A stretch of 64,000 bases of DNA from Streptococcus oralis (GTDB lineage: Bacteria; Bacillota; Bacilli; Lactobacillales; Streptococcaceae), in NCBI RefSeq assembly GCF_023611505.1, contig NZ_CP097843.1, positions 310,001 through 374,000 on the forward strand. Direction: 5' to 3'. Under the pieces are notes generated by a model. The model was not told the origin of the DNA and ran no database searches. It saw only the letters and a list, made by a program, of their open reading frames with translations. Made by a program: the position numbers and the translations under genes. Below, piece by piece: positions 1 to 64,000 of the stretch. Each line of letters begins with the position of its first letter. Position 1 is the first letter of the stretch.

Positions 1-2166
1 CCAAATGTGCGTGCTGGTATCAAGGTCATGGTGGCACTTCCGGGAGCTCGTATCGCGGACAACTACAAAATCAAAAAAGGGAAAATCCGTGGTTTAGAGT
101 CTCTCGGAATGATTTGTTCACTTGGTGAATTAGGTATTTCGGACTCAGTTGTGCCAAAGGAATTCGCAGATGGTATCCAAATCTTGCCTCAAGATGCTAT
201 TCCTGGGGACGAAGTCTTTTCTTACCTAGACTTGGATGATGAAATTGTCGAACTTTCAATCACTCCAAACCGTGCAGATGCTCTATCTATGCGTGGAGTA
301 GCGCACGAAGTGGCAGCTATCTATGACAAGGCAGTTAGCTTTAAGGAATTCAGTTTAACAGAAACAAATGAAAGTGTAGCAGATTCTCTTTCTGTAGGGA
401 TTGAAACAGATAAGGCGCCATATTATGCGGCCCGTATCTTGGACAATGTGACCATCGCACCAAGTCCACAATGGTTGCAAAATCTTCTTATGAACGAAGG
501 CATCCGTCCGATTAACAATGTGGTCGACGTGACCAACTATATCCTACTCTACTTTGGTCAGCCTATGCATGCCTTTGACTTGGATACCTTTGAAGGGACT
601 GACATCCGTGTGCGTGAAGCGCGTGCTGGTGAAAAGTTGGTGACCTTGGACGGTGAAGAACGTGAGTTGGAAACAAATGACTTAGTCGTCACTGTTGCTG
701 ACAAACCAGTCGCCCTTGCAGGTGTCATGGGTGGAGAGGCTACAGAAATCTCTGAAAAATCTAGTCGTGTTGTGTTAGAAGCTGCTGTTTTCAATGGCAC
801 ATCCATTCGTAAGACTAGCGGACGCCTTAACCTTCGTTCGGAATCATCTTCTCGTTTTGAAAAAGGGATCAATGTGGCAACAGTCAATGAGGCCTTGGAT
901 GCTGCAGCTAGCATGATTGCAGAACTTGCAGGTGCGACGGTGCGTAAGGGCATCGTTTCAGCGGGTGAGCTTGACACTTCAGATGTAGAAGTATCTTCAA
1001 CTCTTGCCGATGTCAACCGTGTCCTTGGAACAGAACTTTCATACGCTGATGTCGAAGATGTCTTCCGTCGTCTTGGCTTTGGTCTTTCTGGAAATGAAGA
1101 CAGCTTTACCGTTAGCGTTCCACGTCGTCGTTGGGATATCGCCATCGAAGCGGACCTCTTTGAAGAAATCGCTCGTATCTATGGTTATGACCGTTTGCCA
1201 ACCAGTCTTCCAAAAGATGATGGTACAGCAGGTGAATTGACTGCAACACAAAAATTGCGTCGCCAAGTCCGTACGATTGCTGAAGGGGCAGGCTTGACAG
1301 AAATCATTACCTACGCTCTAACAACTCCTGAAAAAGCAGTTGAGTTCACAGCTCAACCAAGTAACCTTACAGAACTTATGTGGCCAATGACAGTGGATCG
1401 CTCCGTTCTCCGTCAAAATATGGTCTCAGGTATCCTTGATACGGTTGCCTACAATGTGGCTCGTAAGAACAAAAACTTGGCTCTTTACGAGATTGGAAAA
1501 GTCTTTGAACAAACAGGCAATCCAAAAGAAGACCTGCCAAACGAAATCAACAGCTTTGCCTTTGCCTTGACAGGCTTGGTTGCTGAAAAAGATTTCCAAA
1601 CAGCAGCAGTTCCAGTTGATTTCTTCTATGCTAAGGGAATCCTTGAAGCCCTCTTTGCTCGCTTAGGATTAGAAGTGACCTATACAGCAACATCTGAAAT
1701 CGCTAGCCTTCACCCAGGTCGTACAGCTGTGATTTCACTTGGTGACCAAGTTCTTGGTTTCCTCGGACAAGTACATCCAGTCACTGCCAAGGCTTACGAT
1801 ATCCCAGAAACTTATGTAGCGGAACTTAACCTTTCAGCCATCGAAGCTGCGCTCCAACCGGCTACTCCATTTGTTGAAATTACCAAATTCCCAGCAGTTA
1901 GCCGTGATATTGCTCTACTTCTCAAGGCAGAAATTAGCCATCAAGAAGTTGTAGACGCTATCCAAGCTGCCGGCGTGAAACGTTTGACAGATATTAAACT
2001 CTTTGATGTCTTCTCAGGTGAAAAATTGGGACTTGGCATGAAGTCAATGGCTTATAGCCTAACCTTCCAAAATCCAGAAGATAGCTTGACAGACGAGGAA
2101 GTCGCACGCTACATGGAAAAAATCCAAGCATCACTCGAAGAAAAAGTGAATGCAGAAGTGCGTTAA
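1..2166 (+). CDS. pheT: Phenylalanine--tRNA ligase beta subunit (5'-truncated by window)
   Basis: Beta subunit of the cytoplasmic (alpha-beta)2 enzyme that charges tRNA-Phe; the beta subunit binds tRNA and carries the editing site. The reading frame is open from base 1, so the first ATG at 7 is internal and the true start lies upstream; about 720 residues are present and the family is about 800. Visible in order: the end of the EMAP/OB tRNA-binding domain ([13 protein letters not shown]), the B3/B4 editing region ([12 protein letters not shown]), B5, the catalytic-like core, and a C-terminal FDX-ACB anticodon-binding fold ([14 protein letters not shown]). It ends at a strong hairpin terminator, so it closes the expected pheST operon. 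A very secure family assignment. Confidence 0.97.
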
Positions 2167-2172
2167 TAGTCT

Positions 2173-2203
2173 AAAATCCATCCTTCGGGGTGGATTTTTA
2201 GTT
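2173..2203 (+). terminator. Rho-independent terminator of pheT
   Basis: An 11-bp stem (2173-2183 with 2188-2198, one G-T pair) is closed by a stable C(TTCG)G tetraloop and ends in a short T run, 7 bases after the pheT stop. Confidence 0.9.
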
Positions 2204-2362
2204 TCAAAAGGACAGTTCAGAAGAGAAAAGCAACAGTTGAGAGAGGAATCATCTCAGAAAGCCTTTAATGAGCTATACTTAAGTTATCACTGAACCGCTT
2301 AAAAAACTTAGATTTGGTAGATTTTTACTATAAATAATCTCAATAAAAATAGACACAAAACG

Positions 2363-2391
2363 TTGTAAAGGCTATCAAAAAGGAGTATAAT
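2363..2391 (+). promoter_or_regulatory. Sigma-A promoter of the ABC exporter pair
   Basis: TTGTAA at 2363-2368 and TATAAT at 2386-2391 are separated by 17 bases. A GGAGG ribosome binding site at 2408-2412 precedes the ATG at 2419. The stretch 2204-2362 before it shows no gene. Confidence 0.75.
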
Positions 2392-2418
2392 AAGTACAAC
2401 ATATCTCGGAGGTGGAAA

Positions 2419-3312
2419 ATGTTAGAAGTAAGAAATCTAGAGAAAAGTTTCGGTTCCAAGCAAGTCCTGTTTGGTGTCGATTTTCAGGCAAGCCCAGGAC
2501 GAATTTTAGGGCTGGTCGGAAAAAATGGTGCTGGGAAAACAACGATTTTCCACAGTATGTTGAAATTTTTAGAGTATCAAGGAGAGATCAGTCTGGATGG
2601 GCAGGAGATGCGTCAGGAAACCTACGCTCGGATTGGCTATCTGCCTGAGGAACGCAGTCTTATGCCCAAGCTGACAGTCTTTGAACAAGTTCGCTACTTG
2701 GCGACTCTAAAGGGCATGGATGCCAAAGAAGTCAAGGAAAAACTCCCTCAATGGATGGAAAAATTGGAAGTGAAGGGCAAATTGACCGACAAAATCAAGA
2801 GTCTTTCCAAAGGGAATCAGCAGAAAATTCAGCTCATTATCACCCTGATCCATGAACCAGACTTGATTATCTTGGATGAACCTTTTAGTGGTTTAGATCC
2901 AGTCAATATCGAGTTGCTCAAACAGGTCATCTTGAAAGAGAAAGAGCGCGGTGCAATCATTATCTTTTCTGACCATGTCATGACCAATGTTGAGGAACTT
3001 TGCGATGATATCCTGATGATTCGTGATGGGCGTGTGGTCTTGCATGGACCAGTTCAGGATGTTCGCAATCAATACGGGAAAACACGTCTTTTTGTTTCAA
3101 GTGAACGAAGCAAGGAAGAACTGGAAAGTCTTCCTCATGTCAAACAGGTGAGCTTAACCAAGCAAGGTAGTTGGAAATTGATCCTAGATGATGAGAGCGC
3201 TGGAAGAGAACTCTTCCCAATCCTCACTCAAGGTCAATACATCGCGACCTTTGACCAACAAGCTCCAACAATCGATGAAATCTTTAAACTAGAATCAGGG
3301 GTGGAAGTATGA
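2419..3312 (+). CDS. ABC transporter ATP-binding protein (NatA/EcsA type)
   Basis: ATPase subunit of an ABC-2 type exporter, 297 residues, cytoplasmic and membrane-associated through its partner. Seen: Walker A GKNGAGKTT near residue 35, a degenerate signature SLSKGNQQK in place of LSGGQ near 133, Walker B IILDEPFSGLDP near 152, and a switch His in FSDH near 188, followed by a C-terminal extension of about 80 residues typical of NatA/EcsA-like proteins. The permease gene starts 4 bases before its stop (ATGA overlap), so the two are translationally coupled. The substrate cannot be read from the sequence; NatA relatives export sodium, EcsA relatives affect protein secretion. Confidence 0.9.
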   Translation: MLEVRNLEKSFGSKQVLFGVDFQASPGRILGLVGKNGAGKTTIFHSMLKFLEYQGEISLDGQEMRQETYARIGYLPEERSLMPKLTVFEQVRYLATLKGMDAKEVKEKLPQWMEKLEVKGKLTDKIKSLSKGNQQKIQLIITLIHEPDLIILDEPFSGLDPVNIELLKQVILKEKERGAIIIFSDHVMTNVEELCDDILMIRDGRVVLHGPVQDVRNQYGKTRLFVSSERSKEELESLPHVKQVSLTKQGSWKLILDDESAGRELFPILTQGQYIATFDQQAPTIDEIFKLESGVEV

Positions 3313-4508
3313 GAAATATGTGGGTTGTAATGAAGGAAACCTATCTTCGACATGTCAAGTCATGGAGTTTCTTCTTTATGGTGATTTCGCCGTTCCTCTT
3401 TTTAGCCTTATCTGTAGGAATCGGCTATCTCCAAAATTCTTCGATGGCTAAAAATAGCAAGGTAGCGGTAGTAACAACAGTGCCATCTGTAGCTGAGGGA
3501 CTCAAGGGTACCAATGGTATCAACTTTGATTACAAGGATGAAGCCAGTGCCCAAGCTGCTATCAAAGATGAGAAAATCAAGGGTTACCTAACCATTGACC
3601 AAGAGGACAGCGTCCTCAAGGCCGTCTATCATGGTGAAACTTCTCTTGAAAGTGGCATCAAGCTAGCAGTAACCAATAAACTCAATGAGCTTCAATACCA
3701 ACTTAATCGCTCGGCAGCTAATTTGTCTCAAGAGCAGGAAAAGCGCCTGAGTCAAACTGTTGACTTTACTGAGAAGATTGATGAATCTAAGGAAAACAAA
3801 AAAATTGTCCAAACCATTGCGGCCGCAGGGCTTGGTTTCTTCCTTTATATGATTTTGATTACCTATGCTAGTGTCACTGCTCAGGAAGTGGCTAGCGAGA
3901 AAGGAACCAAAATCATGGAAGTGGTCTTCTCTAGTATCCGAGCTAGTCATTATTTCTATGCTCGCATGCTGGCTCTGCTTCTTGTGATTTTGACTCATAT
4001 TGGGATTTACGTCGTGGGTGGTCTGGCTGCCATTCTTCTCTTTAAAGACCTACCAATCTTAGCTCAATCTGGTATTTTAAATCATCTAGGAGATGCCTTC
4101 TCGCTCAATACCTTATTGTTTGTCTTGGTTAGTCTCTTTATGTATGTTGTTTTGGCAGCCTTTCTAGGTTCTATGGTTTCTCGTCCTGAGGATTCAGGGA
4201 AAGCCTTGTCACCATTGATGATCTTGATTATCGCAGGATTCGTTGGAGTGACCGCTCTAGGTGCTGCAGGAGACAATTTAGTTCTGAAAATTGGTTCCTA
4301 TATTCCTTTCATCTCGACCTTCTTTATGCCATTTAGAGCTATTAATGGGTATGCAAGTGGTCTAGAAGCTTGGATTTCACTTGCCATAACGGTTGTTTTT
4401 GCAGTAACTGCAACAGCCTTTATCGGACGCATGTATGCTAGTCTAGTCCTTCAAACAGATGATTTGGGAATCTGGAAAACCTTTAAACGCGCCTTAGCTT
4501 ATAAATAG
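3309..4508 (+). CDS. ABC-2 type transporter permease (NatB/YhaP type)
   Basis: Membrane partner of the ATPase encoded just upstream, 399 residues. The topology is typical of the ABC-2 family: one N-terminal membrane segment (residues about 20-42), a large extracytoplasmic loop rich in charged residues (about 45-165), then a cluster of about five hydrophobic segments from about 170 to 380. The motif VTAQEVASEKGTKIMEVVFSS after the second segment matches NatB/YhaP-like permeases. The gene overlaps the ATPase gene by 4 bases and is followed by a terminator, so the pair forms a closed two-gene operon. The exported substrate is unknown. Confidence 0.88.
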   Translation: MRNMWVVMKETYLRHVKSWSFFFMVISPFLFLALSVGIGYLQNSSMAKNSKVAVVTTVPSVAEGLKGTNGINFDYKDEASAQAAIKDEKIKGYLTIDQEDSVLKAVYHGETSLESGIKLAVTNKLNELQYQLNRSAANLSQEQEKRLSQTVDFTEKIDESKENKKIVQTIAAAGLGFFLYMILITYASVTAQEVASEKGTKIMEVVFSSIRASHYFYARMLALLLVILTHIGIYVVGGLAAILLFKDLPILAQSGILNHLGDAFSLNTLLFVLVSLFMYVVLAAFLGSMVSRPEDSGKALSPLMILIIAGFVGVTALGAAGDNLVLKIGSYIPFISTFFMPFRAINGYASGLEAWISLAITVVFAVTATAFIGRMYASLVLQTDDLGIWKTFKRALAYK

Positions 4509-4513
4509 GAGAG

Positions 4514-4534
4514 CCTCGCAAAAGCGAGGTTTTT
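4514..4534 (+). terminator. Terminator of the ABC exporter operon
   Basis: A perfect 6-bp GC-rich stem CCTCGC/GCGAGG (4514-4519 with 4524-4529) with an AAAA loop is followed by TTTTT, 5 bases after the permease stop. Confidence 0.85.
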
Positions 4535-4579
4535 CTAGATGTTAAACACTGAAATCGGCAAAAATATTTTTCATATCTA

Positions 4580-4609
4580 TTGACTTTTAGTAGTAAAATT
4601 TGGTATGAT
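4580..4609 (+). promoter_or_regulatory. Promoter of rplM-rpsI
   Basis: TTGACT at 4580-4585 and TATGAT at 4604-4609 have an 18-base spacer. An ORF that opens at 4605 lies within this promoter and cannot be the rplM start. Confidence 0.8.
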
Positions 4610-4614
4610 AGTAG

Positions 4615-4718
4615 ACGGTATTGTTTACCCCATTTGTAAGGCCCCGGAACCTTTCAAATACCCCGCGGACCGGAACATCCGCCCTGTAAACAAAAACGAT
4701 ATTCATATAGGAGAAATC
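4615..4718 (+). promoter_or_regulatory. L13-type ribosomal-protein leader
   Basis: The 5' UTR of rplM is about 100 bases, GC-rich relative to its surroundings, and has paired segments: GGTATTGTTTAC near 4617 faces the later GTAAACAAAAAC near 4686, and CCCCGCGGACCGGAAC lies between them. This layout matches the known L13 leader RNA of low-GC Gram-positives, in which L13 represses its own operon. Recognition is by position and pattern; a covariance-model search would settle it. Confidence 0.65.
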
Positions 4719-5165
4719 ATGAACAAAACTACATTCATGGCTAAACCAGGCCAAGTAGAACGCAAATGGTACGTTGTTGACGCAACTGATGTACCTCTTG
4801 GACGCCTTTCAGCAGTTGTTGCTAGCGTACTTCGCGGAAAAAACAAACCAACATTTACACCACACACTGATACAGGTGACTTCGTAATCGTTATCAATGC
4901 TGAAAAAGTTAAATTGACTGGTAAAAAAGCAACTGATAAGATCTACTACACTCACTCAAACCACCCAGGTGGATTGAAATCAATCTCTGCTGGTGAACTT
5001 CGTTCTAAAAATGCAGTACGTTTGATTGAAAAATCAGTTAAAGGTATGCTTCCACACAATACTCTTGGACGCGCTCAAGGTATGAAATTGAAAGTATTCG
5101 TTGGAGCTGAGCACACTCACGCTGCACAACAACCAGAAGTTCTTGATATTTCAGGACTTATCTAA
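4719..5165 (+). CDS. rplM: 50S ribosomal protein L13
   Basis: Large-subunit ribosomal protein, 148 residues, the usual length for streptococci. The start at 4719 was chosen because TAGGAGAAATC just before it supplies the ribosome binding site, and because the protein then begins [19 protein letters not shown] as in relatives; the longer frame from 4605 would run through the promoter and leader. Family hallmarks seen are [22 protein letters not shown] and the C-terminal [11 protein letters not shown] and [11 protein letters not shown] blocks. rpsI follows after 18 bases in the same operon, the usual L13-S9 pairing. Confidence 0.97.
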
Positions 5166-5183
5166 GGAAAGGAACAATAAAGT

Positions 5184-5576
5184 ATGTCACAAGCACAATA
5201 TGCAGGTACTGGACGTCGTAAAAACGCTGTTGCACGCGTTCGCCTTGTTCCAGGAACTGGTAAAATCACTGTTAATAAAAAAGATGTTGAAGAGTACATC
5301 CCACACGCTGACCTTCGTCTTGTTATCAACCAACCATTCGCAGTTACTTCAACTGTAGGTTCATACGACGTTTTCGTTAACGTTGTAGGTGGTGGATACG
5401 CTGGTCAAGCAGGAGCTATCCGTCACGGTATCGCTCGTGCCCTTCTTCAAGTAGACCCAGACTTCCGCGATTCATTGAAACGCGCAGGACTTCTTACACG
5501 TGACTCACGTAAAGTTGAACGTAAGAAACCAGGTCTTAAGAAAGCTCGTAAAGCATCACAATTTAGTAAACGTTAA
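5184..5576 (+). CDS. rpsI: 30S ribosomal protein S9
   Basis: Small-subunit protein, 130 residues, full length, with the basic C-terminal tail ending in SKR that reaches the P-site tRNA. It starts [19 protein letters not shown] behind AAGGAAAGGA. Downstream of rplM in one operon. The last 51 bases (5526-5576) are repeated at 14580-14630: the first 39 bases are identical and the final Ser codon is AGT here but TCA in the other copy, so both encode the same tail. This is the pattern left when an integrative element targets a gene's 3' end and brings a replacement end. Confidence 0.97.
5526..5576 (+). repeat. Left att-like direct repeat in the rpsI 3' end
   Basis: A 51-bp direct repeat shared with 14580-14630: identical over 39 bp, then 12 bp with 3 differences concentrated in the Ser codon (AGT against TCA). 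It marks the left boundary of a 9.05-kb island. Sequence downstream of the two copies differs entirely. Confidence 0.85.
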
Positions 5577-5595
5577 AACTTATTTACACTTATTG

Positions 5596-5632
5596 AAAGC
5601 ATTTCGTATCAAAAATACGGGATGCTTTTTCT
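5596..5632 (+). terminator. Terminator after rpsI (island side)
   Basis: A 14-bp stem (5596-5609 with 5615-5628, including G-T pairs) with a CAAAA loop is followed by a T run. It is unlike the terminator that follows the second rpsI end copy, so it was probably carried in by the island. Confidence 0.85.
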
Positions 5633-5636
5633 GTTC

Positions 5637-5940
5637 ACCCCAAATATTTGAACCTTGAATTTACGTTAATACGTTCCGTTACGACTGTTGGCTTTAAAAT
5701 AATTAGCTTTATCGTAAGGCTCATACCCTAAAAAGGCTGATAACTCTGCTTGAAGCAGATCGTTCATAACTGTTTCAAGGAATGAACGAAAAAATTCATC
5801 AATATCTTGCTTTTGGGCTAAGAAGTTAAGTAGTTTTGTAGTAAACTGTGTCATAGGAATAAACCTCGTTCCAGTAATGTTTCGTAACTCTACTATAACG
5901 GATTTCTTCCTGTTTGTGTTTACACGGCTTATTTTACACT
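5637..5940 (-). pseudogene. IS256-family transposase N-terminal remnant and IS end
   Basis: Minus-strand frame of 62 codons from 5854 to 5666. The protein begins MTQFTTKLLNFLAQKQDI and continues with LLQAELSAFLGYEPYDKA and NSRNG, the N-terminus of IS256 (mutator) family transposases, which are about 390-400 residues when intact. A stop follows NSRNGTY and the rest, including the catalytic DDE region, is missing. Upstream of its start, 5915-5940 (TGTTTACACGGCTTATTTT then ACACT) resembles an IS256-family terminal inverted repeat. That end abuts the hairpin at 5941. Nonfunctional. Confidence 0.8.
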
Positions 5941-5983
5941 ACCAAAAGAACTTTAGCTATTGGGTATACAAGCTAAAGTTCTC
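5941..5983. terminator. Former mleR terminator hairpin, split by a transposon
   Basis: The left arm ACCAAAAGAACTTTAGCT (5941-5958) pairs with AGCTAAAGTTCT (5971-5982). The remaining TTTTGGT of a perfect 18-bp right arm is found at 10062-10068, beyond the transposon. Joining 5983 to 10064 restores the hairpin with one mismatch. Read on the minus strand, mleR would then end K-P-K-E-L-stop inside this hairpin. Confidence 0.7.
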
Positions 5984-6033
5984 GGCTCTATAATTTCTGT
6001 AGTGGGTAAAGCCACAATAGGAATTATAGAGCC
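5984..6033 (+). repeat. ISL3-family-type end, palindromic copy 1
   Basis: A 50-bp palindrome beginning GGCTCTATAATTTCTGTAGT and ending AATTATAGAGCC, closely similar to the one at 8920-8969 that forms the left end of the IS1167-like element. It lies upstream of the P-type ATPase gene and its left flank AAGTTCTC nearly matches the flank AAGTTCTT at 10056-10063. Confidence 0.7.
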
Positions 6034-6119
6034 TTTTCTTTCAACATTTTCTGAAAAAGGAGTATAATGAGGGTGTAAATATGAAATCGCTTTAATGATT
6101 TAGAATCGAGGAAAGGATT

Positions 6120-8894
6120 ATGAGTGATTCTAGACAGAAGGGGACTACATTAGGAACCTGTGCCCCTGATCAGGTTTATCAAGTGTTGCAAACAAGTCCT
6201 CAAGGGTTAAACTCACAAGAAGTAAAAAAGAGGCAAGCAACTTATGGTCCTAACCAGTTGAAAGAAAGTAAGAAAGAACCTATTTGGTTGACCTTTGTCA
6301 AACATTTTACCAGTCTCATGGCCCTCTTATTGTGGGTTGGTGGCTTTATTGCTGTGATTTCCCATAGCTTGGAGTTGGGAATTGCGATTTGGCTGGTCAA
6401 TATCATTAATGGTCTCTTTAGTTTTATTCAAGAATATAAGGCTAGTCAAGCCACGGCAGCACTGAATAAGCTTCTTCCATCCTATACCCGAGTTCTTCGT
6501 GATGGAAAGGAAGATAAAATCCTTGCACAGGACTTGGTGCCAGGTGATTTGGTTTTCATTGAAGAAGGTGACCGTATTTCTGCAGATGGACGTTTGGTTG
6601 CTGTGACAGACTTGCAGGTAAATCAGTCTGCCCTCACTGGTGAGTCTAATCCCATTTATAAATCAGACCAAGCAGATTTGACTCCTGATAAGACTGAATT
6701 GGAATATGACAATATGGTGTTTGCAGGGACCACAGTTTCCTCTGGGTCAGGACATTTTATAGTATCTGCTATCGGTATGGAAACTGAGTTTGGACAAATT
6801 GCAGACTTGACGCAAAACCTAGCTCAGGAAAAGAGCCCACTGCAAAAGGAACTGGACCATTTGACCAAACAGATTTCGGTTATCGCAGTATCTGTAGGTC
6901 TCTTCTTTATGATTGCAGCAACACTATTTGTCCATCAGCCTCTTTCTCAAGCTTTCATCTTTGCCTTGGGAATGATTGTTGCCTTTATCCCTGAGGGGTT
7001 ACTTCCTACAGTTACCCTCTCTCTAGCTATGGCTGTACAACGCATGGCTAAAGAACATGCTTTAGTGAAGAAATTATCTTCTGTTGAGACTCTTGGAGCA
7101 ACCTCTGTTATTTGCTCAGATAAAACAGGGACCCTAACTCAAAATGCCATGACAGTTAATCATTTATGGACCTTGTCGGGTAATTATGAGGTGACTGGGC
7201 TAGGTTATGCACCAGAAGGGCATATTGAGAAGGATGGTGACCCTGTTTCTCTGAAGGGAAATGATCTCCTGAATCGTTTGGTTCGCTTTTCTCACTTGGC
7301 TAGTAATGCTCAAGTGGTTGCGCCAAGTGCTGACAATCCCGATTATACGGTCTTGGGAGACCCGACTGAAGCTTGTCTTAATGTTCTTGCAGAAAAAGCA
7401 GGTATTGATTTAAATGACAACCACAACTGGGCTCCTCGTATCAAAGAAATTCCCTTTGATTCGGATCGTAAACGAATGACAACGGTACATAGTCTCGAAA
7501 AAAGTCTGGATGGCAGTCACCATATTTCCATCACTAAGGGTGCGCCTAAAGAAGTGATGGAACTTTGCTCAGACTATTATGATGGTCAAGGAGCAATCAA
7601 ATCTATGACTGCTACAGAACGTCAAGCAATTCTTGCTGCTAACGATCAATTTGCTCGTGACGGCTTACGTGTTTTAGCTGTTGCTTATCGTCCTTTGGAA
7701 AGCGAAGATATTAGAGAAGACAAGTGGGATATGCGGACCCTCGAAGAAGATATGGTCTTTGTGGGACTTGTTGCCATGAGTGACCCTCCACGTCAAGGTG
7801 TACGTGAAGCAATTGAGCAATGTCACCGTGCCAGTATTCGCATTATCATGCTCACAGGTGACTATGGTTTGACAGCTCTTAGTATTGCCAAGAAAATTGG
7901 AATTGTAAAAGGTAACAATGCACGAGTGATATCAGGGCTTGAACTGGCAGATATGACCGACGAAGAGCTCAAAGTAGCTCTTAAAGGCGAGATTGTTTTT
8001 GCTCGTGTGGCTCCTGAACAAAAATATCGTGTAGTCAATGCACTTCAGGAACTTGGTGAAGTTGTCGCTGTTACTGGTGATGGTGTTAATGATGCCCCTG
8101 CTCTTAAAAAGGCTGATATCGGTGTAGCTATGGGGGTATCTGGAACCGACGTAGCCAAGGAATCTGCTGATATGATTTTAACGGATGACCACTTTGCTTC
8201 TATTGTCCATGCTGTTGAAGAAGGACGTGCCGTTTATCGAAATATTCAAAGATTCCTTACCTATATTTTTAATTCCAATACTCCTGAAGCTGTACCCTCT
8301 ACTTTCTTCTTGTTCTCTTTGGGGCGCATTCCTCTTCCCTTAACAGTTATGCAAATCCTAGCGATTGACCTTGGAACAGATATGATGCCCGCTTTGGGAT
8401 TGGGGGTTGAGCCACCAGAAGAAGGCATTATGGACAGGCCACCAAGACGCCTATCAGATCGTTTGTTAAATCGGCAATTATTATTAAAAGCCTTTGCTTG
8501 GTATGGTATGATTGAGTCTGTTTTGGCTATGGGTGCCTTCTTCCTTAATTATTGGGTTAATCAAGGACATCTGAATCATCTAGCTAGTTCAGGACCTCTT
8601 TATCGAGAGGCAACAACCATGACTTTGGGAGCTATCATCTTCACGCAGATTGGTATGGCTATGAATAGTCGCAAAGGTAGAGGATCTATTTTCAAAATCA
8701 AACCATTTGCAAATAAGATTATTAGTCTGGGGATTATCTTAGAAATCATTCTCTTTATTATCCTGTCCTATGTACCTCTTTTCCACACTCTCTTTAATAC
8801 AGCTCCGATTGGTTTTGATGATTGGCTCTATTTGCTCGTCTGTCCATTTATCATTATGGCTCTAGAGGAAATAAGGCACCGACTATTTGATTAA
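6120..8894 (+). CDS. P-type cation-transporting ATPase (P2 type)
   Basis: Integral membrane pump of 924 residues that couples ATP hydrolysis to cation transport. Seen in order: an N-terminal cation-ATPase domain (residues 10-75), the actuator motif LTGES (about 174), membrane motif PEGLLPTVTLSLAMA (about 295-310), phosphorylation motif SDKTGTLT with Asp334, nucleotide-binding KGAPKEVM, hinge MLTGD and VTGDGVNDAPALKKADIGVAMG, and about six C-terminal membrane segments. PEGLL rather than PEGLP resembles the Na,K-ATPase-like (type IIC) branch more than classical SERCA pumps, but the ion cannot be decided; it may be Ca, Na or Mg. It is bracketed by ISL3-type ends, which suggests it travels as cargo. 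Confidence 0.9.
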   Translation: MSDSRQKGTTLGTCAPDQVYQVLQTSPQGLNSQEVKKRQATYGPNQLKESKKEPIWLTFVKHFTSLMALLLWVGGFIAVISHSLELGIAIWLVNIINGLFSFIQEYKASQATAALNKLLPSYTRVLRDGKEDKILAQDLVPGDLVFIEEGDRISADGRLVAVTDLQVNQSALTGESNPIYKSDQADLTPDKTELEYDNMVFAGTTVSSGSGHFIVSAIGMETEFGQIADLTQNLAQEKSPLQKELDHLTKQISVIAVSVGLFFMIAATLFVHQPLSQAFIFALGMIVAFIPEGLLPTVTLSLAMAVQRMAKEHALVKKLSSVETLGATSVICSDKTGTLTQNAMTVNHLWTLSGNYEVTGLGYAPEGHIEKDGDPVSLKGNDLLNRLVRFSHLASNAQVVAPSADNPDYTVLGDPTEACLNVLAEKAGIDLNDNHNWAPRIKEIPFDSDRKRMTTVHSLEKSLDGSHHISITKGAPKEVMELCSDYYDGQGAIKSMTATERQAILAANDQFARDGLRVLAVAYRPLESEDIREDKWDMRTLEEDMVFVGLVAMSDPPRQGVREAIEQCHRASIRIIMLTGDYGLTALSIAKKIGIVKGNNARVISGLELADMTDEELKVALKGEIVFARVAPEQKYRVVNALQELGEVVAVTGDGVNDAPALKKADIGVAMGVSGTDVAKESADMILTDDHFASIVHAVEEGRAVYRNIQRFLTYIFNSNTPEAVPSTFFLFSLGRIPLPLTVMQILAIDLGTDMMPALGLGVEPPEEGIMDRPPRRLSDRLLNRQLLLKAFAWYGMIESVLAMGAFFLNYWVNQGHLNHLASSGPLYREATTMTLGAIIFTQIGMAMNSRKGRGSIFKIKPFANKIISLGIILEIILFIILSYVPLFHTLFNTAPIGFDDWLYLLVCPFIIMALEEIRHRLFD

Positions 8895-8919
8895 GAGTAA
8901 GCCGATGGCTTACTTTTTA

Positions 8920-10055
8920 GGCTCTATAATATTTGTAGTGGGTAAATCCCCTATGGATATTATAGAGCCTATTTTATTGTAGAAAAAAAGTCTCATAAGA
9001 CCTATAATGAAAAGAGACTAAACAACTCATTAGAAAGAATCATATGGAACAATTACATTTTATCACAAAACTGCTTGATATCAAAGATCCAAACATCAAG
9101 ATTGTAGATATCATCAATATGGATACACACAAGGAAATCATCGCTAAACTGGACTATGAGGCTCCATCTTGTCCTGATTGCGGAAAGCAAATGAAGAAAT
9201 ATGACTTTCAAAAACTTTCTAAGATTCCTTACCTTGAAACGACTGGTAAGCCTACTAGAATTCTTCTTAGAAAGCGTCGTTTTAAGTGCTATCATTGTTC
9301 GAAAATGATGGTCGCTGAGACTTCTATCGTCAAGAAGAATCACCAAATCCCTCGTATCATCAACCAAAAGATCGCTCAGAAGCTAATTGAAAAGACTTCT
9401 ATGACCGATATTGCTCAGCAGATGGCCATTTCAACTTCAACTGTCATTTGAAAGCTCAATGACTTCCACTTTAAGCATGATTTTTCGCATCTTCCTGAGA
9501 TTATATCATGGGATGTTGAAACAGTTAGGGAAGTGACTGTTTTAATCGGGAGATGAAGATGAGTTTCATTGCGTAAGATTTTGAAAAGCTCGATATCATC
9601 ACTGTTCTTGAAGGAAGAACACAAGCTGTCATCCGAAATCACTTTCTTCGCTACAATCGAGCTGTTCGTTGTCAGGTGAAAATCATTACTATGGATATGT
9701 TTAGTCCCTACTATGAATTAGCTAAACAGCCTTTTCCATGTGCTAAAATCGTTCTCGATCGTTTTCACCCTTCGTTATTATATTTCTGAACTCAGGCTAA
9801 AACAGTCCACTGGACTGTTTTACTCCAACACTTAAACCGTGCTATGAGTCGTGTGCGTGTTCAAATCATGAATCAGTTTGAACGAAAATCTTTTGAATAC
9901 AAGGCTATTAAGCGCTACTGGAAACTCATTGAACAAGATAGCCGTAAATTGAGTGATAAGCGTTTTTATCGCCCTAAACATCAAAAAAGAAAGGACGAAT
10001 TTCGTCCTTTCTCGAGCTTAGCTTTTCTTCAACCTACTACAGTTGACAAAGAGCC
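8920..10055 (+). mobile_element. Decayed ISL3-family (IS1167-like) insertion sequence
   Basis: The left end GGCTCTATAATATTTGTAGT opens a 50-bp palindrome (8920-8969). The right end at 10032-10055, read on the minus strand, is GGCTCTTTGTCAACTGTAGT. The 24-bp ends agree at the outer GGCTCT and the inner TGTAGT(G/A)GGT. Length is 1136 bp, shorter than the roughly 1.4 kb of intact IS1167, because of an internal deletion. Confidence 0.85.
9044..10021 (+). pseudogene. ISL3-family transposase, disrupted
   Basis: The frame starts MEQLHFITKLLDIKDPNIKI and has a zinc-binding cluster (CPDCGKQ...CYHC) and a helix-turn-helix (MTDIAQQMAISTSTV), as in IS1167 transposases. A TGA at 9449 replaces the usual Arg codon after STSTVI. 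Further stops and shifts follow near 9554, 9579 and 9787. After RFYRP (about 9972) the frame jumps to the normal C-terminus NIKKERTNFVLSRA ending at 10021, so about 100 internal codons are deleted. It cannot make an active enzyme. Confidence 0.88.
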
Positions 10056-10931
10056 AAGTTCTTTTGGTTTGTAATTAAATAAATCCTCTACTTCTGATGA
10101 CAGTGTAGCTGATTTGAGATAAGCGTAATAAACTGTAAATGTTATCTGGTCCTCCGGTATTAGAGGGATTTTTATTAAATCATCATCTTCATCAGAAAGT
10201 GCGATATCAGCCAGTAAACTAACGCCAATCCCTTTCTTTAAAAGTTCTTTAATGATGACAATGTCGTCACTCTTGAAGAATATTTCTGCCTTGTTTTGAT
10301 GCTTTTGATTAAGTAGTTCAAAAGCTTTCAGGTGAACAAAGTGTTCGTCTAAAAGTATAAAGGATTGATCTACTAAATCTTCAAAAGTGAGGGAAAGAGC
10401 AGTAGCAAGAGGATGGTTCTTAGATAAAACAACATACAGTTCTTTATGAAAGAGTTCATGTGTCTCTATTGAAGGATGATTGAGTGGTTCAATCAAGCCG
10501 AGTAAGCTCGCATCTAGTTCTCCCTTAAGGAGAAGATTTAATAATTCTACGGAGCCACCGCGGATAGGGCGCACCTTTTTTAAAAAATCAAATTCAGTTT
10601 CTTTATTTAAGACAGAGAAAAGATACTGAATGATAATAGGAGGGAATCCTACAGTAGAGCAATGCGCCAAAGAGCGATTAATTTCTTTGCGAGTAGCAAT
10701 AACCTCAGGTAAAATCAGTTCTGTATGCTTCAGAAGGATTTGTCCTTGATTAGTTAGTTTAAAGGAGCGATGTGAAGGATCATGGTGAATCAATTTGCAA
10801 TTAAAAGATTCCTCTAAGCGCTTGATGGCATAAGAAATAGATGGTTGGCTGACTTTGTGTTGTTTTGCTACTTCCGTATAGGATTGAAGCTGGCAGAGGT
10901 CATAAAAATATTGTAGATCTTTTAAATTCAT
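10029..10931 (-). CDS. mleR: LysR-family regulator of the malolactic genes (MleR-like)
   Basis: A 300-residue LysR-type regulator: N-terminal winged HTH (MNLKDLQYFYDLCQLQSYTEVAKQ, then VSQPSISYAIKRLEE) and a C-terminal effector-binding domain (residues about 90-290). Placed close to mleS and mleP, it most likely activates malolactic fermentation in response to malate, as MleR does in Lactococcus and S. mutans. Odd: the last eight residues, GSLSTVVG, and the stop come from the right inverted repeat of the adjacent ISL3-type element. The native end was probably K-P-K-E-L-stop, eight residues shorter, as the displaced hairpin at 5941 shows. Function may survive, since the change is only a short tail. 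Confidence 0.82.
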   Translation of the reverse strand: MNLKDLQYFYDLCQLQSYTEVAKQHKVSQPSISYAIKRLEESFNCKLIHHDPSHRSFKLTNQGQILLKHTELILPEVIATRKEINRSLAHCSTVGFPPIIIQYLFSVLNKETEFDFLKKVRPIRGGSVELLNLLLKGELDASLLGLIEPLNHPSIETHELFHKELYVVLSKNHPLATALSLTFEDLVDQSFILLDEHFVHLKAFELLNQKHQNKAEIFFKSDDIVIIKELLKKGIGVSLLADIALSDEDDDLIKIPLIPEDQITFTVYYAYLKSATLSSEVEDLFNYKPKELGSLSTVVG

Positions 10932-11065
10932 ATGGGCTCACTTTCATTAGTTGGAGAAGGAAAATAAGTGGAAATCACCAGATAAATACTTTTTATCCGT
11001 ATCCTACAATTTGACTATACGAGTATTCACCGGTTAAAATGTAAGTGAGTCAGGGATATCAAAGG

Positions 11066-11419
11066 TTATCTAAGATTATCTAAGATACTTTCAAAAATGA
11101 CTAACATCTTTTCTCGTTTATCAATAGGGAGCTGTTTAATCTTCATGTTGATTCTTTTGAGTGAAAGATTGTCGGTCTTATCAGAGGTTGATTCAAGGCT
11201 ATCAAAATTGAAAAATTCCTCTGGGGTCATCTCTAGGGCGACAATCACTTTTTCAAGACTGTGAATGGTCAGATTCACATTTTGGTTTTCAAGTTGATTG
11301 ATATACTTAAGCCCAAGTCCTGCTTGTTCCGAAAGTTCTTCCTGGCTCATTTTTTTCTGTGTTCGAAAATATTTCACTTTTTGGGAAATATATTGTTGTA
11401 AATAGTTTTTATTCGTCAT
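11066..11419 (-). CDS. Xre-family HTH regulator
   Basis: A small DNA-binding protein with a Cro/CI helix-turn-helix in its first half (YFRTQKKMSQEELSEQAGLG, then YINQLENQNVNLTIHSLEKV) and a helical tail without known enzyme motifs. The frame is open up to 11485, but the start at 11419 (MTNKNYLQQY) fits family length (about 117 residues); no start has a clear ribosome binding site, so it is uncertain. It lies between mleR and mleS, on the minus strand like mleR. It may tune the malolactic genes or be a leftover of the island's own control circuit; the sequence does not say which. Confidence 0.75.
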   Translation of the reverse strand: MTNKNYLQQYISQKVKYFRTQKKMSQEELSEQAGLGLKYINQLENQNVNLTIHSLEKVIVALEMTPEEFFNFDSLESTSDKTDNLSLKRINMKIKQLPIDKREKMLVIFESILDNLR

Positions 11420-11609
11420 ATAAATAGAATACAAGTTTTGCATGACAAAAAAACATCTTAAAAAATACAAAGTATTGCATAACAAACTTATATGATATTT
11501 ATTTTAATTCGGATTGCCAATTTGTATGATTAGTTTCTTTTGCTCGAAACTTTTAGTAAAGAGTGATCATTGAGAGTTTTATGAGTTCAGAACTTTATAA
11601 AATATAACA

Positions 11610-11642
11610 ACTTAAAGTGCCATTAATAATGGTGTTTTAAGT
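11610..11642. promoter_or_regulatory. Inverted repeat upstream of mleS
   Basis: In the 358-bp gap between the regulator and mleS, an imperfect palindrome (ACTTAAAGTGCCATT at 11610-11624 against AATGGTGTTTTAAGT at 11628-11642) could be an operator or weak terminator. No gene is seen in the gap. Confidence 0.45.
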
Positions 11643-11745
11643 ATAAAGAGCTTATTAGAAAATTGCCTTCGTAGACTCATTATAACATATGCGCACACGA
11701 TTGTATTTTTTAAACAACAAAGTTTTCCAAACAATTCATTTTAAG

Positions 11746-11754
11746 TGGTATAAT
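11746..11754 (+). promoter_or_regulatory. Extended -10 promoter of mleS
   Basis: TGG-TATAAT at 11746-11754 is an extended -10 with no good -35 hexamer at the usual distance, as expected for an activator-dependent promoter. AAGGAGG at 11764-11770 precedes the ATG. Confidence 0.7.
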
Positions 11755-11777
11755 AGAAGTAAAAAGGAGGTTGCACT

Positions 11778-13403
11778 ATGACTGCACATGATATTTTAAA
11801 CAACCCTTTCCTGAATAAAGGTACTGCCTTTACCTTAGAGGAGCGAAAGGAACTAGGCCTTATTGGGTTATTGCCACCTTACGTTCAAACCATCGAGGAG
11901 CAAGCAGTGCAAACCTATGCACAAATGCAAACAAAGGTCAATGATCTGGAAAAACGTTTGTTCTTAATGGAAATCTTTAATACGAACCGGACTCTTTTCT
12001 ATTACCTCTTTTCTCAACATTTGGAGGAATTCAATCCAATTGTATACGATCCAACCATTGCTGATACCATTGAAGGTTATAGTGACCTCTTTGTAGATCC
12101 ACAATATGCGGGATATCTTGATATCAATCATCCTGAAAATATTGAAGCCACTTTGAAAAATGCTGCTGGGAATCGCGAGATTCGTCTCATTGTTGTAACA
12201 GATGCAGAAGGAATCCTTGGAATCGGTGACTGGGGAACAAATGGTGTCGATATTTCTGTTGGGAAATTGATGGTCTACACGGGTGCTGCTGGAATCGATC
12301 CTTCTATGGTCCTTCCTTTAGTCATTGATGCAGGAACTAACCGTGAAGAACTTCGTAACAATCCTAATTACTTGGGAAATCGTCACGAACGGGTTCGCGG
12401 AGATCGTTACTACGACTTCATTGACCAATTTGTTCAAACAGCAGAACGTCTCTTTCCTAAACTCTACCTTCACTGGGAAGACTTCGGTCGCTTGAATGCT
12501 GCCAATATTCTTGAAAAATACCGGAAACAAATTCCAACCTTTAACGATGATATTCAAGGTACAGGAATCGTTACCTTGGGTGGTATCTTTGGTTCACTAG
12601 ATATTAGTGGTGAAAAATTAACAGATCAAGTTTATCTCTGCTATGGTGGTGGTACTGCGGGTGCAGGAATTGCTTCTCGTGTTCTTCGCGAAATGGTGAG
12701 TGAAGGTCTTTCTGAAGAAGAAGCTTATAAACGCTTCTTTATGGTTGATAAACAAGGTCTTCTCTTTGATGACATGGATGACCTAACTCCTGAACAAAAA
12801 CCGTTTGCTAAGAAACGTGCTGACTTTAGTAACGCAGACAAGTTGACTGACCTGCTTGAAGTAGTGAAGACTGTGAAGCCAACCATTCTTGTAGGAACTT
12901 CGACTCAGCCTAATACCTTCACTAAAGAAATAGTAGAGGCCATGTGTGAAAATACAGAGCGTCCGATGATCTTCCCTTTGTCAAATCCAACCAAACTAGC
13001 AGAAGCTAGTGCCAAAGATTTGATTGAATGGTCAGATGGTAAGGCTTTTGTCGCAACAGGAATTCCTGCTGATACGGTTTCTTATAAAGGTGTAGACTAT
13101 GTGATTGGTCAAGCAAATAATGCATTGATTTACCCAGGTCTTGGTCTAGGTATGCTGGCTTCTGAAGCAAGTCTTTTGACAGATGAAATGATTGGAGCAG
13201 CGGCTCATTCATTGAGTGGTATTATCAATCCAGGTCAACCAGGAGCTCCTGTCTTGCCACCATTCAAGTATGTAGCAGATGTTTCTGTTAAAGTAGCAGA
13301 AGCAGTCGCTAAAAAAGCGCAAGAACAAGGTCTTGCACGTGCTAAAGAAACTGATATGGCTAAAGCAGTTCGTGATTTGAAATGGTATCCAGAGTATAAA
13401 TAA
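11778..13403 (+). CDS. mleS: Malolactic enzyme
   Basis: NAD- and Mn-dependent enzyme of 541 residues that decarboxylates L-malate directly to L-lactate and CO2, raising internal pH. It belongs to the malic-enzyme superfamily: the N-terminal malate-binding domain has [19 protein letters not shown] and the metal-site region [10 protein letters not shown] (about residues 254-263), followed by the Rossmann NAD site [14 protein letters not shown] (about 290-303). The start ATG sits 7 bases after AAGGAGG. mleP follows after 77 bases in the same direction, the usual synthase-transporter pair. Malic enzyme would be the alternative, but the pairing with an AEC permease and a LysR regulator favours malolactic enzyme. 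Confidence 0.93.
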
Positions 13404-13480
13404 TTCATTGCTGCTGTCTATCATTCGCTAGCGACAAATTTATATGGGCTGTGGACTTAAGTAATTTAGAAAGGATACCT

Positions 13481-14428
13481 ATGTCACTCTTTTTAACCTC
13501 GATTACGAGTATCATTCCGATTATCGCTATTATTGTTTTGGGGTATATTCTTCAGGTGAAGGGATGGTTTGGAGATGCCTTTGGACCTAACCTATCTCGT
13601 TTGATCATGAATGTAGCCTTGCCAGCGTCAATCTTTGTGTCGGTGATGAAATATCTAACACTAGATAAACTAATCAGTCTTTCTGGAGGTCTCCTTTATA
13701 CATTTGTGGCCTTTATCTTGGGTTATATCGTAGCTTATATTGCAGTTGTGGTTTTCAAGGTTCGTCCAGGACGGCGAGGAACTATGATTAATACCTTTGT
13801 GAATGCCAATACTATTTTTATTGGTTTACCTTTAAACGTTGCTCTTTTTGGGGATCAGGCCCTTCCTTATTTCTTAATTTACTATATCACCAACACGATT
13901 TCCACCTGGACATTGGGCGTGTATTTGATGACGAGTGACAGTAAATCGGGTCAAAGCAAGGAGACAAGTAAATTTGACTGGAAGAAATTGCTACCAGCTC
14001 CGCTTGTAGGTTTTCTTGTCGCCCTGCTATTTTTGATTCTCCGAATCTCTATTCCAGATTTCGCAACGAATACCTTAACCTATGTTGGAAACATCGTCAC
14101 TCCCCTATCTCTGATTTATATTGGTATTGTTCTTGCTAAGGCAGGCTTGAATACCATTGCTTTTGATAAAGATACAATTGTCACCTTGGTTGGACGCTTT
14201 ATCCTAGCTCCTCTGATCATGCTTCTTGTATTGAAGTTTTTTGCCCCAAATATGGCAACAGTAGAATTTAAGACCTTTATGATTCAGTCTGCTACACCAT
14301 CTCTGGCTGTTCTCCCAATCCTTGCTAATCAAGGAAAAGGAGATGTGGAATTCTCTACGAATGTAGTGACTTTAAGTACGATTCTATTTATCGTTGTTAT
14401 TCCAATATTACAAACTTTATTAGGATAA
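13481..14428 (+). CDS. mleP: Malate permease, auxin efflux carrier family
   Basis: Membrane transporter of 315 residues with about ten hydrophobic segments, of the AEC family used by lactic acid bacteria to exchange malate for lactate. The frame opens at 13451, but the ATG at 13481 (MSLFLTSITSIIPIIAIIVL) has the ribosome binding site GAAAGGA just before it and gives the usual length. Signature stretches are SRLIMNVALPASIF and MIQSATPSLAVLPILANQG. It is cotranscribed with mleS. No strong terminator follows; a weak AGGGGA/TCCCCT pairing lies near 14437-14475. Confidence 0.88.
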   Translation: MSLFLTSITSIIPIIAIIVLGYILQVKGWFGDAFGPNLSRLIMNVALPASIFVSVMKYLTLDKLISLSGGLLYTFVAFILGYIVAYIAVVVFKVRPGRRGTMINTFVNANTIFIGLPLNVALFGDQALPYFLIYYITNTISTWTLGVYLMTSDSKSGQSKETSKFDWKKLLPAPLVGFLVALLFLILRISIPDFATNTLTYVGNIVTPLSLIYIGIVLAKAGLNTIAFDKDTIVTLVGRFILAPLIMLLVLKFFAPNMATVEFKTFMIQSATPSLAVLPILANQGKGDVEFSTNVVTLSTILFIVVIPILQTLLG

Positions 14429-14579
14429 GAAGGAAGAGGGGAGGATTGAAAGTTATGCGTTAAGAAATTCCCCTATTTAAAAAATATTGATTCAAATTTT
14501 ATGAAATAAATAAGTGGTTTTAGTTCTGAAAAGCCTTGATATTACGCTATTTTTAGTCCAAATGAAACTCATACTTTCC

Positions 14580-14630
14580 AAACCAGGTCTTAAGAAAGCT
14601 CGTAAAGCATCACAATTTTCAAAACGTTAA
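14580..14630 (+). pseudogene. Displaced rpsI 3' end (right att-like repeat)
   Basis: It encodes only [16 protein letters not shown] and stop, the S9 tail, with no upstream gene body. It is identical to 5526-5564 over 39 bp and keeps the same protein with TCA for Ser. The natural-looking rpsI terminator follows at 14655. It represents the original chromosomal gene end pushed away by an insertion of about 9 kb. Confidence 0.85.
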
Positions 14631-14654
14631 TCAATACGATACTATCAACGTTTC

Positions 14655-14692
14655 AAAGCACTCAAAAGTTTACCTTATGGGTGCTTTTTTCG
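14655..14692 (+). terminator. Terminator of the displaced rpsI end
   Basis: AAAGCACTC (14655-14663) pairs with GGGTGCTTT (14679-14687), followed by T residues. It probably served rpsI before the island inserted. Confidence 0.75.
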
Positions 14693-14737
14693 TGTTTTTT
14701 TTGAAAAGTTTACCTCAAAGTTCACCTTATTTTTACC

Positions 14738-14902
14738 TTATTGTTTTAGAGACTTTAAAGCAAATTTTCCAACAGCCATTGGAATCACATTAGAAGTGTT
14801 AACATAGGTCTTAGTTGTAATCGTATCACTATGGGTGAGCGCTTCAGAAATTTCTTCAAGCGAAACTCCAGCTTGTTTTGCTGGTGTGGCGCTTGAACAT
14901 TA
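14738..14902 (-). pseudogene. Tyrosine integrase C-terminal remnant
   Basis: Minus-strand codons from about 14902 down to the stop at 14738 read FKRHTSKQAGVSLEEISEAL, then THSDTITTKTYVNTSNVIPM, the C-terminal catalytic end of phage/ICE-type tyrosine recombinases: a decayed form of the RHTH...GVSL region, the GHS-like HSD, and the nucleophile Tyr in TKTYVNT. The N-terminal three quarters are absent. It lies just outside the right rpsI repeat with its 3' end facing it, so it probably came from an earlier element that used the same site. Confidence 0.8.
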
Positions 14903-15037
14903 TGCTTATCCATAGTATTTTGTGTTATAATGTAGAAACTATACAGAAAATAAAAGAATCTCTTTAAATTCTGTAAATTTCACTTTGCGTAAACATGAGA
15001 AAATTTGAATGTAGATAATGATGGGAGAGGATTTGTA

Positions 15038-15550
15038 ATGATCAGTTTAGAGCTGTTGTCTGAAGAAAATAGTCTAGACGTCTATTCTTTTGAAAAAGAA
15101 AATCGAGAGTATTTTGAACGAAATTTACCTCCTAGACCAGCTAACTTTTTTGATTTAGAAGGTTTTAAAGAAATTACAAGGGAATTGTTAACGGGACAAA
15201 GGAATCGTGCTGTTTACATGCATCTTATTAGAAATTCGCAAGGTGTTATGGTTGGGAGAATCAATTTAAGTGTCTTAGAGAGTGATCGAAATACAGCAGA
15301 ACTTGGGTATAGGATTGGGGAAAATGTTAACAATTTAGGTTATGCCAGCGAAGCGGTTAAACTCGTTTTAGAAAAAGCCTTCACGACTTATGATTTCAAT
15401 AGAATCATTGCAGGAACGGCAACAGGTAATCTAGCCTCTCAGAGGGTGCTTTTAAAAAATGGCTTCACCTTTAGTAGGGTTATAGAAAATGACTTACAAA
15501 TTCATAATGAGTGGGTTCATACAGCAGTATTTGAGATAAGGAGGCCATAA
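15038..15550 (+). CDS. GNAT-family N-acetyltransferase (RimJ-like)
   Basis: A cytoplasmic acetyl-CoA-dependent acetyltransferase of 170 residues. The frame opens at 15005, but the ATG at 15038 follows GGGAGAGGA and gives the family length. Seen: a central GRINLSVL strand, then AELGYRIGENVNNLGYASEAVKLVLE, the acetyl-CoA-binding P-loop region, and IIAGTATGNLASQRVLLKNGF, typical of RimJ/RimL-like proteins that acetylate ribosomal protein N-termini or small molecules. The substrate is unknown. It stands alone amid remnants of mobile elements and may be a passenger gene. Confidence 0.85.
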   Translation: MISLELLSEENSLDVYSFEKENREYFERNLPPRPANFFDLEGFKEITRELLTGQRNRAVYMHLIRNSQGVMVGRINLSVLESDRNTAELGYRIGENVNNLGYASEAVKLVLEKAFTTYDFNRIIAGTATGNLASQRVLLKNGFTFSRVIENDLQIHNEWVHTAVFEIRRP

Positions 15551-15575
15551 TATCATCATTTTCAGTCTACTAACA

Positions 15576-15840
15576 AGGTTAATGGATTTAGTTCTGTATT
15601 GCACAGGGCTAAGTCCTTTTAGTTTGACTTTAATTCGTTTGTTGTAGTAATTTATGTAATTGACAATCTCCTTTTCAAAACCATAAAACATCTCTAATTA
15701 TAAAATATCAAAGAAAGATTCCATCATACCATTGTCTGGATTGTTACCCTTACGTGATATGGATGGCTGAATTTCTTTTTTCTCTAAAAATTGATAATAA
15801 GAAATGTGCTGATATTGCTAGCCTTATCGCTGTGGGAAGA
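15576..15840 (-). pseudogene. IS3-family transposase (OrfB) C-terminal remnant
   Basis: The minus strand reads PDNGMMESFFDIL, stop, LEMFYGFEKEIVNYINYYNK and then KLKGLSPVQYRTKS, the C-terminal rve end of IS3/IS150-type OrfB, including the catalytic Glu region MMESFF. A stop interrupts it after DIL and the frame decays upstream of SRKGNNPDNG. Not functional. Confidence 0.8.
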
Positions 15841-15850
15841 TAAATTTAAT

Positions 15851-15919
15851 AATATACAACGAAAATGTCTTAACATGGAAACTCCTTATGAAGTATTTTG
15901 TGGTAAATGGTGCACTTAA
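15851..15919 (+). pseudogene. IS30-family transposase C-terminal scrap
   Basis: Twenty-two codons, NIQRKCLNMETPYEVF then CGKWCT and stop, resemble the RPRKCLGWKTPYEVF end of IS30-family transposases. Short, so tentative. Confidence 0.5.
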
Positions 15920-15942
15920 TTTAATCATTCAAAATAGAAAAA

Positions 15943-15964
15943 GAGAAGACCAACTGGTCTTCTC
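15943..15964 (-). terminator. Terminator of the protease-fucosidase gene
   Basis: A perfect 9-bp stem GAGAAGACC/GGTCTTCTC with an AACT loop; on the minus strand it is followed by TTTTTCTATTTT. Confidence 0.85.
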
Positions 15965-16009
15965 AACGGGGGAACTGAATAATTAGAAAGAATCAATCAA
16001 AGAGGGTTA

Positions 16010-19000
16010 TTAGTCTTTGAAATTCTTTTGGAAGATGAGGAGAGACAAGATAGAAGTAATGACTGCCAAGAAGAGGAAAGCAGTTGCTTCTTGTTCCCCA
16101 GTTGCAGGGAGTTCTCTTTCCTTGTCTTCTTTGACCGTAGCTGTAATAGGAGCTTTTTCATCTTTTGCTGATGAATTATCTGTTACGGCTGGAGTCGGTT
16201 TTTCAGTCTCTCTTGGTAGAACATACTCAGGAAGAGTCACAACTGGTGGCGCTTCTGTACCAACTGAGCTTTGTTTGCTACCTACCTCAATCACTCGATC
16301 TTGAGCTGGAGTTGCTTCTGTTTGGAGAACCTTGCGATTATCACCGTCCACTTCAACATACTCAACTAAAAGACCGTCTTTTCCTTCTGATAGAACTTGC
16401 TCTTTTCCTTTGTCTAATTGTGGGTTTTCGTGACGAATAGTCTTGAACGGTACTACCTTATTGACGATTTCCAAGCTTGGAAGTGTAAAGACAAGGTCTT
16501 TAACCCCTTCCTCAGGACTTGAAGAAGTGATTGGTTTCTCAGGTTGAACTGGAGTTTCCGGTTGCGTCGGTTTCTCAGGCTGAACTGGCTTTTCCGGTTG
16601 AGCAGGTTTTTCAGGCTCAGCAGGTTTCTCAGGTTCAGCAGGTTTCTCAGGTTGAACTGGTTTTTCAGGCTGAGCTGGAGTTTCCGGTTGCGCTGGGGTT
16701 TCAGGTTGAGCTGGTTTCTCAGGTTGAGCAGGTTTTTCCGGTTGCGCCGGTTTTTCAGGCTGAGCAGGTTTTTCAGGCTGAGCTGGAGTTTCCGGTTGAG
16801 TTGGTTTTTCAGGTTGAACTGGAGTTTCCGGTTGCGCCGGTTTTTCAGGCTGAGCAGGTTTTTCCGGTTGCGCCGGTTTTTCAGGCTGAGCAGGTTTTTC
16901 CGGTTGAGCAGGTTTCTCAGGTTGAACTGGACTTTCCGGTTGCGCTGGGGTTTCAGGTTGTGCTGGTTTCTCAGGTTGAGCAGGTTTCTCAGGTTGAGTC
17001 GGATTTTCAGGCTGAGCAGGTTTTTCCGGTTGAGCAGGTTTTTCCGGTTGAACTGGAGTTTCAGGCTGAGCAGGTTTCTCAGGCTGAACTGGTTTTTCAG
17101 GCTGAGCAGGTTTTTCAGGCTGAGCTGGAGTTTCCGGTTGAGTTGGTTTTTCAGGTTGCGCCGGTTTTTCAGGCTGAGCTGCTTCGAGCTTGCTGATTTG
17201 TTCGAGAGCAGTTTCTAGCGCTTGATTGACTGCTTCCTGAGTCTTAGCTTCTTGGATTGCAGCAATGGCTTGGTCAGCAATTTCTAATAATTTCTTCTTA
17301 GCTTCCTTGTTGGATCCAAGCTCACCGACTTTTTTCTCGATGGCTTCTGTCAAGCTAGCCATGGCCTTATTGTATTCGATTTCCGGCTGTTTCGGTTCAG
17401 CAGGCTGTTCTGGACTAGGTCCTTCGCCAGGTTTTTGGTAGTTTTCGTCCTTGCTTAGGATATCTTGTAAGGCACTGACCGTTAACATGACTTCTTGAAC
17501 ATCCACAGCATCAGTACTGAGTTGGTTCCTCAATTTTTCTAGATTTGCTTGGAAAGCTTGGCGTGCAGTAGCCGTATTTTTCAAGCCTGCTGAATCAAAG
17601 TTTGACAGATCATCTTTCCATTTAGAGATAGACTGGATGATATCTGCCTTGCTATAGAGTTCGCTACCTTCGCCACGAGTGATGAATTGGTCTACCTGAA
17701 TACCGATATTTCGAGACAAATCGTTTCGATCAGGATCGAGTTGAAGGGTGACTGCGTGCAAGTTTTCGTCCAGACCTTTTAGGCTAACCAGAGTTTGATT
17801 GCCTTGGCGTTGGGCTGCACGACCGCTAAAGTATTTCTTACCATCAATAGTCGACGCATTTCCCATGCCATCTTGATAAGGAACTTCTTTGCCATCTAGG
17901 AAGACTTTGTAGATACCATGATTTGGATCAACATAGCCCTTGATATCAAGACCAGTACCGTAGAAGTATGCTGTTACGGTTGTCTTTTTCTTTTGCTCAT
18001 CAGTTAAGCGACCAAAGGAAGCCCAAGACTCCGTCTTTTGGTACTTGTCTGCGGAATTGGTTTCATGGTGCCAGCCAGGACTGTAATCCAACTGACTAGC
18101 TTGGTCATCATAACTTGTTTGATCCTTGATCAGCAATTCAGCTTTCATCACTTGGATGGTTGCATCGGTAGCGAAACCGAGCAGGGCACCATCAGAAACA
18201 GAAGTGAGCTTGGCTTTAAAGTCAAAGATAGAGTCGGCTTGTTCTGTAAAGTCAATCGTTGGGATGGTCACAGTCTTTTCTGTTTCTCCATCTTCAAAAG
18301 TCACATCTTGAGTTGTATCTTGGTAAACTTTACCGTGAACTCCAGTTCCAGGTTCTGTGATGAAGCGAACAGTAGCAGTTCCCTTGCTTCCACCAACACG
18401 TTTAATTTTAACAGTGACTGGTTTTCCTTTTTCGACTTCGTAGTTAGTAGATTCGAGTTCAAACATTCCCTTGCTATCATTGTTTAGGGTGTAGATCCCT
18501 TCTGTAGCAATTGGTTCGCCTGTTTTATTTACAAGAGTAATAGTGTGTTGGCCTGGTGCTAAATCACCTGTCTCAAAGACTTTTTGGCTGCGTTTACGGC
18601 TTGCGTTCTTAGTTTGCACATCCGCAACTTTTTGGCCATCAACGTAGACGGACATTTCTCCATGACCTGGGTCGACTGTAGAGACGACATAGGCCTTGGT
18701 TCCTGTGAAGGTATAGCTTACTTTGGCATCTTTTTGATTGGTCCACATAGAAGTACCACGAACACCTTCAGATTCATTGTACCAAGTTGTTCCGGCTGTA
18801 TCTGCCGTTGTGTTTGAGTGGTATTCAAGTCCAAGAGGGTAGCCATCTGTCTTTTCAATGCTGCTTGGTGTCTTGTAGACTGAGAAGTTGGTCAAGATTG
18901 GAGTTGCTTGAGCACCAGTGATGGTTACACGGATTTTTTGTGCCTCTACAGGTTTACCTTGAATCAAGCGACGGTAACCAACAGTTGAACCTTCACCGTA

Positions 19001-22000
19001 AGTCACCCAGCGACCGTTGATTTCGACTTCAATCTTGAAACCAGAGATACGTTGACCTTTGGCGATGTCTTCTTTGAGTTCGACAACGTCAAAGCGTCTC
19101 TTTTGTCCTAAATCGACTGTAAAGCTACCGGTTGTGGCATCATTTGAGAGCGCCCAGCTAGTATCATCTTTACCGTCAGTCAGGTGACTTTCCTTGTAGA
19201 GGTGGTTCTGACGAGTAGAACTTGCTGTTACAGTGGCACCTTTCGCAAAGTCAGTCGCATACATTTGGTCTAGAGTTGCCTTGAATTCCTTCAAGCGAGC
19301 TACATCTGCATCTGCGAATTTTCCTTCTTTGTTTGGTGGAATATTGAGAAGGAGAGGGGTTCCACGACCAACAGACTTGAAGTAGATGTCCATCAACTCT
19401 TTGAGTGATTTCGGCTGTTGATTGTCATGGTAGAACCAACCAGAACGGATCGAAACGTCAGCTTCCCCCACAGAGTACATATCACCATCTGGGTCACCAT
19501 GGTTGAGGTATTCGTTTTTCACATCGTCTGTGATGTTGGCTCTTTTCACTTTATGCCATACAGGGTCACCTGCGATACCACGTTCATTTCCGATCCAGCG
19601 AACGCTTGTCGGTTGAGCAGAGAAGATGGCGATATCTCCTTCAGCTTCTTTGATATATTTGAACCACTCATCAAAAGTATAGGTTACTTTTTGGGCACCG
19701 CTACCACGCGCACCGTCCATCCAAACCTCGATAAATTTCCCTTTATTTCCGTATTTTGGATTTCCAAGGATTTCTTTTAGTTGGTTGAGATAGTATTGGT
19801 TGTATTCTTTTTCGGTTGCAACATGGTATTTTGGATGATTGGCATCCCATGGTGACAAGTAAACACCCATATTCATGTCATACTTGCTAGCAGACTTGGA
19901 AACTTCTTCGAGAAGGTCACCCTTTCCATCTTTCCATGGGCTAGCAGCTACAGTATGATCTGTATACTTAGAAGGGTAAGCAACGAAACCGTCGTGGTGT
20001 TTAACAACCATAATGGTTCGTTTGAAGCCTGTTTCCTTCAGAGTGCGAATCCACTGGTCAGTATCCAAGTTGGTTGGATTGAAGTATCGGGGGTCTTCTT
20101 TCCCATTTCCCCATTCAGAATTGGTATAAGTGTTCATTCCGTAGTGGATGAAGGCCGCCAATTCTTCCTTGTGGTAATCGAGTTGAGCCTTGCTTGGAAG
20201 AGGCCCATGATTGCCAATCTCGGTTTCCTTATCTTCTGGATGAGCTACTGGTGGTGTTGGAGTCGTTGGATTAGCTGTATTAGCGACTGGCTCATATTCA
20301 AAGACGACCTCATTCACCCCTTTTTGCTGGATAGTTGCTTCCAAGCTAACTTTTACTGGACGGTAGCCAGCAATGTCTTTTGCATGGAAGGTGTTGACAA
20401 AGGAAACGTCATACTCTTGGCCGTCATTGTTATCAACTGTCGCTTCCGCTAGTTCAGTAGTGGTTCCTTTTTGACGGTAGTAAACTTTGAAGGAGCCTTT
20501 GTTGACTTTATAGACCACCTTGATGACACGTGTACCGGCAGGCGCTTTGCTGACAACATTGTGCTCTTCAGCCCAAGCATCTTTTAGTTGTTTATTGACT
20601 GCTACGCCATCAATGGATACAATTTCGTATTTGTCTTTATTCTTCTGATAGAAGTCCGTTTTCTCGATTTCTGACTTAAAGTTATAGTTGAATTCTGCTC
20701 CGACACTCGTCTGTTCGATAAAAGTATCATTATCTTTGACTGGATTTCCTTCTTCATCTTCGTGTTGAATAACCACACGTCCGTATTCAACTCCCTTGGT
20801 TAAGGTAGCAATCCCATCTTGGTTGAAGGAATATTCGTTGCTTCCGATAACAGCTGTTTCGTTCCGAAGCATACGCCCCTCATCGGTAAAGTAGTAACGA
20901 TTTCCGTTATCTCCTTGGTACCAGCCTTTCACACCATATTTGGCAATCATGTCCTTAACCCATTTCAGTTGTTCAGGTGAAAGGACGAGTCCGCCACCAA
21001 AGCGATCCTTTTCAGGAACACCATTGTCAACGGTTCCGTGTTGGTGAACACCGAGAACTTTTCCTTGGCTATCTACAATCCCACCACCAGACAAACCAGA
21101 TACAGAAGTGGTTTGGTAGGTGATACCGGTCGTTCCCTTATCATCATAAGACTCAACAGATCGGATAGTTCCGTCTGCCTTGTAAAGTTGGCCAGCTAGG
21201 ATAGGCTGTTTTAACTCTTTCGAGCTCGAGTCAGTTGGGTAGCCAATCGTACTAATGGATTCTCCTGGTTGATGCGTCTTGTGATCTGCTAAAGGTGCAA
21301 AGGTTGCTGCTTTGTTTGGGCTAGCAATTGGAAGAGGAGTAGGAGCTTCTATAAGAGCAAGGTCGTTTTTATAGCCTTTTCCAAACTCCTTCTTATTCCA
21401 GAAATGGATATCCTTTTCTCTAAATAAAACCGTAGTTCCAGAAGATGGAAGTGAGTTTTTCTTTTCGCTGTTTGAACCAACGTTATAGTAGAACTGGGCA
21501 GATTTCCCACCACGAATGTGACCTTCGCCAGTTTCTTTATTTGCTTCTAGGAAGTTATGAGCAACAGTAAGGATCAGGTTAGGGGCTACAAAGATACCAG
21601 ATCCTGAAACGAGGTAACGTTGCTCTCCTGCATTGTAAGTGCTGTAAACCATAGTAGCAGCAGTTGCAGGTTGTCCCTCGTAGTTGATGTGTTTGAGGTC
21701 TTGTCCACCGTTAATAATAGCACGGTTTCCATTCTCAGTTTCTTTTGGAGCTTCTTCCTTATCCTTTAGAATGCTCTTAGTTTCTACTTTTGGACTAGCT
21801 TTCTGGTCAACGATAGTAGTCGTGTCGAGTCCTTTGACAGGTGTGTCAGGATAGGCACGGTCCTGGATGTCTTCAGGGAGCAAATCAGCATTGCTGGTAT
21901 CGGCAACAGGTGTTTCTTGTTTTTCAGTCTCTACTCGGCCTTCTTCTTTGACTGGTTCAGCCTTGGTCTGTTCTATATCTGTGACTTGCTCAATCTGTTT

Positions 22001-22150
22001 GTCAAGATTGGATGTCGTGGCAGGGGAGGTTTCGTCCGCACGCACGGTTCCAGAAGCAAAAAACGCCAGTCCGACGATGACAGAGGCCACACCTACAGTC
22101 AACTTCCGAATGCTAAATGTTTGCCCTTTTTCAAAAAGGTATCGATTCAT
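16010..22150 (-). CDS. Wall-anchored trypsin-like protease / GH29 alpha-L-fucosidase fusion
   Basis: Secreted, sortase-anchored protein of 2046 residues. Order: YSIRK-type signal (FSIRKLTVG, 12-38); trypsin/V8-like serine protease about 143-400 with the triad readable as His198 (LTVAHNF), Asp263 (KNDLALIE) and Ser354 (SGLSGGG); one glucan/choline-binding-like repeat (GWYQGDNGNRYYF, 409-450); MucBP-like stretches about 455-620; GH29 fucosidase about 645-960 with nucleophile Asp812 in VWMDG; a discoidin-like CBM32 about 965-1095; two related jelly-roll modules (about 1110-1225, 1340-1490) around a Calx-beta-like module; a helical stretch; 36 six-residue QPEKPA-type repeats (1659-1874); a G5-like domain; LPATG at 2014 with a hydrophobic segment. 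Likely role: cleaving glycoproteins and removing fucose. AGGAG precedes the ATG, and a cre-like site lies 121 bp upstream. Confidence 0.9.
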   Translation of the reverse strand: MNRYLFEKGQTFSIRKLTVGVASVIVGLAFFASGTVRADETSPATTSNLDKQIEQVTDIEQTKAEPVKEEGRVETEKQETPVADTSNADLLPEDIQDRAYPDTPVKGLDTTTIVDQKASPKVETKSILKDKEEAPKETENGNRAIINGGQDLKHINYEGQPATAATMVYSTYNAGEQRYLVSGSGIFVAPNLILTVAHNFLEANKETGEGHIRGGKSAQFYYNVGSNSEKKNSLPSSGTTVLFREKDIHFWNKKEFGKGYKNDLALIEAPTPLPIASPNKAATFAPLADHKTHQPGESISTIGYPTDSSSKELKQPILAGQLYKADGTIRSVESYDDKGTTGITYQTTSVSGLSGGGIVDSQGKVLGVHQHGTVDNGVPEKDRFGGGLVLSPEQLKWVKDMIAKYGVKGWYQGDNGNRYYFTDEGRMLRNETAVIGSNEYSFNQDGIATLTKGVEYGRVVIQHEDEEGNPVKDNDTFIEQTSVGAEFNYNFKSEIEKTDFYQKNKDKYEIVSIDGVAVNKQLKDAWAEEHNVVSKAPAGTRVIKVVYKVNKGSFKVYYRQKGTTTELAEATVDNNDGQEYDVSFVNTFHAKDIAGYRPVKVSLEATIQQKGVNEVVFEYEPVANTANPTTPTPPVAHPEDKETEIGNHGPLPSKAQLDYHKEELAAFIHYGMNTYTNSEWGNGKEDPRYFNPTNLDTDQWIRTLKETGFKRTIMVVKHHDGFVAYPSKYTDHTVAASPWKDGKGDLLEEVSKSASKYDMNMGVYLSPWDANHPKYHVATEKEYNQYYLNQLKEILGNPKYGNKGKFIEVWMDGARGSGAQKVTYTFDEWFKYIKEAEGDIAIFSAQPTSVRWIGNERGIAGDPVWHKVKRANITDDVKNEYLNHGDPDGDMYSVGEADVSIRSGWFYHDNQQPKSLKELMDIYFKSVGRGTPLLLNIPPNKEGKFADADVARLKEFKATLDQMYATDFAKGATVTASSTRQNHLYKESHLTDGKDDTSWALSNDATTGSFTVDLGQKRRFDVVELKEDIAKGQRISGFKIEVEINGRWVTYGEGSTVGYRRLIQGKPVEAQKIRVTITGAQATPILTNFSVYKTPSSIEKTDGYPLGLEYHSNTTADTAGTTWYNESEGVRGTSMWTNQKDAKVSYTFTGTKAYVVSTVDPGHGEMSVYVDGQKVADVQTKNASRKRSQKVFETGDLAPGQHTITLVNKTGEPIATEGIYTLNNDSKGMFELESTNYEVEKGKPVTVKIKRVGGSKGTATVRFITEPGTGVHGKVYQDTTQDVTFEDGETEKTVTIPTIDFTEQADSIFDFKAKLTSVSDGALLGFATDATIQVMKAELLIKDQTSYDDQASQLDYSPGWHHETNSADKYQKTESWASFGRLTDEQKKKTTVTAYFYGTGLDIKGYVDPNHGIYKVFLDGKEVPYQDGMGNASTIDGKKYFSGRAAQRQGNQTLVSLKGLDENLHAVTLQLDPDRNDLSRNIGIQVDQFITRGEGSELYSKADIIQSISKWKDDLSNFDSAGLKNTATARQAFQANLEKLRNQLSTDAVDVQEVMLTVSALQDILSKDENYQKPGEGPSPEQPAEPKQPEIEYNKAMASLTEAIEKKVGELGSNKEAKKKLLEIADQAIAAIQEAKTQEAVNQALETALEQISKLEAAQPEKPAQPEKPTQPETPAQPEKPAQPEKPVQPEKPAQPETPVQPEKPAQPEKPAQPENPTQPEKPAQPEKPAQPETPAQPESPVQPEKPAQPEKPAQPEKPAQPEKPAQPEKPAQPETPVQPEKPTQPETPAQPEKPAQPEKPAQPEKPAQPEKPAQPETPAQPETPAQPEKPVQPEKPAEPEKPAEPEKPAQPEKPVQPEKPTQPETPVQPEKPITSSSPEEGVKDLVFTLPSLEIVNKVVPFKTIRHENPQLDKGKEQVLSEGKDGLLVEYVEVDGDNRKVLQTEATPAQDRVIEVGSKQSSVGTEAPPVVTLPEYVLPRETEKPTPAVTDNSSAKDEKAPITATVKEDKERELPATGEQEATAFLFLAVITSILSLLIFQKNFKD
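16529..17176 (-). repeat. 18-bp tandem repeats coding the proline-rich wall-spanning region
   Basis: About 36 degenerate 18-bp units encode QPEKPA with E/K/T/N/S and A/T/V variants. The region is without stops in other frames too, producing spurious open frames of over 220 codons on the plus strand. Length variation by slippage is likely. Confidence 0.95.
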
Positions 22151-22270
22151 AATATACTCCTAGTTTTTAGAAAGGCAGTCAGCTACTGCCCGAGCCCAAG
22201 TCTGACTTGGTTACAACTTGATTTAATGAAAAACTCTCTGATAATTTGTAAGCCACCTTACCTCCTATTT

Positions 22271-22285
22271 ATAAAGCGCTTTCAT
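22271..22285 (-). promoter_or_regulatory. CcpA cre site upstream of the protease-fucosidase gene
   Basis: The minus strand reads ATGAAAGCGCTTTAT, one base off the WTGNAANCGNWNNCW consensus. It suggests glucose repression of the gene. Confidence 0.7.
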
Positions 22286-22436
22286 TTTAAGATAAAAAAA
22301 TTTAAAAGGTCATTTCTCCCTTAAAATGACTGAAAACTTTTAATATAACAAATATACTAAATTAATGAAAGAATTGCAAGAGCAAAAAGCAAAAAAATAA
22401 ATATAAATTAAAGAAAATCAGTTACTTTTTAAAGAA

Positions 22437-22482
22437 AAAACGCATCCTTTTAGAGCTCAAACTAAATGAAAGGATACGTTTT
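22437..22482 (-). terminator. Terminator of the glutathione peroxidase gene
   Basis: A 14-bp stem with one G-T pair (22437-22450 with 22469-22482); on the minus strand the hairpin runs into TTTTTT. The remaining gap 22151-22436 holds the cre site and AT-rich promoter DNA and no gene. Confidence 0.8.
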
Positions 22483-22491
22483 AAAAAGAAA

Positions 22492-22968
22492 TTAGAGTAT
22501 TTTTTGAAGAGACTCTTGGATGGTTTGGGGGTCTGTTTTGGAAGAGAAGCGCTCAAGGACTTGCCCATCTCGGTCAATGAGAAACTTAGCAAAATTCCAT
22601 TCGATTCGTTTTCCTAGTGGGCCAGATTTCTGGTCTTTTAGCCAACGATAAAGAGGATCTGCTTCCTTGCCGTTGACCTTGACCTTGGCAAAACGAGGAA
22701 AAGTAGTCTGATAGTGTAGGCTACAGAAGTTATTGATTTCTTCTGCGCTGCCGGGTGCTTGTCCCATGAACTGATTGCAAGGGAAATCCAAGATTTCGAA
22801 GCCCTGATCTTGATAGCGGTCATAGAGTTCTTGAAGTCCCTGGTACTGGGGCGTTAAACCACATCCAGTAGCAGTGTTGACAATCAAGAGAACCTTGCCA
22901 CGATAGCTCTCCAGGGGAGTTGCTTGGTTGTTTTGGTTTAAAACGGAAAAATTATATATACTGGTCAT
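22492..22968 (-). CDS. Glutathione peroxidase family protein
   Basis: Cytoplasmic thiol peroxidase of 158 residues that reduces hydroperoxides, usually with thioredoxin or glutathione. The start at 22968 (MTSIYNFSVLNQNNQ) was preferred over the longer frame because AAAGAGG lies just upstream and it matches family length. Seen: the active-site block NTATGCGLTPQYQGL with the peroxidatic Cys (relatives more often read ASKCG), LDFPCNQFMGQ and the Trp-Asn motif WNFAKFLID. A single gene between the surface protein gene and the type VII cassette, with its own terminator. Confidence 0.92.
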   Translation of the reverse strand: MTSIYNFSVLNQNNQATPLESYRGKVLLIVNTATGCGLTPQYQGLQELYDRYQDQGFEILDFPCNQFMGQAPGSAEEINNFCSLHYQTTFPRFAKVKVNGKEADPLYRWLKDQKSGPLGKRIEWNFAKFLIDRDGQVLERFSSKTDPQTIQESLQKIL

Positions 22969-23097
22969 GAGGGCCTCTTTTCTTTTTCTACATTGTAACA
23001 GTTTTTCTTTTTTTCGTCGAGTTGGATGGGAGAAGTTGTCAAAATAATACACAATTGTACATAAATCAGGACAAAATGATGCTCCTTTTATGAAACA

Positions 23098-23106
23098 TGG
23101 TATAAT
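23098..23106 (+). promoter_or_regulatory. Extended -10 promoter of the type VII cassette
   Basis: TGG-TATAAT at 23098-23106 lies about 64 bp before the first cassette gene. No good -35 is seen. Confidence 0.65.
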
Positions 23107-23169
23107 AGGCCTATATAGCTAAATGGAGTGTACCTATCACTAGGGAATCAGAAAAAGGATAAAACAGCC

Positions 23170-23448
23170 ATGTCAACAGTAAAAAGTGATATAAATCTTG
23201 CGCAAACATATGCGACTCAGCTTAAAAATGCTTGTCAATCGTTAACAGCGATCGCTGCGGCTAGTCAGGATGACTTAACGACCCTTCAAGGGAATAACAA
23301 GGCTCATCAATGTCTGACAAAGGATCAAAATCTAGCTAGTCAGATAACAGCCGCTGTCACCCTAACTTCCGAACGACTTCACTCTGTAGCGAGTGATTTT
23401 GAGGCGGTAGATGAGGCTGCTGCAAATAGTTTTAGGAGTAATGCATGA
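23170..23448 (+). CDS. WXG100-like type VII secretion partner (DUF3130/TIGR04197, Lap1-like)
   Basis: A small all-helical protein of 92 residues, MSTVKSDINLAQTYATQLKN onward, that resembles the DUF3130 (TIGR04197, SACOL2603) family. These bind the LXG domain of an adjacent effector and supply a C-terminal targeting motif; here LHSVASDFEAVDEAA contains the FxxxD pattern (FEAVD). The frame is open from 23128, but the ATG at 23170 gives the family length. The next gene starts inside its stop (ATGA). The likely role is a targeting chaperone for the toxin two genes downstream. Confidence 0.75.
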   Translation: MSTVKSDINLAQTYATQLKNACQSLTAIAAASQDDLTTLQGNNKAHQCLTKDQNLASQITAAVTLTSERLHSVASDFEAVDEAAANSFRSNA

Positions 23449-23804
23449 GCAAGCTAGATGAGTTGAAGAAAAGAGAGCGAGAACTCTTGTACCAGCTAGA
23501 AGACAATGAAAAAGAGAAGTATCGCACCAAAGAACTGATAGAAACCTTTGAAGGATATGATAGAGCTAGCCACTGTTATCAAAGTGATTTGTGGGAGGCG
23601 GCCTATCAGAGCAGATATGCAGGACAGTTGGAAGAAACGCTCCTGCAAAGAAACCAACTTAAAAACCAAATCCTTGAGGACCTCAGCTACCGCATGGATG
23701 ATTTGAAAAAAGAAAAGTTCCGTTTAGAGGGAGACTTGGATGCGGTTTACTATGAAAGACGCAAGGAACTAGAAAGAGAGGAGGAGACACGTCATGGGCA
23801 TTGA
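23445..23804 (+). CDS. DUF3958-like coiled-coil partner of an LXG effector (Lap2-like)
   Basis: A 119-residue, highly charged, almost entirely helical protein (MSKLDELKKRERELLYQLED at its start; EKFRLEGDLDAVYYERRKEL near its end) with coiled-coil character and no membrane segment. Position and composition match DUF3958 proteins, the second helical subunit that binds LXG toxins. It overlaps the gene before by 4 bases and the effector gene after it by 11, so the three are probably made in matched amounts. Identification rests mainly on context. Confidence 0.7.
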   Translation: MSKLDELKKRERELLYQLEDNEKEKYRTKELIETFEGYDRASHCYQSDLWEAAYQSRYAGQLEETLLQRNQLKNQILEDLSYRMDDLKKEKFRLEGDLDAVYYERRKELEREEETRHGH

Positions 23805-25446
23805 TATGTACTTGGAACAATCACAACTACAAAGTTCGAGTGTAGCGACCATGTGCCAATCACAGGTGGAAGCTTATCAAGACTTGCAATCAGCCATCCA
23901 AAAGTTTTCAGAGGATACAGAGAGTCTAAAGGGCGATGCCTATGATTCGGCTAGAAGTTTTTTTGCAAGTGTCTTGCTACCCTTGAGCAAAGGGGGACAA
24001 CTCTATGCAGAAACCTTCTCTCAAGTCATCAAGAAATTACCAGATGACTACCAAACGATGGTCGACAGCAAGAGTTGGCGTGAGGATGATCTGCTTGATA
24101 AGATCCGACAGGAAGACCAAATGATTGCCTATCTAGATGAAGTCAACCAATCCCTTTCGAGCTTGACCATGGATAGTGAAGAAAAGGGGAGATTGAGACG
24201 CAGTAATGTGGAACTCATGCGAGGACATCATGCCAATAAACGCGTCTATGAAACAATCTTGAGAAACCTGCGTGCCTATGATAGCTACTCAGGAGGACTG
24301 TTCGACGAACTAGACAGTATCGATGTTCAACTGAGTCGTGGACTGGCCCAGATTGAAACGAGTTGGGATGCAAAGACGGGAGTCTTTAAAGTTCCATCTG
24401 ACTTGACTTGGGCCAACTACCTGTCTGCCTATTCTGACACAAAGGACATAAAACTTAGTCGTCAAGAGAAGGCCTTTGTCCAGACCATGATGGCAGAATA
24501 CGGCTTTGATGCAGAGACAGCCCAGCAACTCTTGACCATCAAGCAAGGGATAGATAAGAAGTTCCCAACCTCTAGCCAAGAGTTCCGTGACTATATCTTT
24601 TTGCGAGTCGTCGGTGCGGCAAACTATAATGATTTTAAGTGGAATGAAACGGCAGGTGGATTGTGGCAATATTTTTATTACGAATTTGTGAGTGATCCGC
24701 AGACAGGCCAAAAATTGAGAACTTTAAAACCAATTCTTGAAATTTATCAAGAACTGGGATTGAAAGAAGAAAAGGCCAAAGAACTGTATTATAATCTTAG
24801 ACTGCAGCATGAGATGTCAAGTGGGGAATCTGATAACATAGAAAAAATTAAGGATGATGATCAAAAAAATGGAACTAACCATTATGATTCCTATAAAAGT
24901 ACTTATGAAGGGATTTATGGTGATAAGGGTAACTTTGACCAATTTTGGGATAGCAAACTGAAGACCTATTCTAACAATGGAGCGGGCCATGCAGACTTTA
25001 CCCACCAGTCCATCACTATGGCTACTCATCTTAATCCTAATCAAGTTCAGTTAGCTGATGTCTATGGCGGTAGAGAGAATGTCAAAGATCTTTCTGGATG
25101 GGAGGGAGACACGACTAAAAATTCTACGGATATGAAACCAAGCATTGGCGAGGATGATTACAAGGCAGATTTGGACTCGGTCAATCTTATCGGCCGTATG
25201 CAGAAGGGACAATCCTATGACCAAGCCACATCTTCTTACTATGCTGACCTTCAAAAAGACTCCTCTCAGAGAGAAAGAGAATTCCTAAAAAATAAGGATT
25301 GGGATACAGTCAGAGATACTATTTATGATAGTTTGCGACCAACGGATATTAAGCTAGATGGAGAAGATGCTCTTAAAACATATATTGAAAGAAAATATCC
25401 AGGAGTGTCCAAGTTTTTAAATCGTTTAGAAGCTGTGGCAGATTAG
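23794..25446 (+). CDS. LXG polymorphic toxin, TelC-like type VII effector
   Basis: A 550-residue effector. The N-terminal LXG domain (about 1-205) is helical with the hallmark LKG at residues 45-47. A middle helical region follows, then a C-terminal domain (about 370-550) with a cluster of acidic and His residues: GAGHADFTHQSITMATHL, SGWEGDTTKN and SIGEDDYKADLDSVN. This, the 550-residue length and the downstream TipC-like gene point to TelC, a calcium-dependent toxin that degrades the cell-wall precursor lipid II outside the cell. GAGGAGG precedes the ATG. The secretion apparatus (EssC and partners) is not in this window, so it must be elsewhere or absent. Confidence 0.8.
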   Translation: MGIDMYLEQSQLQSSSVATMCQSQVEAYQDLQSAIQKFSEDTESLKGDAYDSARSFFASVLLPLSKGGQLYAETFSQVIKKLPDDYQTMVDSKSWREDDLLDKIRQEDQMIAYLDEVNQSLSSLTMDSEEKGRLRRSNVELMRGHHANKRVYETILRNLRAYDSYSGGLFDELDSIDVQLSRGLAQIETSWDAKTGVFKVPSDLTWANYLSAYSDTKDIKLSRQEKAFVQTMMAEYGFDAETAQQLLTIKQGIDKKFPTSSQEFRDYIFLRVVGAANYNDFKWNETAGGLWQYFYYEFVSDPQTGQKLRTLKPILEIYQELGLKEEKAKELYYNLRLQHEMSSGESDNIEKIKDDDQKNGTNHYDSYKSTYEGIYGDKGNFDQFWDSKLKTYSNNGAGHADFTHQSITMATHLNPNQVQLADVYGGRENVKDLSGWEGDTTKNSTDMKPSIGEDDYKADLDSVNLIGRMQKGQSYDQATSSYYADLQKDSSQREREFLKNKDWDTVRDTIYDSLRPTDIKLDGEDALKTYIERKYPGVSKFLNRLEAVAD

Positions 25447-25450
25447 GAGA

Positions 25451-26065
25451 ATGATGATGAAAAAAATATTAGCTTTAATAGTGTTGTTCGCACTAATTGT
25501 ATTATCCTGTTTCTACTTTTTTGTGCGTCAACCTAAAAACATTTTTGATGAAATCTACCAAGAAACGGAGAAAACATATCGGTCAAATAATATTTTAAGA
25601 AACATAGATGGGTTTAAAATCAGACCCGATTGGCCTAACGATGGAGAATATTTTGCATACACCCCTTCAGGGAAGTATCAAACTCATCCTGAAGGTTATA
25701 AAGACATAAGTATTAGCTTTAATTTTGGAGAAGGTATTAAAGGAATGACGATACGTTTTGAAAAAAGGATTAATTCGGATATTACCCTATGGTATTCAGC
25801 ACACTATAATATAAAAAAGAAAATTCTCAAAAAAGGGCTTGCGATTTTTGAAGAGCCAAGGCAACCAGGTCAATATCTTGATGATGAAGAAAAAGTAAGA
25901 AACTATTTAAAAAAATATAACATAACCAAAGAAGAATTAGAGAAGGACTACGACGAAATCGTCAACCAGAAAGTCTTGAAAGATTGGTGTACCATTTATG
26001 ACAGCAAGTACTCGCCAAGCAACTATGGTGAGGTCAAGATTGAAACCCAGTGGGAGAATTGGTGA
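25451..26065 (+). CDS. TipC-like immunity protein
   Basis: A 202-204-residue protein with one N-terminal membrane segment (ILALIVLFALIVLSCFYFFV) and an extracytoplasmic domain. TipC proteins protect against TelC from the outer face of the membrane, so this topology fits. It starts 4 bases after the toxin stop, with AGGAGA as ribosome binding site; of the three consecutive ATGs (25451, 25454, 25457) the third is best spaced. No family motif is recalled with certainty; the call rests on position, topology and size. Confidence 0.65.
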   Translation: MMMKKILALIVLFALIVLSCFYFFVRQPKNIFDEIYQETEKTYRSNNILRNIDGFKIRPDWPNDGEYFAYTPSGKYQTHPEGYKDISISFNFGEGIKGMTIRFEKRINSDITLWYSAHYNIKKKILKKGLAIFEEPRQPGQYLDDEEKVRNYLKKYNITKEELEKDYDEIVNQKVLKDWCTIYDSKYSPSNYGEVKIETQWENW

Positions 26066-26112
26066 CGAGGGTCAGTAGATGTTTTGGAAATTATCCTATG
26101 AATTGAAGAGGA

Positions 26113-26142
26113 AATCCCACCTAGAACGATCTAGGTGGGATT
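26113..26142. terminator. Bidirectional terminator between convergent operons
   Basis: A perfect 12-bp stem AATCCCACCTAG/CTAGGTGGGATT with a 6-base loop, between the type VII cassette (plus) and the DUF3278 operon (minus). Confidence 0.85.
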
Positions 26143-26178
26143 CTTTGCCTATAAAATGAGAAATTAGCGAATCTTGCT

Positions 26179-26718
26179 CTATTTTTTAACGTGTTCCGAT
26201 AAAAAGGCGTAGATCATGGTTCCAAAGATGGCACCAATTCCCAAACCCAAGACTAGTAAAGGGAGTATTTTATCGAACTGAGAGAGATTGTCCCAAAAGG
26301 TATCGAGGGGAAGATGCTGAACAAAGAGTTTGTGAAAGGCTGATAAGACAAACAAGCCAATTGGAATACTGATGAATACACCCCAACTACGAACTTTGAT
26401 TTGACTTTTGCTGTAGCTTTTGTGATGAATCTCGGACTGGTCGTCCTTGTCCAAATGTAAGTCGCGAACTGCTAGTCTCGCCCTAGATGAGAGGGCGAAG
26501 ATAAGTCCAAAATAGAGGTAGGGCATGGCATCTCGAACCAACTCTATGAAGCGTCCAAATAGGAGATAGAACAAGAAGAGTAGGAGAGAGGAGTAAACGA
26601 TTTGGATCAAGGCACGAGCACCAGCCCTGTAGATTATCTCTTGGCGGCATTCATCAAAGGGGCCTTGTATGTGAAAGAATAGTTTGAGTAAGCGAGTGGT
26701 GAAATCTTCTTTTTTCAT
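26179..26718 (-). CDS. DUF3278-family membrane protein (distal copy)
   Basis: A 179-residue integral membrane protein with four predicted membrane segments (about 33-53, 67-80, 113-131 and 150-173) and a basic N-terminus (MKKEDFTTRLLKLFFHIQGP). It resembles the other DUF3278-like protein of this operon in its start, in the DE-rich segment after it and in segment spacing. It is the last gene of a minus-strand operon led by a small Xre regulator. Function unknown; such operons are common in streptococci. Confidence 0.7.
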   Translation of the reverse strand: MKKEDFTTRLLKLFFHIQGPFDECRQEIIYRAGARALIQIVYSSLLLFLFYLLFGRFIELVRDAMPYLYFGLIFALSSRARLAVRDLHLDKDDQSEIHHKSYSKSQIKVRSWGVFISIPIGLFVLSAFHKLFVQHLPLDTFWDNLSQFDKILPLLVLGLGIGAIFGTMIYAFLSEHVKK

Positions 26719-26730
26719 TGGAGTAATCTT

Positions 26731-27071
26731 CTAAATCAACTGTTTTTGATCTACTTCTTTAACTACTTGATAAAAGTTATAGAAGTAGGACAAACTTGAG
26801 ATGATGGTTACGACTAGGAATATTAGAAATTTCCATTGGACAGGGTTGGCTAAAAGTTGTGGAAAGGATATGAGGATAAAACAGAGAGATGCGTTTAGAA
26901 GACGTATTTTTTTGATTGGATTTTCTGGAATCTCTGTCCCTTGTTCAATACAGGAAGGAATAAAAGAAAGATAATCAAGAAAGGATGCTCAATATGTCCA
27001 GAAAGTAGGAAAAAGGTAACAAAGATACTGATAAAAACATGAATGATCAGTAGTCTAGCTAGTGATTTCAT
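26731..27071 (-). pseudogene. Small membrane protein gene, apparently frameshifted
   Basis: From the ATG at 27071 the frame reads MKSLARLLIIHVFISIFVTF to LIIFLLFLPV and stops at 26895. An adjacent frame continues from about 26965 with FIPSCIEQGTEIPENPIKKI and two more membrane segments to a stop at 26731. Joined, it would be about 112 residues with four membrane segments. The break lies in a T/C-rich run (TCTTTCTTTTATTCC on the minus strand), so slippage or a sequencing error could also explain it. Function unknown. Confidence 0.55.
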
Positions 27072-27081
27072 AAGGCACCTC

Positions 27082-27624
27082 CTAGTCGTCTTCTTGGTCT
27101 TTCTTTGCCTTTTGAATGCGAAGAGAGACAACAATTTGCATCATCAGTCCAAAAAAGAACGCTCCCAGTATAGTTTTTAAAATATGTTTTGAATTCAGAA
27201 GAGAACTGATGAAATTTGGATTTTCACTGGTTAGGGTATCGATGAGTGGCATTATAAAAAATATCGCTATGCCGTAGATCAGACCGGCTTTTAGACCCGG
27301 AAAATGTAGCTGTTTACTTTCTTTTTGACTCAGCATTTCGGGATCAATAGCTGTGATGCCCGTTTTCTTGGTTTGAGAGACCACATAGAGGGCAGCTACC
27401 ATCGAAATGCCAAACACCACGAGAGGATAAGCGATAGCGACAATTTGCGGGTATTTATAAGCAAGAACGAGCGGGATAAGATTGCCAAATGTCATCAGAT
27501 AAAAGAGAACGATAAAGACTTGGTTACCGATACGATCAGCTTCGTGTCGTTTGTATTCGTCAAGTGGATCAGAAATGCTGTATATGCGTTTGATAAGTTT
27601 GTCAGTGAGAGTTTCTTTTTTCAT
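27082..27624 (-). CDS. DUF3278-family membrane protein (proximal copy)
   Basis: A 180-residue membrane protein beginning MKKETLTDKLIKRIYSISDP, with four hydrophobic segments (about 33-53, 60-82, 112-128, 150-170). Homologous in layout to the distal copy of the operon. It lies 15 bases downstream of the Xre regulator gene, behind an AGGAGC-like ribosome binding site. Regulator and membrane protein genes are regularly coupled this way; function is unknown. Confidence 0.72.
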   Translation of the reverse strand: MKKETLTDKLIKRIYSISDPLDEYKRHEADRIGNQVFIVLFYLMTFGNLIPLVLAYKYPQIVAIAYPLVVFGISMVAALYVVSQTKKTGITAIDPEMLSQKESKQLHFPGLKAGLIYGIAIFFIMPLIDTLTSENPNFISSLLNSKHILKTILGAFFFGLMMQIVVSLRIQKAKKDQEDD

Positions 27625-27639
27625 TTGTTTGCTCCTTTT

Positions 27640-27834
27640 TTAAAAATCGTCTTCCCAAAAGAGACTATTAAGGTCAGTTTGGAGGCTGCGGGCGAGATTG
27701 AGACAGAGTTCCAGGGTTGGATTGTACTTGTCGTTTTCAATCATGTTGATGGTCTGTCTCGAGACACCGATATCTTTGGCGAGATCGAGCTGAGAAATGC
27801 CCAGTTCCTTGCGGAATTCTTTGACACGATTCAT
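27640..27834 (-). CDS. Small Xre/Cro-type regulator of the DUF3278 operon
   Basis: A 64-residue protein that is almost only a helix-turn-helix: MNRVKEFRKELGISQLDLAK, then DIGVSRQTINMIENDKYNPT, LELCLNLARSLQTDLNSLFW. This is the YozG/YvaO-like short Xre class that represses its own operon. It is the first gene of the minus-strand operon, with AGGAGAC before its ATG. The spacer to the divergent rsmH gene is about 163 bp. Confidence 0.88.
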   Translation of the reverse strand: MNRVKEFRKELGISQLDLAKDIGVSRQTINMIENDKYNPTLELCLNLARSLQTDLNSLFWEDDF

Positions 27835-27979
27835 AGGGTCTCCTTTTTGATATGTCGCATATATTTGACTATATTATATTCTTTTGGAGGTGAGGTGTCA
27901 AGTATATATGACATTTTTTGGGGGAATTTTTTTCGAAGAAACTTAGCCTCGTCTGACAAGTGCAAGCTGGTCGGATTTG

Positions 27980-27988
27980 TGGTAAAAT
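27980..27988 (+). promoter_or_regulatory. Extended -10 promoter close to the rsmH start
   Basis: TGG-TAAAAT at 27980-27988 ends 9 bases before the ATG at 27998, so transcription would begin within about 2-4 bases of the start codon, giving a leaderless or nearly leaderless message. No Shine-Dalgarno sequence is present between them. Confidence 0.6.
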
Positions 27989-27997
27989 AGATAAGAT

Positions 27998-28948
27998 ATG
28001 ACAAAAGAATTTCATCATGTAACGGTCTTGCTTCATGAAACGATTGATATGCTTGACGTAAAACCTGACGGTATCTACGTTGATGCGACTTTGGGCGGAG
28101 CGGGCCATAGCGAATATTTATTAAGTAAATTGAGCGAAAAAGGGCATCTCTATGCCTTTGACCAGGACCAGAATGCCATTGACAATGCGCAAAAACGGTT
28201 GGCACCCTATATCGAAAAAGGGATGGTAACCTTTATCAAGGATAACTTCCGTCATTTGCAGGCACGTTTGCAGGAGGCTGGTGTCCAGGAAATTGATGGA
28301 ATTTGTTATGACTTGGGAGTGTCCAGTCCTCAGCTGGATCAGCGTGAGCGTGGCTTTTCTTATAAAAAAGATGCACCACTGGATATGCGCATGAATCAGG
28401 AAGCTAGTCTGACGGCCTATGAGGTGGTCAATCATTATGACTATCATGACTTGGTTCGGATCTTTTTCAAGTATGGCGAAGATAAGTTTTCTAAACAGAT
28501 TGCCCGCAAGATTGAGCAAGCGCGTGAAGTGAAACCAATCGAGACGACGACTGAGCTGGCAGAGATTATCAAGTCTGCCAAGCCTGCCAAGGAGCTCAAG
28601 AAGAAGGGGCACCCTGCCAAGCAGATTTTTCAGGCTATCCGAATCGAAGTCAATGACGAGCTGGGAGCGGCAGATGAGTCCATCCAGCAGGCCATGGACA
28701 TGCTGGCTCTGGATGGTAGAATCTCAGTCATTACTTTCCATTCTTTGGAAGACCGCTTGACCAAACAACTGTTCAAGGAAGCTTCAACAGTGGAAGTTCC
28801 GAAAGGCTTGCCCTTCATTCCAGACGATCTTAAACCTAAGATGGAATTGGTATCCCGTAAGCCAATCTTGCCAAGTGCAGAAGAGCTAGAAGCCAACAAC
28901 CGTTCGCATTCAGCCAAGTTGCGCGTGGCTAGAAAAATTCACAAGTAA
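27998..28948 (+). CDS. rsmH: 16S rRNA m4C1402 methyltransferase
   Basis: SAM-dependent RNA methyltransferase (formerly MraW) of 316 residues, first gene of the rsmH-ftsL-pbpX-mraY division cluster. Motifs: [16 protein letters not shown] site [34 protein letters not shown] and the C-terminal [10 protein letters not shown]. The start [10 protein letters not shown] matches close relatives, although no Shine-Dalgarno sequence is visible. ftsL begins 10 bases after the stop, preceded by AAGAGG. Confidence 0.95.
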
Positions 28949-28958
28949 GAGGAAAAAC

Positions 28959-29276
28959 ATGGTAGAAAGAATCGAAAAAACAAGCCAGTTATTGCAAACG
29001 AAGTTTAAAGGTTTTTCACGTGTGGAAAAGGCCTTCTATGTTTCGATTGCTGCAACAATGATTATCCTGGCAGTTAGCGTTGTGTTTATGCAGACCAAGC
29101 TATTACAAGTTCAGAATGAATTGACCAAGGTCAATGCTCAAATCGAAGAAAAGAAAACCGAGCTAGACGATGCCAAGCAAGAGGTCAATGAATTGATTCG
29201 TTCAGAACGTTTGAAAGAAATTGCAAACTCTAAGAATTTGCAGCTGAATAACGAAAATATCCGAGCAACGGAGTAA
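28959..29276 (+). CDS. ftsL: Cell division protein FtsL
   Basis: Bitopic septum protein of 105 residues: a short cytoplasmic tail, one membrane segment (AFYVSIAATMIILAVSVVFM), then an extracellular leucine-zipper-like coiled coil (VQNELTKVNAQIEEKKTELD). It forms the FtsQLB-type complex that controls septal peptidoglycan synthesis. The gene is 10 bp after rsmH and 3 bp before pbpX. Short and poorly conserved, but position and topology make the call firm. Confidence 0.93.
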   Translation: MVERIEKTSQLLQTKFKGFSRVEKAFYVSIAATMIILAVSVVFMQTKLLQVQNELTKVNAQIEEKKTELDDAKQEVNELIRSERLKEIANSKNLQLNNENIRATE

Positions 29277-29279
29277 GAA

Positions 29280-31535
29280 ATGAAACAGTGGAAAGAAAAA
29301 ATCATCCGTTATGCCGTTCGTAATCGCAAATCTCCAGAAGAAAACCGTCGAAGAGTAGGGAAAAGCCTGAGTTTATTGGCTGTCATACTCTTCGCTGTCT
29401 TTTTGGTCAACTTTGCGGTCATTATCGGAACGGGTAAAAAATTTGGTAAGGACTTGGTTCAAGAAGCCAAAAAGGTTCACCAAACAACCAAGACGATTCC
29501 AGCCAAGCGGGGGACCATTTATGATCGAAATGGGACGCCTATTGCAGAAGATGCGACATCTTATAATATCTATGCTATTATTGACAAGACCTACAAGTCA
29601 GCAACAGGCAAAATTCTCTATGTAGAGGATTCTCAATTTAATAAGGTAGCTGAAATTTTCCATAAGTATTTGGATATGGAGGAGTCCTATGTCAAAGAAC
29701 AGCTTTCTCAGCCAGATCTAAAACAGGTATCCTTTGGTACCAAGGGAAATGGGATTACCTATGCCAATATGATGGCCATTAAAAACGACCTCAAAACTGC
29801 TGGTGTCGAGGGAGTTGACTTTACAACCAGCCCTAATCGTAGTTACCCCAATGGTCAGTTTGCTTCTTCCTTTATCGGTTTAGCACAACTCCATGAAAAT
29901 GAGGATGGCACCAAGAGCTTGATTGGAACATCTGGTTTGGAGAGTTCTTTAAATAGCATTCTGGCAGGTACAGATGGGATTATCACTTATGAGAAGGATC
30001 GTCTGGGAAACATCGTTCCGGGTACCGATCAAGCTTCCCAACAAACAGTAGATGGAAAGGATGTCTACACAACCCTTTCTAGTCCCTTGCAATCCTTTAT
30101 GGAAACCCAGATGGATGCATTCCAGGAAAAGGTAAAAGGCAAGTATATGACGGCTACCTTGGTCAGCGCTAAGACAGGGGAAATTCTGGCTACGACCCAA
30201 CGGCCGACCTTCAATGCCGATACCAAGGATGGCATCACGAAAGACTTTGTCTGGCGAGACATTCTTTATCAAAGTAACTACGAGCCAGGATCAACTATGA
30301 AGGTGATGATGTTGGCCTCAGCTATTGATAACAATACCTTCCCTGGTGGCGAGTACTTTAACAGTAGTGAATTGAAAATAGCTGATGCGACCATTCGAGA
30401 CTGGGACGTCAATGAAGGATTGACTAGTGGTGGCACCATGACCTTCTCTCAAGGATTTGCCCACTCAAGTAATATCGGGATGACCTTGCTTGAGCAAAAG
30501 ATGGGAGATGCAACCTGGTTGGACTACCTTAACCGCTTTAAATTTGGGGTACCGACTCGTTTTGGTCTGACAGATGAGTACACAGGTCAATTACCTGCTG
30601 ATAACATTGTCAATATTGCCATGAGTGCATTTGGACAAGGGATCTCTGTCACCCAGACCCAGATGCTTCGTGCTTTTACAGCTATTGCCAACGATGGGGT
30701 TATGTTGGAGCCGAAATTTATCAGTGCCCTCTATGATCCAAATGACCAGTCTGTCCGTAAGTCTCAAAAGGAAATTGTCGGAAATCCTGTGTCAAAAGCA
30801 GCAGCGTCCTCTACTCGGGAGCACATGGTCATGGTCGGAACAGATCCTGTCTACGGTACCATGTACAACCACAGCATAGGAAAGCCGAATGTCAATGTTC
30901 CAGGTCAGAATGTCGCCCTGAAATCAGGGACTGCTCAGATTGCCGATGAGAAGAATGGGGGTTACCTTACAGGTGAGACCAACTATATCTTCTCTGTTGT
31001 GTCGATGCATCCTGCAGAAAATCCTGACTTTATCCTCTATGTGACGGTGCAACAGCCAGTGCATTATTCGGGTGTTCAGCTGGGAGAGTTTGCCAACCCG
31101 ATCCTTGAGCGAGCCTCTGCTATGAAAGAATCCCTCAATCTTCAGTCAACTGCCAAGAGCTTAGATCAGGTCAGCAAGACGACAAGCTATGCGATGCCAG
31201 CTACCAAGGACTTTACTCCGGGTGACCTAGCAGAGGAATTGCGTCGTAACCTTGTCCAACCAATCGTTATCGGAACAGGAACCAAGATCAAGGAGCTCTC
31301 GGTTTCTGAAGGAGATAATTTGGAAGCTAATCAGCAGATCTTGATCCTATCTGATAAGGTAGAAGAAATGCCTGATATGTATGGCTGGACAGATGAAAAT
31401 GTGCAAACATTTGCTAAATGGCTAAATATAGAAGTCGAGTGGGAAGGTAGTGGCAAAACGGTCAAGAAACAAAGTGTCCGTGCCAATACTGCTCTCAAAG
31501 ACCTTAAAAAAATGAAAATAACTTTAGGAGATTAA
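29280..31535 (+). CDS. pbpX: Penicillin-binding protein 2X
   Basis: Class B transpeptidase of 751 residues, essential for septal wall synthesis and the primary beta-lactam target in this group. Seen: one N-terminal membrane anchor (about 28-48), dimerization domain, transpeptidase with the three motifs S338-T-M-K, S396-S-N and K548-S-G-T, and two PASTA domains at the C-terminus (from about 630). The numbering is one residue higher than the pneumococcal protein (S337, S395, K547). STMK is unaltered, without the T338A or M339F type changes known from resistant strains, suggesting a susceptible-type active site; other positions were not compared. Confidence 0.96.
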
Positions 31536-31536
31536 C

Positions 31537-32517
31537 ATGATTAGTTCCATTAATGCTGGAGTTCTAGCCTTTCTATTGACCTTGATAGGTATTCCAGCCT
31601 TTATCCGATTTTATCGAAAAGCGCAGATTACAGGACAGCAGATGCACGAGGATGTCAAGCAACACCAAGCTAAAGCTGGGACTCCAACCATGGGAGGTCT
31701 TGTCTTCCTGATCGTTGCAGTAGTAGTGAGCTTCCTTGTCGCTCTCTTTACCCAACAATTGACTAACAATGTAGGCATGATTTTGTTTATCTTGGTTTTG
31801 TATGGTTTGGTAGGTTTTTTGGATGATTTTCTCAAAATTTTCCGTAAGATCAACGAAGGATTGAATCCTAAGCAAAAGCTTGCTCTCCAGTTGCTTGGAG
31901 GAGTGATTTTCTACCTCTTTTATGAGCGTGGTGGCGACATGCTTTCAGTTTTTGGCTACCAAGTTCATCTGGGTATTTTCTATATCTTCTTTGCCCTTTT
32001 CTGGCTAGTTGGCTTTTCAAATGCGGTGAATCTGACTGACGGGATCGACGGCTTAGCAAGTATTTCCGTAGTGATTAGCCTGTCGGCCTACGGTGTGATT
32101 GCTTATATGCAAAATCAACTGGATATTCTTCTTGTGATTCTTGCCATGATTGGTGGTTTGCTAGGCTTCTTCGTCTTTAACCACAAACCTGCCAAGGTCT
32201 TTATGGGAGATGTGGGAAGTTTGGCTCTTGGTGGAATGCTGGCAGCAATCTCTATGGCGCTCCACCAAGAATGGACCCTTTTGCTGATTGGGATTATCTA
32301 TGTTTTTGAGACAAGCTCTGTTATGATGCAGGTTACCTACTTCAAATTTAGTGGTGGAAAGCGTATTTTCCGTATGACACCTGTGCATCATCATTTTGAG
32401 CTTGGAGGATTCTCAGGCAAGGGCAATCCTTGGAGTGAGTGGAAGGTTGACTTCTTCTTTTGGGGAGTTGGGCTTCTAGCAAGTCTCTTGACCCTAGCCG
32501 TTTTATACCTACTATAA
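31537..32517 (+). CDS. mraY: Phospho-N-acetylmuramoyl-pentapeptide transferase
   Basis: Polytopic membrane enzyme of 326 residues that transfers phospho-MurNAc-pentapeptide to undecaprenyl phosphate, making lipid I. Motifs seen: [18 protein letters not shown] (here [17 protein letters not shown]), the aspartate pair [23 protein letters not shown], and [15 protein letters not shown] near the C-terminus. About ten membrane segments. Last gene of the division operon, 1 bp after pbpX and followed by a strong terminator. Confidence 0.96.
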
Positions 32518-32539
32518 AATAACCTTTGATTACAAAATA

Positions 32540-32572
32540 AAACAGGATGAAGATCACCTTCATCCTGTTTTT
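32540..32572. terminator. Terminator between mraY and the GH95 gene
   Basis: A perfect 13-bp stem AAACAGGATGAAG/CTTCATCCTGTTT with an ATCAC loop and a T run on the plus strand; A residues on the other side let it serve both convergent genes. Confidence 0.9.
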
Positions 32573-32585
32573 GTGTGCTTAAAGG

Positions 32586-35500
32586 TTAGTTGGAGTCATC
32601 CTTTCTTCCTTTTAACATAAAAGTGGCTGTGAGGGCTAGGCTGAGGCCTGCTAAGAAGAGGAGTGGGTTGGACGCATCTCCTGTTGCTGGAAGTTCTTCT
32701 TTAGGAGAATGATATCCAGTTTTAGCAAGGCTAGGACTAGATGAAAGTTGTTCAGTCTCGTGTGCTAAGGTTTCTGTATCTGAAGCACTTGTTTTTTCCT
32801 CTGTGTTAGAGCTTGTTCCAGCAGCTTGATAGACGACAGCATAGGTACTGAAATGACTAGTGATGAATTCTACCTTTCTGTCTCGAACGGTGAAATCAAG
32901 GACTTGCAACTCCTTGGTCGGAGTGATGTAGTAGACCTTTTCTACGTTAGCTGAAATAGGCAAGCGAACCAAGACAGAGCCTTTTGGCTGCAAGCTATGA
33001 TCGGTTGGATTTTTAAGTTGTAGGTCGTAAGCATCATAGGTCTTGCCAAAGAGTTCTTGAGCTAAGACACGTTGGCTAGAAACGTGAGAAATTCCTTCTA
33101 AGTCGCTGGCTCCACCGATGATTTCCACTCCAGTCTCCTTATTTTTCAAGACTCGAACTGGATAGCCAGGAAGGCTAAGGGTTGGAGCGGTCTGCTCCCC
33201 GCTAGTCCCAATAGGTTTAGTGTACTCAGGTTTTTCAACAGTAGGAGCTTCCTCTTGCCCTGCTGTTCCGATCGATTCGGTGTACTCAGGTTTTTCAACA
33301 GTAGGGGCTTCCTCTTGCCCTGCCGTTCCGATAGGCTCGGTGTATTCAGGTATTTTTACTGTTGGCTCTTCTTCTTCTCCCGCAGTTCCGATAGGTTTAG
33401 TGTATTCAGGTTTTTCAACAGTAGGTGGCTCTTCTTGTCCTGCTGTTCCGATAGGCTCGGTGTATTCGGGAATTTTTACAGTAGGAGCTGGTTCGTCCCC
33501 CTTGCTTGTAGTTGGTTGCTTCTCGTCAACCTTTTTCTCATCTTTTTTAGTAAAGACGGCTACGACAGGACTGCTTGTGCTAGTTCCTTGAATGGCATAA
33601 GCTTCAATCGCTTTTCCAGTTTGTCTATCAGTAGCCTCAGGGATTGGGATTTGAACTTGATTGTCTTGGACTGATAGGATAGTCTGATCTCCACTTGTAA
33701 CCAGATGCGTTTCATCCACTTTGCGTAAGACTAGAGGATCTTTGACACCTGGGAAGGTCACTGCGATAGCTTCCCAATCTCCAGCTGGTAGGCTTAAGGA
33801 AATGGTTTTGTCATTTTCCTTAAGAGGCGCGATGCTAGGGCTATCTAAACCAACAGCTGGAGCTTTGATGATATCAAAGGAGTCAAGAGAGATTTTCTTG
33901 CGACCTTCTGGCGAATCTGGATCAACACGTAATGTTAGGGTGTGCGGACCATCAGTGAGATTTGTAAATTCGCCAATAAAGGCCCTCTTTTCAGTTGGAC
34001 CTGAAGTGTAGAAGTCTAGACTTGACATTTCTTTGCCATCTAGTGTAACACGTGCTCGTCCAAGAGCGAGGCTCTTCAAGCCAAAGATACGAATACCTGT
34101 CCCTGTAAAGGAAATAGTTGCCTGAGCTTCTGAAGCAGTACTTGGGTAGCTGTTGTTAATGTCAGCGTATTTTTCCGTACCTCCGTAGAGTTCAGGGTCA
34201 GACCAGTCCTTAAACTGGGAACCATACTGGATGCGTGAATCGCGATCATCCATTTTTTCTATCGTGTTACCTGTTCCTGCTAGGATCTTGAAGTAGTCTA
34301 ATGAAATTTTCGAGCGCTCACTACCACGTCCTTTGTGCTCACGTTTAACACGAAGAGTCAGTGTATGAGGTCCGTCAGACAATCCTGCGAAACGACCGAT
34401 AAGACTACCTTTTTCAGTTGCCCCAGCAGTATGGAAGTCAAGCTCCCCGACCTCTTTGCCATCAATTTTAGCAGTGGCAAGACCTAGTTCAGACGATTTC
34501 AGTCCATAGATTTCGATACCAACGCCAGTGAAAGGAATGGTAGCAGTGAGATCTTCGTCTGTATAGTCCCCTTTTGAAAGGTCAGCAAATTTCTCTGTTC
34601 CTCCAAATAATTCTGAGTCTGCCCAGTTTCCAAAGGCGGCTCCGTACTGGATACGGCTATCTCGGTCGTCTATCAACTCGCTGTATGTTTCGACAGTGGC
34701 CTGTTCAGATACTTGGGTAGGAACTTCGCCCAGCATAGCCTTGACGGTATAAGTGTAGGCATGTTGAGGATCCAGTGATCGGTCAATAAAGTGGGTTTGA
34801 TTGGTTACAAATTCTTTGCTTGCAGAGGTTTGGCCAGACGCGTCTTTCACTTGTCTTTGGATGACATAGTGGGTAGCACCTTCTACTTGGTTGAAGGTGA
34901 GTTCGGCAGTGACTCCATTTTGTCGAACGGCTGTCAGACTGGTTACACGACCAGGGAAATGTTCAAAGGTAATGACATCCCCCTTTTGTGTTGTCAGTTG
35001 GATGCGATTATCTTTAAGCACAGTTGCCGTGACTGGTTTGCCATTGACCTTGATTTGGCTGGCTTCGATATTTGGATAGTCTACAACTAGGTCTCCACCG
35101 ACATTTGACAGGAAGGACAAGCTTTGCAGGTTTTTATCTTTCCATTTCATGCTGACTTCAAAGTTACCACGGGCAATCAAACCAGAAACTTGACCGTCTT
35201 TCCAAGCATCTGGAAGGGCTGGCAATGGCGCAATATAGCCAGTATGAGATTGGAGGAGCATTTCTGCCATCCCACTAGTTGCCCCAAAGTTTCCGTCGAT
35301 TTGGAATGGTGCGTGGGTATCCCAAAGGTTTTCTAGGGTTGAGTACTTGAGCTGTTCAGCGAGTAGACGATGGGCACGGTTACCGTCTAAGAGACGGGCC
35401 CAAAGGTTGATTTTATTAGCCTTAGACCAACCAGTACCACCATCTCCACGGTGGTTTAAAGTAGCACGCGCAGCCTCTAGGTATTCAGCCTGGTCCTTGC

Positions 35501-37709
35501 TAAAGAGCGTACCAGGGAAGAGCCCAACTAGATGGGAAACGTGGCGGTGGTTGTTTTCAATCCCTTCATTAGTGAATTGTGGACTGTCCTCCTCATACCA
35601 TTCCTTGATACGTCCTTCTTTATTGATATGAAGGGGTTTTAGTTTGTCAAATTTAGCCTTAACCTCTGTGACTAAGTCTTGGTCGACTTTCAGATGGTTG
35701 GCAACTTCCATGTAGTCGTGGAATAGTTGCCAGACTAGCGACTGGTCAAAGGTGTTCCCGATTGTGATGGTCCCGTGTTCTGGTGAGTAGGATGGAGAAG
35801 ACACCCAACGGTCGCTGGTCTTGTCATAGTGCAAGAAGGAGTTCCAGAACTTAGCGGTTTCCTTGAGCATTGGATAAATCTTTTCTTTTAGATAAGTTTC
35901 ATCCTTGGTGAACTTATAGTAGTCATAGACATTCTGCATCATCCAAGCGTTGGCTGCTGGAGACCAACCCCAATAGTAATTCCAGCCTGGAGTAGTCCAG
36001 CCAAATGGTGTCGCCTGAGTGTGGACCAGCCAACCATTTTCTTGACCGTCTTTGGATTCGATACCAGCGTATTCCTTGGCAGCGATACGACCATAATAGC
36101 GCATGTCGTCAATGTAATTGATCATTGGCTTGGCAGTTTCAGCAAGGTTGCTCATGTAGGCAGGCCAATAGTTCATTTGCAAATTGACATTGAGGTGGTA
36201 GTCAGCGTTCCAAGGTGGATTGTCTACAGCATTCCAGACTCCTTGTAGGTTGGCAGGAAGGGCATCTGTCCGATCACGAGACGAACTGATGAGTAAATAA
36301 CGTCCGTATTGGAAGAAGAGTTCTTCCAATTTTTGCCCTTTTTCTGGGTCATAGCCTTGAAGGGCCTCTTTTGTCGTTTGAGCAGTCTTGTTTCCGCCTA
36401 GATTTAGTTTAACGCGGTTAAAGAGACTTTGATAATCCTTGATATGGTCCTTTTTAAGTGTCTCGTAGTCTTTGGCCTTAGCAGCTTCGACAATCCCTTT
36501 AACTGTTTTTTCGAGGTCAATGTCTTTTCGATAGTTGGTTTTTGGATTCTGAGCAAAGTTAGTCTTGGCACTGAGATAGAGGGTCGCATAACTTGCGCCT
36601 GTAACGGTTAGAGTTTCGTCCTGAACAGTCACCTTTCCGTCCGTTTTAATTCCTAGGTAGGATGCAAATTTGAGGCCGTTATCTTTGACAGTTCCTTTTA
36701 GAAGGATTCCATGTTCATCTGTAGTGACATGACCATTCTTAAAGTTGGAATATTCCCAAGAGTATTCACCATTAGCAAGCAAGTCTTCTGTCAGGCTATT
36801 CCAAAGGGTAAAGTCAAGCGTCTTGTTTCCTTTTTTGGTCAAGTGGGTCACAGTGACATCATCAGGATAGCTGGAGAAGGTTTCGCGTTTGAAGGTCGTC
36901 CCATCTTGGGTGTAAGAAGTTGTTGTAGTGGCTTCTGTGATATCCAGATTACGGTGATAATCAGTTACAGTATCTAACCCTTTCTTCTGGTTATTAAAGA
37001 CCATGAAGATATCTCCAAAGGCTAGGTAACGTCCATACTGGGCGTTGTTTGGTCCAACCAGATTTTGTTCAGCTAGCTGTTTTGCTTTTTGGCGGTCACC
37101 AGCTTCGAGGGCTTTACGAATCTCAGCCAAGACCTTGTAGCGCTCCTTGTAGTTTCCTCCGTTATAGTCGGTGCTATCGGGTTGTGGTCCTCCTGACCAG
37201 AGGGTCTTTTCGTTGTACTGGATTCTCTCTTCCCCAATGAGTCCGAAAACCTTGGCTCCCATTTCTCCATTTCCGACAGGAAGGGCTTGTTTTTCCCATC
37301 CATCATAGGAGGGAGCTGTTGGTTGATCGTAGTTGAGTTGATAGTTTTCTTGCTTTGTCACAGGCTGATCTGCTTTTTCAGGTTCCTTATTTTCTTTAGC
37401 TTCTACAATGGCTTCTTCACTAGCTTGACTATTTGTCGTCTGAGTCTCGTTAGCTGGCTTGCTTTCGGAAACTACTGGACTCTCGGCTAGAGACGGTTTT
37501 GTAGTTTCAGTAGCTTCAGCAGCTTTGGGTTCACTATCAGGCTTAGTGATAGCTTCGACAGAGGTTGGTTCAGTTTGCTTGACCTCAACACTGTCTGCAG
37601 CTACAGTATGGTTGACTAGAAAAACAGCCCCCAGCAAAACAGAAGCAGTCCCAACCGTTAGTTTGCGGATGCTATAGCGACAGGATTTCTCCCAAAATCT
37701 TTTATCCAT
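32586..37709 (-). CDS. Wall-anchored GH95 alpha-L-fucosidase
   Basis: Secreted, sortase-anchored glycosidase of 1707 residues. The start at 37709 (MDKRFWEKSC) is preferred over 37727 because AAAGGAG sits 7 bases before it. Order: YSIRKLTVG signal (12-38), Thr/Glu-rich linker, GH95 catalytic region about 122-925 with catalytic pair N507 and N509 (HLNVNLQMNYW), general acid E644 (SYSPEHG) and D805 (QIDGNFG); a fibronectin-like module; two related carbohydrate-binding-like modules, each beginning DDRDSRIQYG (about 1065-1190, 1205-1320); five 20-residue acidic repeats; LPATG at 1673 with membrane segment and basic tail. GH95 enzymes remove alpha-1,2-fucose from mucin and blood-group glycans. A perfect cre site lies just upstream. 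Confidence 0.94.
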   Translation of the reverse strand: MDKRFWEKSCRYSIRKLTVGTASVLLGAVFLVNHTVAADSVEVKQTEPTSVEAITKPDSEPKAAEATETTKPSLAESPVVSESKPANETQTTNSQASEEAIVEAKENKEPEKADQPVTKQENYQLNYDQPTAPSYDGWEKQALPVGNGEMGAKVFGLIGEERIQYNEKTLWSGGPQPDSTDYNGGNYKERYKVLAEIRKALEAGDRQKAKQLAEQNLVGPNNAQYGRYLAFGDIFMVFNNQKKGLDTVTDYHRNLDITEATTTTSYTQDGTTFKRETFSSYPDDVTVTHLTKKGNKTLDFTLWNSLTEDLLANGEYSWEYSNFKNGHVTTDEHGILLKGTVKDNGLKFASYLGIKTDGKVTVQDETLTVTGASYATLYLSAKTNFAQNPKTNYRKDIDLEKTVKGIVEAAKAKDYETLKKDHIKDYQSLFNRVKLNLGGNKTAQTTKEALQGYDPEKGQKLEELFFQYGRYLLISSSRDRTDALPANLQGVWNAVDNPPWNADYHLNVNLQMNYWPAYMSNLAETAKPMINYIDDMRYYGRIAAKEYAGIESKDGQENGWLVHTQATPFGWTTPGWNYYWGWSPAANAWMMQNVYDYYKFTKDETYLKEKIYPMLKETAKFWNSFLHYDKTSDRWVSSPSYSPEHGTITIGNTFDQSLVWQLFHDYMEVANHLKVDQDLVTEVKAKFDKLKPLHINKEGRIKEWYEEDSPQFTNEGIENNHRHVSHLVGLFPGTLFSKDQAEYLEAARATLNHRGDGGTGWSKANKINLWARLLDGNRAHRLLAEQLKYSTLENLWDTHAPFQIDGNFGATSGMAEMLLQSHTGYIAPLPALPDAWKDGQVSGLIARGNFEVSMKWKDKNLQSLSFLSNVGGDLVVDYPNIEASQIKVNGKPVTATVLKDNRIQLTTQKGDVITFEHFPGRVTSLTAVRQNGVTAELTFNQVEGATHYVIQRQVKDASGQTSASKEFVTNQTHFIDRSLDPQHAYTYTVKAMLGEVPTQVSEQATVETYSELIDDRDSRIQYGAAFGNWADSELFGGTEKFADLSKGDYTDEDLTATIPFTGVGIEIYGLKSSELGLATAKIDGKEVGELDFHTAGATEKGSLIGRFAGLSDGPHTLTLRVKREHKGRGSERSKISLDYFKILAGTGNTIEKMDDRDSRIQYGSQFKDWSDPELYGGTEKYADINNSYPSTASEAQATISFTGTGIRIFGLKSLALGRARVTLDGKEMSSLDFYTSGPTEKRAFIGEFTNLTDGPHTLTLRVDPDSPEGRKKISLDSFDIIKAPAVGLDSPSIAPLKENDKTISLSLPAGDWEAIAVTFPGVKDPLVLRKVDETHLVTSGDQTILSVQDNQVQIPIPEATDRQTGKAIEAYAIQGTSTSSPVVAVFTKKDEKKVDEKQPTTSKGDEPAPTVKIPEYTEPIGTAGQEEPPTVEKPEYTKPIGTAGEEEEPTVKIPEYTEPIGTAGQEEAPTVEKPEYTESIGTAGQEEAPTVEKPEYTKPIGTSGEQTAPTLSLPGYPVRVLKNKETGVEIIGGASDLEGISHVSSQRVLAQELFGKTYDAYDLQLKNPTDHSLQPKGSVLVRLPISANVEKVYYITPTKELQVLDFTVRDRKVEFITSHFSTYAVVYQAAGTSSNTEEKTSASDTETLAHETEQLSSSPSLAKTGYHSPKEELPATGDASNPLLFLAGLSLALTATFMLKGRKDDSN
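33185..33490 (-). repeat. 60-bp tandem repeats in the GH95 gene
   Basis: About five copies of a 60-bp unit encode the P-E-Y-T-x-P/S-I-G-T-A-G-x-E-E type unit alternating with TVEKPEY or TVKIPEY. They form a stalk before the C-terminal domain and are likely to vary in number between strains. Confidence 0.9.
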
Positions 37710-37728
37710 AGAAATCTCCTTTAGCATT

Positions 37729-37743
37729 TGGAACCGTTTACAT
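37729..37743 (-). promoter_or_regulatory. CcpA cre site upstream of the GH95 gene
   Basis: The minus strand reads ATGTAAACGGTTCCA, a full match to WTGNAANCGNWNNCW, placed between the promoter and the ribosome binding site, as for road-block repression. Confidence 0.85.
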
Positions 37744-37786
37744 TTTGTAAGACAAATCCCTATATTTTTGTTTCTATTTACCTCCC

Positions 37787-37814
37787 ATTCTACTGGTCAT
37801 CTAGCATTTGTCAA
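37787..37814 (-). promoter_or_regulatory. Promoter of the GH95 gene
   Basis: On the minus strand TTGACA (37809-37814) and TAGAAT (37787-37792) have a 16-base spacer. Confidence 0.7.
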
Positions 37815-37990
37815 GAGGTTTCTGGTGAAAAACATATTTGATATTGCTTTTTCTTAAAATAGTAGAAGAAAGAGAGGAAAGGGTGGAATTATTCGTAATT
37901 TCATAGTTCATTCTGAATGTAAGACTAGCTTAGAATTGGCTTAACTCCATCCCTGAAAGCGTAAAACAAACTAGTCAGAAAAGTCACTTT

Positions 37991-38000
37991 ATGGTATAAT
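37991..38000 (+). promoter_or_regulatory. Extended -10 promoter of the UPF0154 gene
   Basis: TGG-TATAAT, with TATAAT at 37995-38000, lies about 34 bp before the ATG; CAGGAG precedes the start. The rest of 37815-37990 shows no gene. Confidence 0.65.
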
Positions 38001-38033
38001 ATAGAAGACTCAAAAAGAAACAGGAGAAAAAGA

Positions 38034-38279
38034 ATGGATTTACTTTTAGCAGTTATCTTGATTGTGCTAGCTTTTCTAGGAGGAGCTCTTGGAGGTATGT
38101 ATTTGGTTCGTAAGCAGATCGAAAAAGAATTTGCTGACAACCCACGTTTGAACGCTGAGGCAGTTCGTGCTCTCTTGAGCGCAAATGGTCAAAAACCAAG
38201 CGAAGCCAAGGTTCAACAAGTTTACCACCAAATCATCCGTCAACAAAAAGCAGCCCTTGCTAACAATAAAAAGAAATAA
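38034..38279 (+). CDS. UPF0154 family small membrane protein (YneF-like)
   Basis: An 81-residue protein with one N-terminal membrane segment ([20 protein letters not shown]) and a conserved cytoplasmic part: [20 protein letters not shown], then [20 protein letters not shown], the UPF0154/YneF signature. Function unknown. Monocistronic, with its own extended -10 promoter and a hairpin terminator after it. Confidence 0.9.
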
Positions 38280-38286
38280 ATAGGAA

Positions 38287-38312
38287 AAGTCTGGGATGAA
38301 AGTTCCAGACTT
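38287..38312 (+). terminator. Terminator of the UPF0154 gene
   Basis: AAGTCTGG (38287-38294) pairs with CCAGACTT (38305-38312). The T run is short, so it may be weak. Confidence 0.6.
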
Positions 38313-38352
38313 CTCACTATGTTCAATAGTTCTCAAGGATAAGACTTTTTCC

Positions 38353-38380
38353 TTGCATTCTATTGATATTTGATTATGAT
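38353..38380 (+). promoter_or_regulatory. Probable promoter of the murI operon
   Basis: TTGCAT (38353-38358) and TATGAT (38375-38380) with a 16-base spacer lie about 106 bp before murI. A second TTGACA at 38395 lacks a good -10. Confidence 0.5.
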
Positions 38381-38486
38381 TAAGAGAGAGGCAGTTGACA
38401 TTTTATCGAGCTGTCGGTCAGTTCGTTCAGGATAAGGAATCATGATGAACTATCAATCAGAAAAAGAAGACTAGAAAGAAGACTGT

Positions 38487-39281
38487 ATGGATAATCGACC
38501 AATTGGTTTTTTGGATTCGGGTGTCGGGGGCTTGACTGTTGTTCGTGAGCTCATGCGCCAGCTTCCCCATGAAGAAATCGTCTATATTGGAGATTCGGCT
38601 CGGGCGCCCTACGGCCCTCGTCCTGCTGAGCAAATTCGTGAATATACTTGGCAGTTGGTCAACTTTCTCTTGACCAAGGATGTCAAAATGATTGTCATTG
38701 CTTGTAATACTGCGACCGCGGTCGTCTGGGAAGAAATCAAGGCGAAACTAGACATTCCTGTCCTAGGTGTGATTTTGCCAGGAGCTTCGGCAGCTATCAA
38801 GTCCAGTCAAGGCGGGAAAATCGGAGTGATTGGAACCCCTATGACGGTACAATCAGACATATATCGTCAGAAAATCCATGATTTGGATCCAGACTTACAG
38901 GTGGAAAGTTTGGCCTGTCCCAAGTTTGCCCCCTTGGTGGAGTCTGGTGCCCTGTCAACCAGTGTTACCAAGAAAGTGGTTTATGAAACCCTGCGTCCCT
39001 TGGTCGGCAAAGTGGATAGCCTGATTTTGGGCTGTACCCATTACCCACTCCTTCGCCCTATCATCCAAAATGTCATGGGACCAAAGGTCCAGCTCATCGA
39101 TAGTGGGGCAGAGTGTGTGCGGGATATCTCGGTTTTGCTGAACTATTTTGAAATCAATCGTAGCCGAGATGCGGGACCTCTTCAACATCGTTTTTACACA
39201 ACAGCCAATAGCCAAAGTTTTGCCCAGATTGGAGCAGAATGGCTGGAAAAAGAGATTCATGTGGAGCATGTAACTTTATGA
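38487..39281 (+). CDS. murI: Glutamate racemase
   Basis: Cytoplasmic enzyme of 264 residues that makes D-glutamate for peptidoglycan without a cofactor. Both catalytic cysteines are seen: [12 protein letters not shown] (about residue 74) and LGCTHYPLL (about 185); also the N-terminal [12 protein letters not shown] and GDSARAPYG. First gene of a tightly packed operon; the next start codon overlaps its stop (ATGA). Confidence 0.96.
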
Positions 39282-40249
39282 CAAACAAAATTTATGAATA
39301 CAAGGACGACCAGGACTGGTATGTCGGTGTCTGGGATGTCTATGGAGGCATCTATAGCCTTATCAAAGATCCTCTCGAGCTTGATTTTATGGATTTAGCG
39401 CGGATTTTTCGTGACGAAGAAAATGGCTTCCCGATTACGATAACAGTGATGCGCTGGTCTTCTAACTTCCGTCTGCTCTCCTTTATCGTTGAGATTTTAA
39501 ATGCCGAAGCAGGCCGCAATCTAGAAGTCATCCAACGTCAGGGAGTTCTGCTCTTGGTTGAAAATGAGAAGCTTTTGCATGTCGAATTGCCTAAAGAAGG
39601 AGTCGATGTAGAAGCCTTCTTTGAAACTAGCAAGGTTAGAGAAACTCTGCTCATTGCGACTCGTAACGAGGGCAAGACCAAGGAATTCCGAGCCATCTTT
39701 GACAAGTTAGGCTACGATGTGGAAAATCTCAATGACTATCCAGATCTGCCTGAAGTAGCTGAAACAGGCATGACTTTTGAAGAAAATGCCCGCCTCAAGG
39801 CAGAAACCATTTCTCAATTAACAGGAAAGATGGTGCTAGCAGATGACTCAGGTCTCAAAGTCGATGTCCTTGGTGGCTTGCCAGGTGTCTGGTCAGCTCG
39901 TTTTGCAGGTGTAGGAGCAACCGACCGTGAAAACAATGCTAAACTCTTGCACGAATTGGCCATGGTCTTTGAACTCAAGGACCGTTCGGCACAATTCCAC
40001 ACAACCCTGGTTGTAGCTAGTCCAAACAAGGAAAGTTTGGTTGTCGAAGCTGACTGGCCAGGCTACATTAACTTTGAACCTAAGGGGGAGAATGGCTTTG
40101 GCTATGACCCGCTCTTCCTGGTAGGAGAGACAGGTAAATCCTCAGCAGAGCTAACCCTTGAAGAAAAAAATAGCCAATCCCACCGAGCCTTAGCCGTTAA
40201 GAAACTTTTGGAGGTATTTCCATCATGGCAAAGCAAACCATCATTGTAA
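39278..40249 (+). CDS. rdgB: RdgB/HAM1 non-canonical purine NTP pyrophosphatase with N-terminal extension
   Basis: House-cleaning enzyme of 323 residues that hydrolyses dITP, ITP and XTP to monophosphates. The RdgB domain begins near residue 123 ([14 protein letters not shown]) and contains [40 protein letters not shown] and [11 protein letters not shown]. The first 120 residues are a streptococcal extension of unknown role ([20 protein letters not shown]). The start at 39278 overlaps the murI stop; the earlier in-frame codon at 39239 lies within murI and is unlikely. It overlaps the next gene by 25 bases. Confidence 0.92.
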
Positions 40250-40746
40250 TGAGTGATTCCCATGGCGATAGCTTGATTGTGGAAGAAATTCGCGATCGCT
40301 ATCTGGGGAAAGTCGATGCCATTTTTCACGATGGTGACTCAGAACTCCGTCCTGATGCTCCACTTTGGGAGGGCATCCATGTCATCAAAGGCAACATGGA
40401 CTTTTATGCGGGCTACCCAGAACGTTTGGTGACCCAACTTGGTCCGACCAAGATTATCCAGACTCACGGACACTTATTTGATATCAATTTCAACTTTCAA
40501 AAGTTGGACTACTGGGCTCAGGAAGAAGATGCCGACATCTGTCTCTATGGTCATTTGCATGTGCCAAGTGCTTGGATGGAAGGCAAAACACTCTTTTTAA
40601 ATCCAGGCTCCATCAGCCAACCACGAGGGACTATCAGAGAATGTCTCTATGCTCGAGTGGAGATTGATGACAGCTATTTCAAAGTAGACTTTTTGACACG
40701 TGATCATGAGATTTATCCAGGCTTGTCCAAGGAGTTCGCTCGATGA
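40225..40746 (+). CDS. YfcE/MJ0936-family metallophosphoesterase
   Basis: A 173-residue calcineurin-like phosphoesterase: [23 protein letters not shown], and YGHLHVP give the full set of metal ligands, then [12 protein letters not shown]. Substrates in the family are phosphodiesters of uncertain physiological identity. The start at 40225 has GGAGG upstream inside the rdgB end. It overlaps cbpB by 4 bases. Confidence 0.88.
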
Positions 40747-41204
40747 TTGCCAAGGAATTTGAAGCATTTTTACTGGAGCAGGAAGAAACTTTTCTTACCC
40801 CTGCTGAGAATCTAGCAGCTTTGATTGATACCCATAACGCTGACCATGCGATTCTAGTGCTGAGCCAAATCACCTATACCCGTATCCCTGTTGTGACCTT
40901 TGACAAACGCTTTGTCGGAACCATTGGTCTGAGAGACATTTTGGCTTATCAAATGGAGCAAGGTTTGACGGATGAACAGATGGCAACGACAGATATCGTC
41001 AATATGACCAAGACGGATGTGGCAGTTGTCGCTCCAGACTATAACATCACAGAAGTCCTCCATAAACTGGTGGATGAACCCTTCTTGCCAGTGGTAGATG
41101 GTGAAGGAATTTTCCAAGGAATCATCACGCGCAAGTCCATCCTCAAGGCCGTCAATGCCCTTTTGCATGACTTTAGTAAGGAATATGAGATTCGATGCAA
41201 ATGA
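40743..41204 (+). CDS. cbpB: CBS-domain c-di-AMP-binding protein CbpB
   Basis: A 153-residue protein made of two CBS motifs (about 30-75 and 85-140) with the connecting DKRFVGTIGLRDILAYQMEQ. It resembles CbpB/YkuL proteins, which in Firmicutes bind c-di-AMP and, when free, stimulate (p)ppGpp synthesis by Rel. No catalytic domain. Inside the murI-to-yidD operon, overlapping its neighbours by a few bases on both sides. The c-di-AMP link is from family knowledge, not from the sequence. Confidence 0.8.
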   Translation: MIAKEFEAFLLEQEETFLTPAENLAALIDTHNADHAILVLSQITYTRIPVVTFDKRFVGTIGLRDILAYQMEQGLTDEQMATTDIVNMTKTDVAVVAPDYNITEVLHKLVDEPFLPVVDGEGIFQGIITRKSILKAVNALLHDFSKEYEIRCK

Positions 41205-41935
41205 GAGATAGGATTTCAGACTTTTTAGAGGGAAAGCAGGGTTTGTCTGCCAATTCCAAGCAATCTTATAAGTATGATCTGGAGCAATTTTTAGATATGG
41301 TAGGGGAGCGGATTTCTGAGACCAGTCTCAAGATTTACCAAGCCCAGCTTGCTAACCTAAAAATGAGCGCCCAGAAGCGAAAACTTTCGGCCTGTAACCA
41401 ATTTCTCTACTTTCTCTATCAAAGAGGAGAGGTGGACAGTTTTTACCGCTTGGAATTAGCCAAACAAGCTGAAAAGAAGACCGAAAAGCCAGAACTGTTA
41501 GACCTAGAGTCTTTTTGGCAGGAAAGTGATTATCCAGAAGGACGCTTGCTGGCGCTCTTAATCCTAGAAATGGGACTCTTGCCAAGCGAAATTTTAGCTC
41601 TCAAGGTTGCGGATATCAATCTGGATTTTCAAGTTTTGAGAATCAACAAGGCTTCCCAACAGAGGATTGTCACTATTCCCACGACCTTGCTTTCAGAATT
41701 GGAACCCTTGATGGGGCAGACCTATCTCTTTGAAAGGGGAGGGAAAGCCTATTCTCGTCAGTGGGCCTTTCGTCAGCTGGAGTCCTTTGTCAAGGAGAAA
41801 GGTTTCCCAGCCTTATCAGCCCAAGCCTTGCGGGAACAGTTCATTCTAAGACAAATAGAAAACAAGGTCGATTTGTACGAAATTGCAAAAAAACTAGGAT
41901 TAAAAACAGTCCTGACCTTAGAGAAATATAGATAA
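41195..41935 (+). CDS. XerD-like tyrosine recombinase homologue, apparently catalytically degenerate
   Basis: A 246-residue relative of XerD: N-terminal SAM-like core-binding domain ([20 protein letters not shown]) and a catalytic-fold domain from about 110. The box I Arg expected in GLR-x-SE is Leu ([11 protein letters not shown]), and the box II HxxR is not recognisable ([13 protein letters not shown]); a Tyr remains near the end (LTLEKYR). It is therefore probably not a functional recombinase, or works in an unusual way. Streptococci carry this XerD-like gene beside scpAB, which suggests a conserved role near chromosome segregation. Start could be 41195 or 41201. Confidence 0.82.
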
Positions 41936-42663
41936 TGGATATTAAATTAAAAGATTTTGAAGGGCCCCTGGACTTGCTCTTGCACCTGGTTTCCAAGTAT
42001 CAGATGGATATTTACGATGTGCCCATTACGGAAGTCATCGAACAGTATCTAGCCTATGTCTCAACCCTGCAGGCCATGCGTCTGGAAGTGACGGGCGAGT
42101 ACATGGTCATGGCCAGTCAGCTCATGCTAATCAAGAGCCGCAAACTTCTTCCAAAGGTGGCAGAAGTGGCAGATTTGGAGGATGACCTGGAGCAGGATCT
42201 CCTCTCCCAAATCGAAGAATATCGTAAGTTTAAACTCTTGGGTGAGCACTTGGAGGCTAAGCACCAAGATCGGGCCCAGTATTATTCCAAAGCGCCGACA
42301 GAGTTGATCTACGAGGATGCAGAGCTTGTGCATGATAGGACGACTATTGACCTCTTTTTGGCTTTTTCAAATATCCTAGCCAAGAAAAAAGAGGAGTTCG
42401 CTCAGAACCACACGACCATCTTGCGGGATGAGTATAAGATTGAGGATATGATGGTCATCGTAAAGGAGTCCTTGACTGGACGAGACCAGTTGCGTTTGCA
42501 GGATTTGTTCAAGGAAGCCCAGAATGTCCAAGAGGTCATTACCCTCTTTTTGGCGGCCTTAGAGTTAATCAAAACCCAGGAACTGATCCTTGTGCAAGAG
42601 GAGAGTTTCGGAGATATCTATCTCATGGAAAAGAAGGAAGAAAGTCAAGAGGCACAAAGCTAG
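41935..42663 (+). CDS. scpA: Segregation and condensation protein A
   Basis: Kleisin subunit of the SMC-ScpAB condensin, 242 residues, cytoplasmic. The start [20 protein letters not shown] is the family hallmark; helical N- and C-terminal SMC-binding parts flank a charged middle. Its start codon overlaps the stop of the XerD-like gene by one base (TAATG), and scpB follows after 18 bp. Confidence 0.95.
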
Positions 42664-42681
42664 ACTTGATAGAGAGGAAAG

Positions 42682-43251
42682 ATGAGTACTTTAGCAGAAA
42701 TAGAAGCGCTCTTGTTTGTAGCAGGTGAAGATGGGATTCGAGTCCGTCAGTTGGCTGAACTCCTATCGCTTCCCCCGACAGGCATCCAGCAGAGTTTAGA
42801 AAAATTAGCCCAAAAGTATGAAAAAGACCAAGAGTCGAGTTTGTCCCTGATTGAGACAGGTGGCGCTTACAGATTGGTGACCAAGCCTCAATTTGCAGCG
42901 ATTTTAAAGGAATACTCCAAGGCGCCCATTAACCAGAGTTTATCTCGGGCGGCCCTTGAGACCTTGTCCATCATTGCCTACAAGCAGCCCATTACGCGGA
43001 TAGAAATTGATGCCATCCGTGGGGTCAATTCGAGTGGGGCTTTGGCAAAGTTACAGGCCTTTGACTTGATACGAGAAGATGGGAAAAAAGAAGTGTTGGG
43101 TCGTCCCAATCTCTATGTGACTACGGATTATTTCCTAGATTACATGGGGATAAACCATTTAGAAGAATTGCCAGTGATTGATGAGCTTGAGATTCAAGCC
43201 CAAGAAAGCCAATTATTTGGTGAAAGGATAGAAGAAGATGAGAATCAATAA
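42682..43251 (+). CDS. scpB: Segregation and condensation protein B
   Basis: A 189-residue winged-helix protein that dimerises and binds the ScpA kleisin. Seen: [20 protein letters not shown] and [20 protein letters not shown], then [14 protein letters not shown]. The acidic C-terminal tail overlaps the start of rluB by 14 bases. AGAGAGGAAAG gives the ribosome binding site. Confidence 0.95.
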
Positions 43252-43960
43252 ATATATTGCCCACGCAGGTGTGGCCAGTAGGAGAAAAGCAGAAGAGCTG
43301 ATCAAGCAAGGCTTGGTGACGGTCAACGGCCAAGTGGTGCGTGAACTAGCAACGACCATCAAGGCTGGAGACAAGGTTGAAGTTGAAGGTCAACCTATCT
43401 ATAACGAAGAAAAGGTCTACTATCTTCTCAATAAACCGCGCGGTGTGATTTCCAGTGTGACAGATGACAAGGGCCGCAAGACTGTTGTGGATCTCTTGCC
43501 AAATGTAAAAGAGCGTATTTACCCAGTTGGACGTTTGGACTGGGATACATCAGGTGTTTTGATTTTGACCAATGATGGGGATTTTACGGATGAGATGATT
43601 CACCCTCGTAATGAGATTGACAAGGTCTATGTCGCGCGTGTTAAAGGTGTGGCCAATAAGGACAATCTCCGTCCCTTGACCCGCGGACTTGAGATTGATG
43701 GCAAGAAAACCAAGCCAGCTGTTTATGAAATTCTCAAAGTGGATCCAGTTAAAAATCGCTCTGTGGTACAGTTGACCATTCACGAAGGACGTAACCACCA
43801 AGTTAAAAAGATGTTTGAAGCTGTCGGTCTTCAAGTGGATAAGTTGTCTCGGACACGTTTTGGACACTTAGATTTGACAGGCCTTCGTCCGGGAGAATCT
43901 CGTCGCCTTAACAAAAAAGAAATCAGCCAACTACACACCATGGCGGTAACTAAAAAATAA
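43238..43960 (+). CDS. rluB: 23S rRNA pseudouridine synthase RluB family
   Basis: A 240-residue enzyme of the RsuA/RluB/E/F family that converts a 23S rRNA uridine (about 2605) to pseudouridine. N-terminal S4 domain ([20 protein letters not shown]), catalytic Asp in [20 protein letters not shown], then [17 protein letters not shown]. Overlaps scpB before it and yidD after it (TAATG). Assignment to RluB rather than RsuA rests on S4-domain presence and scpAB context. Confidence 0.9.
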
Positions 43961-44202
43961 TGAAACGAATCTTAATAGCGCCAGTACGCTTTTACCAACG
44001 TTTTATCTCACCAGTCTTTCCCCCCTCTTGTCGTTTTGAGCCTACTTGTTCCAACTACATGATCCAGGCTATTGAAAAACATGGCTTCAAGGGTGTCTTG
44101 ATGGGTTTGGCTCGGATTTTACGTTGCCATCCCTGGTCGAAAACAGGCAAGGATCCCGTACCAGACCACTTTTCACTCAAACGAAACCAAGAAGAAAAAT
44201 AA
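43960..44202 (+). CDS. yidD: Membrane protein insertion efficiency factor
   Basis: An 80-residue basic, amphipathic protein: [20 protein letters not shown], then [19 protein letters not shown] and [15 protein letters not shown], the YidD signature with three Cys. It aids YidC-dependent membrane insertion. Last gene of the murI operon, with a terminator overlapping its stop. Confidence 0.95.
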
Positions 44203-44228
44203 CCCAACATCATTTGATGTTGGGTTTT
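44201..44228. terminator. Bidirectional terminator between yidD and piuA
   Basis: A perfect 12-bp stem AACCCAACATCA/TGATGTTGGGTT with a TT loop; T run on the plus strand. Confidence 0.9.
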
Positions 44229-44233
44229 CTTGC

Positions 44234-45205
44234 TTATTTCAAAGCTTTTTGTGCGTCTTCAATCATGAGTTTAGTTGATTCAAGACCGCCTCCGCTTAGA
44301 TACCAGAGGTCTGGTGTTAGTTGGATAATTTTTCCATTTTTAGCGGCAGGAGTTTCAGCGATGAGGGCATTTTCTAGGACGCCATCGTTGCTAGAGTTGT
44401 CACCACCGATGGCAAGGGTACGGTTGATGACAAAGAGGATGTCAGGATTGATTTCTTTGACACTTTCAAAGCTGACTTCTTGTCCGTGGCGAGAGTCTTC
44501 AAATTGAGTGTCTGTTGGCTTGAATTTCAAGGTTTGGTACAAGAAAGAGAAACGAGATTGGGCACCAAAGGCAGCCATTTTTCCTTCATTGAGGAGGATA
44601 GCAAGGGCTTTTTTGTCAGAACTTTCGTTTTTAGTAGCGACTTCTTGAATGCTCTTGTCTAGGTTGGCTAATTCCTCTTTGGCTTTCTGTGTACCAGTTT
44701 CACCAAAGGCGCTTGCTAAGGATTCGATGTTGGCCTTGGTAGAAGTCCAGTAGTCGTCCTTACTTGCTTGGAAGAGAACAGTTGGAGCAATTTCTTTGAA
44801 CTTGTCTACGAATTTTTGGGTACGTGGAGAAGCGATAATTAGATCTGGTTCAAGAGCAGCAATGGCTTCTAGGTCTGGCTCAACCATAGAACCAACATTT
44901 TTGACATTTCCTGCAAGATCTTTTAGGTAAGTCGGAACAGTTTTTGTAGGCATTCCGACGATATTCTTTTCAAATCCTAAAGCACGAATAGTATCCGCAG
45001 CACCGAGGTCAAAAGTCACAATCTTTTCAGGAACCTTTGAAAGTTTGACCTCGTCTAGTGAACTTTTAATGGTTATCTCTGTTGGAGCAGAGCTACTTGT
45101 CTCTGTCTGGCTAGTGCTTGAGTTTGTATTTGTACTACATGCACCAAGTAGGAGCAAGAAGCTGGCCACTAGGGCAGTAAGATAAAGTTTAAGGGATGTT
45201 TTCAT
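44234..45205 (-). CDS. piuA: Iron-compound ABC transporter substrate-binding lipoprotein
   Basis: A 323-residue lipoprotein: signal with lipobox LLLLGACS (Cys 23), a Ser/Thr linker, then a two-lobed periplasmic-type binding fold (KVPEKIVTFDLGAADTIRAL; PDLIIASPRTQKFVD). Nearly identical in the parts I can recall to pneumococcal PiuA, which binds haem and ferric siderophore-type compounds. Last gene of the minus-strand piuBCDA operon. A hairpin lies in the 99-bp gap before it. Confidence 0.93.
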   Translation of the reverse strand: MKTSLKLYLTALVASFLLLLGACSTNTNSSTSQTETSSSAPTEITIKSSLDEVKLSKVPEKIVTFDLGAADTIRALGFEKNIVGMPTKTVPTYLKDLAGNVKNVGSMVEPDLEAIAALEPDLIIASPRTQKFVDKFKEIAPTVLFQASKDDYWTSTKANIESLASAFGETGTQKAKEELANLDKSIQEVATKNESSDKKALAILLNEGKMAAFGAQSRFSFLYQTLKFKPTDTQFEDSRHGQEVSFESVKEINPDILFVINRTLAIGGDNSSNDGVLENALIAETPAAKNGKIIQLTPDLWYLSGGGLESTKLMIEDAQKALK

Positions 45206-45242
45206 GATTTCTCCTTTTTAAAATGTGATAACGATGTAGGGA

Positions 45243-45273
45243 GTCTCTTAGATAGGCTTATTAGCTAAGAGAC
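45243..45273 (-). promoter_or_regulatory. Intercistronic hairpin piuD-piuA
   Basis: A perfect 9-bp stem GTCTCTTAG/CTAAGAGAC (45243-45251 with 45265-45273) without a T run lies in the gap before piuA, the only sizeable gap in the operon. It may mark an RNA processing or stabilising site that raises the binding protein relative to the permeases. Confidence 0.5.
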
Positions 45274-45304
45274 AGAGAATTCTCTAACATGAGTTTCTGA
45301 GTTA

Positions 45305-46057
45305 CTAGCTATAGATACAGATCTTTTTGCCATTGATATCAGCTAGCGTGATAGGAATCTCATAGAGTTGACTGAGCAGGTCAGCCTGCATGATTTGAGC
45401 AGTCGTTCCCTTGCAAAAGACTTGACCGTCCTTGAAGGCAACAATTTCATCTGCATACTGGCTGGCCATGTTGATATCGTGGAGGACTATGATAATGGTC
45501 TTCCCTAGTTCCTCCACCAGTCGCTTGAGAATCTGCATCATGCTGACGCTTTGCTTGATATCGAGGTTGTTAAGTGGTTCGTCCAGCAAGATAAAGTCTG
45601 TATCCTGGGCTAGTACCATGGCGATAAAGACACGTTGGAGCTGTCCACCAGACAGACTATCGATGTAGCGGTCTTTTAAGTTTGTCAGTTCCAGATAGTC
45701 CAGAGTTTCTCGGATTTTTTCCCAGTCTTCTGTCTTCAGTCGACCACGGCTGTAGGGAAAACGTCCAAAACTGACCAGTTCTTCTACAGTCAATTTGGCT
45801 TGGTAATTGATCTTCTGCTTTAGGATGGTAAGCTCTCGAGCCAGTTCTTGCGAATTCCAACTTTCAATTTCACGACCTTTGATACTGAGAATTCCCTGAT
45901 CCTTCTTGGTTAGTCTGCTCATAATGGAGAGGAGAGTTGATTTTCCAGCACCATTTGGACCAATAAAGGCTGTCAGTTTCTGAGGACTGACTTCAAGCGA
46001 AATGTCTTGCAAAATATCCTGTTTTTGAATGGATTTGTCAATGTTTTCCAGTTTCAC
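45305..46057 (-). CDS. piuD: Iron-compound ABC transporter ATP-binding protein
   Basis: A 250-residue ATPase of the FecE/FhuC type. Walker A GPNGAGKSTLL (about 33), signature SLSGGQLQR (about 134), Walker B FILLDEPLNNLDI (about 155), switch His in VLHDINMASQYAD. Overlaps piuC by 4 bases. It energises uptake through the PiuB-PiuC permease. Confidence 0.94.
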   Translation of the reverse strand: MKLENIDKSIQKQDILQDISLEVSPQKLTAFIGPNGAGKSTLLSIMSRLTKKDQGILSIKGREIESWNSQELARELTILKQKINYQAKLTVEELVSFGRFPYSRGRLKTEDWEKIRETLDYLELTNLKDRYIDSLSGGQLQRVFIAMVLAQDTDFILLDEPLNNLDIKQSVSMMQILKRLVEELGKTIIIVLHDINMASQYADEIVAFKDGQVFCKGTTAQIMQADLLSQLYEIPITLADINGKKICIYS

Positions 46058-47010
46058 CGACGTGCCCTCCTATAAAGTAAGATAAAGAATAAGAAGCCAC
46101 CCACACTCTCGATAATCATGCTGATGCGAATTTCCAGTGCAAAGACTCGTTCAATGAGGGCTTGCCCCAAGGTCAAGCTAATAAATCCAATCAGAATAGC
46201 CACGATAAAGAGTAACTTGTGTCGATAATCTTTGACAATCAGGTAAGTGAGATTGGCCAGCATAAAGCCGAAGAAGGCCATAGGTCCTACCAAGGCAGTT
46301 GCCGTTGAGGTCAAAAGTACGATGCCCCAGAGGAGTTCTCTCTGTTCTTTTTCAACATCGAGTCCCAGTATCTGAGCTGTTTCTCTTTGCAGGTGTAAGA
46401 CATCCAGAATGACTGCTTTTCGAAAGAAAAAGATTGTTAAAGCGAGGATGATTAGAGAACCGATGGCTAGGATGGAAGTGTTGAGATGCTGAAAGGAGGC
46501 AAAGAGACTGTTCTGCAGTTTATCGTATTCATTTGGATCCATCAGGACTTGGAGGAAGGTACTGATATTTCGAAAGAGACTTCCGAGTGCTAGACAGATT
46601 AGCAGAATGAAGACCAGATCTTGTTTCATCAGTGTCTTCAAGTAGCCTTGTAAGGCAAGAAAGAAGAGGGATTGGACAAGAAGTAAGATTAAAAATTCTA
46701 AGATAGGAGACTTTTCAAGCTGTAGAAATTTGCTTTCAAAAACCAGTAGCAGGGTTTGTAGCAAGACATAGAAGGATTCGATTCCCAAAATACTAGGTGT
46801 CAGGAAGCGATTTTCCGTCAGGGTTTGAAAACTAATGGTCGAAATCCCTGTCGCGATAACTACCAAGAGATAAACGACAATCTTTTGAGAACGAAGTTTC
46901 CAAGCAAAGACAGATAGGTGACTAATAGGCCAAAAGTAGAGGAGACAAGCTCCGATGGCCAGAATAATGAGAAGGCAGAAGAGCCTGGTATGTTTGCTTT
47001 TAAACTGCAT
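46054..47010 (-). CDS. piuC: Iron-compound ABC transporter permease
   Basis: A 318-residue FecCD-family permease with about nine membrane segments (LFCLLIILAIGACLLYFWPI at the start). The family region GPMAFFGFMLANLTYLIV, which contacts the ATPase, is seen near residue 240. It overlaps both neighbours (11 bases with piuB, 4 with piuD). Forms the channel as a heterodimer with PiuB. Confidence 0.92.
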   Translation of the reverse strand: MQFKSKHTRLFCLLIILAIGACLLYFWPISHLSVFAWKLRSQKIVVYLLVVIATGISTISFQTLTENRFLTPSILGIESFYVLLQTLLLVFESKFLQLEKSPILEFLILLLVQSLFFLALQGYLKTLMKQDLVFILLICLALGSLFRNISTFLQVLMDPNEYDKLQNSLFASFQHLNTSILAIGSLIILALTIFFFRKAVILDVLHLQRETAQILGLDVEKEQRELLWGIVLLTSTATALVGPMAFFGFMLANLTYLIVKDYRHKLLFIVAILIGFISLTLGQALIERVFALEIRISMIIESVGGFLFFILLYRRARR

Positions 47011-47959
47011 CTTTTTGTCCCCCTCTCCATAAAAGTAGGATAAAGGCGAGACTACCGATGATTCCTAGAATGAGACTGACAGACAGCTCATAGGGCCGAA
47101 TCAAGACTCGAGAGAGGATGTCACAGGCCAGAACTAGATTGGCACCGATCAGAGCGACCATGAGTTTGGTTTGACTCAGATTATCTCCATAGCGCTTGCG
47201 GACAAGATTGGGAACGATGACTCCGAGAAAAGGCAAGGCACCCACGGTAATCATGGTGACACTTGTCGTTAGCGCCACTAGAAATAGGGCCAGCTTTTCA
47301 AGTAGGGAGTAAGAAATTCCCAAACTCTCACTGGTTTCCTTACCCAGATTCATGATGGTAAAGGTTTGGGATAATTTCCAAACGGCTATCAGGATAATGA
47401 GGCCTAAGAAGAGCCACTCATACTGATGGGTCTGAATCATGGAGAAGGAACCCTGGGTCCAAGCCGTCATACTCTGAACTAGATTGAAACGGTAGGCGAT
47501 AACTTCTGTGATAGAACCGATAATCCCACTATAGATGATCCCGATCAAGGGCAACATCCACCTTTCCTTTATAGAAAAAATAGTCATAAAGGCCAGGAAG
47601 AAGAGGGTAAATAAAATGGATGAGCCAAAAGCAAAGAGCATCTTTTGGGTCAGACTCGCAGACGGAAAGACAAAGAGGCTCAACACCATTCCCAGTTTGG
47701 CGGCTTCTGTCGTTCCGACTGTGCTTGGGGCAGCAAACTGATTTTGAGTAATGGTCTGCATGAGGAGTCCTGCCATGCTCATGCTAGAGGCTGCAAGGAG
47801 AATGCTGAGGGTTCTTGGAAGACGCGACTCTTGAAAGAGAAGCCAAGTCTGTTGGTCAAAAGCAAAGAATTTTTCCCAAGAAAAATCACTGGTTCCAATG
47901 GTAATGGAGAGAAAGACCAGGAGTAGAAGTAAGCCTGTTAAAATATGAGAAAGTTTCAT
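47000..47959 (-). CDS. piuB: Iron-compound ABC transporter permease
   Basis: FecCD-family permease of 319 residues, first gene of the piu operon. The frame is open from 47974, but the ATG at 47959 (MKLSHILTGL) follows AAAGGACGG and is the better start. Family blocks: RLPRTLSILLAASSMSMAGL and GALPFLGVIVPNLVRKRYGD. Minus-strand promoter at 48006-48034. Confidence 0.92.
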   Translation of the reverse strand: MKLSHILTGLLLLLVFLSITIGTSDFSWEKFFAFDQQTWLLFQESRLPRTLSILLAASSMSMAGLLMQTITQNQFAAPSTVGTTEAAKLGMVLSLFVFPSASLTQKMLFAFGSSILFTLFFLAFMTIFSIKERWMLPLIGIIYSGIIGSITEVIAYRFNLVQSMTAWTQGSFSMIQTHQYEWLFLGLIILIAVWKLSQTFTIMNLGKETSESLGISYSLLEKLALFLVALTTSVTMITVGALPFLGVIVPNLVRKRYGDNLSQTKLMVALIGANLVLACDILSRVLIRPYELSVSLILGIIGSLAFILLLWRGGQKDAV

Positions 47960-48005
47960 GCCCCGTCCTTTCATGTAGATTTGCTATAAAAATACCCTTG
48001 GAGAT

Positions 48006-48034
48006 AATGTAACACGATTTCTTTAATCTGTCAA
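48006..48034 (-). promoter_or_regulatory. Promoter of the piu operon
   Basis: On the minus strand TTGACA (48029-48034) and TACATT (48006-48011) have a 17-base spacer. AT-rich inverted stretches around 48035-48060 could hold a metal-regulator site, but I recognise no defined box. Confidence 0.65.
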
Positions 48035-48160
48035 TAAATTTTCTGACAATTTAATGTAAAAAGAAAGAAAAATTTCTGAAATTACATCTGCCCCTCTCTT
48101 TTATTGGAAAAAATGAGTAAAAACCAATCCACCTTCCCACTATCCTTCTCCTATAAAAAG

Positions 48161-48169
48161 TGGTAAAAT
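48161..48169 (+). promoter_or_regulatory. Extended -10 promoter of pepA
   Basis: TGG-TAAAAT at 48161-48169, 24 bp before the start codon; GAAGGAAC serves as ribosome binding site. Confidence 0.6.
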
Positions 48170-48193
48170 GGAGGACAGAAAGAAGGAACTGAT

Positions 48194-49258
48194 ATGACAA
48201 CATTATTTTCAAAAATCAAAGAAGTAACAGAGCTTGCTGCGATCTCAGGTCATGAAGCGCCTGTCCGGACTTATCTTCGTGAAAAGTTGACACCGCACGT
48301 GGATGAAGTAGTGACAGATGGCTTGGGTGGTATTTTTGGTATCAAGCATTCAGAAGCTACGGACGCGCCCCGTGTTTTGGTTGCTTCTCATATGGACGAA
48401 GTTGGCTTTATGGTCAGTGAGATCAAGCCAGATGGGACCTTCCGTGTCGTTGAAATCGGTGGCTGGAACCCTATGGTAGTCAGCAGCCAACGCTTTAAAC
48501 TCTTTACTCGTGACGGTCGTGAAATTCCCGTGATTTCAGGCTCTGTTCCACCACATTTGACACGTGGAACAGGTGGACCAACCATGCCAGCTATTGCAGA
48601 TATCGTCTTTGATGGTGGTTTCGCGGATAAGGCTGAAGCAGAAAGTTTTGGCATCCGTCCTGGTGATACCATCGTACCAGATAGCTCTGCAATTTTAACA
48701 GCCAATGAAAAAAATATCATCTCCAAAGCTTGGGACAACCGCTACGGTGTTCTCATGGTGAGCGAGTTAGCTGAAGCCTTGTCAGGTCAAAAGCTTGACA
48801 ATGAACTCTATCTGGGTTCTAATGTCCAAGAAGAAGTTGGTCTCCGTGGTGCTCATACTTCTACAACTAAGTTTGACCCAGAAGTCTTTCTAGCAGTTGA
48901 CTGTTCACCTGCTGGTGATGTTTATGGTGGTCAAGGCAAGATTGGCGATGGAACCTTGATTCGTTTCTACGATCCAGGTCATTTGCTTCTCCCAGGAATG
49001 AAAGATTTCCTTTTGACAACGGCTGAGGAAGCTGGTATCAAGTACCAATACTACTGTGGTAAAGGCGGAACGGATGCTGGAGCAGCTCATCTGAAAAATG
49101 GTGGTGTTCCTTCTACAACTATCGGTGTCTGTGCCCGTTATATCCACTCTCACCAAACCCTCTACGCTATGGATGACTTCTTAGAAGCCCAAGCTTTCTT
49201 GCAAGCCTTGGTGAAAAAATTGGATCGTTCAACGGTTGATTTGATTAAGAAATATTAA
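48194..49258 (+). CDS. pepA: Glutamyl aminopeptidase (M42 family)
   Basis: A 354-residue cytoplasmic dinuclear-metal aminopeptidase that removes N-terminal Glu/Asp and other residues from peptides and forms large tetrahedral oligomers. Metal and catalytic motifs: ASHMDEVGFMV, KAWDNRYGV, NVQEEVGLRGA, AVDCSPAGD and the late His in RYIHSHQTLY. Divergent from piuB and upstream of the small immunity gene, whose start lies 21 bp after its stop. Confidence 0.95.
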   Translation: MTTLFSKIKEVTELAAISGHEAPVRTYLREKLTPHVDEVVTDGLGGIFGIKHSEATDAPRVLVASHMDEVGFMVSEIKPDGTFRVVEIGGWNPMVVSSQRFKLFTRDGREIPVISGSVPPHLTRGTGGPTMPAIADIVFDGGFADKAEAESFGIRPGDTIVPDSSAILTANEKNIISKAWDNRYGVLMVSELAEALSGQKLDNELYLGSNVQEEVGLRGAHTSTTKFDPEVFLAVDCSPAGDVYGGQGKIGDGTLIRFYDPGHLLLPGMKDFLLTTAEEAGIKYQYYCGKGGTDAGAAHLKNGGVPSTTIGVCARYIHSHQTLYAMDDFLEAQAFLQALVKKLDRSTVDLIKKY

Positions 49259-49279
49259 ACATAAGGGAGGTTGATTGGG

Positions 49280-49576
49280 ATGACAGAACCAAACCTAGAA
49301 GGCCTTATAAAAGATCTTTACAACCATGCTCGACATGATTTGAGTGAAGATTTAGTTGCTGCTCTCCTAGAGACTGCTAAAAAACTACCTACTACAAATG
49401 AGCAATTGCTGGCAGTTCGTCTCTCAGGTCTGGTCAATCTTGAATTGTTCAGAAATCCCAAACACCCAGCACCTGAGTTGATCAACTTGGCTCGCTTTAT
49501 CAAAAGAGAAGAAGCTAAGTGCAGAGGAACCGCGGTTTCTGCTATTATGTTTGGAGAGCTCTTTAAAATGCTTTGA
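49280..49576 (+). CDS. Bacteriocin immunity protein (EntA_Immun type)
   Basis: A 98-residue helical-bundle protein (MTEPNLEGLIKDLYNHARHD, ending IMFGELFKML) of the enterocin-A/pediocin-type immunity family, which protects the cytoplasmic face of the mannose PTS from class IIa-like bacteriocins. GGGAGG lies 9 bases before the ATG at 49280, so the TTG at 49271 is not needed. No bacteriocin gene is near. It may be cotranscribed with pepA. Confidence 0.8.
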   Translation: MTEPNLEGLIKDLYNHARHDLSEDLVAALLETAKKLPTTNEQLLAVRLSGLVNLELFRNPKHPAPELINLARFIKREEAKCRGTAVSAIMFGELFKML

Positions 49577-49605
49577 TTCCATTGTGAATCAAAGCGTTTT
49601 TATAT
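49565..49605 (+). terminator. Terminator of pepA-immunity gene
   Basis: A 15-bp stem (49565-49579 with 49586-49600, one G-T pair) includes the stop codon and runs into TTTTT. Confidence 0.88.
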
Positions 49606-49640
49606 ATGGTAGAAAAGATATTCTTGATTAAGTAACGAAA

Positions 49641-49664
49641 AAACCACCTAAGTCAAGGTGGTTT
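49641..49664 (-). terminator. Terminator of the Na/Pi cotransporter gene
   Basis: AAACCACCT/AGGTGGTTT, 9 bp, with TTTTTT following on the minus strand. Confidence 0.88.
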
Positions 49665-49672
49665 CTTACCTA

Positions 49673-51304
49673 TTAGATTTGTTCAGCAATGACCTTTTCA
49701 GCTAGGTTCATAGCATGGTCAGATACACGAGTGTAGTGGGAAATGATGTCGATAAAGTTGACCCCAGCTTGTGTTGAACATTCGCCCTTGTTAAGGCGTT
49801 TGATGTGGGTCTTTCTGAGAACGCGTTCCATATTGTTGATTTCTTTATGACGTTCAATCAGCCTTTGAGCTTTTTCAATATCATTGTTTTCCACACTATC
49901 AAGGGCATCTTTGATGAACTCAGTGGTAGCGTGATAAATCGCAGCTAGCTCTTCCAAAGCGGCCTCAGAGAACTGAACATTCTTGCGTTGGAGATAGTCT
50001 GTTAGGTTGATTAACCCTTCTGCGTGGTCTCCAATCCGTTCCAAATCACGTGATGAGTCAAGAATATTGGTTAAAATTTCACTTTCCTTTTGACTCAAGG
50101 ATTCGCTTGAAAGGCTAATCAGGTAACGAGTGAGTTTTTCGTCAATTGTGTTAATTGCTTCTTCAGTCTTATGGCCTTTCTCAGCTAGTTTTTCATCTAG
50201 ATTGACGATGTAGTCGTAGGAAAGGTCAAAAGCTTTTGCAGCATAGTTCCCCAAGTGAAGCAGTTCTTTTTTGGCATTTCCTAGAGCGATAGAAGGAGCC
50301 TGCTTGATGAGTTGTTCATCCAAGTAGAGAGCTTCGTATTTGACAACCTCATCTTCACCAGGAATGAGCTTGGTCACAATGTAAGCCAAGGCACCAATGA
50401 ATGGGAACTGGATAATGGTATTTGTAATATTAAAGGTTCCGTGGGCAAAGGCAATGGTCATTTCTGGAGCTAGATTGAGAGTAGATTCAAACCATTGAAT
50501 CAAGCCAGTGAAAGGTACAAGAAAGACAATACAGATGACCGTACCAATCACGTTAAAGACGACATGGGCACCGGCAACACGTTTGGCAGCGATATTGGCT
50601 CCAAGAGAAGCAATGATGGCTGTAATGGTCGTTCCGATATTATCACCAAACAAGACCGGTAGGGCACCTTGTAGGTCAATCAAACCACTTGCGTACAGGT
50701 TCTGTAAGATACCGATAGTTGCGGATGAAGCTTGAATGAGTAGGGTCAGTCCAGTTCCGACAAAGACACCTAGAATAGGACTCTTACTTAGTTCAACCAT
50801 GTAGTCTCTAAAGACTTGCAGGTCTTTTAGGGGCTCCATTGCACCGCTCATAAGATTGAGGGCGAAGAAGATACCACCCACACCAAAGATAATCCGTCCG
50901 ATGTTATTGATGGAGCGATTCTTGGTGAAGAAAAGACAAACAGCTCCGATAAAGAGCATAGGCAAGGCATAATCTCCTAGCTTAAAACCGATGATAAAGG
51001 ATGTAACGGTGGTTCCAATATTGGCACCCATGACAATACCGATAGCCTGACGCAATGTCAAAAGTCCTGCACTGACAAGTCCCACTGTAATGACTGTAAC
51101 ACCAGAACTTGATTGAATCAGCGCCGTCATACCGATACCAACCAGCACACCGAAGAAGGGATTGCTGGTATATTTGTCAATGTAAAAACGAAGGCGATCT
51201 CCAGCAGCTTGTTGCAAACCGTCTCCCATGGTCTTGATACTATATAAAAATAGTCCCAGACCACCTAAAAAGTGAAATAAAATTTCCTGCCAATTAATGG
51301 ACAT
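49673..51304 (-). CDS. Na/Pi cotransporter family protein with PhoU-like tail
   Basis: A 543-residue membrane protein: two repeated NptA-type halves with the diagnostic QSSSG-type motifs (ALIQSSSGVTVI near 61-72, LLIQASSATIGIL near 190) and GANIGTTVTSFI, GDNIGTTITAII, then a cytoplasmic helical PhoU-like domain from about 340 to the end. Likely sodium-dependent phosphate uptake or its regulation. CGGAGG precedes the start. It lies next to the endoglycosidase gene, an order also known in pneumococci. Confidence 0.92.
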   Translation of the reverse strand: MSINWQEILFHFLGGLGLFLYSIKTMGDGLQQAAGDRLRFYIDKYTSNPFFGVLVGIGMTALIQSSSGVTVITVGLVSAGLLTLRQAIGIVMGANIGTTVTSFIIGFKLGDYALPMLFIGAVCLFFTKNRSINNIGRIIFGVGGIFFALNLMSGAMEPLKDLQVFRDYMVELSKSPILGVFVGTGLTLLIQASSATIGILQNLYASGLIDLQGALPVLFGDNIGTTITAIIASLGANIAAKRVAGAHVVFNVIGTVICIVFLVPFTGLIQWFESTLNLAPEMTIAFAHGTFNITNTIIQFPFIGALAYIVTKLIPGEDEVVKYEALYLDEQLIKQAPSIALGNAKKELLHLGNYAAKAFDLSYDYIVNLDEKLAEKGHKTEEAINTIDEKLTRYLISLSSESLSQKESEILTNILDSSRDLERIGDHAEGLINLTDYLQRKNVQFSEAALEELAAIYHATTEFIKDALDSVENNDIEKAQRLIERHKEINNMERVLRKTHIKRLNKGECSTQAGVNFIDIISHYTRVSDHAMNLAEKVIAEQI

Positions 51305-51516
51305 TTCTTTTTCCTCCGAAAAATAATAACGGAATTTCTCCTATTCTATTTTAAAGGATAAAAGTAAATCTCACAAGTGTTTAGCTGAAATTTTCATGAG
51401 AAACAAGAACTTTCTTTTAAAATGAGAGATAGTTTCCCTTTAAGATAGATGATTTATAGGATTGTGTCCAAATTTTACTGATTATTATCCTAGTTATAGT
51501 TTTTATGTTAAATAGA

Positions 51517-51544
51517 TTGACATCGCTTTTATATAGGATAAAAT
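51517..51544 (+). promoter_or_regulatory. Promoter of the GH85 gene
   Basis: TTGACA (51517-51522) and TAAAAT (51539-51544) with a 16-base spacer. The 333-bp gap 51305-51637 holds this, the cre-like site and AT-rich DNA. Confidence 0.75.
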
Positions 51545-51599
51545 GAAGATGATCCTGTTCGGGTGGTGAGCACTGAGAACAGTTACTTTTTATCAAAAA

Positions 51600-51614
51600 A
51601 GTAAAGCGCTTACT
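51600..51614 (+). promoter_or_regulatory. cre-like site in the GH85 leader
   Basis: AGTAAAGCGCTTACT, a near-palindrome with the CcpA core AAAGCGCTT but two mismatches to the full consensus. It lies about 50 bp downstream of the expected transcription start. Confidence 0.55.
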
Positions 51615-51637
51615 TTTTATTATATTAGGAGGAAAAG

Positions 51638-54600
51638 ATGAAAGATCTATTTTTTGAAAAACGTTGCCGTTACAGTATTCGAAAACTGTCAATCGGAGCT
51701 TGTTCCTTGATGATTGGTTCAGCTCTATTTGCGAGCCCAGCTCTTGCGGAACAGGTCTCTGCCCCTGAAACAGCTACTAATACGAGCACTCAAGCGACAA
51801 GTGCCAGTGAAACAACTAATCCAGACACCGCAGCTATCGAAAAGCAATTAGAGGAAACAGAGAACAAAGTAGCTGAGCAACCTATTTCAGAAAACACTCC
51901 AGCAATAACGGATCTAGTTAATGAAAAAGAAGAAGCGAAGCCTACTCCGACGGATAAAGCTGACAAACCTGCTCAACCAACTGAAAAAGAAGAAGTCAAA
52001 TCAGAGGAAGCTCCTCAAGTTGCTGAGAAGAAAGCCGACAAACCGACTCTAGCAGACGTTCCTAAAAATGAAGAAAAGAGTCTCCGACCAAAAGAAATCA
52101 AATTTGATACATGGGAAGATTTGTTGAAATGGGAACCGGGTGCGCGTCAGGATGATCCCATTAACCGTTCCTCAGTTGAACTCGCCAAGCGCCACAGAGG
52201 GCAGTTGGTCAATGAAAAAGCAAGCAGAAGAGCCAAGGTCCAGGCGCTGGCAAATACCAACTCAAAGGCCAAAGACCACGCTTCTGTTGGTGGAGAAGAA
52301 TTCAAGGCCTACGCTTTTGACTACTGGCAATACTTGGATTCAATGGTCTTCTGGGAAGGCTTAGTTCCAACTCCAGATGTCATTGATGCAGGCCACCGCA
52401 ACGGAGTTCCCGTTTATGGAACACTCTTTTTCAACTGGTCAAACAGCATTGCCGACCAAGAGAAATTTGCCGCTGCTTTGAAACAAGATGCAGATGGCAC
52501 CTTCCCTATCGCACGAAAACTCGTCGATCTTGCTAAGTACTACGGATTTGATGGCTATTTCATTAACCAGGAAACAACGGGCGATTTGGTAGCACCTCTT
52601 GGTGAAAAAATGCGCCAATTCATGCTCTATACAAAAGAATACGCAGCTAAGGTCAACCACCCAATCAAGTATGCTTGGTACGATGCCATGACCTACAAAT
52701 ACGGCCGTTACCACGAAGATGGCTTGGGAGACTACAACTACCAATTCATGCAAAAGGAAGGTGACAAGGTCCCTGCAGATCAATTCTTTGCTAACTTCAA
52801 CTGGAACAAGGAAAAGAATGACCACTCCGTAGAGATGGCCAAATGGCTAGAACGTAGCCAGTATGATGTCTTTGCAGGCCTGGAATTGCAACAAGGTGGT
52901 TCATATAAGACTAAGGTTAACTGGGATGCCCTCTTAGATGAAAAAGGCAAGTTGCGCTTGTCGTTAGGACTTTTTGCACCAGATACGATTACCAGTCTAG
53001 GAAAAACAGGCGAAGACTACCACAAGAACGAAGACATCTTCTTTACAGGTTACCAAGGAGATCCAACGGCTCAAAAACCAGCAGATAAAGAGTGGTATGG
53101 AATTGCCAATTTAGTTGCTGATCGCACACCAGCAGTGGGCCGGACCTTCACGACCTCTTTTAATACAGGTCATGGTAGAAAATGGTTTGTAGACGGTAAA
53201 GTTTCTAAGGATTCTGAGTGGAACTACCGTTCGGTTTCTGGTGTCTTGCCAACATGGCGCTGGTGGCAGACTTCAACAGGGGAAAAACTTCGTGCAGAAT
53301 ATGACTTTACAGATGCCTATAATGGAGGAAACTCCCTTAAATTCTCAGGCGATGTAGCTGGTAAGACGGACCAGGATGTGAATTTGTATTCTACCAAACT
53401 AGAAGTAACAGAGAAAACCAAACTTCGTGTTGCCCACAAGGGAGGAAAAGGCTCTAAAGTTTATATGGCTTTCTCTACAACACCAGACTACAAATTTGAG
53501 GATGCAGCTGCATGGAAAGAACTGACTCTCTCTGATGACTGGAAGAATGAAGAATTTGACCTCAGCTCACTAGCAGGTAAAACCATCTATGCAGTCAAAC
53601 TCTTCTTCGAGCATGAAGGAGCTGTAAAAGATTATCAGTTCAACCTAGGTCAATTAACCATTTCAGACAATCACCAAGCGCCACAAGCCCCGACAGGTCT
53701 CTCTGTAGTGAAGCAATCTCTTAAGAATGCCCAAGAAGCTGAAGCAGTGGTTCAATTTTCGGGTAACCAAGATGCGGATTTCTATGAAGTCTACGAAAAA
53801 GACGGTGATAACTGGCGTTTGTTGACAGGATCATCTGCTTCAACCATCTACTTGCCAAAAGTTAGCCGTTCTGCTAATGCGACTGGTAGGACTCAAGAAT
53901 TGAAGGTCGTTGCAGTTGGTAAAAATGGGCTCCGTTCTGAGGCTGCAACTGCGTCATTCAACTGGGGGATGACAGTTCAGGATACGACTCTTCCAAGACC
54001 TTTAGCTGAAAATATTGTTCCAGGGGCAACGGTTATTGGTAGCACTTTCCCGAATACTGAAGGCGGGGAAGGCATCGAAGGTATGTTGAACGGCACCATT
54101 ACTAGCTTGTCAGATAAATGGTCTTCAGCTCAGTTGAGCGGTAGTGTGGATATTCGCTTGACCAAGCCACGTACTGTTGTTAGATGGGTCATGGATCATG
54201 CGGGAGCTGGTGGAGAATCCGTAAACGACGGTTTGATGAACACCAAGGATTTTGACCTTTATTATAAAGATGCGGATGGTGAATGGAAGTTAGCTAAGGA
54301 GGTCCGTGGCAACAAAGCGCACGTTACAGATATCACTCTTGACAAACCAATCACTGCCCAAGACTGGCGCCTAAAAGTTATCACTTCAGATAATGGGACA
54401 CCTTGGAAGGCCATTCGTATCTACAACTGGAAGATGTACGAAACCTTGGACACAGAAAGTCAAAATATTCCAATGGCTAAGGTAGCTGCCCGTTCACTTG
54501 GAAACCACCAAGTTCAACTAGGCTTCTCTGATGTTCCAGCGGGTGCAACCATCACCGTTTACGACAAGGCTGATTCACAAACACCGATTGCAACCTTGAA

Positions 54601-56362
54601 GACTGAAACTGGTGGCGACTTGGCAACTGCACCATTGGGCTTTAACAAGCAACCAACTCTCCTCTACTATCGTACCCAACTACCTGGCAAAGAAATCAGT
54701 AACACCTTGGCAGTAGCAATTCCGCAGGATGAGAGAAAAATTGCTGCAGTTAGCCTTGAAAAAGGACCTAAGAAGATAGTTTACAAAGAGGGAGAAAAAC
54801 TTGACCTTAGAGGTGGGACCCTCCGTGTTCAATATGAAGGGGAGCAAGCCGATGAGCTGATTAACCTTACTCACTCAGGTGTGACAGTATCTGGCTACGA
54901 CGCTCATCAAAAAGGGGAACAGAAGCTTACAGTCAGCTACCTTGGACTTTCGGTTACTGGTGACTTAAAAGTACAAGTGACTGGTCAAGATGAAGGAAAA
55001 CCAAAGGAAGTAGCAGGTCTGTACATTACTCAGAAACCGAAAACGGACTATCTAGTAGGTGATCAACTGGATCTTGCAGAAGGGCGCTTCGGAGTTCTCT
55101 ATGATGATGAGACAGAAGAAAGTCATGCCTTCACGGACCAAGGTGTTGAAATTACGGGCTACGATGCTCAAAAGACTGGTCGTCAGACCTTGACCCTTCA
55201 TTACAAGGGACACACAGCTGAGTTCGATGTCTTGGTTTCTCCAAAAGCAGCTGTCAACGACGAGTACCTCAAACAAGAAATTACTGCTGCCCAAGGCCGT
55301 CAGTCAACCCTTGCCTACACCTTCTCAAGCGAGGACAAACAAGCAGCGCTAGTAGAGAAGCTCAATGCAGCCAAAGCTGTAGCAGAAAACCATAATGCTA
55401 GCCAAGAAGAAGTCAATCGGGCTTTGAATGAGTTGAAACAAGCAGGGACAGCCTTGGATGGAAATCAACGTTATCAGACTGCTAGAGAAGAGTTGGAAGG
55501 CTTGCTCGAATCCCTTCGTGAAAAAGATTCTCAAGCTGAGTTGATTGCCCAAGCAGAAACTTTGTTGGCTTCAGAGATGCCAACTCCACAAGCTTTTGCG
55601 GAAATGAAAGAAAAGTTGAATAAGAAACTAGCTCCTGCAGAAGAAAGCCACCATGTTGGAAGTGTGGATCCAAATGAAGTGGCTCCAACGGTTGAGGCCC
55701 TTCCTGAACTAGTTATTGAAACTGAAACAACAGCCTTTGAACGTCAGGAGCGACCAAACTCCGAACTTCTCAAAGGACAACGCCGTGTTGTGCAAGCTGG
55801 AGTTGAAGGTCAAGTCCGTCGCTTTGTAGAAGTAGATAGCCAAGGCAAACGCACTCTTCGTTCGACTGAGGTAGTCAAGGAAGCAATCCCAGAAATCACC
55901 GAAGTTGGAACAAAAGTTCTATCAAGCAACCAACCAGCTGAAGGTGTGAAAGATTTAGTTCTAGAAACTCCGAAACTGGAAGTTGAAGAGGGAACAGTTT
56001 CCTTCGAACGTCAAGAGCGACCAAATGCAAGCCTTCTGAAAGGTCAACGTCAGCTAGTTCAAGCAGGTGTGGAAGGCCAAGTTCGTCGCTTTGTAGAAGT
56101 TGATGCTCAGGGCAAACGCACCCTTCATTCTATTGAGGTTCTCAAGGAAGCTCTTCCAGAAATTGTTGAAGTAGGAACGAAAGAGGATCAAGTCTCACAA
56201 ACAACAGACCAAGCGTCTTTAGCAGCATCGGCAAAAGTTGAAAAGGCAACAAATCAACTTCCAAATACTGGTGTAGAAACAGATGCTAGTCTAGTAGCGC
56301 TGGGACTTCTCGGAGTAATGAGTGGCTACGGCTTGCTTGCTAGAAAGAAAAAAGAAGACTAA
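51638..56362 (+). CDS. endoD: Wall-anchored GH85 endo-beta-N-acetylglucosaminidase (EndoD-like)
   Basis: Secreted, sortase-anchored glycosidase of 1574 residues that cleaves the chitobiose core of N-glycans. Order: YSIRKLSIG signal (12-37), acidic linker to about 155, GH85 catalytic domain about 160-500 with the catalytic pair N310-Q-E312 in FDGYFINQE, carbohydrate-binding and fibronectin-like modules about 560-970, two bacterial Ig-like (Big_3-type) modules about 1030-1210, a helical FIVAR-like stretch, two G5-like repeats (each FERQERPN...LLKGQR), LPNTG at about 1541, hydrophobic segment and basic tail. Closely resembles pneumococcal EndoD, slightly shorter. AGGAGG precedes the ATG. Confidence 0.94.
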   Translation: MKDLFFEKRCRYSIRKLSIGACSLMIGSALFASPALAEQVSAPETATNTSTQATSASETTNPDTAAIEKQLEETENKVAEQPISENTPAITDLVNEKEEAKPTPTDKADKPAQPTEKEEVKSEEAPQVAEKKADKPTLADVPKNEEKSLRPKEIKFDTWEDLLKWEPGARQDDPINRSSVELAKRHRGQLVNEKASRRAKVQALANTNSKAKDHASVGGEEFKAYAFDYWQYLDSMVFWEGLVPTPDVIDAGHRNGVPVYGTLFFNWSNSIADQEKFAAALKQDADGTFPIARKLVDLAKYYGFDGYFINQETTGDLVAPLGEKMRQFMLYTKEYAAKVNHPIKYAWYDAMTYKYGRYHEDGLGDYNYQFMQKEGDKVPADQFFANFNWNKEKNDHSVEMAKWLERSQYDVFAGLELQQGGSYKTKVNWDALLDEKGKLRLSLGLFAPDTITSLGKTGEDYHKNEDIFFTGYQGDPTAQKPADKEWYGIANLVADRTPAVGRTFTTSFNTGHGRKWFVDGKVSKDSEWNYRSVSGVLPTWRWWQTSTGEKLRAEYDFTDAYNGGNSLKFSGDVAGKTDQDVNLYSTKLEVTEKTKLRVAHKGGKGSKVYMAFSTTPDYKFEDAAAWKELTLSDDWKNEEFDLSSLAGKTIYAVKLFFEHEGAVKDYQFNLGQLTISDNHQAPQAPTGLSVVKQSLKNAQEAEAVVQFSGNQDADFYEVYEKDGDNWRLLTGSSASTIYLPKVSRSANATGRTQELKVVAVGKNGLRSEAATASFNWGMTVQDTTLPRPLAENIVPGATVIGSTFPNTEGGEGIEGMLNGTITSLSDKWSSAQLSGSVDIRLTKPRTVVRWVMDHAGAGGESVNDGLMNTKDFDLYYKDADGEWKLAKEVRGNKAHVTDITLDKPITAQDWRLKVITSDNGTPWKAIRIYNWKMYETLDTESQNIPMAKVAARSLGNHQVQLGFSDVPAGATITVYDKADSQTPIATLKTETGGDLATAPLGFNKQPTLLYYRTQLPGKEISNTLAVAIPQDERKIAAVSLEKGPKKIVYKEGEKLDLRGGTLRVQYEGEQADELINLTHSGVTVSGYDAHQKGEQKLTVSYLGLSVTGDLKVQVTGQDEGKPKEVAGLYITQKPKTDYLVGDQLDLAEGRFGVLYDDETEESHAFTDQGVEITGYDAQKTGRQTLTLHYKGHTAEFDVLVSPKAAVNDEYLKQEITAAQGRQSTLAYTFSSEDKQAALVEKLNAAKAVAENHNASQEEVNRALNELKQAGTALDGNQRYQTAREELEGLLESLREKDSQAELIAQAETLLASEMPTPQAFAEMKEKLNKKLAPAEESHHVGSVDPNEVAPTVEALPELVIETETTAFERQERPNSELLKGQRRVVQAGVEGQVRRFVEVDSQGKRTLRSTEVVKEAIPEITEVGTKVLSSNQPAEGVKDLVLETPKLEVEEGTVSFERQERPNASLLKGQRQLVQAGVEGQVRRFVEVDAQGKRTLHSIEVLKEALPEIVEVGTKEDQVSQTTDQASLAASAKVEKATNQLPNTGVETDASLVALGLLGVMSGYGLLARKKKED

Positions 56363-56400
56363 TCGATTTAGAATTCTTGGAATTTCTCATAACAACTAAA

Positions 56401-56438
56401 AAACAAGGTTTGACTGCAAGTCGGTCAGGCCTTGTTTT
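56401..56438 (+). terminator. Terminator of the GH85 gene
   Basis: A long imperfect stem AACAAGGTTTGAC/GTCAGGCCTTGTT with G-T pairs ends in TTTTG. Confidence 0.8.
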
Positions 56439-56571
56439 GATTATTTTATCTCGCATTGATTAGTTATTTGATAAGGTTTTTCTTGATTTGATTTAAAAAA
56501 ATCCTAATTTCAGTTGCAAGAAAGAACAAGAAAAGTTTAGGGTTTTGCTATCTCTTTTGTTGATTTTGTGA

Positions 56572-56577
56572 TATAAT
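56572..56577 (+). promoter_or_regulatory. -10 of pgk
   Basis: TATAAT at 56572-56577, 33 bp before the ATG; no convincing -35. AAGAAGGAG precedes the start. Confidence 0.6.
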
Positions 56578-56610
56578 TAACACGTATAAAAAAAGAAGGA
56601 GTCATATCAA

Positions 56611-57810
56611 ATGGCAAAATTAACTGTTAAAGACGTTGACTTGAAAGGGAAAAAAGTTCTCGTTCGTGTTGACTTCAACGTACCTGTTAAAGATGGCGTG
56701 ATTACCAATGACAACCGTATCACTGCAGCTCTTCCAACTATCAAGTATATCCTTGAACAAGGTGGACGTGCAATCCTCTTCTCTCACCTTGGACGTGTAA
56801 AAGAAGAAGCGGACAAAGAAGGTAAATCACTTGCTCCTGTAGCTGCTGACTTGGCTGCTAAATTGGGACAAGAAGTTAAATTTATCCCAGGTGTTACACG
56901 TGGTGCTGAATTGGAAGCCGCTGTTAACGCTCTTGAAGATGGACAAGTTCTCTTGGTTGAAAACACTCGTTTCGAAGATGTTGATGGCAAGAAAGAATCT
57001 AAAAATGATCCTGAACTTGGTAAATACTGGGCATCACTTGGAGATGGTATCTTCGTAAACGATGCATTCGGTACAGCTCACCGTGCACACGCATCTAACG
57101 TTGGTATCTCAGCAAACGTTGAAAAAGCAGTTGCTGGATTCCTTCTTGAAAACGAGATTGCCTACATCCAAGAAGCAGTTGAAGCTCCAGAACGTCCATT
57201 CGTTGCTATCCTTGGTGGTTCAAAAGTTTCAGACAAGATCGGTGTTATCGAAAACTTGCTTGAAAAAGCTGATAAAGTCCTTATCGGTGGTGGGATGACT
57301 TACACATTCTACAAAGCTCAAGGTATCGAAATTGGTAACTCACTTGTAGAAGAAGACAAATTGGATGTTGCGAAAGCTCTTCTTGAAAAAGCAAACGGCA
57401 AATTGATCTTGCCAGTTGACTCAAAAGAAGCAAACGCATTTGCTGACTACACTGAAGTGAAAGACACTGAAGGTGAAGCAGTAGATCCAGGATTCCTTGG
57501 TTTGGATATCGGTCCTAAATCTATCGCTAAATTTGACGAAGCTTTGACTGGTGCTAAAACAGTTGTATGGAATGGACCAATGGGTGTATTTGAAAACCCT
57601 GACTTCCAAGCTGGTACAATCGGTGTCATGGACGCTATCGTGAAACAACCAGGTGTGAAATCAATCATCGGTGGTGGTGACTCAGCTGCTGCAGCGATCA
57701 ACCTTGGTCGCGCAGACAAGTTCTCATGGATCTCTACTGGTGGTGGAGCATCAATGGAACTCCTTGAAGGTAAAGTATTACCAGGATTGGCTGCACTCAC
57801 AGAAAAATAA
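56611..57810 (+). CDS. pgk: Phosphoglycerate kinase
   Basis: Glycolytic enzyme of 399 residues that makes ATP from 1,3-bisphosphoglycerate. Seen: [22 protein letters not shown], nucleotide site [14 protein letters not shown] and C-terminal [13 protein letters not shown]. Monocistronic, flanked by terminators. Its codon use (Lys AAA, GGT, GTT) is that of a highly expressed gene. Confidence 0.97.
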
Positions 57811-57831
57811 GATTTTATAAATGAATCAAAG

Positions 57832-57860
57832 AAAAGAGGAACTCTGTTTCCTCTTTTTTA
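57832..57860 (+). terminator. Terminator of pgk
   Basis: AAAAGAGGAA/TTCCTCTTTT, 10 bp, with further T residues. Confidence 0.88.
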
Positions 57861-57945
57861 TAGCCTAAATTAAAAACGCTTCCTATTGATTTTTACTCAT
57901 AAAATCAACTGATTTATGTTAAAATGGTAGTAGAAAGTTGAGATT

Positions 57946-58473
57946 ATGAGTTATTTTAAAAAATATAAATTTGATAAGTCACAGTTCAAACTTGGTATGC
58001 GGACTTTTAAAACGGGAATTGCCGTTTTTCTAGTTCTTTTGATTTTTGGCTTTTTTGGCTGGAAAGGTCTTCAAATCGGTGCTTTGACAGCGGTTTTTAG
58101 TCTGAGGGAGAGTTTTGATAAGAGTGTCCATTTTGGGACTTCACGTATTCTAGGAAATAGTATCGGTGGTTTCTACGCCCTTATCTTTTTTCTCTTAAAT
58201 ACCTTATTTCACGGAGCATTTTGGGTGACCTTGGTGGTTGTTCCAATCTGCACTATGTTAACCATTATGACAAATGTAGCCATGAATAATAAATCAGGGG
58301 TTATTGGTGGTGTAGCAGCTATGTTAATCATTACCCTATCAATACCGAGCGGTGAAACAATTTTGTACGTGTTTGCGCGTGTATCGGAAACTTTCATGGG
58401 AGTTTTTGTCGCAATTCTCGTAAATTATGATATTGATCGTATTCATCTCTTTTTAGAGAAAAAAGAAAAATAA
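57946..58473 (+). CDS. Aromatic-acid-exporter-like (FUSC/DUF939) membrane protein
   Basis: A 175-residue protein with four or five membrane segments (GIAVFLVLLIFGFFGWKGLQ; FWVTLVVVPICTMLTIMTNV) and the ArAE/FUSC-like GNSIGGFYALIF and SETFMGVFVAILVNYDIDR motifs. It is shorter than full FUSC transporters and lacks their cytoplasmic domain. Function unproven. Lies upstream of glnR with an intervening GlnR-type box and promoter. Confidence 0.75.
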   Translation: MSYFKKYKFDKSQFKLGMRTFKTGIAVFLVLLIFGFFGWKGLQIGALTAVFSLRESFDKSVHFGTSRILGNSIGGFYALIFFLLNTLFHGAFWVTLVVVPICTMLTIMTNVAMNNKSGVIGGVAAMLIITLSIPSGETILYVFARVSETFMGVFVAILVNYDIDRIHLFLEKKEK

Positions 58474-58490
58474 TGTTACATTTTATAACA
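58474..58490 (+). promoter_or_regulatory. GlnR operator upstream of glnRA
   Basis: TGTTACATTTTATAACA matches the GlnR/TnrA consensus TGTNA-N7-TNACA and lies just upstream of the -35, so GlnR most likely represses its own operon when nitrogen is plentiful. Confidence 0.88.
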
Positions 58491-58497
58491 TTATCGA

Positions 58498-58526
58498 TTG
58501 ACGTTTGTTTTTTTTTAGACTATAAT
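58498..58526 (+). promoter_or_regulatory. Promoter of glnRA
   Basis: TTGACG (58498-58503) and TATAAT (58521-58526), 17-base spacer. Confidence 0.85.
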
Positions 58527-58549
58527 AGACAGAAGGAAGGGAATCGTAA

Positions 58550-58906
58550 ATGAAGGAAAGAGAATTTCGCCGAAATATGGCTGTTTTTCCTATCGGCAGT
58601 GTTATGAAATTGACCGATCTCTCGGCGCGTCAGATTCGTTATTATGAAGATCAAGAGTTGATTAAACCTGATCGAAACGAAGGGAACCGTCGCATGTATT
58701 CGTTGAATGATATGGATCGTCTGCTTGAAATCAAAGATTATATCTCTGAAGGTCATAATATTGCTGCGATTAAGAAAAAATATGCTGAACGTGAGGCGAA
58801 GTCCAAGAAAGTGGTGAGTCAGACGGAGGTGCGTCGCGCACTTCACAATGAACTCCTCCAGCAGGGCCGCTTTGCTTCAGCACATTCACCTTTTGGTCGC
58901 GGTTAG
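58550..58906 (+). CDS. glnR: MerR-family nitrogen regulator GlnR
   Basis: A 118-residue repressor: N-terminal MerR winged helix (AVFPIGSVMKLTDLSARQIR, then YYEDQELIKPDRNEGNRRMY) and a short C-terminal tail (QQGRFASAHSPFGRG) that in this family receives the signal from feedback-inhibited glutamine synthetase. Cotranscribed with glnA, 36 bp downstream. AAGGAAGGG precedes the ATG. Confidence 0.95.
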   Translation: MKEREFRRNMAVFPIGSVMKLTDLSARQIRYYEDQELIKPDRNEGNRRMYSLNDMDRLLEIKDYISEGHNIAAIKKKYAEREAKSKKVVSQTEVRRALHNELLQQGRFASAHSPFGRG

Positions 58907-58942
58907 GCAATCGCAAGTAGTCATATATTAAGGAGAAAAACC

Positions 58943-60289
58943 ATGCCAATCACAGCTGCAGATATTCGTCGTGAAGTCAAGGAAAAAAATGTTACCTTTA
59001 TTCGTCTCATGTTCTCAGATATTTTGGGAACGATGAAAAACGTCGAAATTCCTGCTACAGATGAACAGTTAGATAAAGTCTTGTCAAACAAGGCTATGTT
59101 TGATGGATCTTCTATTGAAGGTTTTGTACGTATCAATGAGTCAGATATGTACTTGTACCCAGACTTGGATACATGGACAGTCTTCCCTTGGGGAGATGAA
59201 AACGGAAGTGTTGCAGGTTTGATCTGTGATGTCTATACAACAGAAGGTAAACCATTTGCAGGTGACCCTCGTGGCAATTTGAAACGTGCTCTTCGTCACA
59301 TGGAAGAAGTAGGATTCAAATCCTTCAACCTTGGTCCAGAACCAGAATTCTTCCTATTTAAGCTCGATGAAAATGGGGATCCGACTCTTGAGGTAAATGA
59401 TAAGGGTGGCTACTTTGATTTGGCCCCTACTGACCTTGCAGACAATACACGTCGTGAGATTGTGAATGTCTTGACCAAAATGGGATTTGAAGTAGAGGCA
59501 AGTCACCACGAAGTCGCGGTTGGACAACATGAAATTGACTTCAAGTATGATGAAGTCCTCCGTGCCTGTGATAAGATTCAAATCTTTAAACTCGTTGTAA
59601 AAACCATTGCTCGCAAACACGGTCTTTACGCAACCTTTATGGCGAAACCAAAATTTGGTATTGCTGGATCAGGTATGCACTGTAATATGTCCTTGTTTGA
59701 TGCAGAAGGAAACAATGCCTTCTTTGACCCAAATGATCCAAAAGGAATGCAGTTATCTGAAACGGCCTATCATTTCCTTGGTGGTTTGATCAAGCATGCT
59801 TACAACTATACTGCTATCATGAACCCAACAGTTAACTCATACAAACGTTTGGTTCCAGGTTATGAAGCGCCTGTTTACATTGCTTGGGCTGGTCGTAACC
59901 GTTCGCCACTTGTGCGCGTACCAGCTTCACGTGGTATGGGAACTCGTCTTGAGCTGCGTTCGGTGGACCCAATGGCAAACCCATACATCGCTATGGCTGT
60001 TCTTTTGGAAGTTGGTTTGCATGGTATTGAAAACAAAATCGAAGCACCAGCTCCTATCGAAGAAAATATCTACATCATGACAGCAGAAGAGCGTAAGGAA
60101 GCTGGAATTACCGATCTTCCATCAACTCTTCATAACGCCTTGAAAGCTTTAACAGAAGATGAAGTGGTCAAGGCAGCCCTAGGTGAACACATTTACACTA
60201 GCTTCCTTGAAGCCAAGCGTATTGAGTGGGCTAGCTACGCAACCTTCGTTTCACAATGGGAAGTTGATAATTATTTAGATCTTTACTAA
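58943..60289 (+). CDS. glnA: Glutamine synthetase type I
   Basis: Cytoplasmic dodecameric enzyme of 448 residues that makes glutamine from glutamate, ammonia and ATP. Seen: [46 protein letters not shown] and [13 protein letters not shown]. The length and absence of the 25-residue insertion place it in the GSI-alpha group, controlled by feedback and GlnR rather than adenylylation. GGAG precedes the ATG. Confidence 0.97.
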
Positions 60290-60297
60290 TATAGAAG

Positions 60298-60328
60298 AAA
60301 GATTGCCTGAGGGTGATCTTTTTTTTGC
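60298..60328 (+). terminator. Terminator of glnRA
   Basis: AAAGATTGCC/GGTGATCTTT with two G-T pairs and a TGAG loop, followed by eight T residues. Confidence 0.85.
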
Positions 60329-60337
60329 ATTTTATAT

Positions 60338-60376
60338 CGAACTGTGATATATTTTATATAACGAAGTGCGATATAT
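60338..60376 (+). promoter_or_regulatory. Direct repeats upstream of padR, likely operator
   Basis: CGAACTGTGATATAT (60338-60352) and CGAAGTGCGATATAT (60362-60376) match at 13 of 15 positions with a 24-base period, followed by a third partial CGAATT. The AT-rich alternating TATA sequence around them includes the probable -10. Likely bound by PadR. Confidence 0.55.
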
Positions 60377-60401
60377 CGAATTAAATAGGAAGTGTGGTTA
60401 A

Positions 60402-60722
60402 ATGGAATTAACAGATAAGATCAGGCGTGTTTATCTTCCGATGACGGAAACGGGTTTTTATATCTTGTTTTGTCTACAGAAGGAGAACCATGGATATGGT
60501 ATCACACAAAAGGTCAAGGAGATGACAGATTCGCGAGTTTCGATTAGTCCAGGGACCATGTATGGGACCTTGTCAAAGATGGAAAAGGATGGCTTGATTT
60601 TCTTTGTCCGAGAAGAGGAAAAACGGAAAATTTATCAGATAACAGATTTGGGACGAAAAGTTTTGGAGATAGAATTGAAACGTATTGAACGACTTTACAG
60701 AAATAGTCGGGAGGAAGGATGA
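60402..60722 (+). CDS. PadR-family transcriptional regulator
   Basis: A 106-residue winged-helix regulator: FYILFCLQKENHGYGITQKV, then SISPGTMYGTLSKMEKDGLI and YQITDLGRKVLEIE, the PadR core. Such proteins usually repress a membrane-protein operon they head. It overlaps the next gene by 4 bases (ATGA). The AGGAAG ribosome binding site lies 10 bases upstream. Confidence 0.9.
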   Translation: MELTDKIRRVYLPMTETGFYILFCLQKENHGYGITQKVKEMTDSRVSISPGTMYGTLSKMEKDGLIFFVREEEKRKIYQITDLGRKVLEIELKRIERLYRNSREEG

Positions 60723-61297
60723 TGGAAAAGAAAATTGTTTACCGAATTTTTACCATTGCGGATTATGATAGGGAGGCTCTATACTTTAGAGAAATGCATG
60801 CTAAAGGCTGGAAACTTAGAAAAGTAAGCTATTCTATCTTGTTGTTTGCGGTTAAGTATACCTTTGAAAAGTGTCAGCCTGAACAAGTGCCTTATCAGTT
60901 GGATTTTTACCCAATGAAAACATCAGAGAAAACCTCTTATTTGCAACTGTTTAAAGACTGTGGCTGGGAGCATATTACAGACTTTAATGGTTTTTCTTAC
61001 TTTAGAAAAGCACATTCTGAGATTGAATCGGATGCAGAGTTTGAAATTTATAATGATGCGGCAGGGAAGTTGGATATGGTTCATCGGATTTTAAGACTGC
61101 GGTTGCTTCCTGTCTTGTTTTTCTTGTCAATGTTGATTCCGTTGTTCTTAAAGTTACTCAGTGAAAGAGACGTTTTTAGCGGGCTAGTGTTTTTGCTTAC
61201 TATCATAGATTGTGTTTTATTGTTTGCTCTGGTGGTTCAGATTTCTTATATTTTTTGGAGATTGTTTCAAAAGTGGAAAGAATTATCTGATAAATGA
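60719..61297 (+). CDS. DUF2812-family membrane protein (first copy)
   Basis: A 192-residue protein: an N-terminal soluble DUF2812 part beginning with IVYRIFTIADYDREALYFRE and MHAKGWKL, then DFYPMKTSEK and a second half with two membrane segments (LRLLPVLFFLSMLIPLFLKL; GLVFLLTIIDCVLLFALVVQ). DUF2812 proteins are often encoded beside PadR regulators; function unknown. Start at 60719 or the next ATG at 60722. Confidence 0.78.
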   Translation: MMEKKIVYRIFTIADYDREALYFREMHAKGWKLRKVSYSILLFAVKYTFEKCQPEQVPYQLDFYPMKTSEKTSYLQLFKDCGWEHITDFNGFSYFRKAHSEIESDAEFEIYNDAAGKLDMVHRILRLRLLPVLFFLSMLIPLFLKLLSERDVFSGLVFLLTIIDCVLLFALVVQISYIFWRLFQKWKELSDK

Positions 61298-61331
61298 AGC
61301 AATACCTGTTTTCTAATCTGGAGGTAAGACA

Positions 61332-61844
61332 ATGAATAGTGAAGTACAATTTCGGATTTTTACAATAGTTGATTTGGACAAGGAGGAAGAATATTTACAT
61401 GAGATGCACTTGAAAGGTTGGAGATATAGAACTAATCGTTTTGGTTTTTTCTATTTTGAACAATGCCAACCAGATGATGTCATCTATCATATCTATGATT
61501 CTAGATTTCTTAAAAAGTATAAGCATGAACTACAAGATTTTAGAAATAGCAGTTGGGAATTAATAGAAAGAGGTTTTTGTTCAATTCTTCGTAAACCAGC
61601 TTCTGATATACTTTCAGAGGATCAAGTTTATATGAGTAAGAGTCTCGGATGGAAAGTTATGCAATCTAGACTTCGTTCCTGTACAGCCGCATTCTTAGGT
61701 GGTTTTGTTGTTTGTATGAGTTTGTATCGAGAAAACTTGTCTCAGTCTTTCTTTATTATTTTCTTGTTATACGCTTGCTTAATTTCTTATCTAATCCATG
61801 GTTTTTTCAGACTTAAAAGGAAATACCAAGTAGATGAAAAATAA
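61332..61844 (+). CDS. DUF2812-family membrane protein (second copy)
   Basis: A 170-residue relative of the preceding protein: VQFRIFTIVDLDKEEEYLHE, MHLKGWRY, FEQCQPDDVIYHIYD and two C-terminal membrane segments. The first halves of the two align closely (RIFTI.D.D.E....EMH.KGW), so this is a tandem duplication that has diverged. GGAGG precedes the ATG, and it closes the PadR operon. Confidence 0.76.
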   Translation: MNSEVQFRIFTIVDLDKEEEYLHEMHLKGWRYRTNRFGFFYFEQCQPDDVIYHIYDSRFLKKYKHELQDFRNSSWELIERGFCSILRKPASDILSEDQVYMSKSLGWKVMQSRLRSCTAAFLGGFVVCMSLYRENLSQSFFIIFLLYACLISYLIHGFFRLKRKYQVDEK

Positions 61845-61868
61845 GTTTCTAGGTCTTCAGACTGATTT

Positions 61869-61895
61869 TTAGCACTCTTAACAAAAGAGTGCTAA
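61869..61895 (+). promoter_or_regulatory. CIRCE operator 1
   Basis: TTAGCACTC-N9-GAGTGCTAA, a perfect HrcA-binding inverted repeat, upstream of the -35. A T run after it means it may double as terminator for the PadR operon. Confidence 0.95.
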
Positions 61896-61912
61896 TTTTT
61901 TGAGTTTTTGTC

Positions 61913-61940
61913 TTGACATTCTCTTCTAAGGGTGTATAAT
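61913..61940 (+). promoter_or_regulatory. Heat-shock operon promoter
   Basis: TTGACA (61913-61918) and TATAAT (61935-61940), 16-base spacer, flanked by two CIRCE elements. Confidence 0.9.
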
Positions 61941-61951
61941 AGAATCATGAA

Positions 61952-61978
61952 TTAGCACTTTGGCGCATAGAGTGCTAA
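61952..61978 (+). promoter_or_regulatory. CIRCE operator 2
   Basis: TTAGCACTT-N9-GAGTGCTAA, one base off the consensus, at the expected transcription start. Confidence 0.93.
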
Positions 61979-62004
61979 TCAATCGGACAGAGAGGAGTGA
62001 TGAG

Positions 62005-63039
62005 ATGGTTACAGAGCGTCAGCAGGATATTTTAAATCTGATTATTGACATCTTTACCAAAACGCACGAACCTGTCGGATCCAAAGCCTTGCAAGAGTCT
62101 ATTAACTCTAGTAGTGCTACCATTCGTAATGACATGGCGGCTTTAGAGAAGCAGGGTTTGCTTGAGAAAGCTCATACTTCAAGCGGTCGGATGCCAAGTG
62201 TTGCTGGTTTTCAGTACTATGTGAAACACTCACTGGATTTTGACCGACTGGCTGAAAATGAGGTTTATGAGATTGTCAAAGCCTTTGATCAGGAATTCTT
62301 CAAGCTAGAGGATATTCTGCAAGAGGCTGCTAATCTACTAACAGACTTGAGTGCCTGTACGGTAGTGGCACTGGATGTTGAGCCGAGCAGGCAACGGTTG
62401 ACAGCTTTTGATATCGTTGTTCTAGGGCAACATACAGCCTTGGCAGTATTCACCCTAGACGAGTCGCGAACGGTTACCAGTCAATTTCTGATTCCAAGGA
62501 ACTTCTTGCAGGAAGATTTGCTGAAACTGAAGAGCATCATTCAGGAACGTTTCTTGGAACACACTGTTCTAGATATTCACTACAAGATTCGGACGGAAAT
62601 TCCGCAGATTATCCAGCGTTACTTTACAACAACGGACAATGTCATGGATCTCTTTGAACATATTTTTAAAGAAATGTTCAACGAAAACATTGTAGTGTCG
62701 GGCAAAGTCAATCTCTTGAATTTTGCCAATCTAGCAGCCTATCAGTTCTTTGACCAACCGCAAAAGGTGGCTCTGGAGATTCGTGAAGGTTTGCATGAAG
62801 ATCAGATGCAAAATGTCCGTGTTGCAGACAGTCAAGAGTCCTGTCTAGCTGATTTAGCAGTGATTAGTAGTAAATTCCTCATCCCTTATCGTGGTTTTGG
62901 AATTCTAGCGATTATCGGTCCGGTCAATCTGGATTACCAGCGATTGGTCAACCAAGTCAATGTGGTCAATCGTGTTTTGACCATGAAATTGACAGATTTT
63001 TATCGCTACCTCAGCAGTAATCATTACGAAGTAAATTAA
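62005..63039 (+). CDS. hrcA: Heat-inducible transcription repressor HrcA
   Basis: A 344-residue repressor of class I heat-shock genes: winged helix ([55 protein letters not shown]) and a GAF-like dimerization domain. The start at 62005 follows GAGAGGAG; the longer frame from 61960 begins inside CIRCE 2 and is rejected. GroEL normally keeps HrcA active, so titration by misfolded protein relieves repression. grpE follows after 26 bp. Confidence 0.96.
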
Positions 63040-63065
63040 TTTTGAAATCATTAAAGGAGGCGAAA

Positions 63066-63581
63066 ATGGCCCAAGATAAAAAAAACGAAGAAATAAAAGA
63101 AGAGGAAGTTGTGGAAACAACTGAAGAAACAACTCCTGAGAAGTCTGAGTTGGACTTGGCAAATGAACGTGCGGATGAGTTCGAAAACAAATACCTTCGT
63201 GCTCATGCGGAAATGCAAAATATCCAGCGCCGTGCCAATGAAGAACGTCAAAACTTGCAACGTTACCGTAGCCAGGACCTAGCAAAAGCAATCTTACCAT
63301 CGCTCGACAACTTAGAACGTGCACTAGCAGTTGAAGGTTTGACAGATGATGTGAAAAAAGGATTGGAGATGGTGCAAGAGAGCTTGATTCACGCTTTGAA
63401 AGAAGAAGGAATCGAAGAAATCGCAGCTGACGGCGAATTTGACCATAACTATCACATGGCCATCCAAACTCTCCCAGCAGACGATGAACATCCAGCAGAT
63501 ACCATCGCCCAAGTCTTTCAAAAAGGCTACAAACTCCATGACCGTATCCTAAGACCAGCAATGGTGGTGGTTTATAACTAG
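63066..63581 (+). CDS. grpE: Nucleotide exchange factor GrpE
   Basis: A 171-residue co-chaperone that releases ADP from DnaK. Acidic N-terminus, long coiled coil ([20 protein letters not shown]) and a beta-domain ending [14 protein letters not shown]. The start at 63066 follows AAAGGAGG; the TTG at 63042 is not needed. dnaK should follow but does not begin within the window. Confidence 0.96.
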
Positions 63582-64000
63582 GATACAAAGCCCGTAAAAA
63601 GCTCACAGTAAAAATAGGAGATTGACGAAGTGTTCGATGAACACAAGGAAATCTATCTTTTTTACACAGAGCTTAGAGCGTGTTCAACTATGTGGTAAGT
63701 CAGAAATCTGTGATTTCGTTGACGCACCCCCGCAAGGGTGATTAGGTTGGTCACAAGCATTTGCGAAGTGAACTGCCAATCAGCTACTGCGTATAATTTC
63801 GACTCCTCATGTCGCAATTTACATAATAGAAAACTTGTCCGAAATGACAATAAACTATGAAAGAAAGATAAAAAAGTAGTTCAGCTTTGCAATAGTGAGC
63901 GAAGCGAACCAAAGGCGATACTCTTCGCCGTGGCGTTATTTACGCAAACTTTAAGACCTTAGGCTCAAAGTTTAGTCAAAGAGATTGACGAAGTCAAGCT
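63582..64000. other. Repeat-rich spacer after grpE without a recognisable gene
   Basis: These 419 bases show no credible gene on either strand. AGATTGACGAAGT occurs twice (about 63621 and 63982). Small hairpins include CACCC/GGGTG near 63725-63741, GGCGA/TCGCC near 63914-63930, and AAACTTT/AAAGTTT (63946-63952 with 63967-63973). Related short motifs GCGAAGTGAAC and GCGAAGCGAACC recur. Possibly a long dnaK leader, a processed region or a decayed small repeat element. Confidence 0.5.

Follow-up and report, generated by a model that had tools for sequence, protein, structure and literature searches.

Immediately downstream of rpsI, the window (the whole 64,000-nucleotide stretch of Streptococcus oralis DNA analyzed here) carries a cation P-type ATPase gene between insertion-sequence ends, a set of malolactic genes, and an acetyltransferase gene, with a second copy of the end of rpsI between the last two (Table 1).

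Table 1. Features of the rpsI region, in window coordinates
Feature	Position	Strand	Basis or remark
rplM	4605-5165		upstream of rpsI
rpsI (S9), target gene	5184..5576	+	ORF; blastn to rpsI of relatives
Attachment site 1, rpsI-adjacent copy	5526..5576	+	core AAACCAGG plus S9 tail
Left end type A, terminator contributed by first unit	5577..5635	+	fold; also after other tails in L049 and L057
IS256/Mutator-type transposase fragment	5666..5854	-	Pfam PF00872, E 2.6e-10
Insertion-sequence end, ISL3 type	5984..6033	.	family name inferred from resemblance to the end beside an ISL3 transposase in L165
Cation P-type ATPase, 924 aa	6120..8894	+	Pfam PF00122, PF00689
Second insertion-sequence end	8921..8970	.	
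Decayed ISL3-family transposase	9044..10055	+	Pfam PF14690, PF13542 on 9044-9448
mleR-like LysR regulator	10029..10931	-	Pfam PF03466, PF00126
XRE-type regulator	11066..11485	-	Pfam PF01381
mleS, malolactic enzyme, 541 aa	11778..13403	+	NCBIfam NF041582, 963.6 bits against a cut-off of 850
mleP-like malate permease, AEC family	13451..14428	+	Pfam PF03547
Right end R1 of malolactic unit	14467..14579	+	conserved core 14535-14567, begins 45 bp before tail
Attachment site 2	14580..14630	+	right boundary of malolactic unit, left boundary of next unit
Left end type B plus terminator	14631..14705	+	fold; directly after rpsI in many relatives
Tyrosine integrase C-terminal stub	about 14740..14898	-	translation; 79% over 28 aa to L039 integrase
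GNAT acetyltransferase, third-unit cargo	15005..15550	+	Pfam PF13302
Transposase fragment (rve_2 domain), truncated right edge of third unit	15494..15691	-	Pfam PF13333, E 9.2e-12

The last 51 bp of rpsI (5526-5576) align with 14580-14630 at 48 of 51 positions (94%). The first 39 bases are identical, an exact match far beyond chance in 2 Mb, and both copies code the same S9 end because their sole three differences make up one synonymous serine codon (AGT or TCA). Each copy is followed by a different hairpin with a U-run, at 5574-5635 (-16.6 kcal/mol, z = -5.3) and 14628-14705 (-17.2 kcal/mol, z = -3.2), and in neither case did any of 200 shuffled sequences fold as well; the terminator calls are based on the predicted fold and the T run, and a scan with a simple terminator pattern listed neither hairpin. 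The repeat and its distinct terminators are as the initial annotation described them, and its interpretation of the repeat as an integrative-element attachment site that restores the S9 tail at the rpsI 3' end gains support. The genome itself has five tail copies, not two (the others at C1:120578, 843199, and 844623); the copy at 844623 is 80% identical, and a stricter pattern recovered three of the five. At least two tail matches occur in 26 of 36 genomes of the genus, this one included. Recurrence of the second copy at many loci, which the same annotation had named as evidence against itself, is thus what we find, and it counts against a single element while leaving the attachment site unaffected. 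The idea that the tail is a general repeat spreading without genes was rejected, because tails have a fixed right end on their 5' side and a fixed set of left ends on their 3' side.

Inserted DNA and an empty site, with rpsI running directly into position 14631, had also been predicted, and both expectations agree with the relatives. When the two flanks were joined by script, the product matched S. oralis subsp. tigurinus AZ_3a (L259) uninterrupted over 1,325 aligned bases at 93.4% identity with 3 gap positions, and two further loci (L234, 84.9%; L283, 83.7%) were likewise uninterrupted.

The left part of the interval has been reworked by insertion sequences. The segment 5984-9013, which contains the ATPase (its nearest NCBIfam model is of the calcium type, with a score under the cut-off of that model), is found as a single block at 99% identity in genome G027, and copies at 83 to 93% occur in G212, G233, G167, G219, and G218, where the match is confined to the ATPase block. 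G027 is the sole case seen in which the ATPase and malolactic parts stand in the same order as in the window, and the two may descend from one rearranged ancestor. To the right of the block, Pfam places an ISL3 transposase fragment at 9044-9451; insertion of this ISL3-family element cost the malolactic unit its left end, and homology to the unit begins sharply at 10074. The mleR-like regulator is 300 aa long in the window as opposed to 292 in intact units, its final residues coming from the insertion-sequence side.

The malolactic unit (mleR-xre-mleS-mleP), left-truncated here, forms in other genomes a complete block of about 4.8 kb with an rpsI tail at each end. Among 18 mleS-bearing units (17 besides that of the window), 12 measure 4.78 to 5.00 kb from tail to tail and have both attL and attR, the left one being lost in the window. 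The unit directly follows rpsI in L044, L118, and S. oralis strains BCC10 (L236) and DD21 (L264), and in BCC10 it is the only unit between rpsI and an acetyltransferase unit; an array in L057 holds it together with an integrase-bearing unit, and S. infantis PA11599CN2 (L213) likewise has both kinds of unit. Neither Pfam, run on its four proteins, nor a search from four integrase seeds found an integrase, relaxase, or conjugation gene in it, and no parent element was found.

Beyond the second tail, the acetyltransferase unit is 85% identical to a complete 1.93-kb unit (L148:9595-11525) and contains an integrase stub; an R1-ended unit of L125 has an integrase stub as well. One query with an rpsI-type integrase found in this genome only a 28-residue stub. 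The initial annotation had read 5526..14630 as one 9-kb integrative element that had lost its integrase and become fixed. Two tails do bracket precisely 5577-14580, the empty site falls at these points, and the reported insertion-sequence remnants are present (the IS256-type and ISL3 fragments). A single former element spanning that interval is nonetheless very improbable: in other genomes tails enclose the malolactic part by itself, and in BCC10 it is alone after rpsI; the ATPase lies between insertion-sequence ends and is matched in five genomes as that block only; and the array extends past 14630. Loss of the integrase holds insofar as no full-length gene remains, but a C-terminal stub persists, outside the proposed interval, and fixation fits this strain.

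A wider set of 103 sequences yielded 102 tail-to-tail units, 64 of which share the right end R1, a share inflated by choosing loci partly on the presence of R1 and drawn from related genomes that are not independent. A tail follows at exactly +45 bp at 95 of 115 R1 sites; some of the 20 sites without one are internal deletions and not second sites. Mutual information between the variable columns of the tail and the class of left end downstream reaches 0.69 bits, but is at most 0.04 bits with the upstream context (shuffle-corrected; 81 unique rows of 190 tails); the tail belongs with the unit to its right. With four seeds of one family, which an unrelated recombinase could escape, and Pfam on part of the cassette ORFs, a full-length rpsI-family integrase was absent from all 64 R1-ended units, 16 of which directly adjoin rpsI. 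No integrase-bearing unit among the 102 ends in R1, and R1 was found on none of the 10 first units that have an integrase and are followed by a second tail (80 loci, within the stretches examined). A box, TTGAT(A/T)TTA, lies about 44 bp before the 8-bp core in both IME ends and R1; some other ends have a weak match at the same register, and it is absent from at least 26 of 43 non-R1, non-rpsI ends. In the same search, R1 occurred in 27 of 66 Streptococcus genomes as opposed to none of 51 genomes of other Streptococcaceae genera. Exact R1 had no match in viral_contigs, the malolactic right end matched three of 50,697 phage records, all through the tail only, and among plasmids six Lactococcus records matched a channel unit over 41% only, corresponding to its DUF389 gene.

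At a second chromosomal site, 9 of 30 loci are empty (the exact core being present in 6), 9 have a recognizable tail exactly there, and 12 are deleted or otherwise changed; in the genome under study, the host gene continues after two tandem units. Empty and occupied loci together show insertion at the 8-bp core. Between S. xiaochunlingii and strain F0442, whose core DNA is 80.8% identical over 6.8 kb, the 2.5-kb body of one R1-ended unit shows 99.96% identity; between HPH0090 and S. timonensis (core DNA, 85.9%) the figure is 99.92%. Such near identity in species with 81 to 86% core identity indicates, on sequence comparison, horizontal movement.

That the units are relics, decayed long ago and inherited vertically with occasional deletion, would accord with their lack of an integrase, with the damage done by insertion sequences in the window, and with the stub in this genome. 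Because 54 of 105 distinct displaced tails keep an intact S9 end, about half being not intact, many units look inactive. This explanation is nevertheless improbable given the near-identical units in divergent species, the varying order of units between arrays, and the codon differences in displaced tails, which are 279 synonymous to 83 nonsynonymous as opposed to 22 synonymous to 24 nonsynonymous at second sites (relatives are not independent).

Mitis-group streptococci are naturally competent, and the units might instead have spread mainly by transformation and homologous recombination through shared neighbors, with rplM-rpsI on the left and a common unit on the right. The rpsI gene, 98 to 99% identical among several species with a wider core identity of 81 to 92%, would provide a good left arm, and tails and R1 supply repeated short homology. 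As the main route this is unlikely, since it accounts neither for first insertions into an unrelated host gene at the 8-bp core nor for units directly after rpsI with unrelated right neighbors, but transformation may well help to disseminate units once they sit at rpsI.

The arrangement is very probably a tandem array of independent units at the rpsI 3' end that behave as CIME-like recurrent mobile cassettes. The rpsI 3' end serves as a site-specific docking site, and each unit spans from just past one 8-bp core (AAACCAGG) up to the following one. The left end of a unit comprises the last 14 S9 codons, the stop codon, and a terminator, such that the unit adjoining rpsI completes the gene and insulates it; the right end has a short conserved stretch whose distance from the core is constant. 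In the window, rpsI is followed by an ATPase unit that insertion sequences have rearranged, then by the malolactic unit, truncated on its left, and finally by the acetyltransferase unit, truncated on its right. The units would be moved by a tyrosine integrase that an incoming element of the rpsI-specific IME/ICE family provides, either jointly with the integrase-bearing element after accretion or in trans. Against this counts the absence of an integrase from every R1-ended unit; the box common to IME ends and R1 is a weak link. Since one query found only a stub of the integrase family, the array in this genome is probably stranded.

Integrase-less CIMEs at streptococcal rpsI have been published, and we consider it the best reading that those seen here are recurrent mobile cassettes. 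In S. salivarius, CIMEs and microCIMEs are att-flanked cargo units of 1.2 to 13 kb without an integrase that lie in tandem at rpsI (16 of 37 composite islands), and cadmium genes lie mostly within CIMEs (PMC7563491). The gene-less 130- to 220-bp units reported there resemble the short second unit at the second site of the present genome. The malolactic unit and several units of relatives, with cargo and no integrase found, match the CIME idea; an integrase of its own, as in an IME or ICE, was seen only as the stub outside the malolactic unit. In the present set, 16 of 64 R1-ended units lie directly beside rpsI, some arrays consist of such units alone, the same unit is met in more than one species, and the units have a defined right end in common. 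The IME Tn7089 of S. pneumoniae BM6001 uses the last 52 nt of rpsI as its att site, with attL and attR differing by four bases, and circles and a restored attB were reported; unlike the malolactic unit, where none was found, it has int, xis, rep, and ftsK-like genes (PMC10383233). IMESag-rpsI of S. agalactiae likewise uses rpsI for integration and leaves it in circular form, but encodes a relaxase and its own recombinase (PMC5090054). Tandem accretion like that seen here is described for IMEs at rpsI, rpmG, and rplL, in work focused on elements with integrase and relaxase; decayed neighbors are mentioned but not displayed (PMC5357655, PMC5704250). Among open-licence papers, no description of a malolactic unit at rpsI was found.

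Integron gene cassettes also form arrays of small integrase-less cargo units joined at repeated sites. Their attC sites are hairpins, whereas the joining sites here are double-strand 51-bp rpsI tails, and because each rpsI unit opens with a terminator, the units are not expected to share a promoter. No integron integrase was seen, the integrases of relatives scoring 26.5 bits on integron models against a cut-off of 265, and an integron cassette array was rejected on these grounds.

More tentatively, and as a possibility we hold at less than even confidence, the units of oral streptococci may constitute an integron-like system built around a ribosomal gene, in which integrases of passing IMEs and ICEs insert, remove, and reshuffle integrase-less cassettes at rpsI, and in which the cassettes spread between species as independent units and are not decaying leftovers. 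The exact core, the exact ends, and strains with empty, single, or multiple occupation make in-trans movement of integrase-less units directly testable. If the integron-like idea is correct, the pool of cassettes would be stable, with a common right end, and each cassette would carry its own terminator along with the S9 tail. On the array reading itself, genes for malolactic fermentation, cadmium export, ion channels, glutathione synthesis, and restriction-modification are examples of cargo that can be swapped in small blocks while an essential gene stays unharmed.

The initial annotation read positions 5526 to 14630 as one former 9-kb element that is bounded by a repeat of the rpsI end and has lost its integrase; its observation stands, and its interpretation stands in part. 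Alignment bears out the direct repeat, a 51-bp tail comprising the end of the S9 coding sequence, and RNA folding upholds the distinct terminator following each copy, although a simple terminator scan listed neither hairpin. The tail has five matches in the 2.06-Mb, single-contig genome: at rpsI, at 14580, adjoining a type I restriction-modification locus, and as a pair delimiting a 1.5-kb unit. Of 36 genomes in the genus, this one among them, 26 have at least two matches, which often lie in tandem downstream of rpsI, and a second tail lies within the stretches examined in 31 of 80 named rpsI loci picked by protein alone. Matches of 52 to 56 bp (91 to 92%) in Enterococcus and Listeria phage records (OR846602, OR846900, and OR849524) suggest rpsI-end integration in other genera.

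The survey of units, defined from tail to tail, took in 80 stretches chosen for the common right end R1, 20 rpsI stretches, 2 from the strain's own genome, and the window; these 103 sequences yielded 194 tail matches and 102 units, 64 of them R1 ended. Of 115 R1 sites, 95 have a tail 45 bp downstream of the start of the R1 core, and the remaining 20 keep about the first 8 to 13 tail bases and no more. In 5 of the 13 short-remnant sites examined, a gene that we take to be rpmF, as we do the one near the channel-type unit at L089 in the strain's own genome, lies within 1.5 kb downstream; others of these sites are internal deletions or other loci. The corrected mutual information of variable tail columns reaches 0.69 bits with the downstream class and does not exceed 0.04 with the upstream one; it was computed on 81 unique rows from 190 tails, with 109 left out as duplicates or as having contexts outside the named classes. 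Tail variation thus tracks the right-hand unit, placing the crossover in or next to the 8-bp core AAACCAGG, with the remaining S9 codons riding on the unit's left end; the window's two tails differ in serine codons because they belong to different units. The IME Tn7089 is alike, in that its two sites differ by four bases, according to its description (PMC10383233).

The single-element reading was not borne out, since two different things lie between 5577 and 14580. The first is a malolactic unit with genes for two regulators (LysR and XRE), the malolactic enzyme (NCBIfam NF041582), and a permease; of 284 genomes searched, 28 besides this one match it over nearly its full length, from window 10074 or before to 14618 or beyond. 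Among 18 mleS-bearing tail-to-tail units, the window's counted, 12 measure 4.78 to 5.00 kb, with R1 in 8 and another right end in 4. The window copy has a decayed ISL3-type transposase in place of its left end and tail, and the last residues of its LysR regulator derive from the insertion sequence side. The second is a P-type ATPase between insertion sequence ends, 99% identical and in the same order in genome G027 and 83 to 93% identical in five other genomes. The G027 pieces are split over two contigs, which we infer adjoin each other, with ~33 kb between rpsI and a type A left end. A literature search of limited coverage found no published description of a malolactic unit at rpsI.

Immediately 3' of 14630, a type B left end is followed by the C-terminal stub of an integrase and by a GNAT gene; together they make up the leftmost 1 kb of a unit whose complete form (1.93 kb) is present in loci L125 and L148 (85% identity). 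By the 5.2 kb upstream of rpsI, the closest named relatives compared are S. oralis, including subsp. tigurinus AZ_3a (93.7%, 2.8 kb aligned) and DD15 (92.3%). The empty site sought in relatives is present in AZ_3a: the window flanks (rpsI to GNAT), joined computationally, match it uninterrupted over 1,325 aligned bases (93.4%, 3 gap positions). The match also runs through the junction in S. infantis UC6950A (84.9%, 41 gap positions) and S. sanguinis 2908 (83.7%, 38 gap positions). S. oralis BCC10 has the order rpsI, malolactic unit (95.5% to the window), and GNAT unit, and relative to it, the ATPase part of the window is extra. As aligned, occupation at rpsI is a ladder running from none, to the malolactic unit, to the malolactic and ATPase units.

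Features in the window (310001-374000 of contig C1 of its own genome, G000) and at related loci
Feature	Location	Remarks
L13 leader (Rfam)	window 4617-4696	upstream of rplM
rpsI tail, first copy	window 5526-5576	
S. pyogenes antisense RNA family (Rfam)	window 5853-5915	beside IS256 fragment
P-type ATPase block	window 5984 to about 9013	
Srn266 match (Rfam)	window 8920-9031, minus strand	122 bits; on insertion sequence end; family may represent nothing more than a common IS end
Malolactic unit, start	window 10074	
rpsI tail, second copy	window 14580-14630	
Integrase stub	window 14813-14896	sole own-genome match to the one integrase query used
GNAT unit, right end lost	window near 15590	rve_2-domain transposase fragment starts here
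Very long surface protein	window 16010-22150	resembles YSIRK/LPXTG glycan-active proteins; YSIRK signal above cutoff
Very long surface protein	window 32586-37727	same resemblance; read as ORF only
Very long surface protein	window 51638-56362	same resemblance; read as ORF only
Tail (at C1:120578), type C left end, restriction-modification locus	L006:8579-17595 (G000:C1:120578-129594)	left end directly 5' of locus; HsdM and HsdR (Pfam); right end of unit not found
Channel-type unit, R1 right end	L089:14212-16718 (G000:C1:142211-144717)	near gene read as rpmF; left 200 bp differ; cadmium-type regulator sequence 5' of unit
First unit near rpsP	L007:9200-10674 (G000:C1:843199-844673)	delimited by tail pair
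Malolactic regulator-enzyme part (92-94%)	G001:C1:757731-760983 (another genome)	without permease and R1; similar in about eight other genomes

Directly after rpsI, the 80 named loci have an intact integrase of the rpsI family in 29 cases and a stub in 15; none of this family was found there in 36, several of which end soon after rpsI. A search with four seeds of this one family, which is not proof that all recombinases are absent, found no full-length integrase in any of the 64 units ending in R1; by a more sensitive ORF list, at least one of them (L125) has a stub. The 38 non-R1 units include 4 with a full-length integrase of this family and 15 with a stub. A box about 44 bp before the core reads TTGATTTTA in IME right ends and TTGATATTA in R1, and is missing from many other ends.

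Close to rpsP, AAACCAGG also occurs naturally within a small host gene. Of 197 genomes, 108 gave a match, and in the 30 loci taken as the best of these, this second site is empty in 9 (6 with the exact core), carries a tail exactly at the core in 9, including the strain's own genome, and is deleted or otherwise changed in 12. The own-genome copy of the host gene is interrupted by two tandem units and continues beyond them; one unit, of 1.5 kb, encodes an XRE regulator and a membrane protein that matches no Pfam model, and directly after it lies a gene-less one of ~0.2 kb. As judged from these alignments, the second site shows insertion to be site specific at the short core.

Units also recur across species. 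The 2.5-kb body of a channel unit, which encodes TMEM175-like, ion-channel, and DUF389 proteins, shows 99.96% identity between S. xiaochunlingii and strain F0442, versus 80.8% over 6.8 kb for the core region upstream of rpsI, and 99.92% between HPH0090 and S. timonensis, versus 85.9% over 7.4 kb. Cadmium units are 99.6 to 99.8% identical in several pairs versus 81% for the core region; pairs in which that region aligned over about 1 kb beside rpsI only were not counted as evidence of mobility. The 14 complete channel-unit copies occupy varied array positions, with 6 adjoining rpsI. The S9 end is intact in all 28 distinct rpsI-adjacent tails, as required there, and in 54 of 105 distinct displaced tails (279 synonymous and 83 nonsynonymous codon differences); second-site tails, set apart by hand, are intact in 1 of 16 (22 synonymous and 24 nonsynonymous). 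These counts, in which relatives are not independent, suggest that array tails recently resided at rpsI.

ICEs, IMEs, CIMEs (cis-mobilizable elements without their own integrase), and microCIMEs at rpsI have already been published. In one study, CIMEs at S. salivarius rpsI are in tandem, measure 1.2 to 13 kb, always lie farthest from the target gene, and were found by that study's method beside ICEs, dICEs, or IMEs only (PMC7563491). Our units match CIMEs by anatomy; unlike those of S. salivarius, as described there, they recur across species, have a common right end, adjoin rpsI, and form arrays by themselves. The region is best read as an array of CIME-like cassettes, moved by an enzyme whose action we infer.
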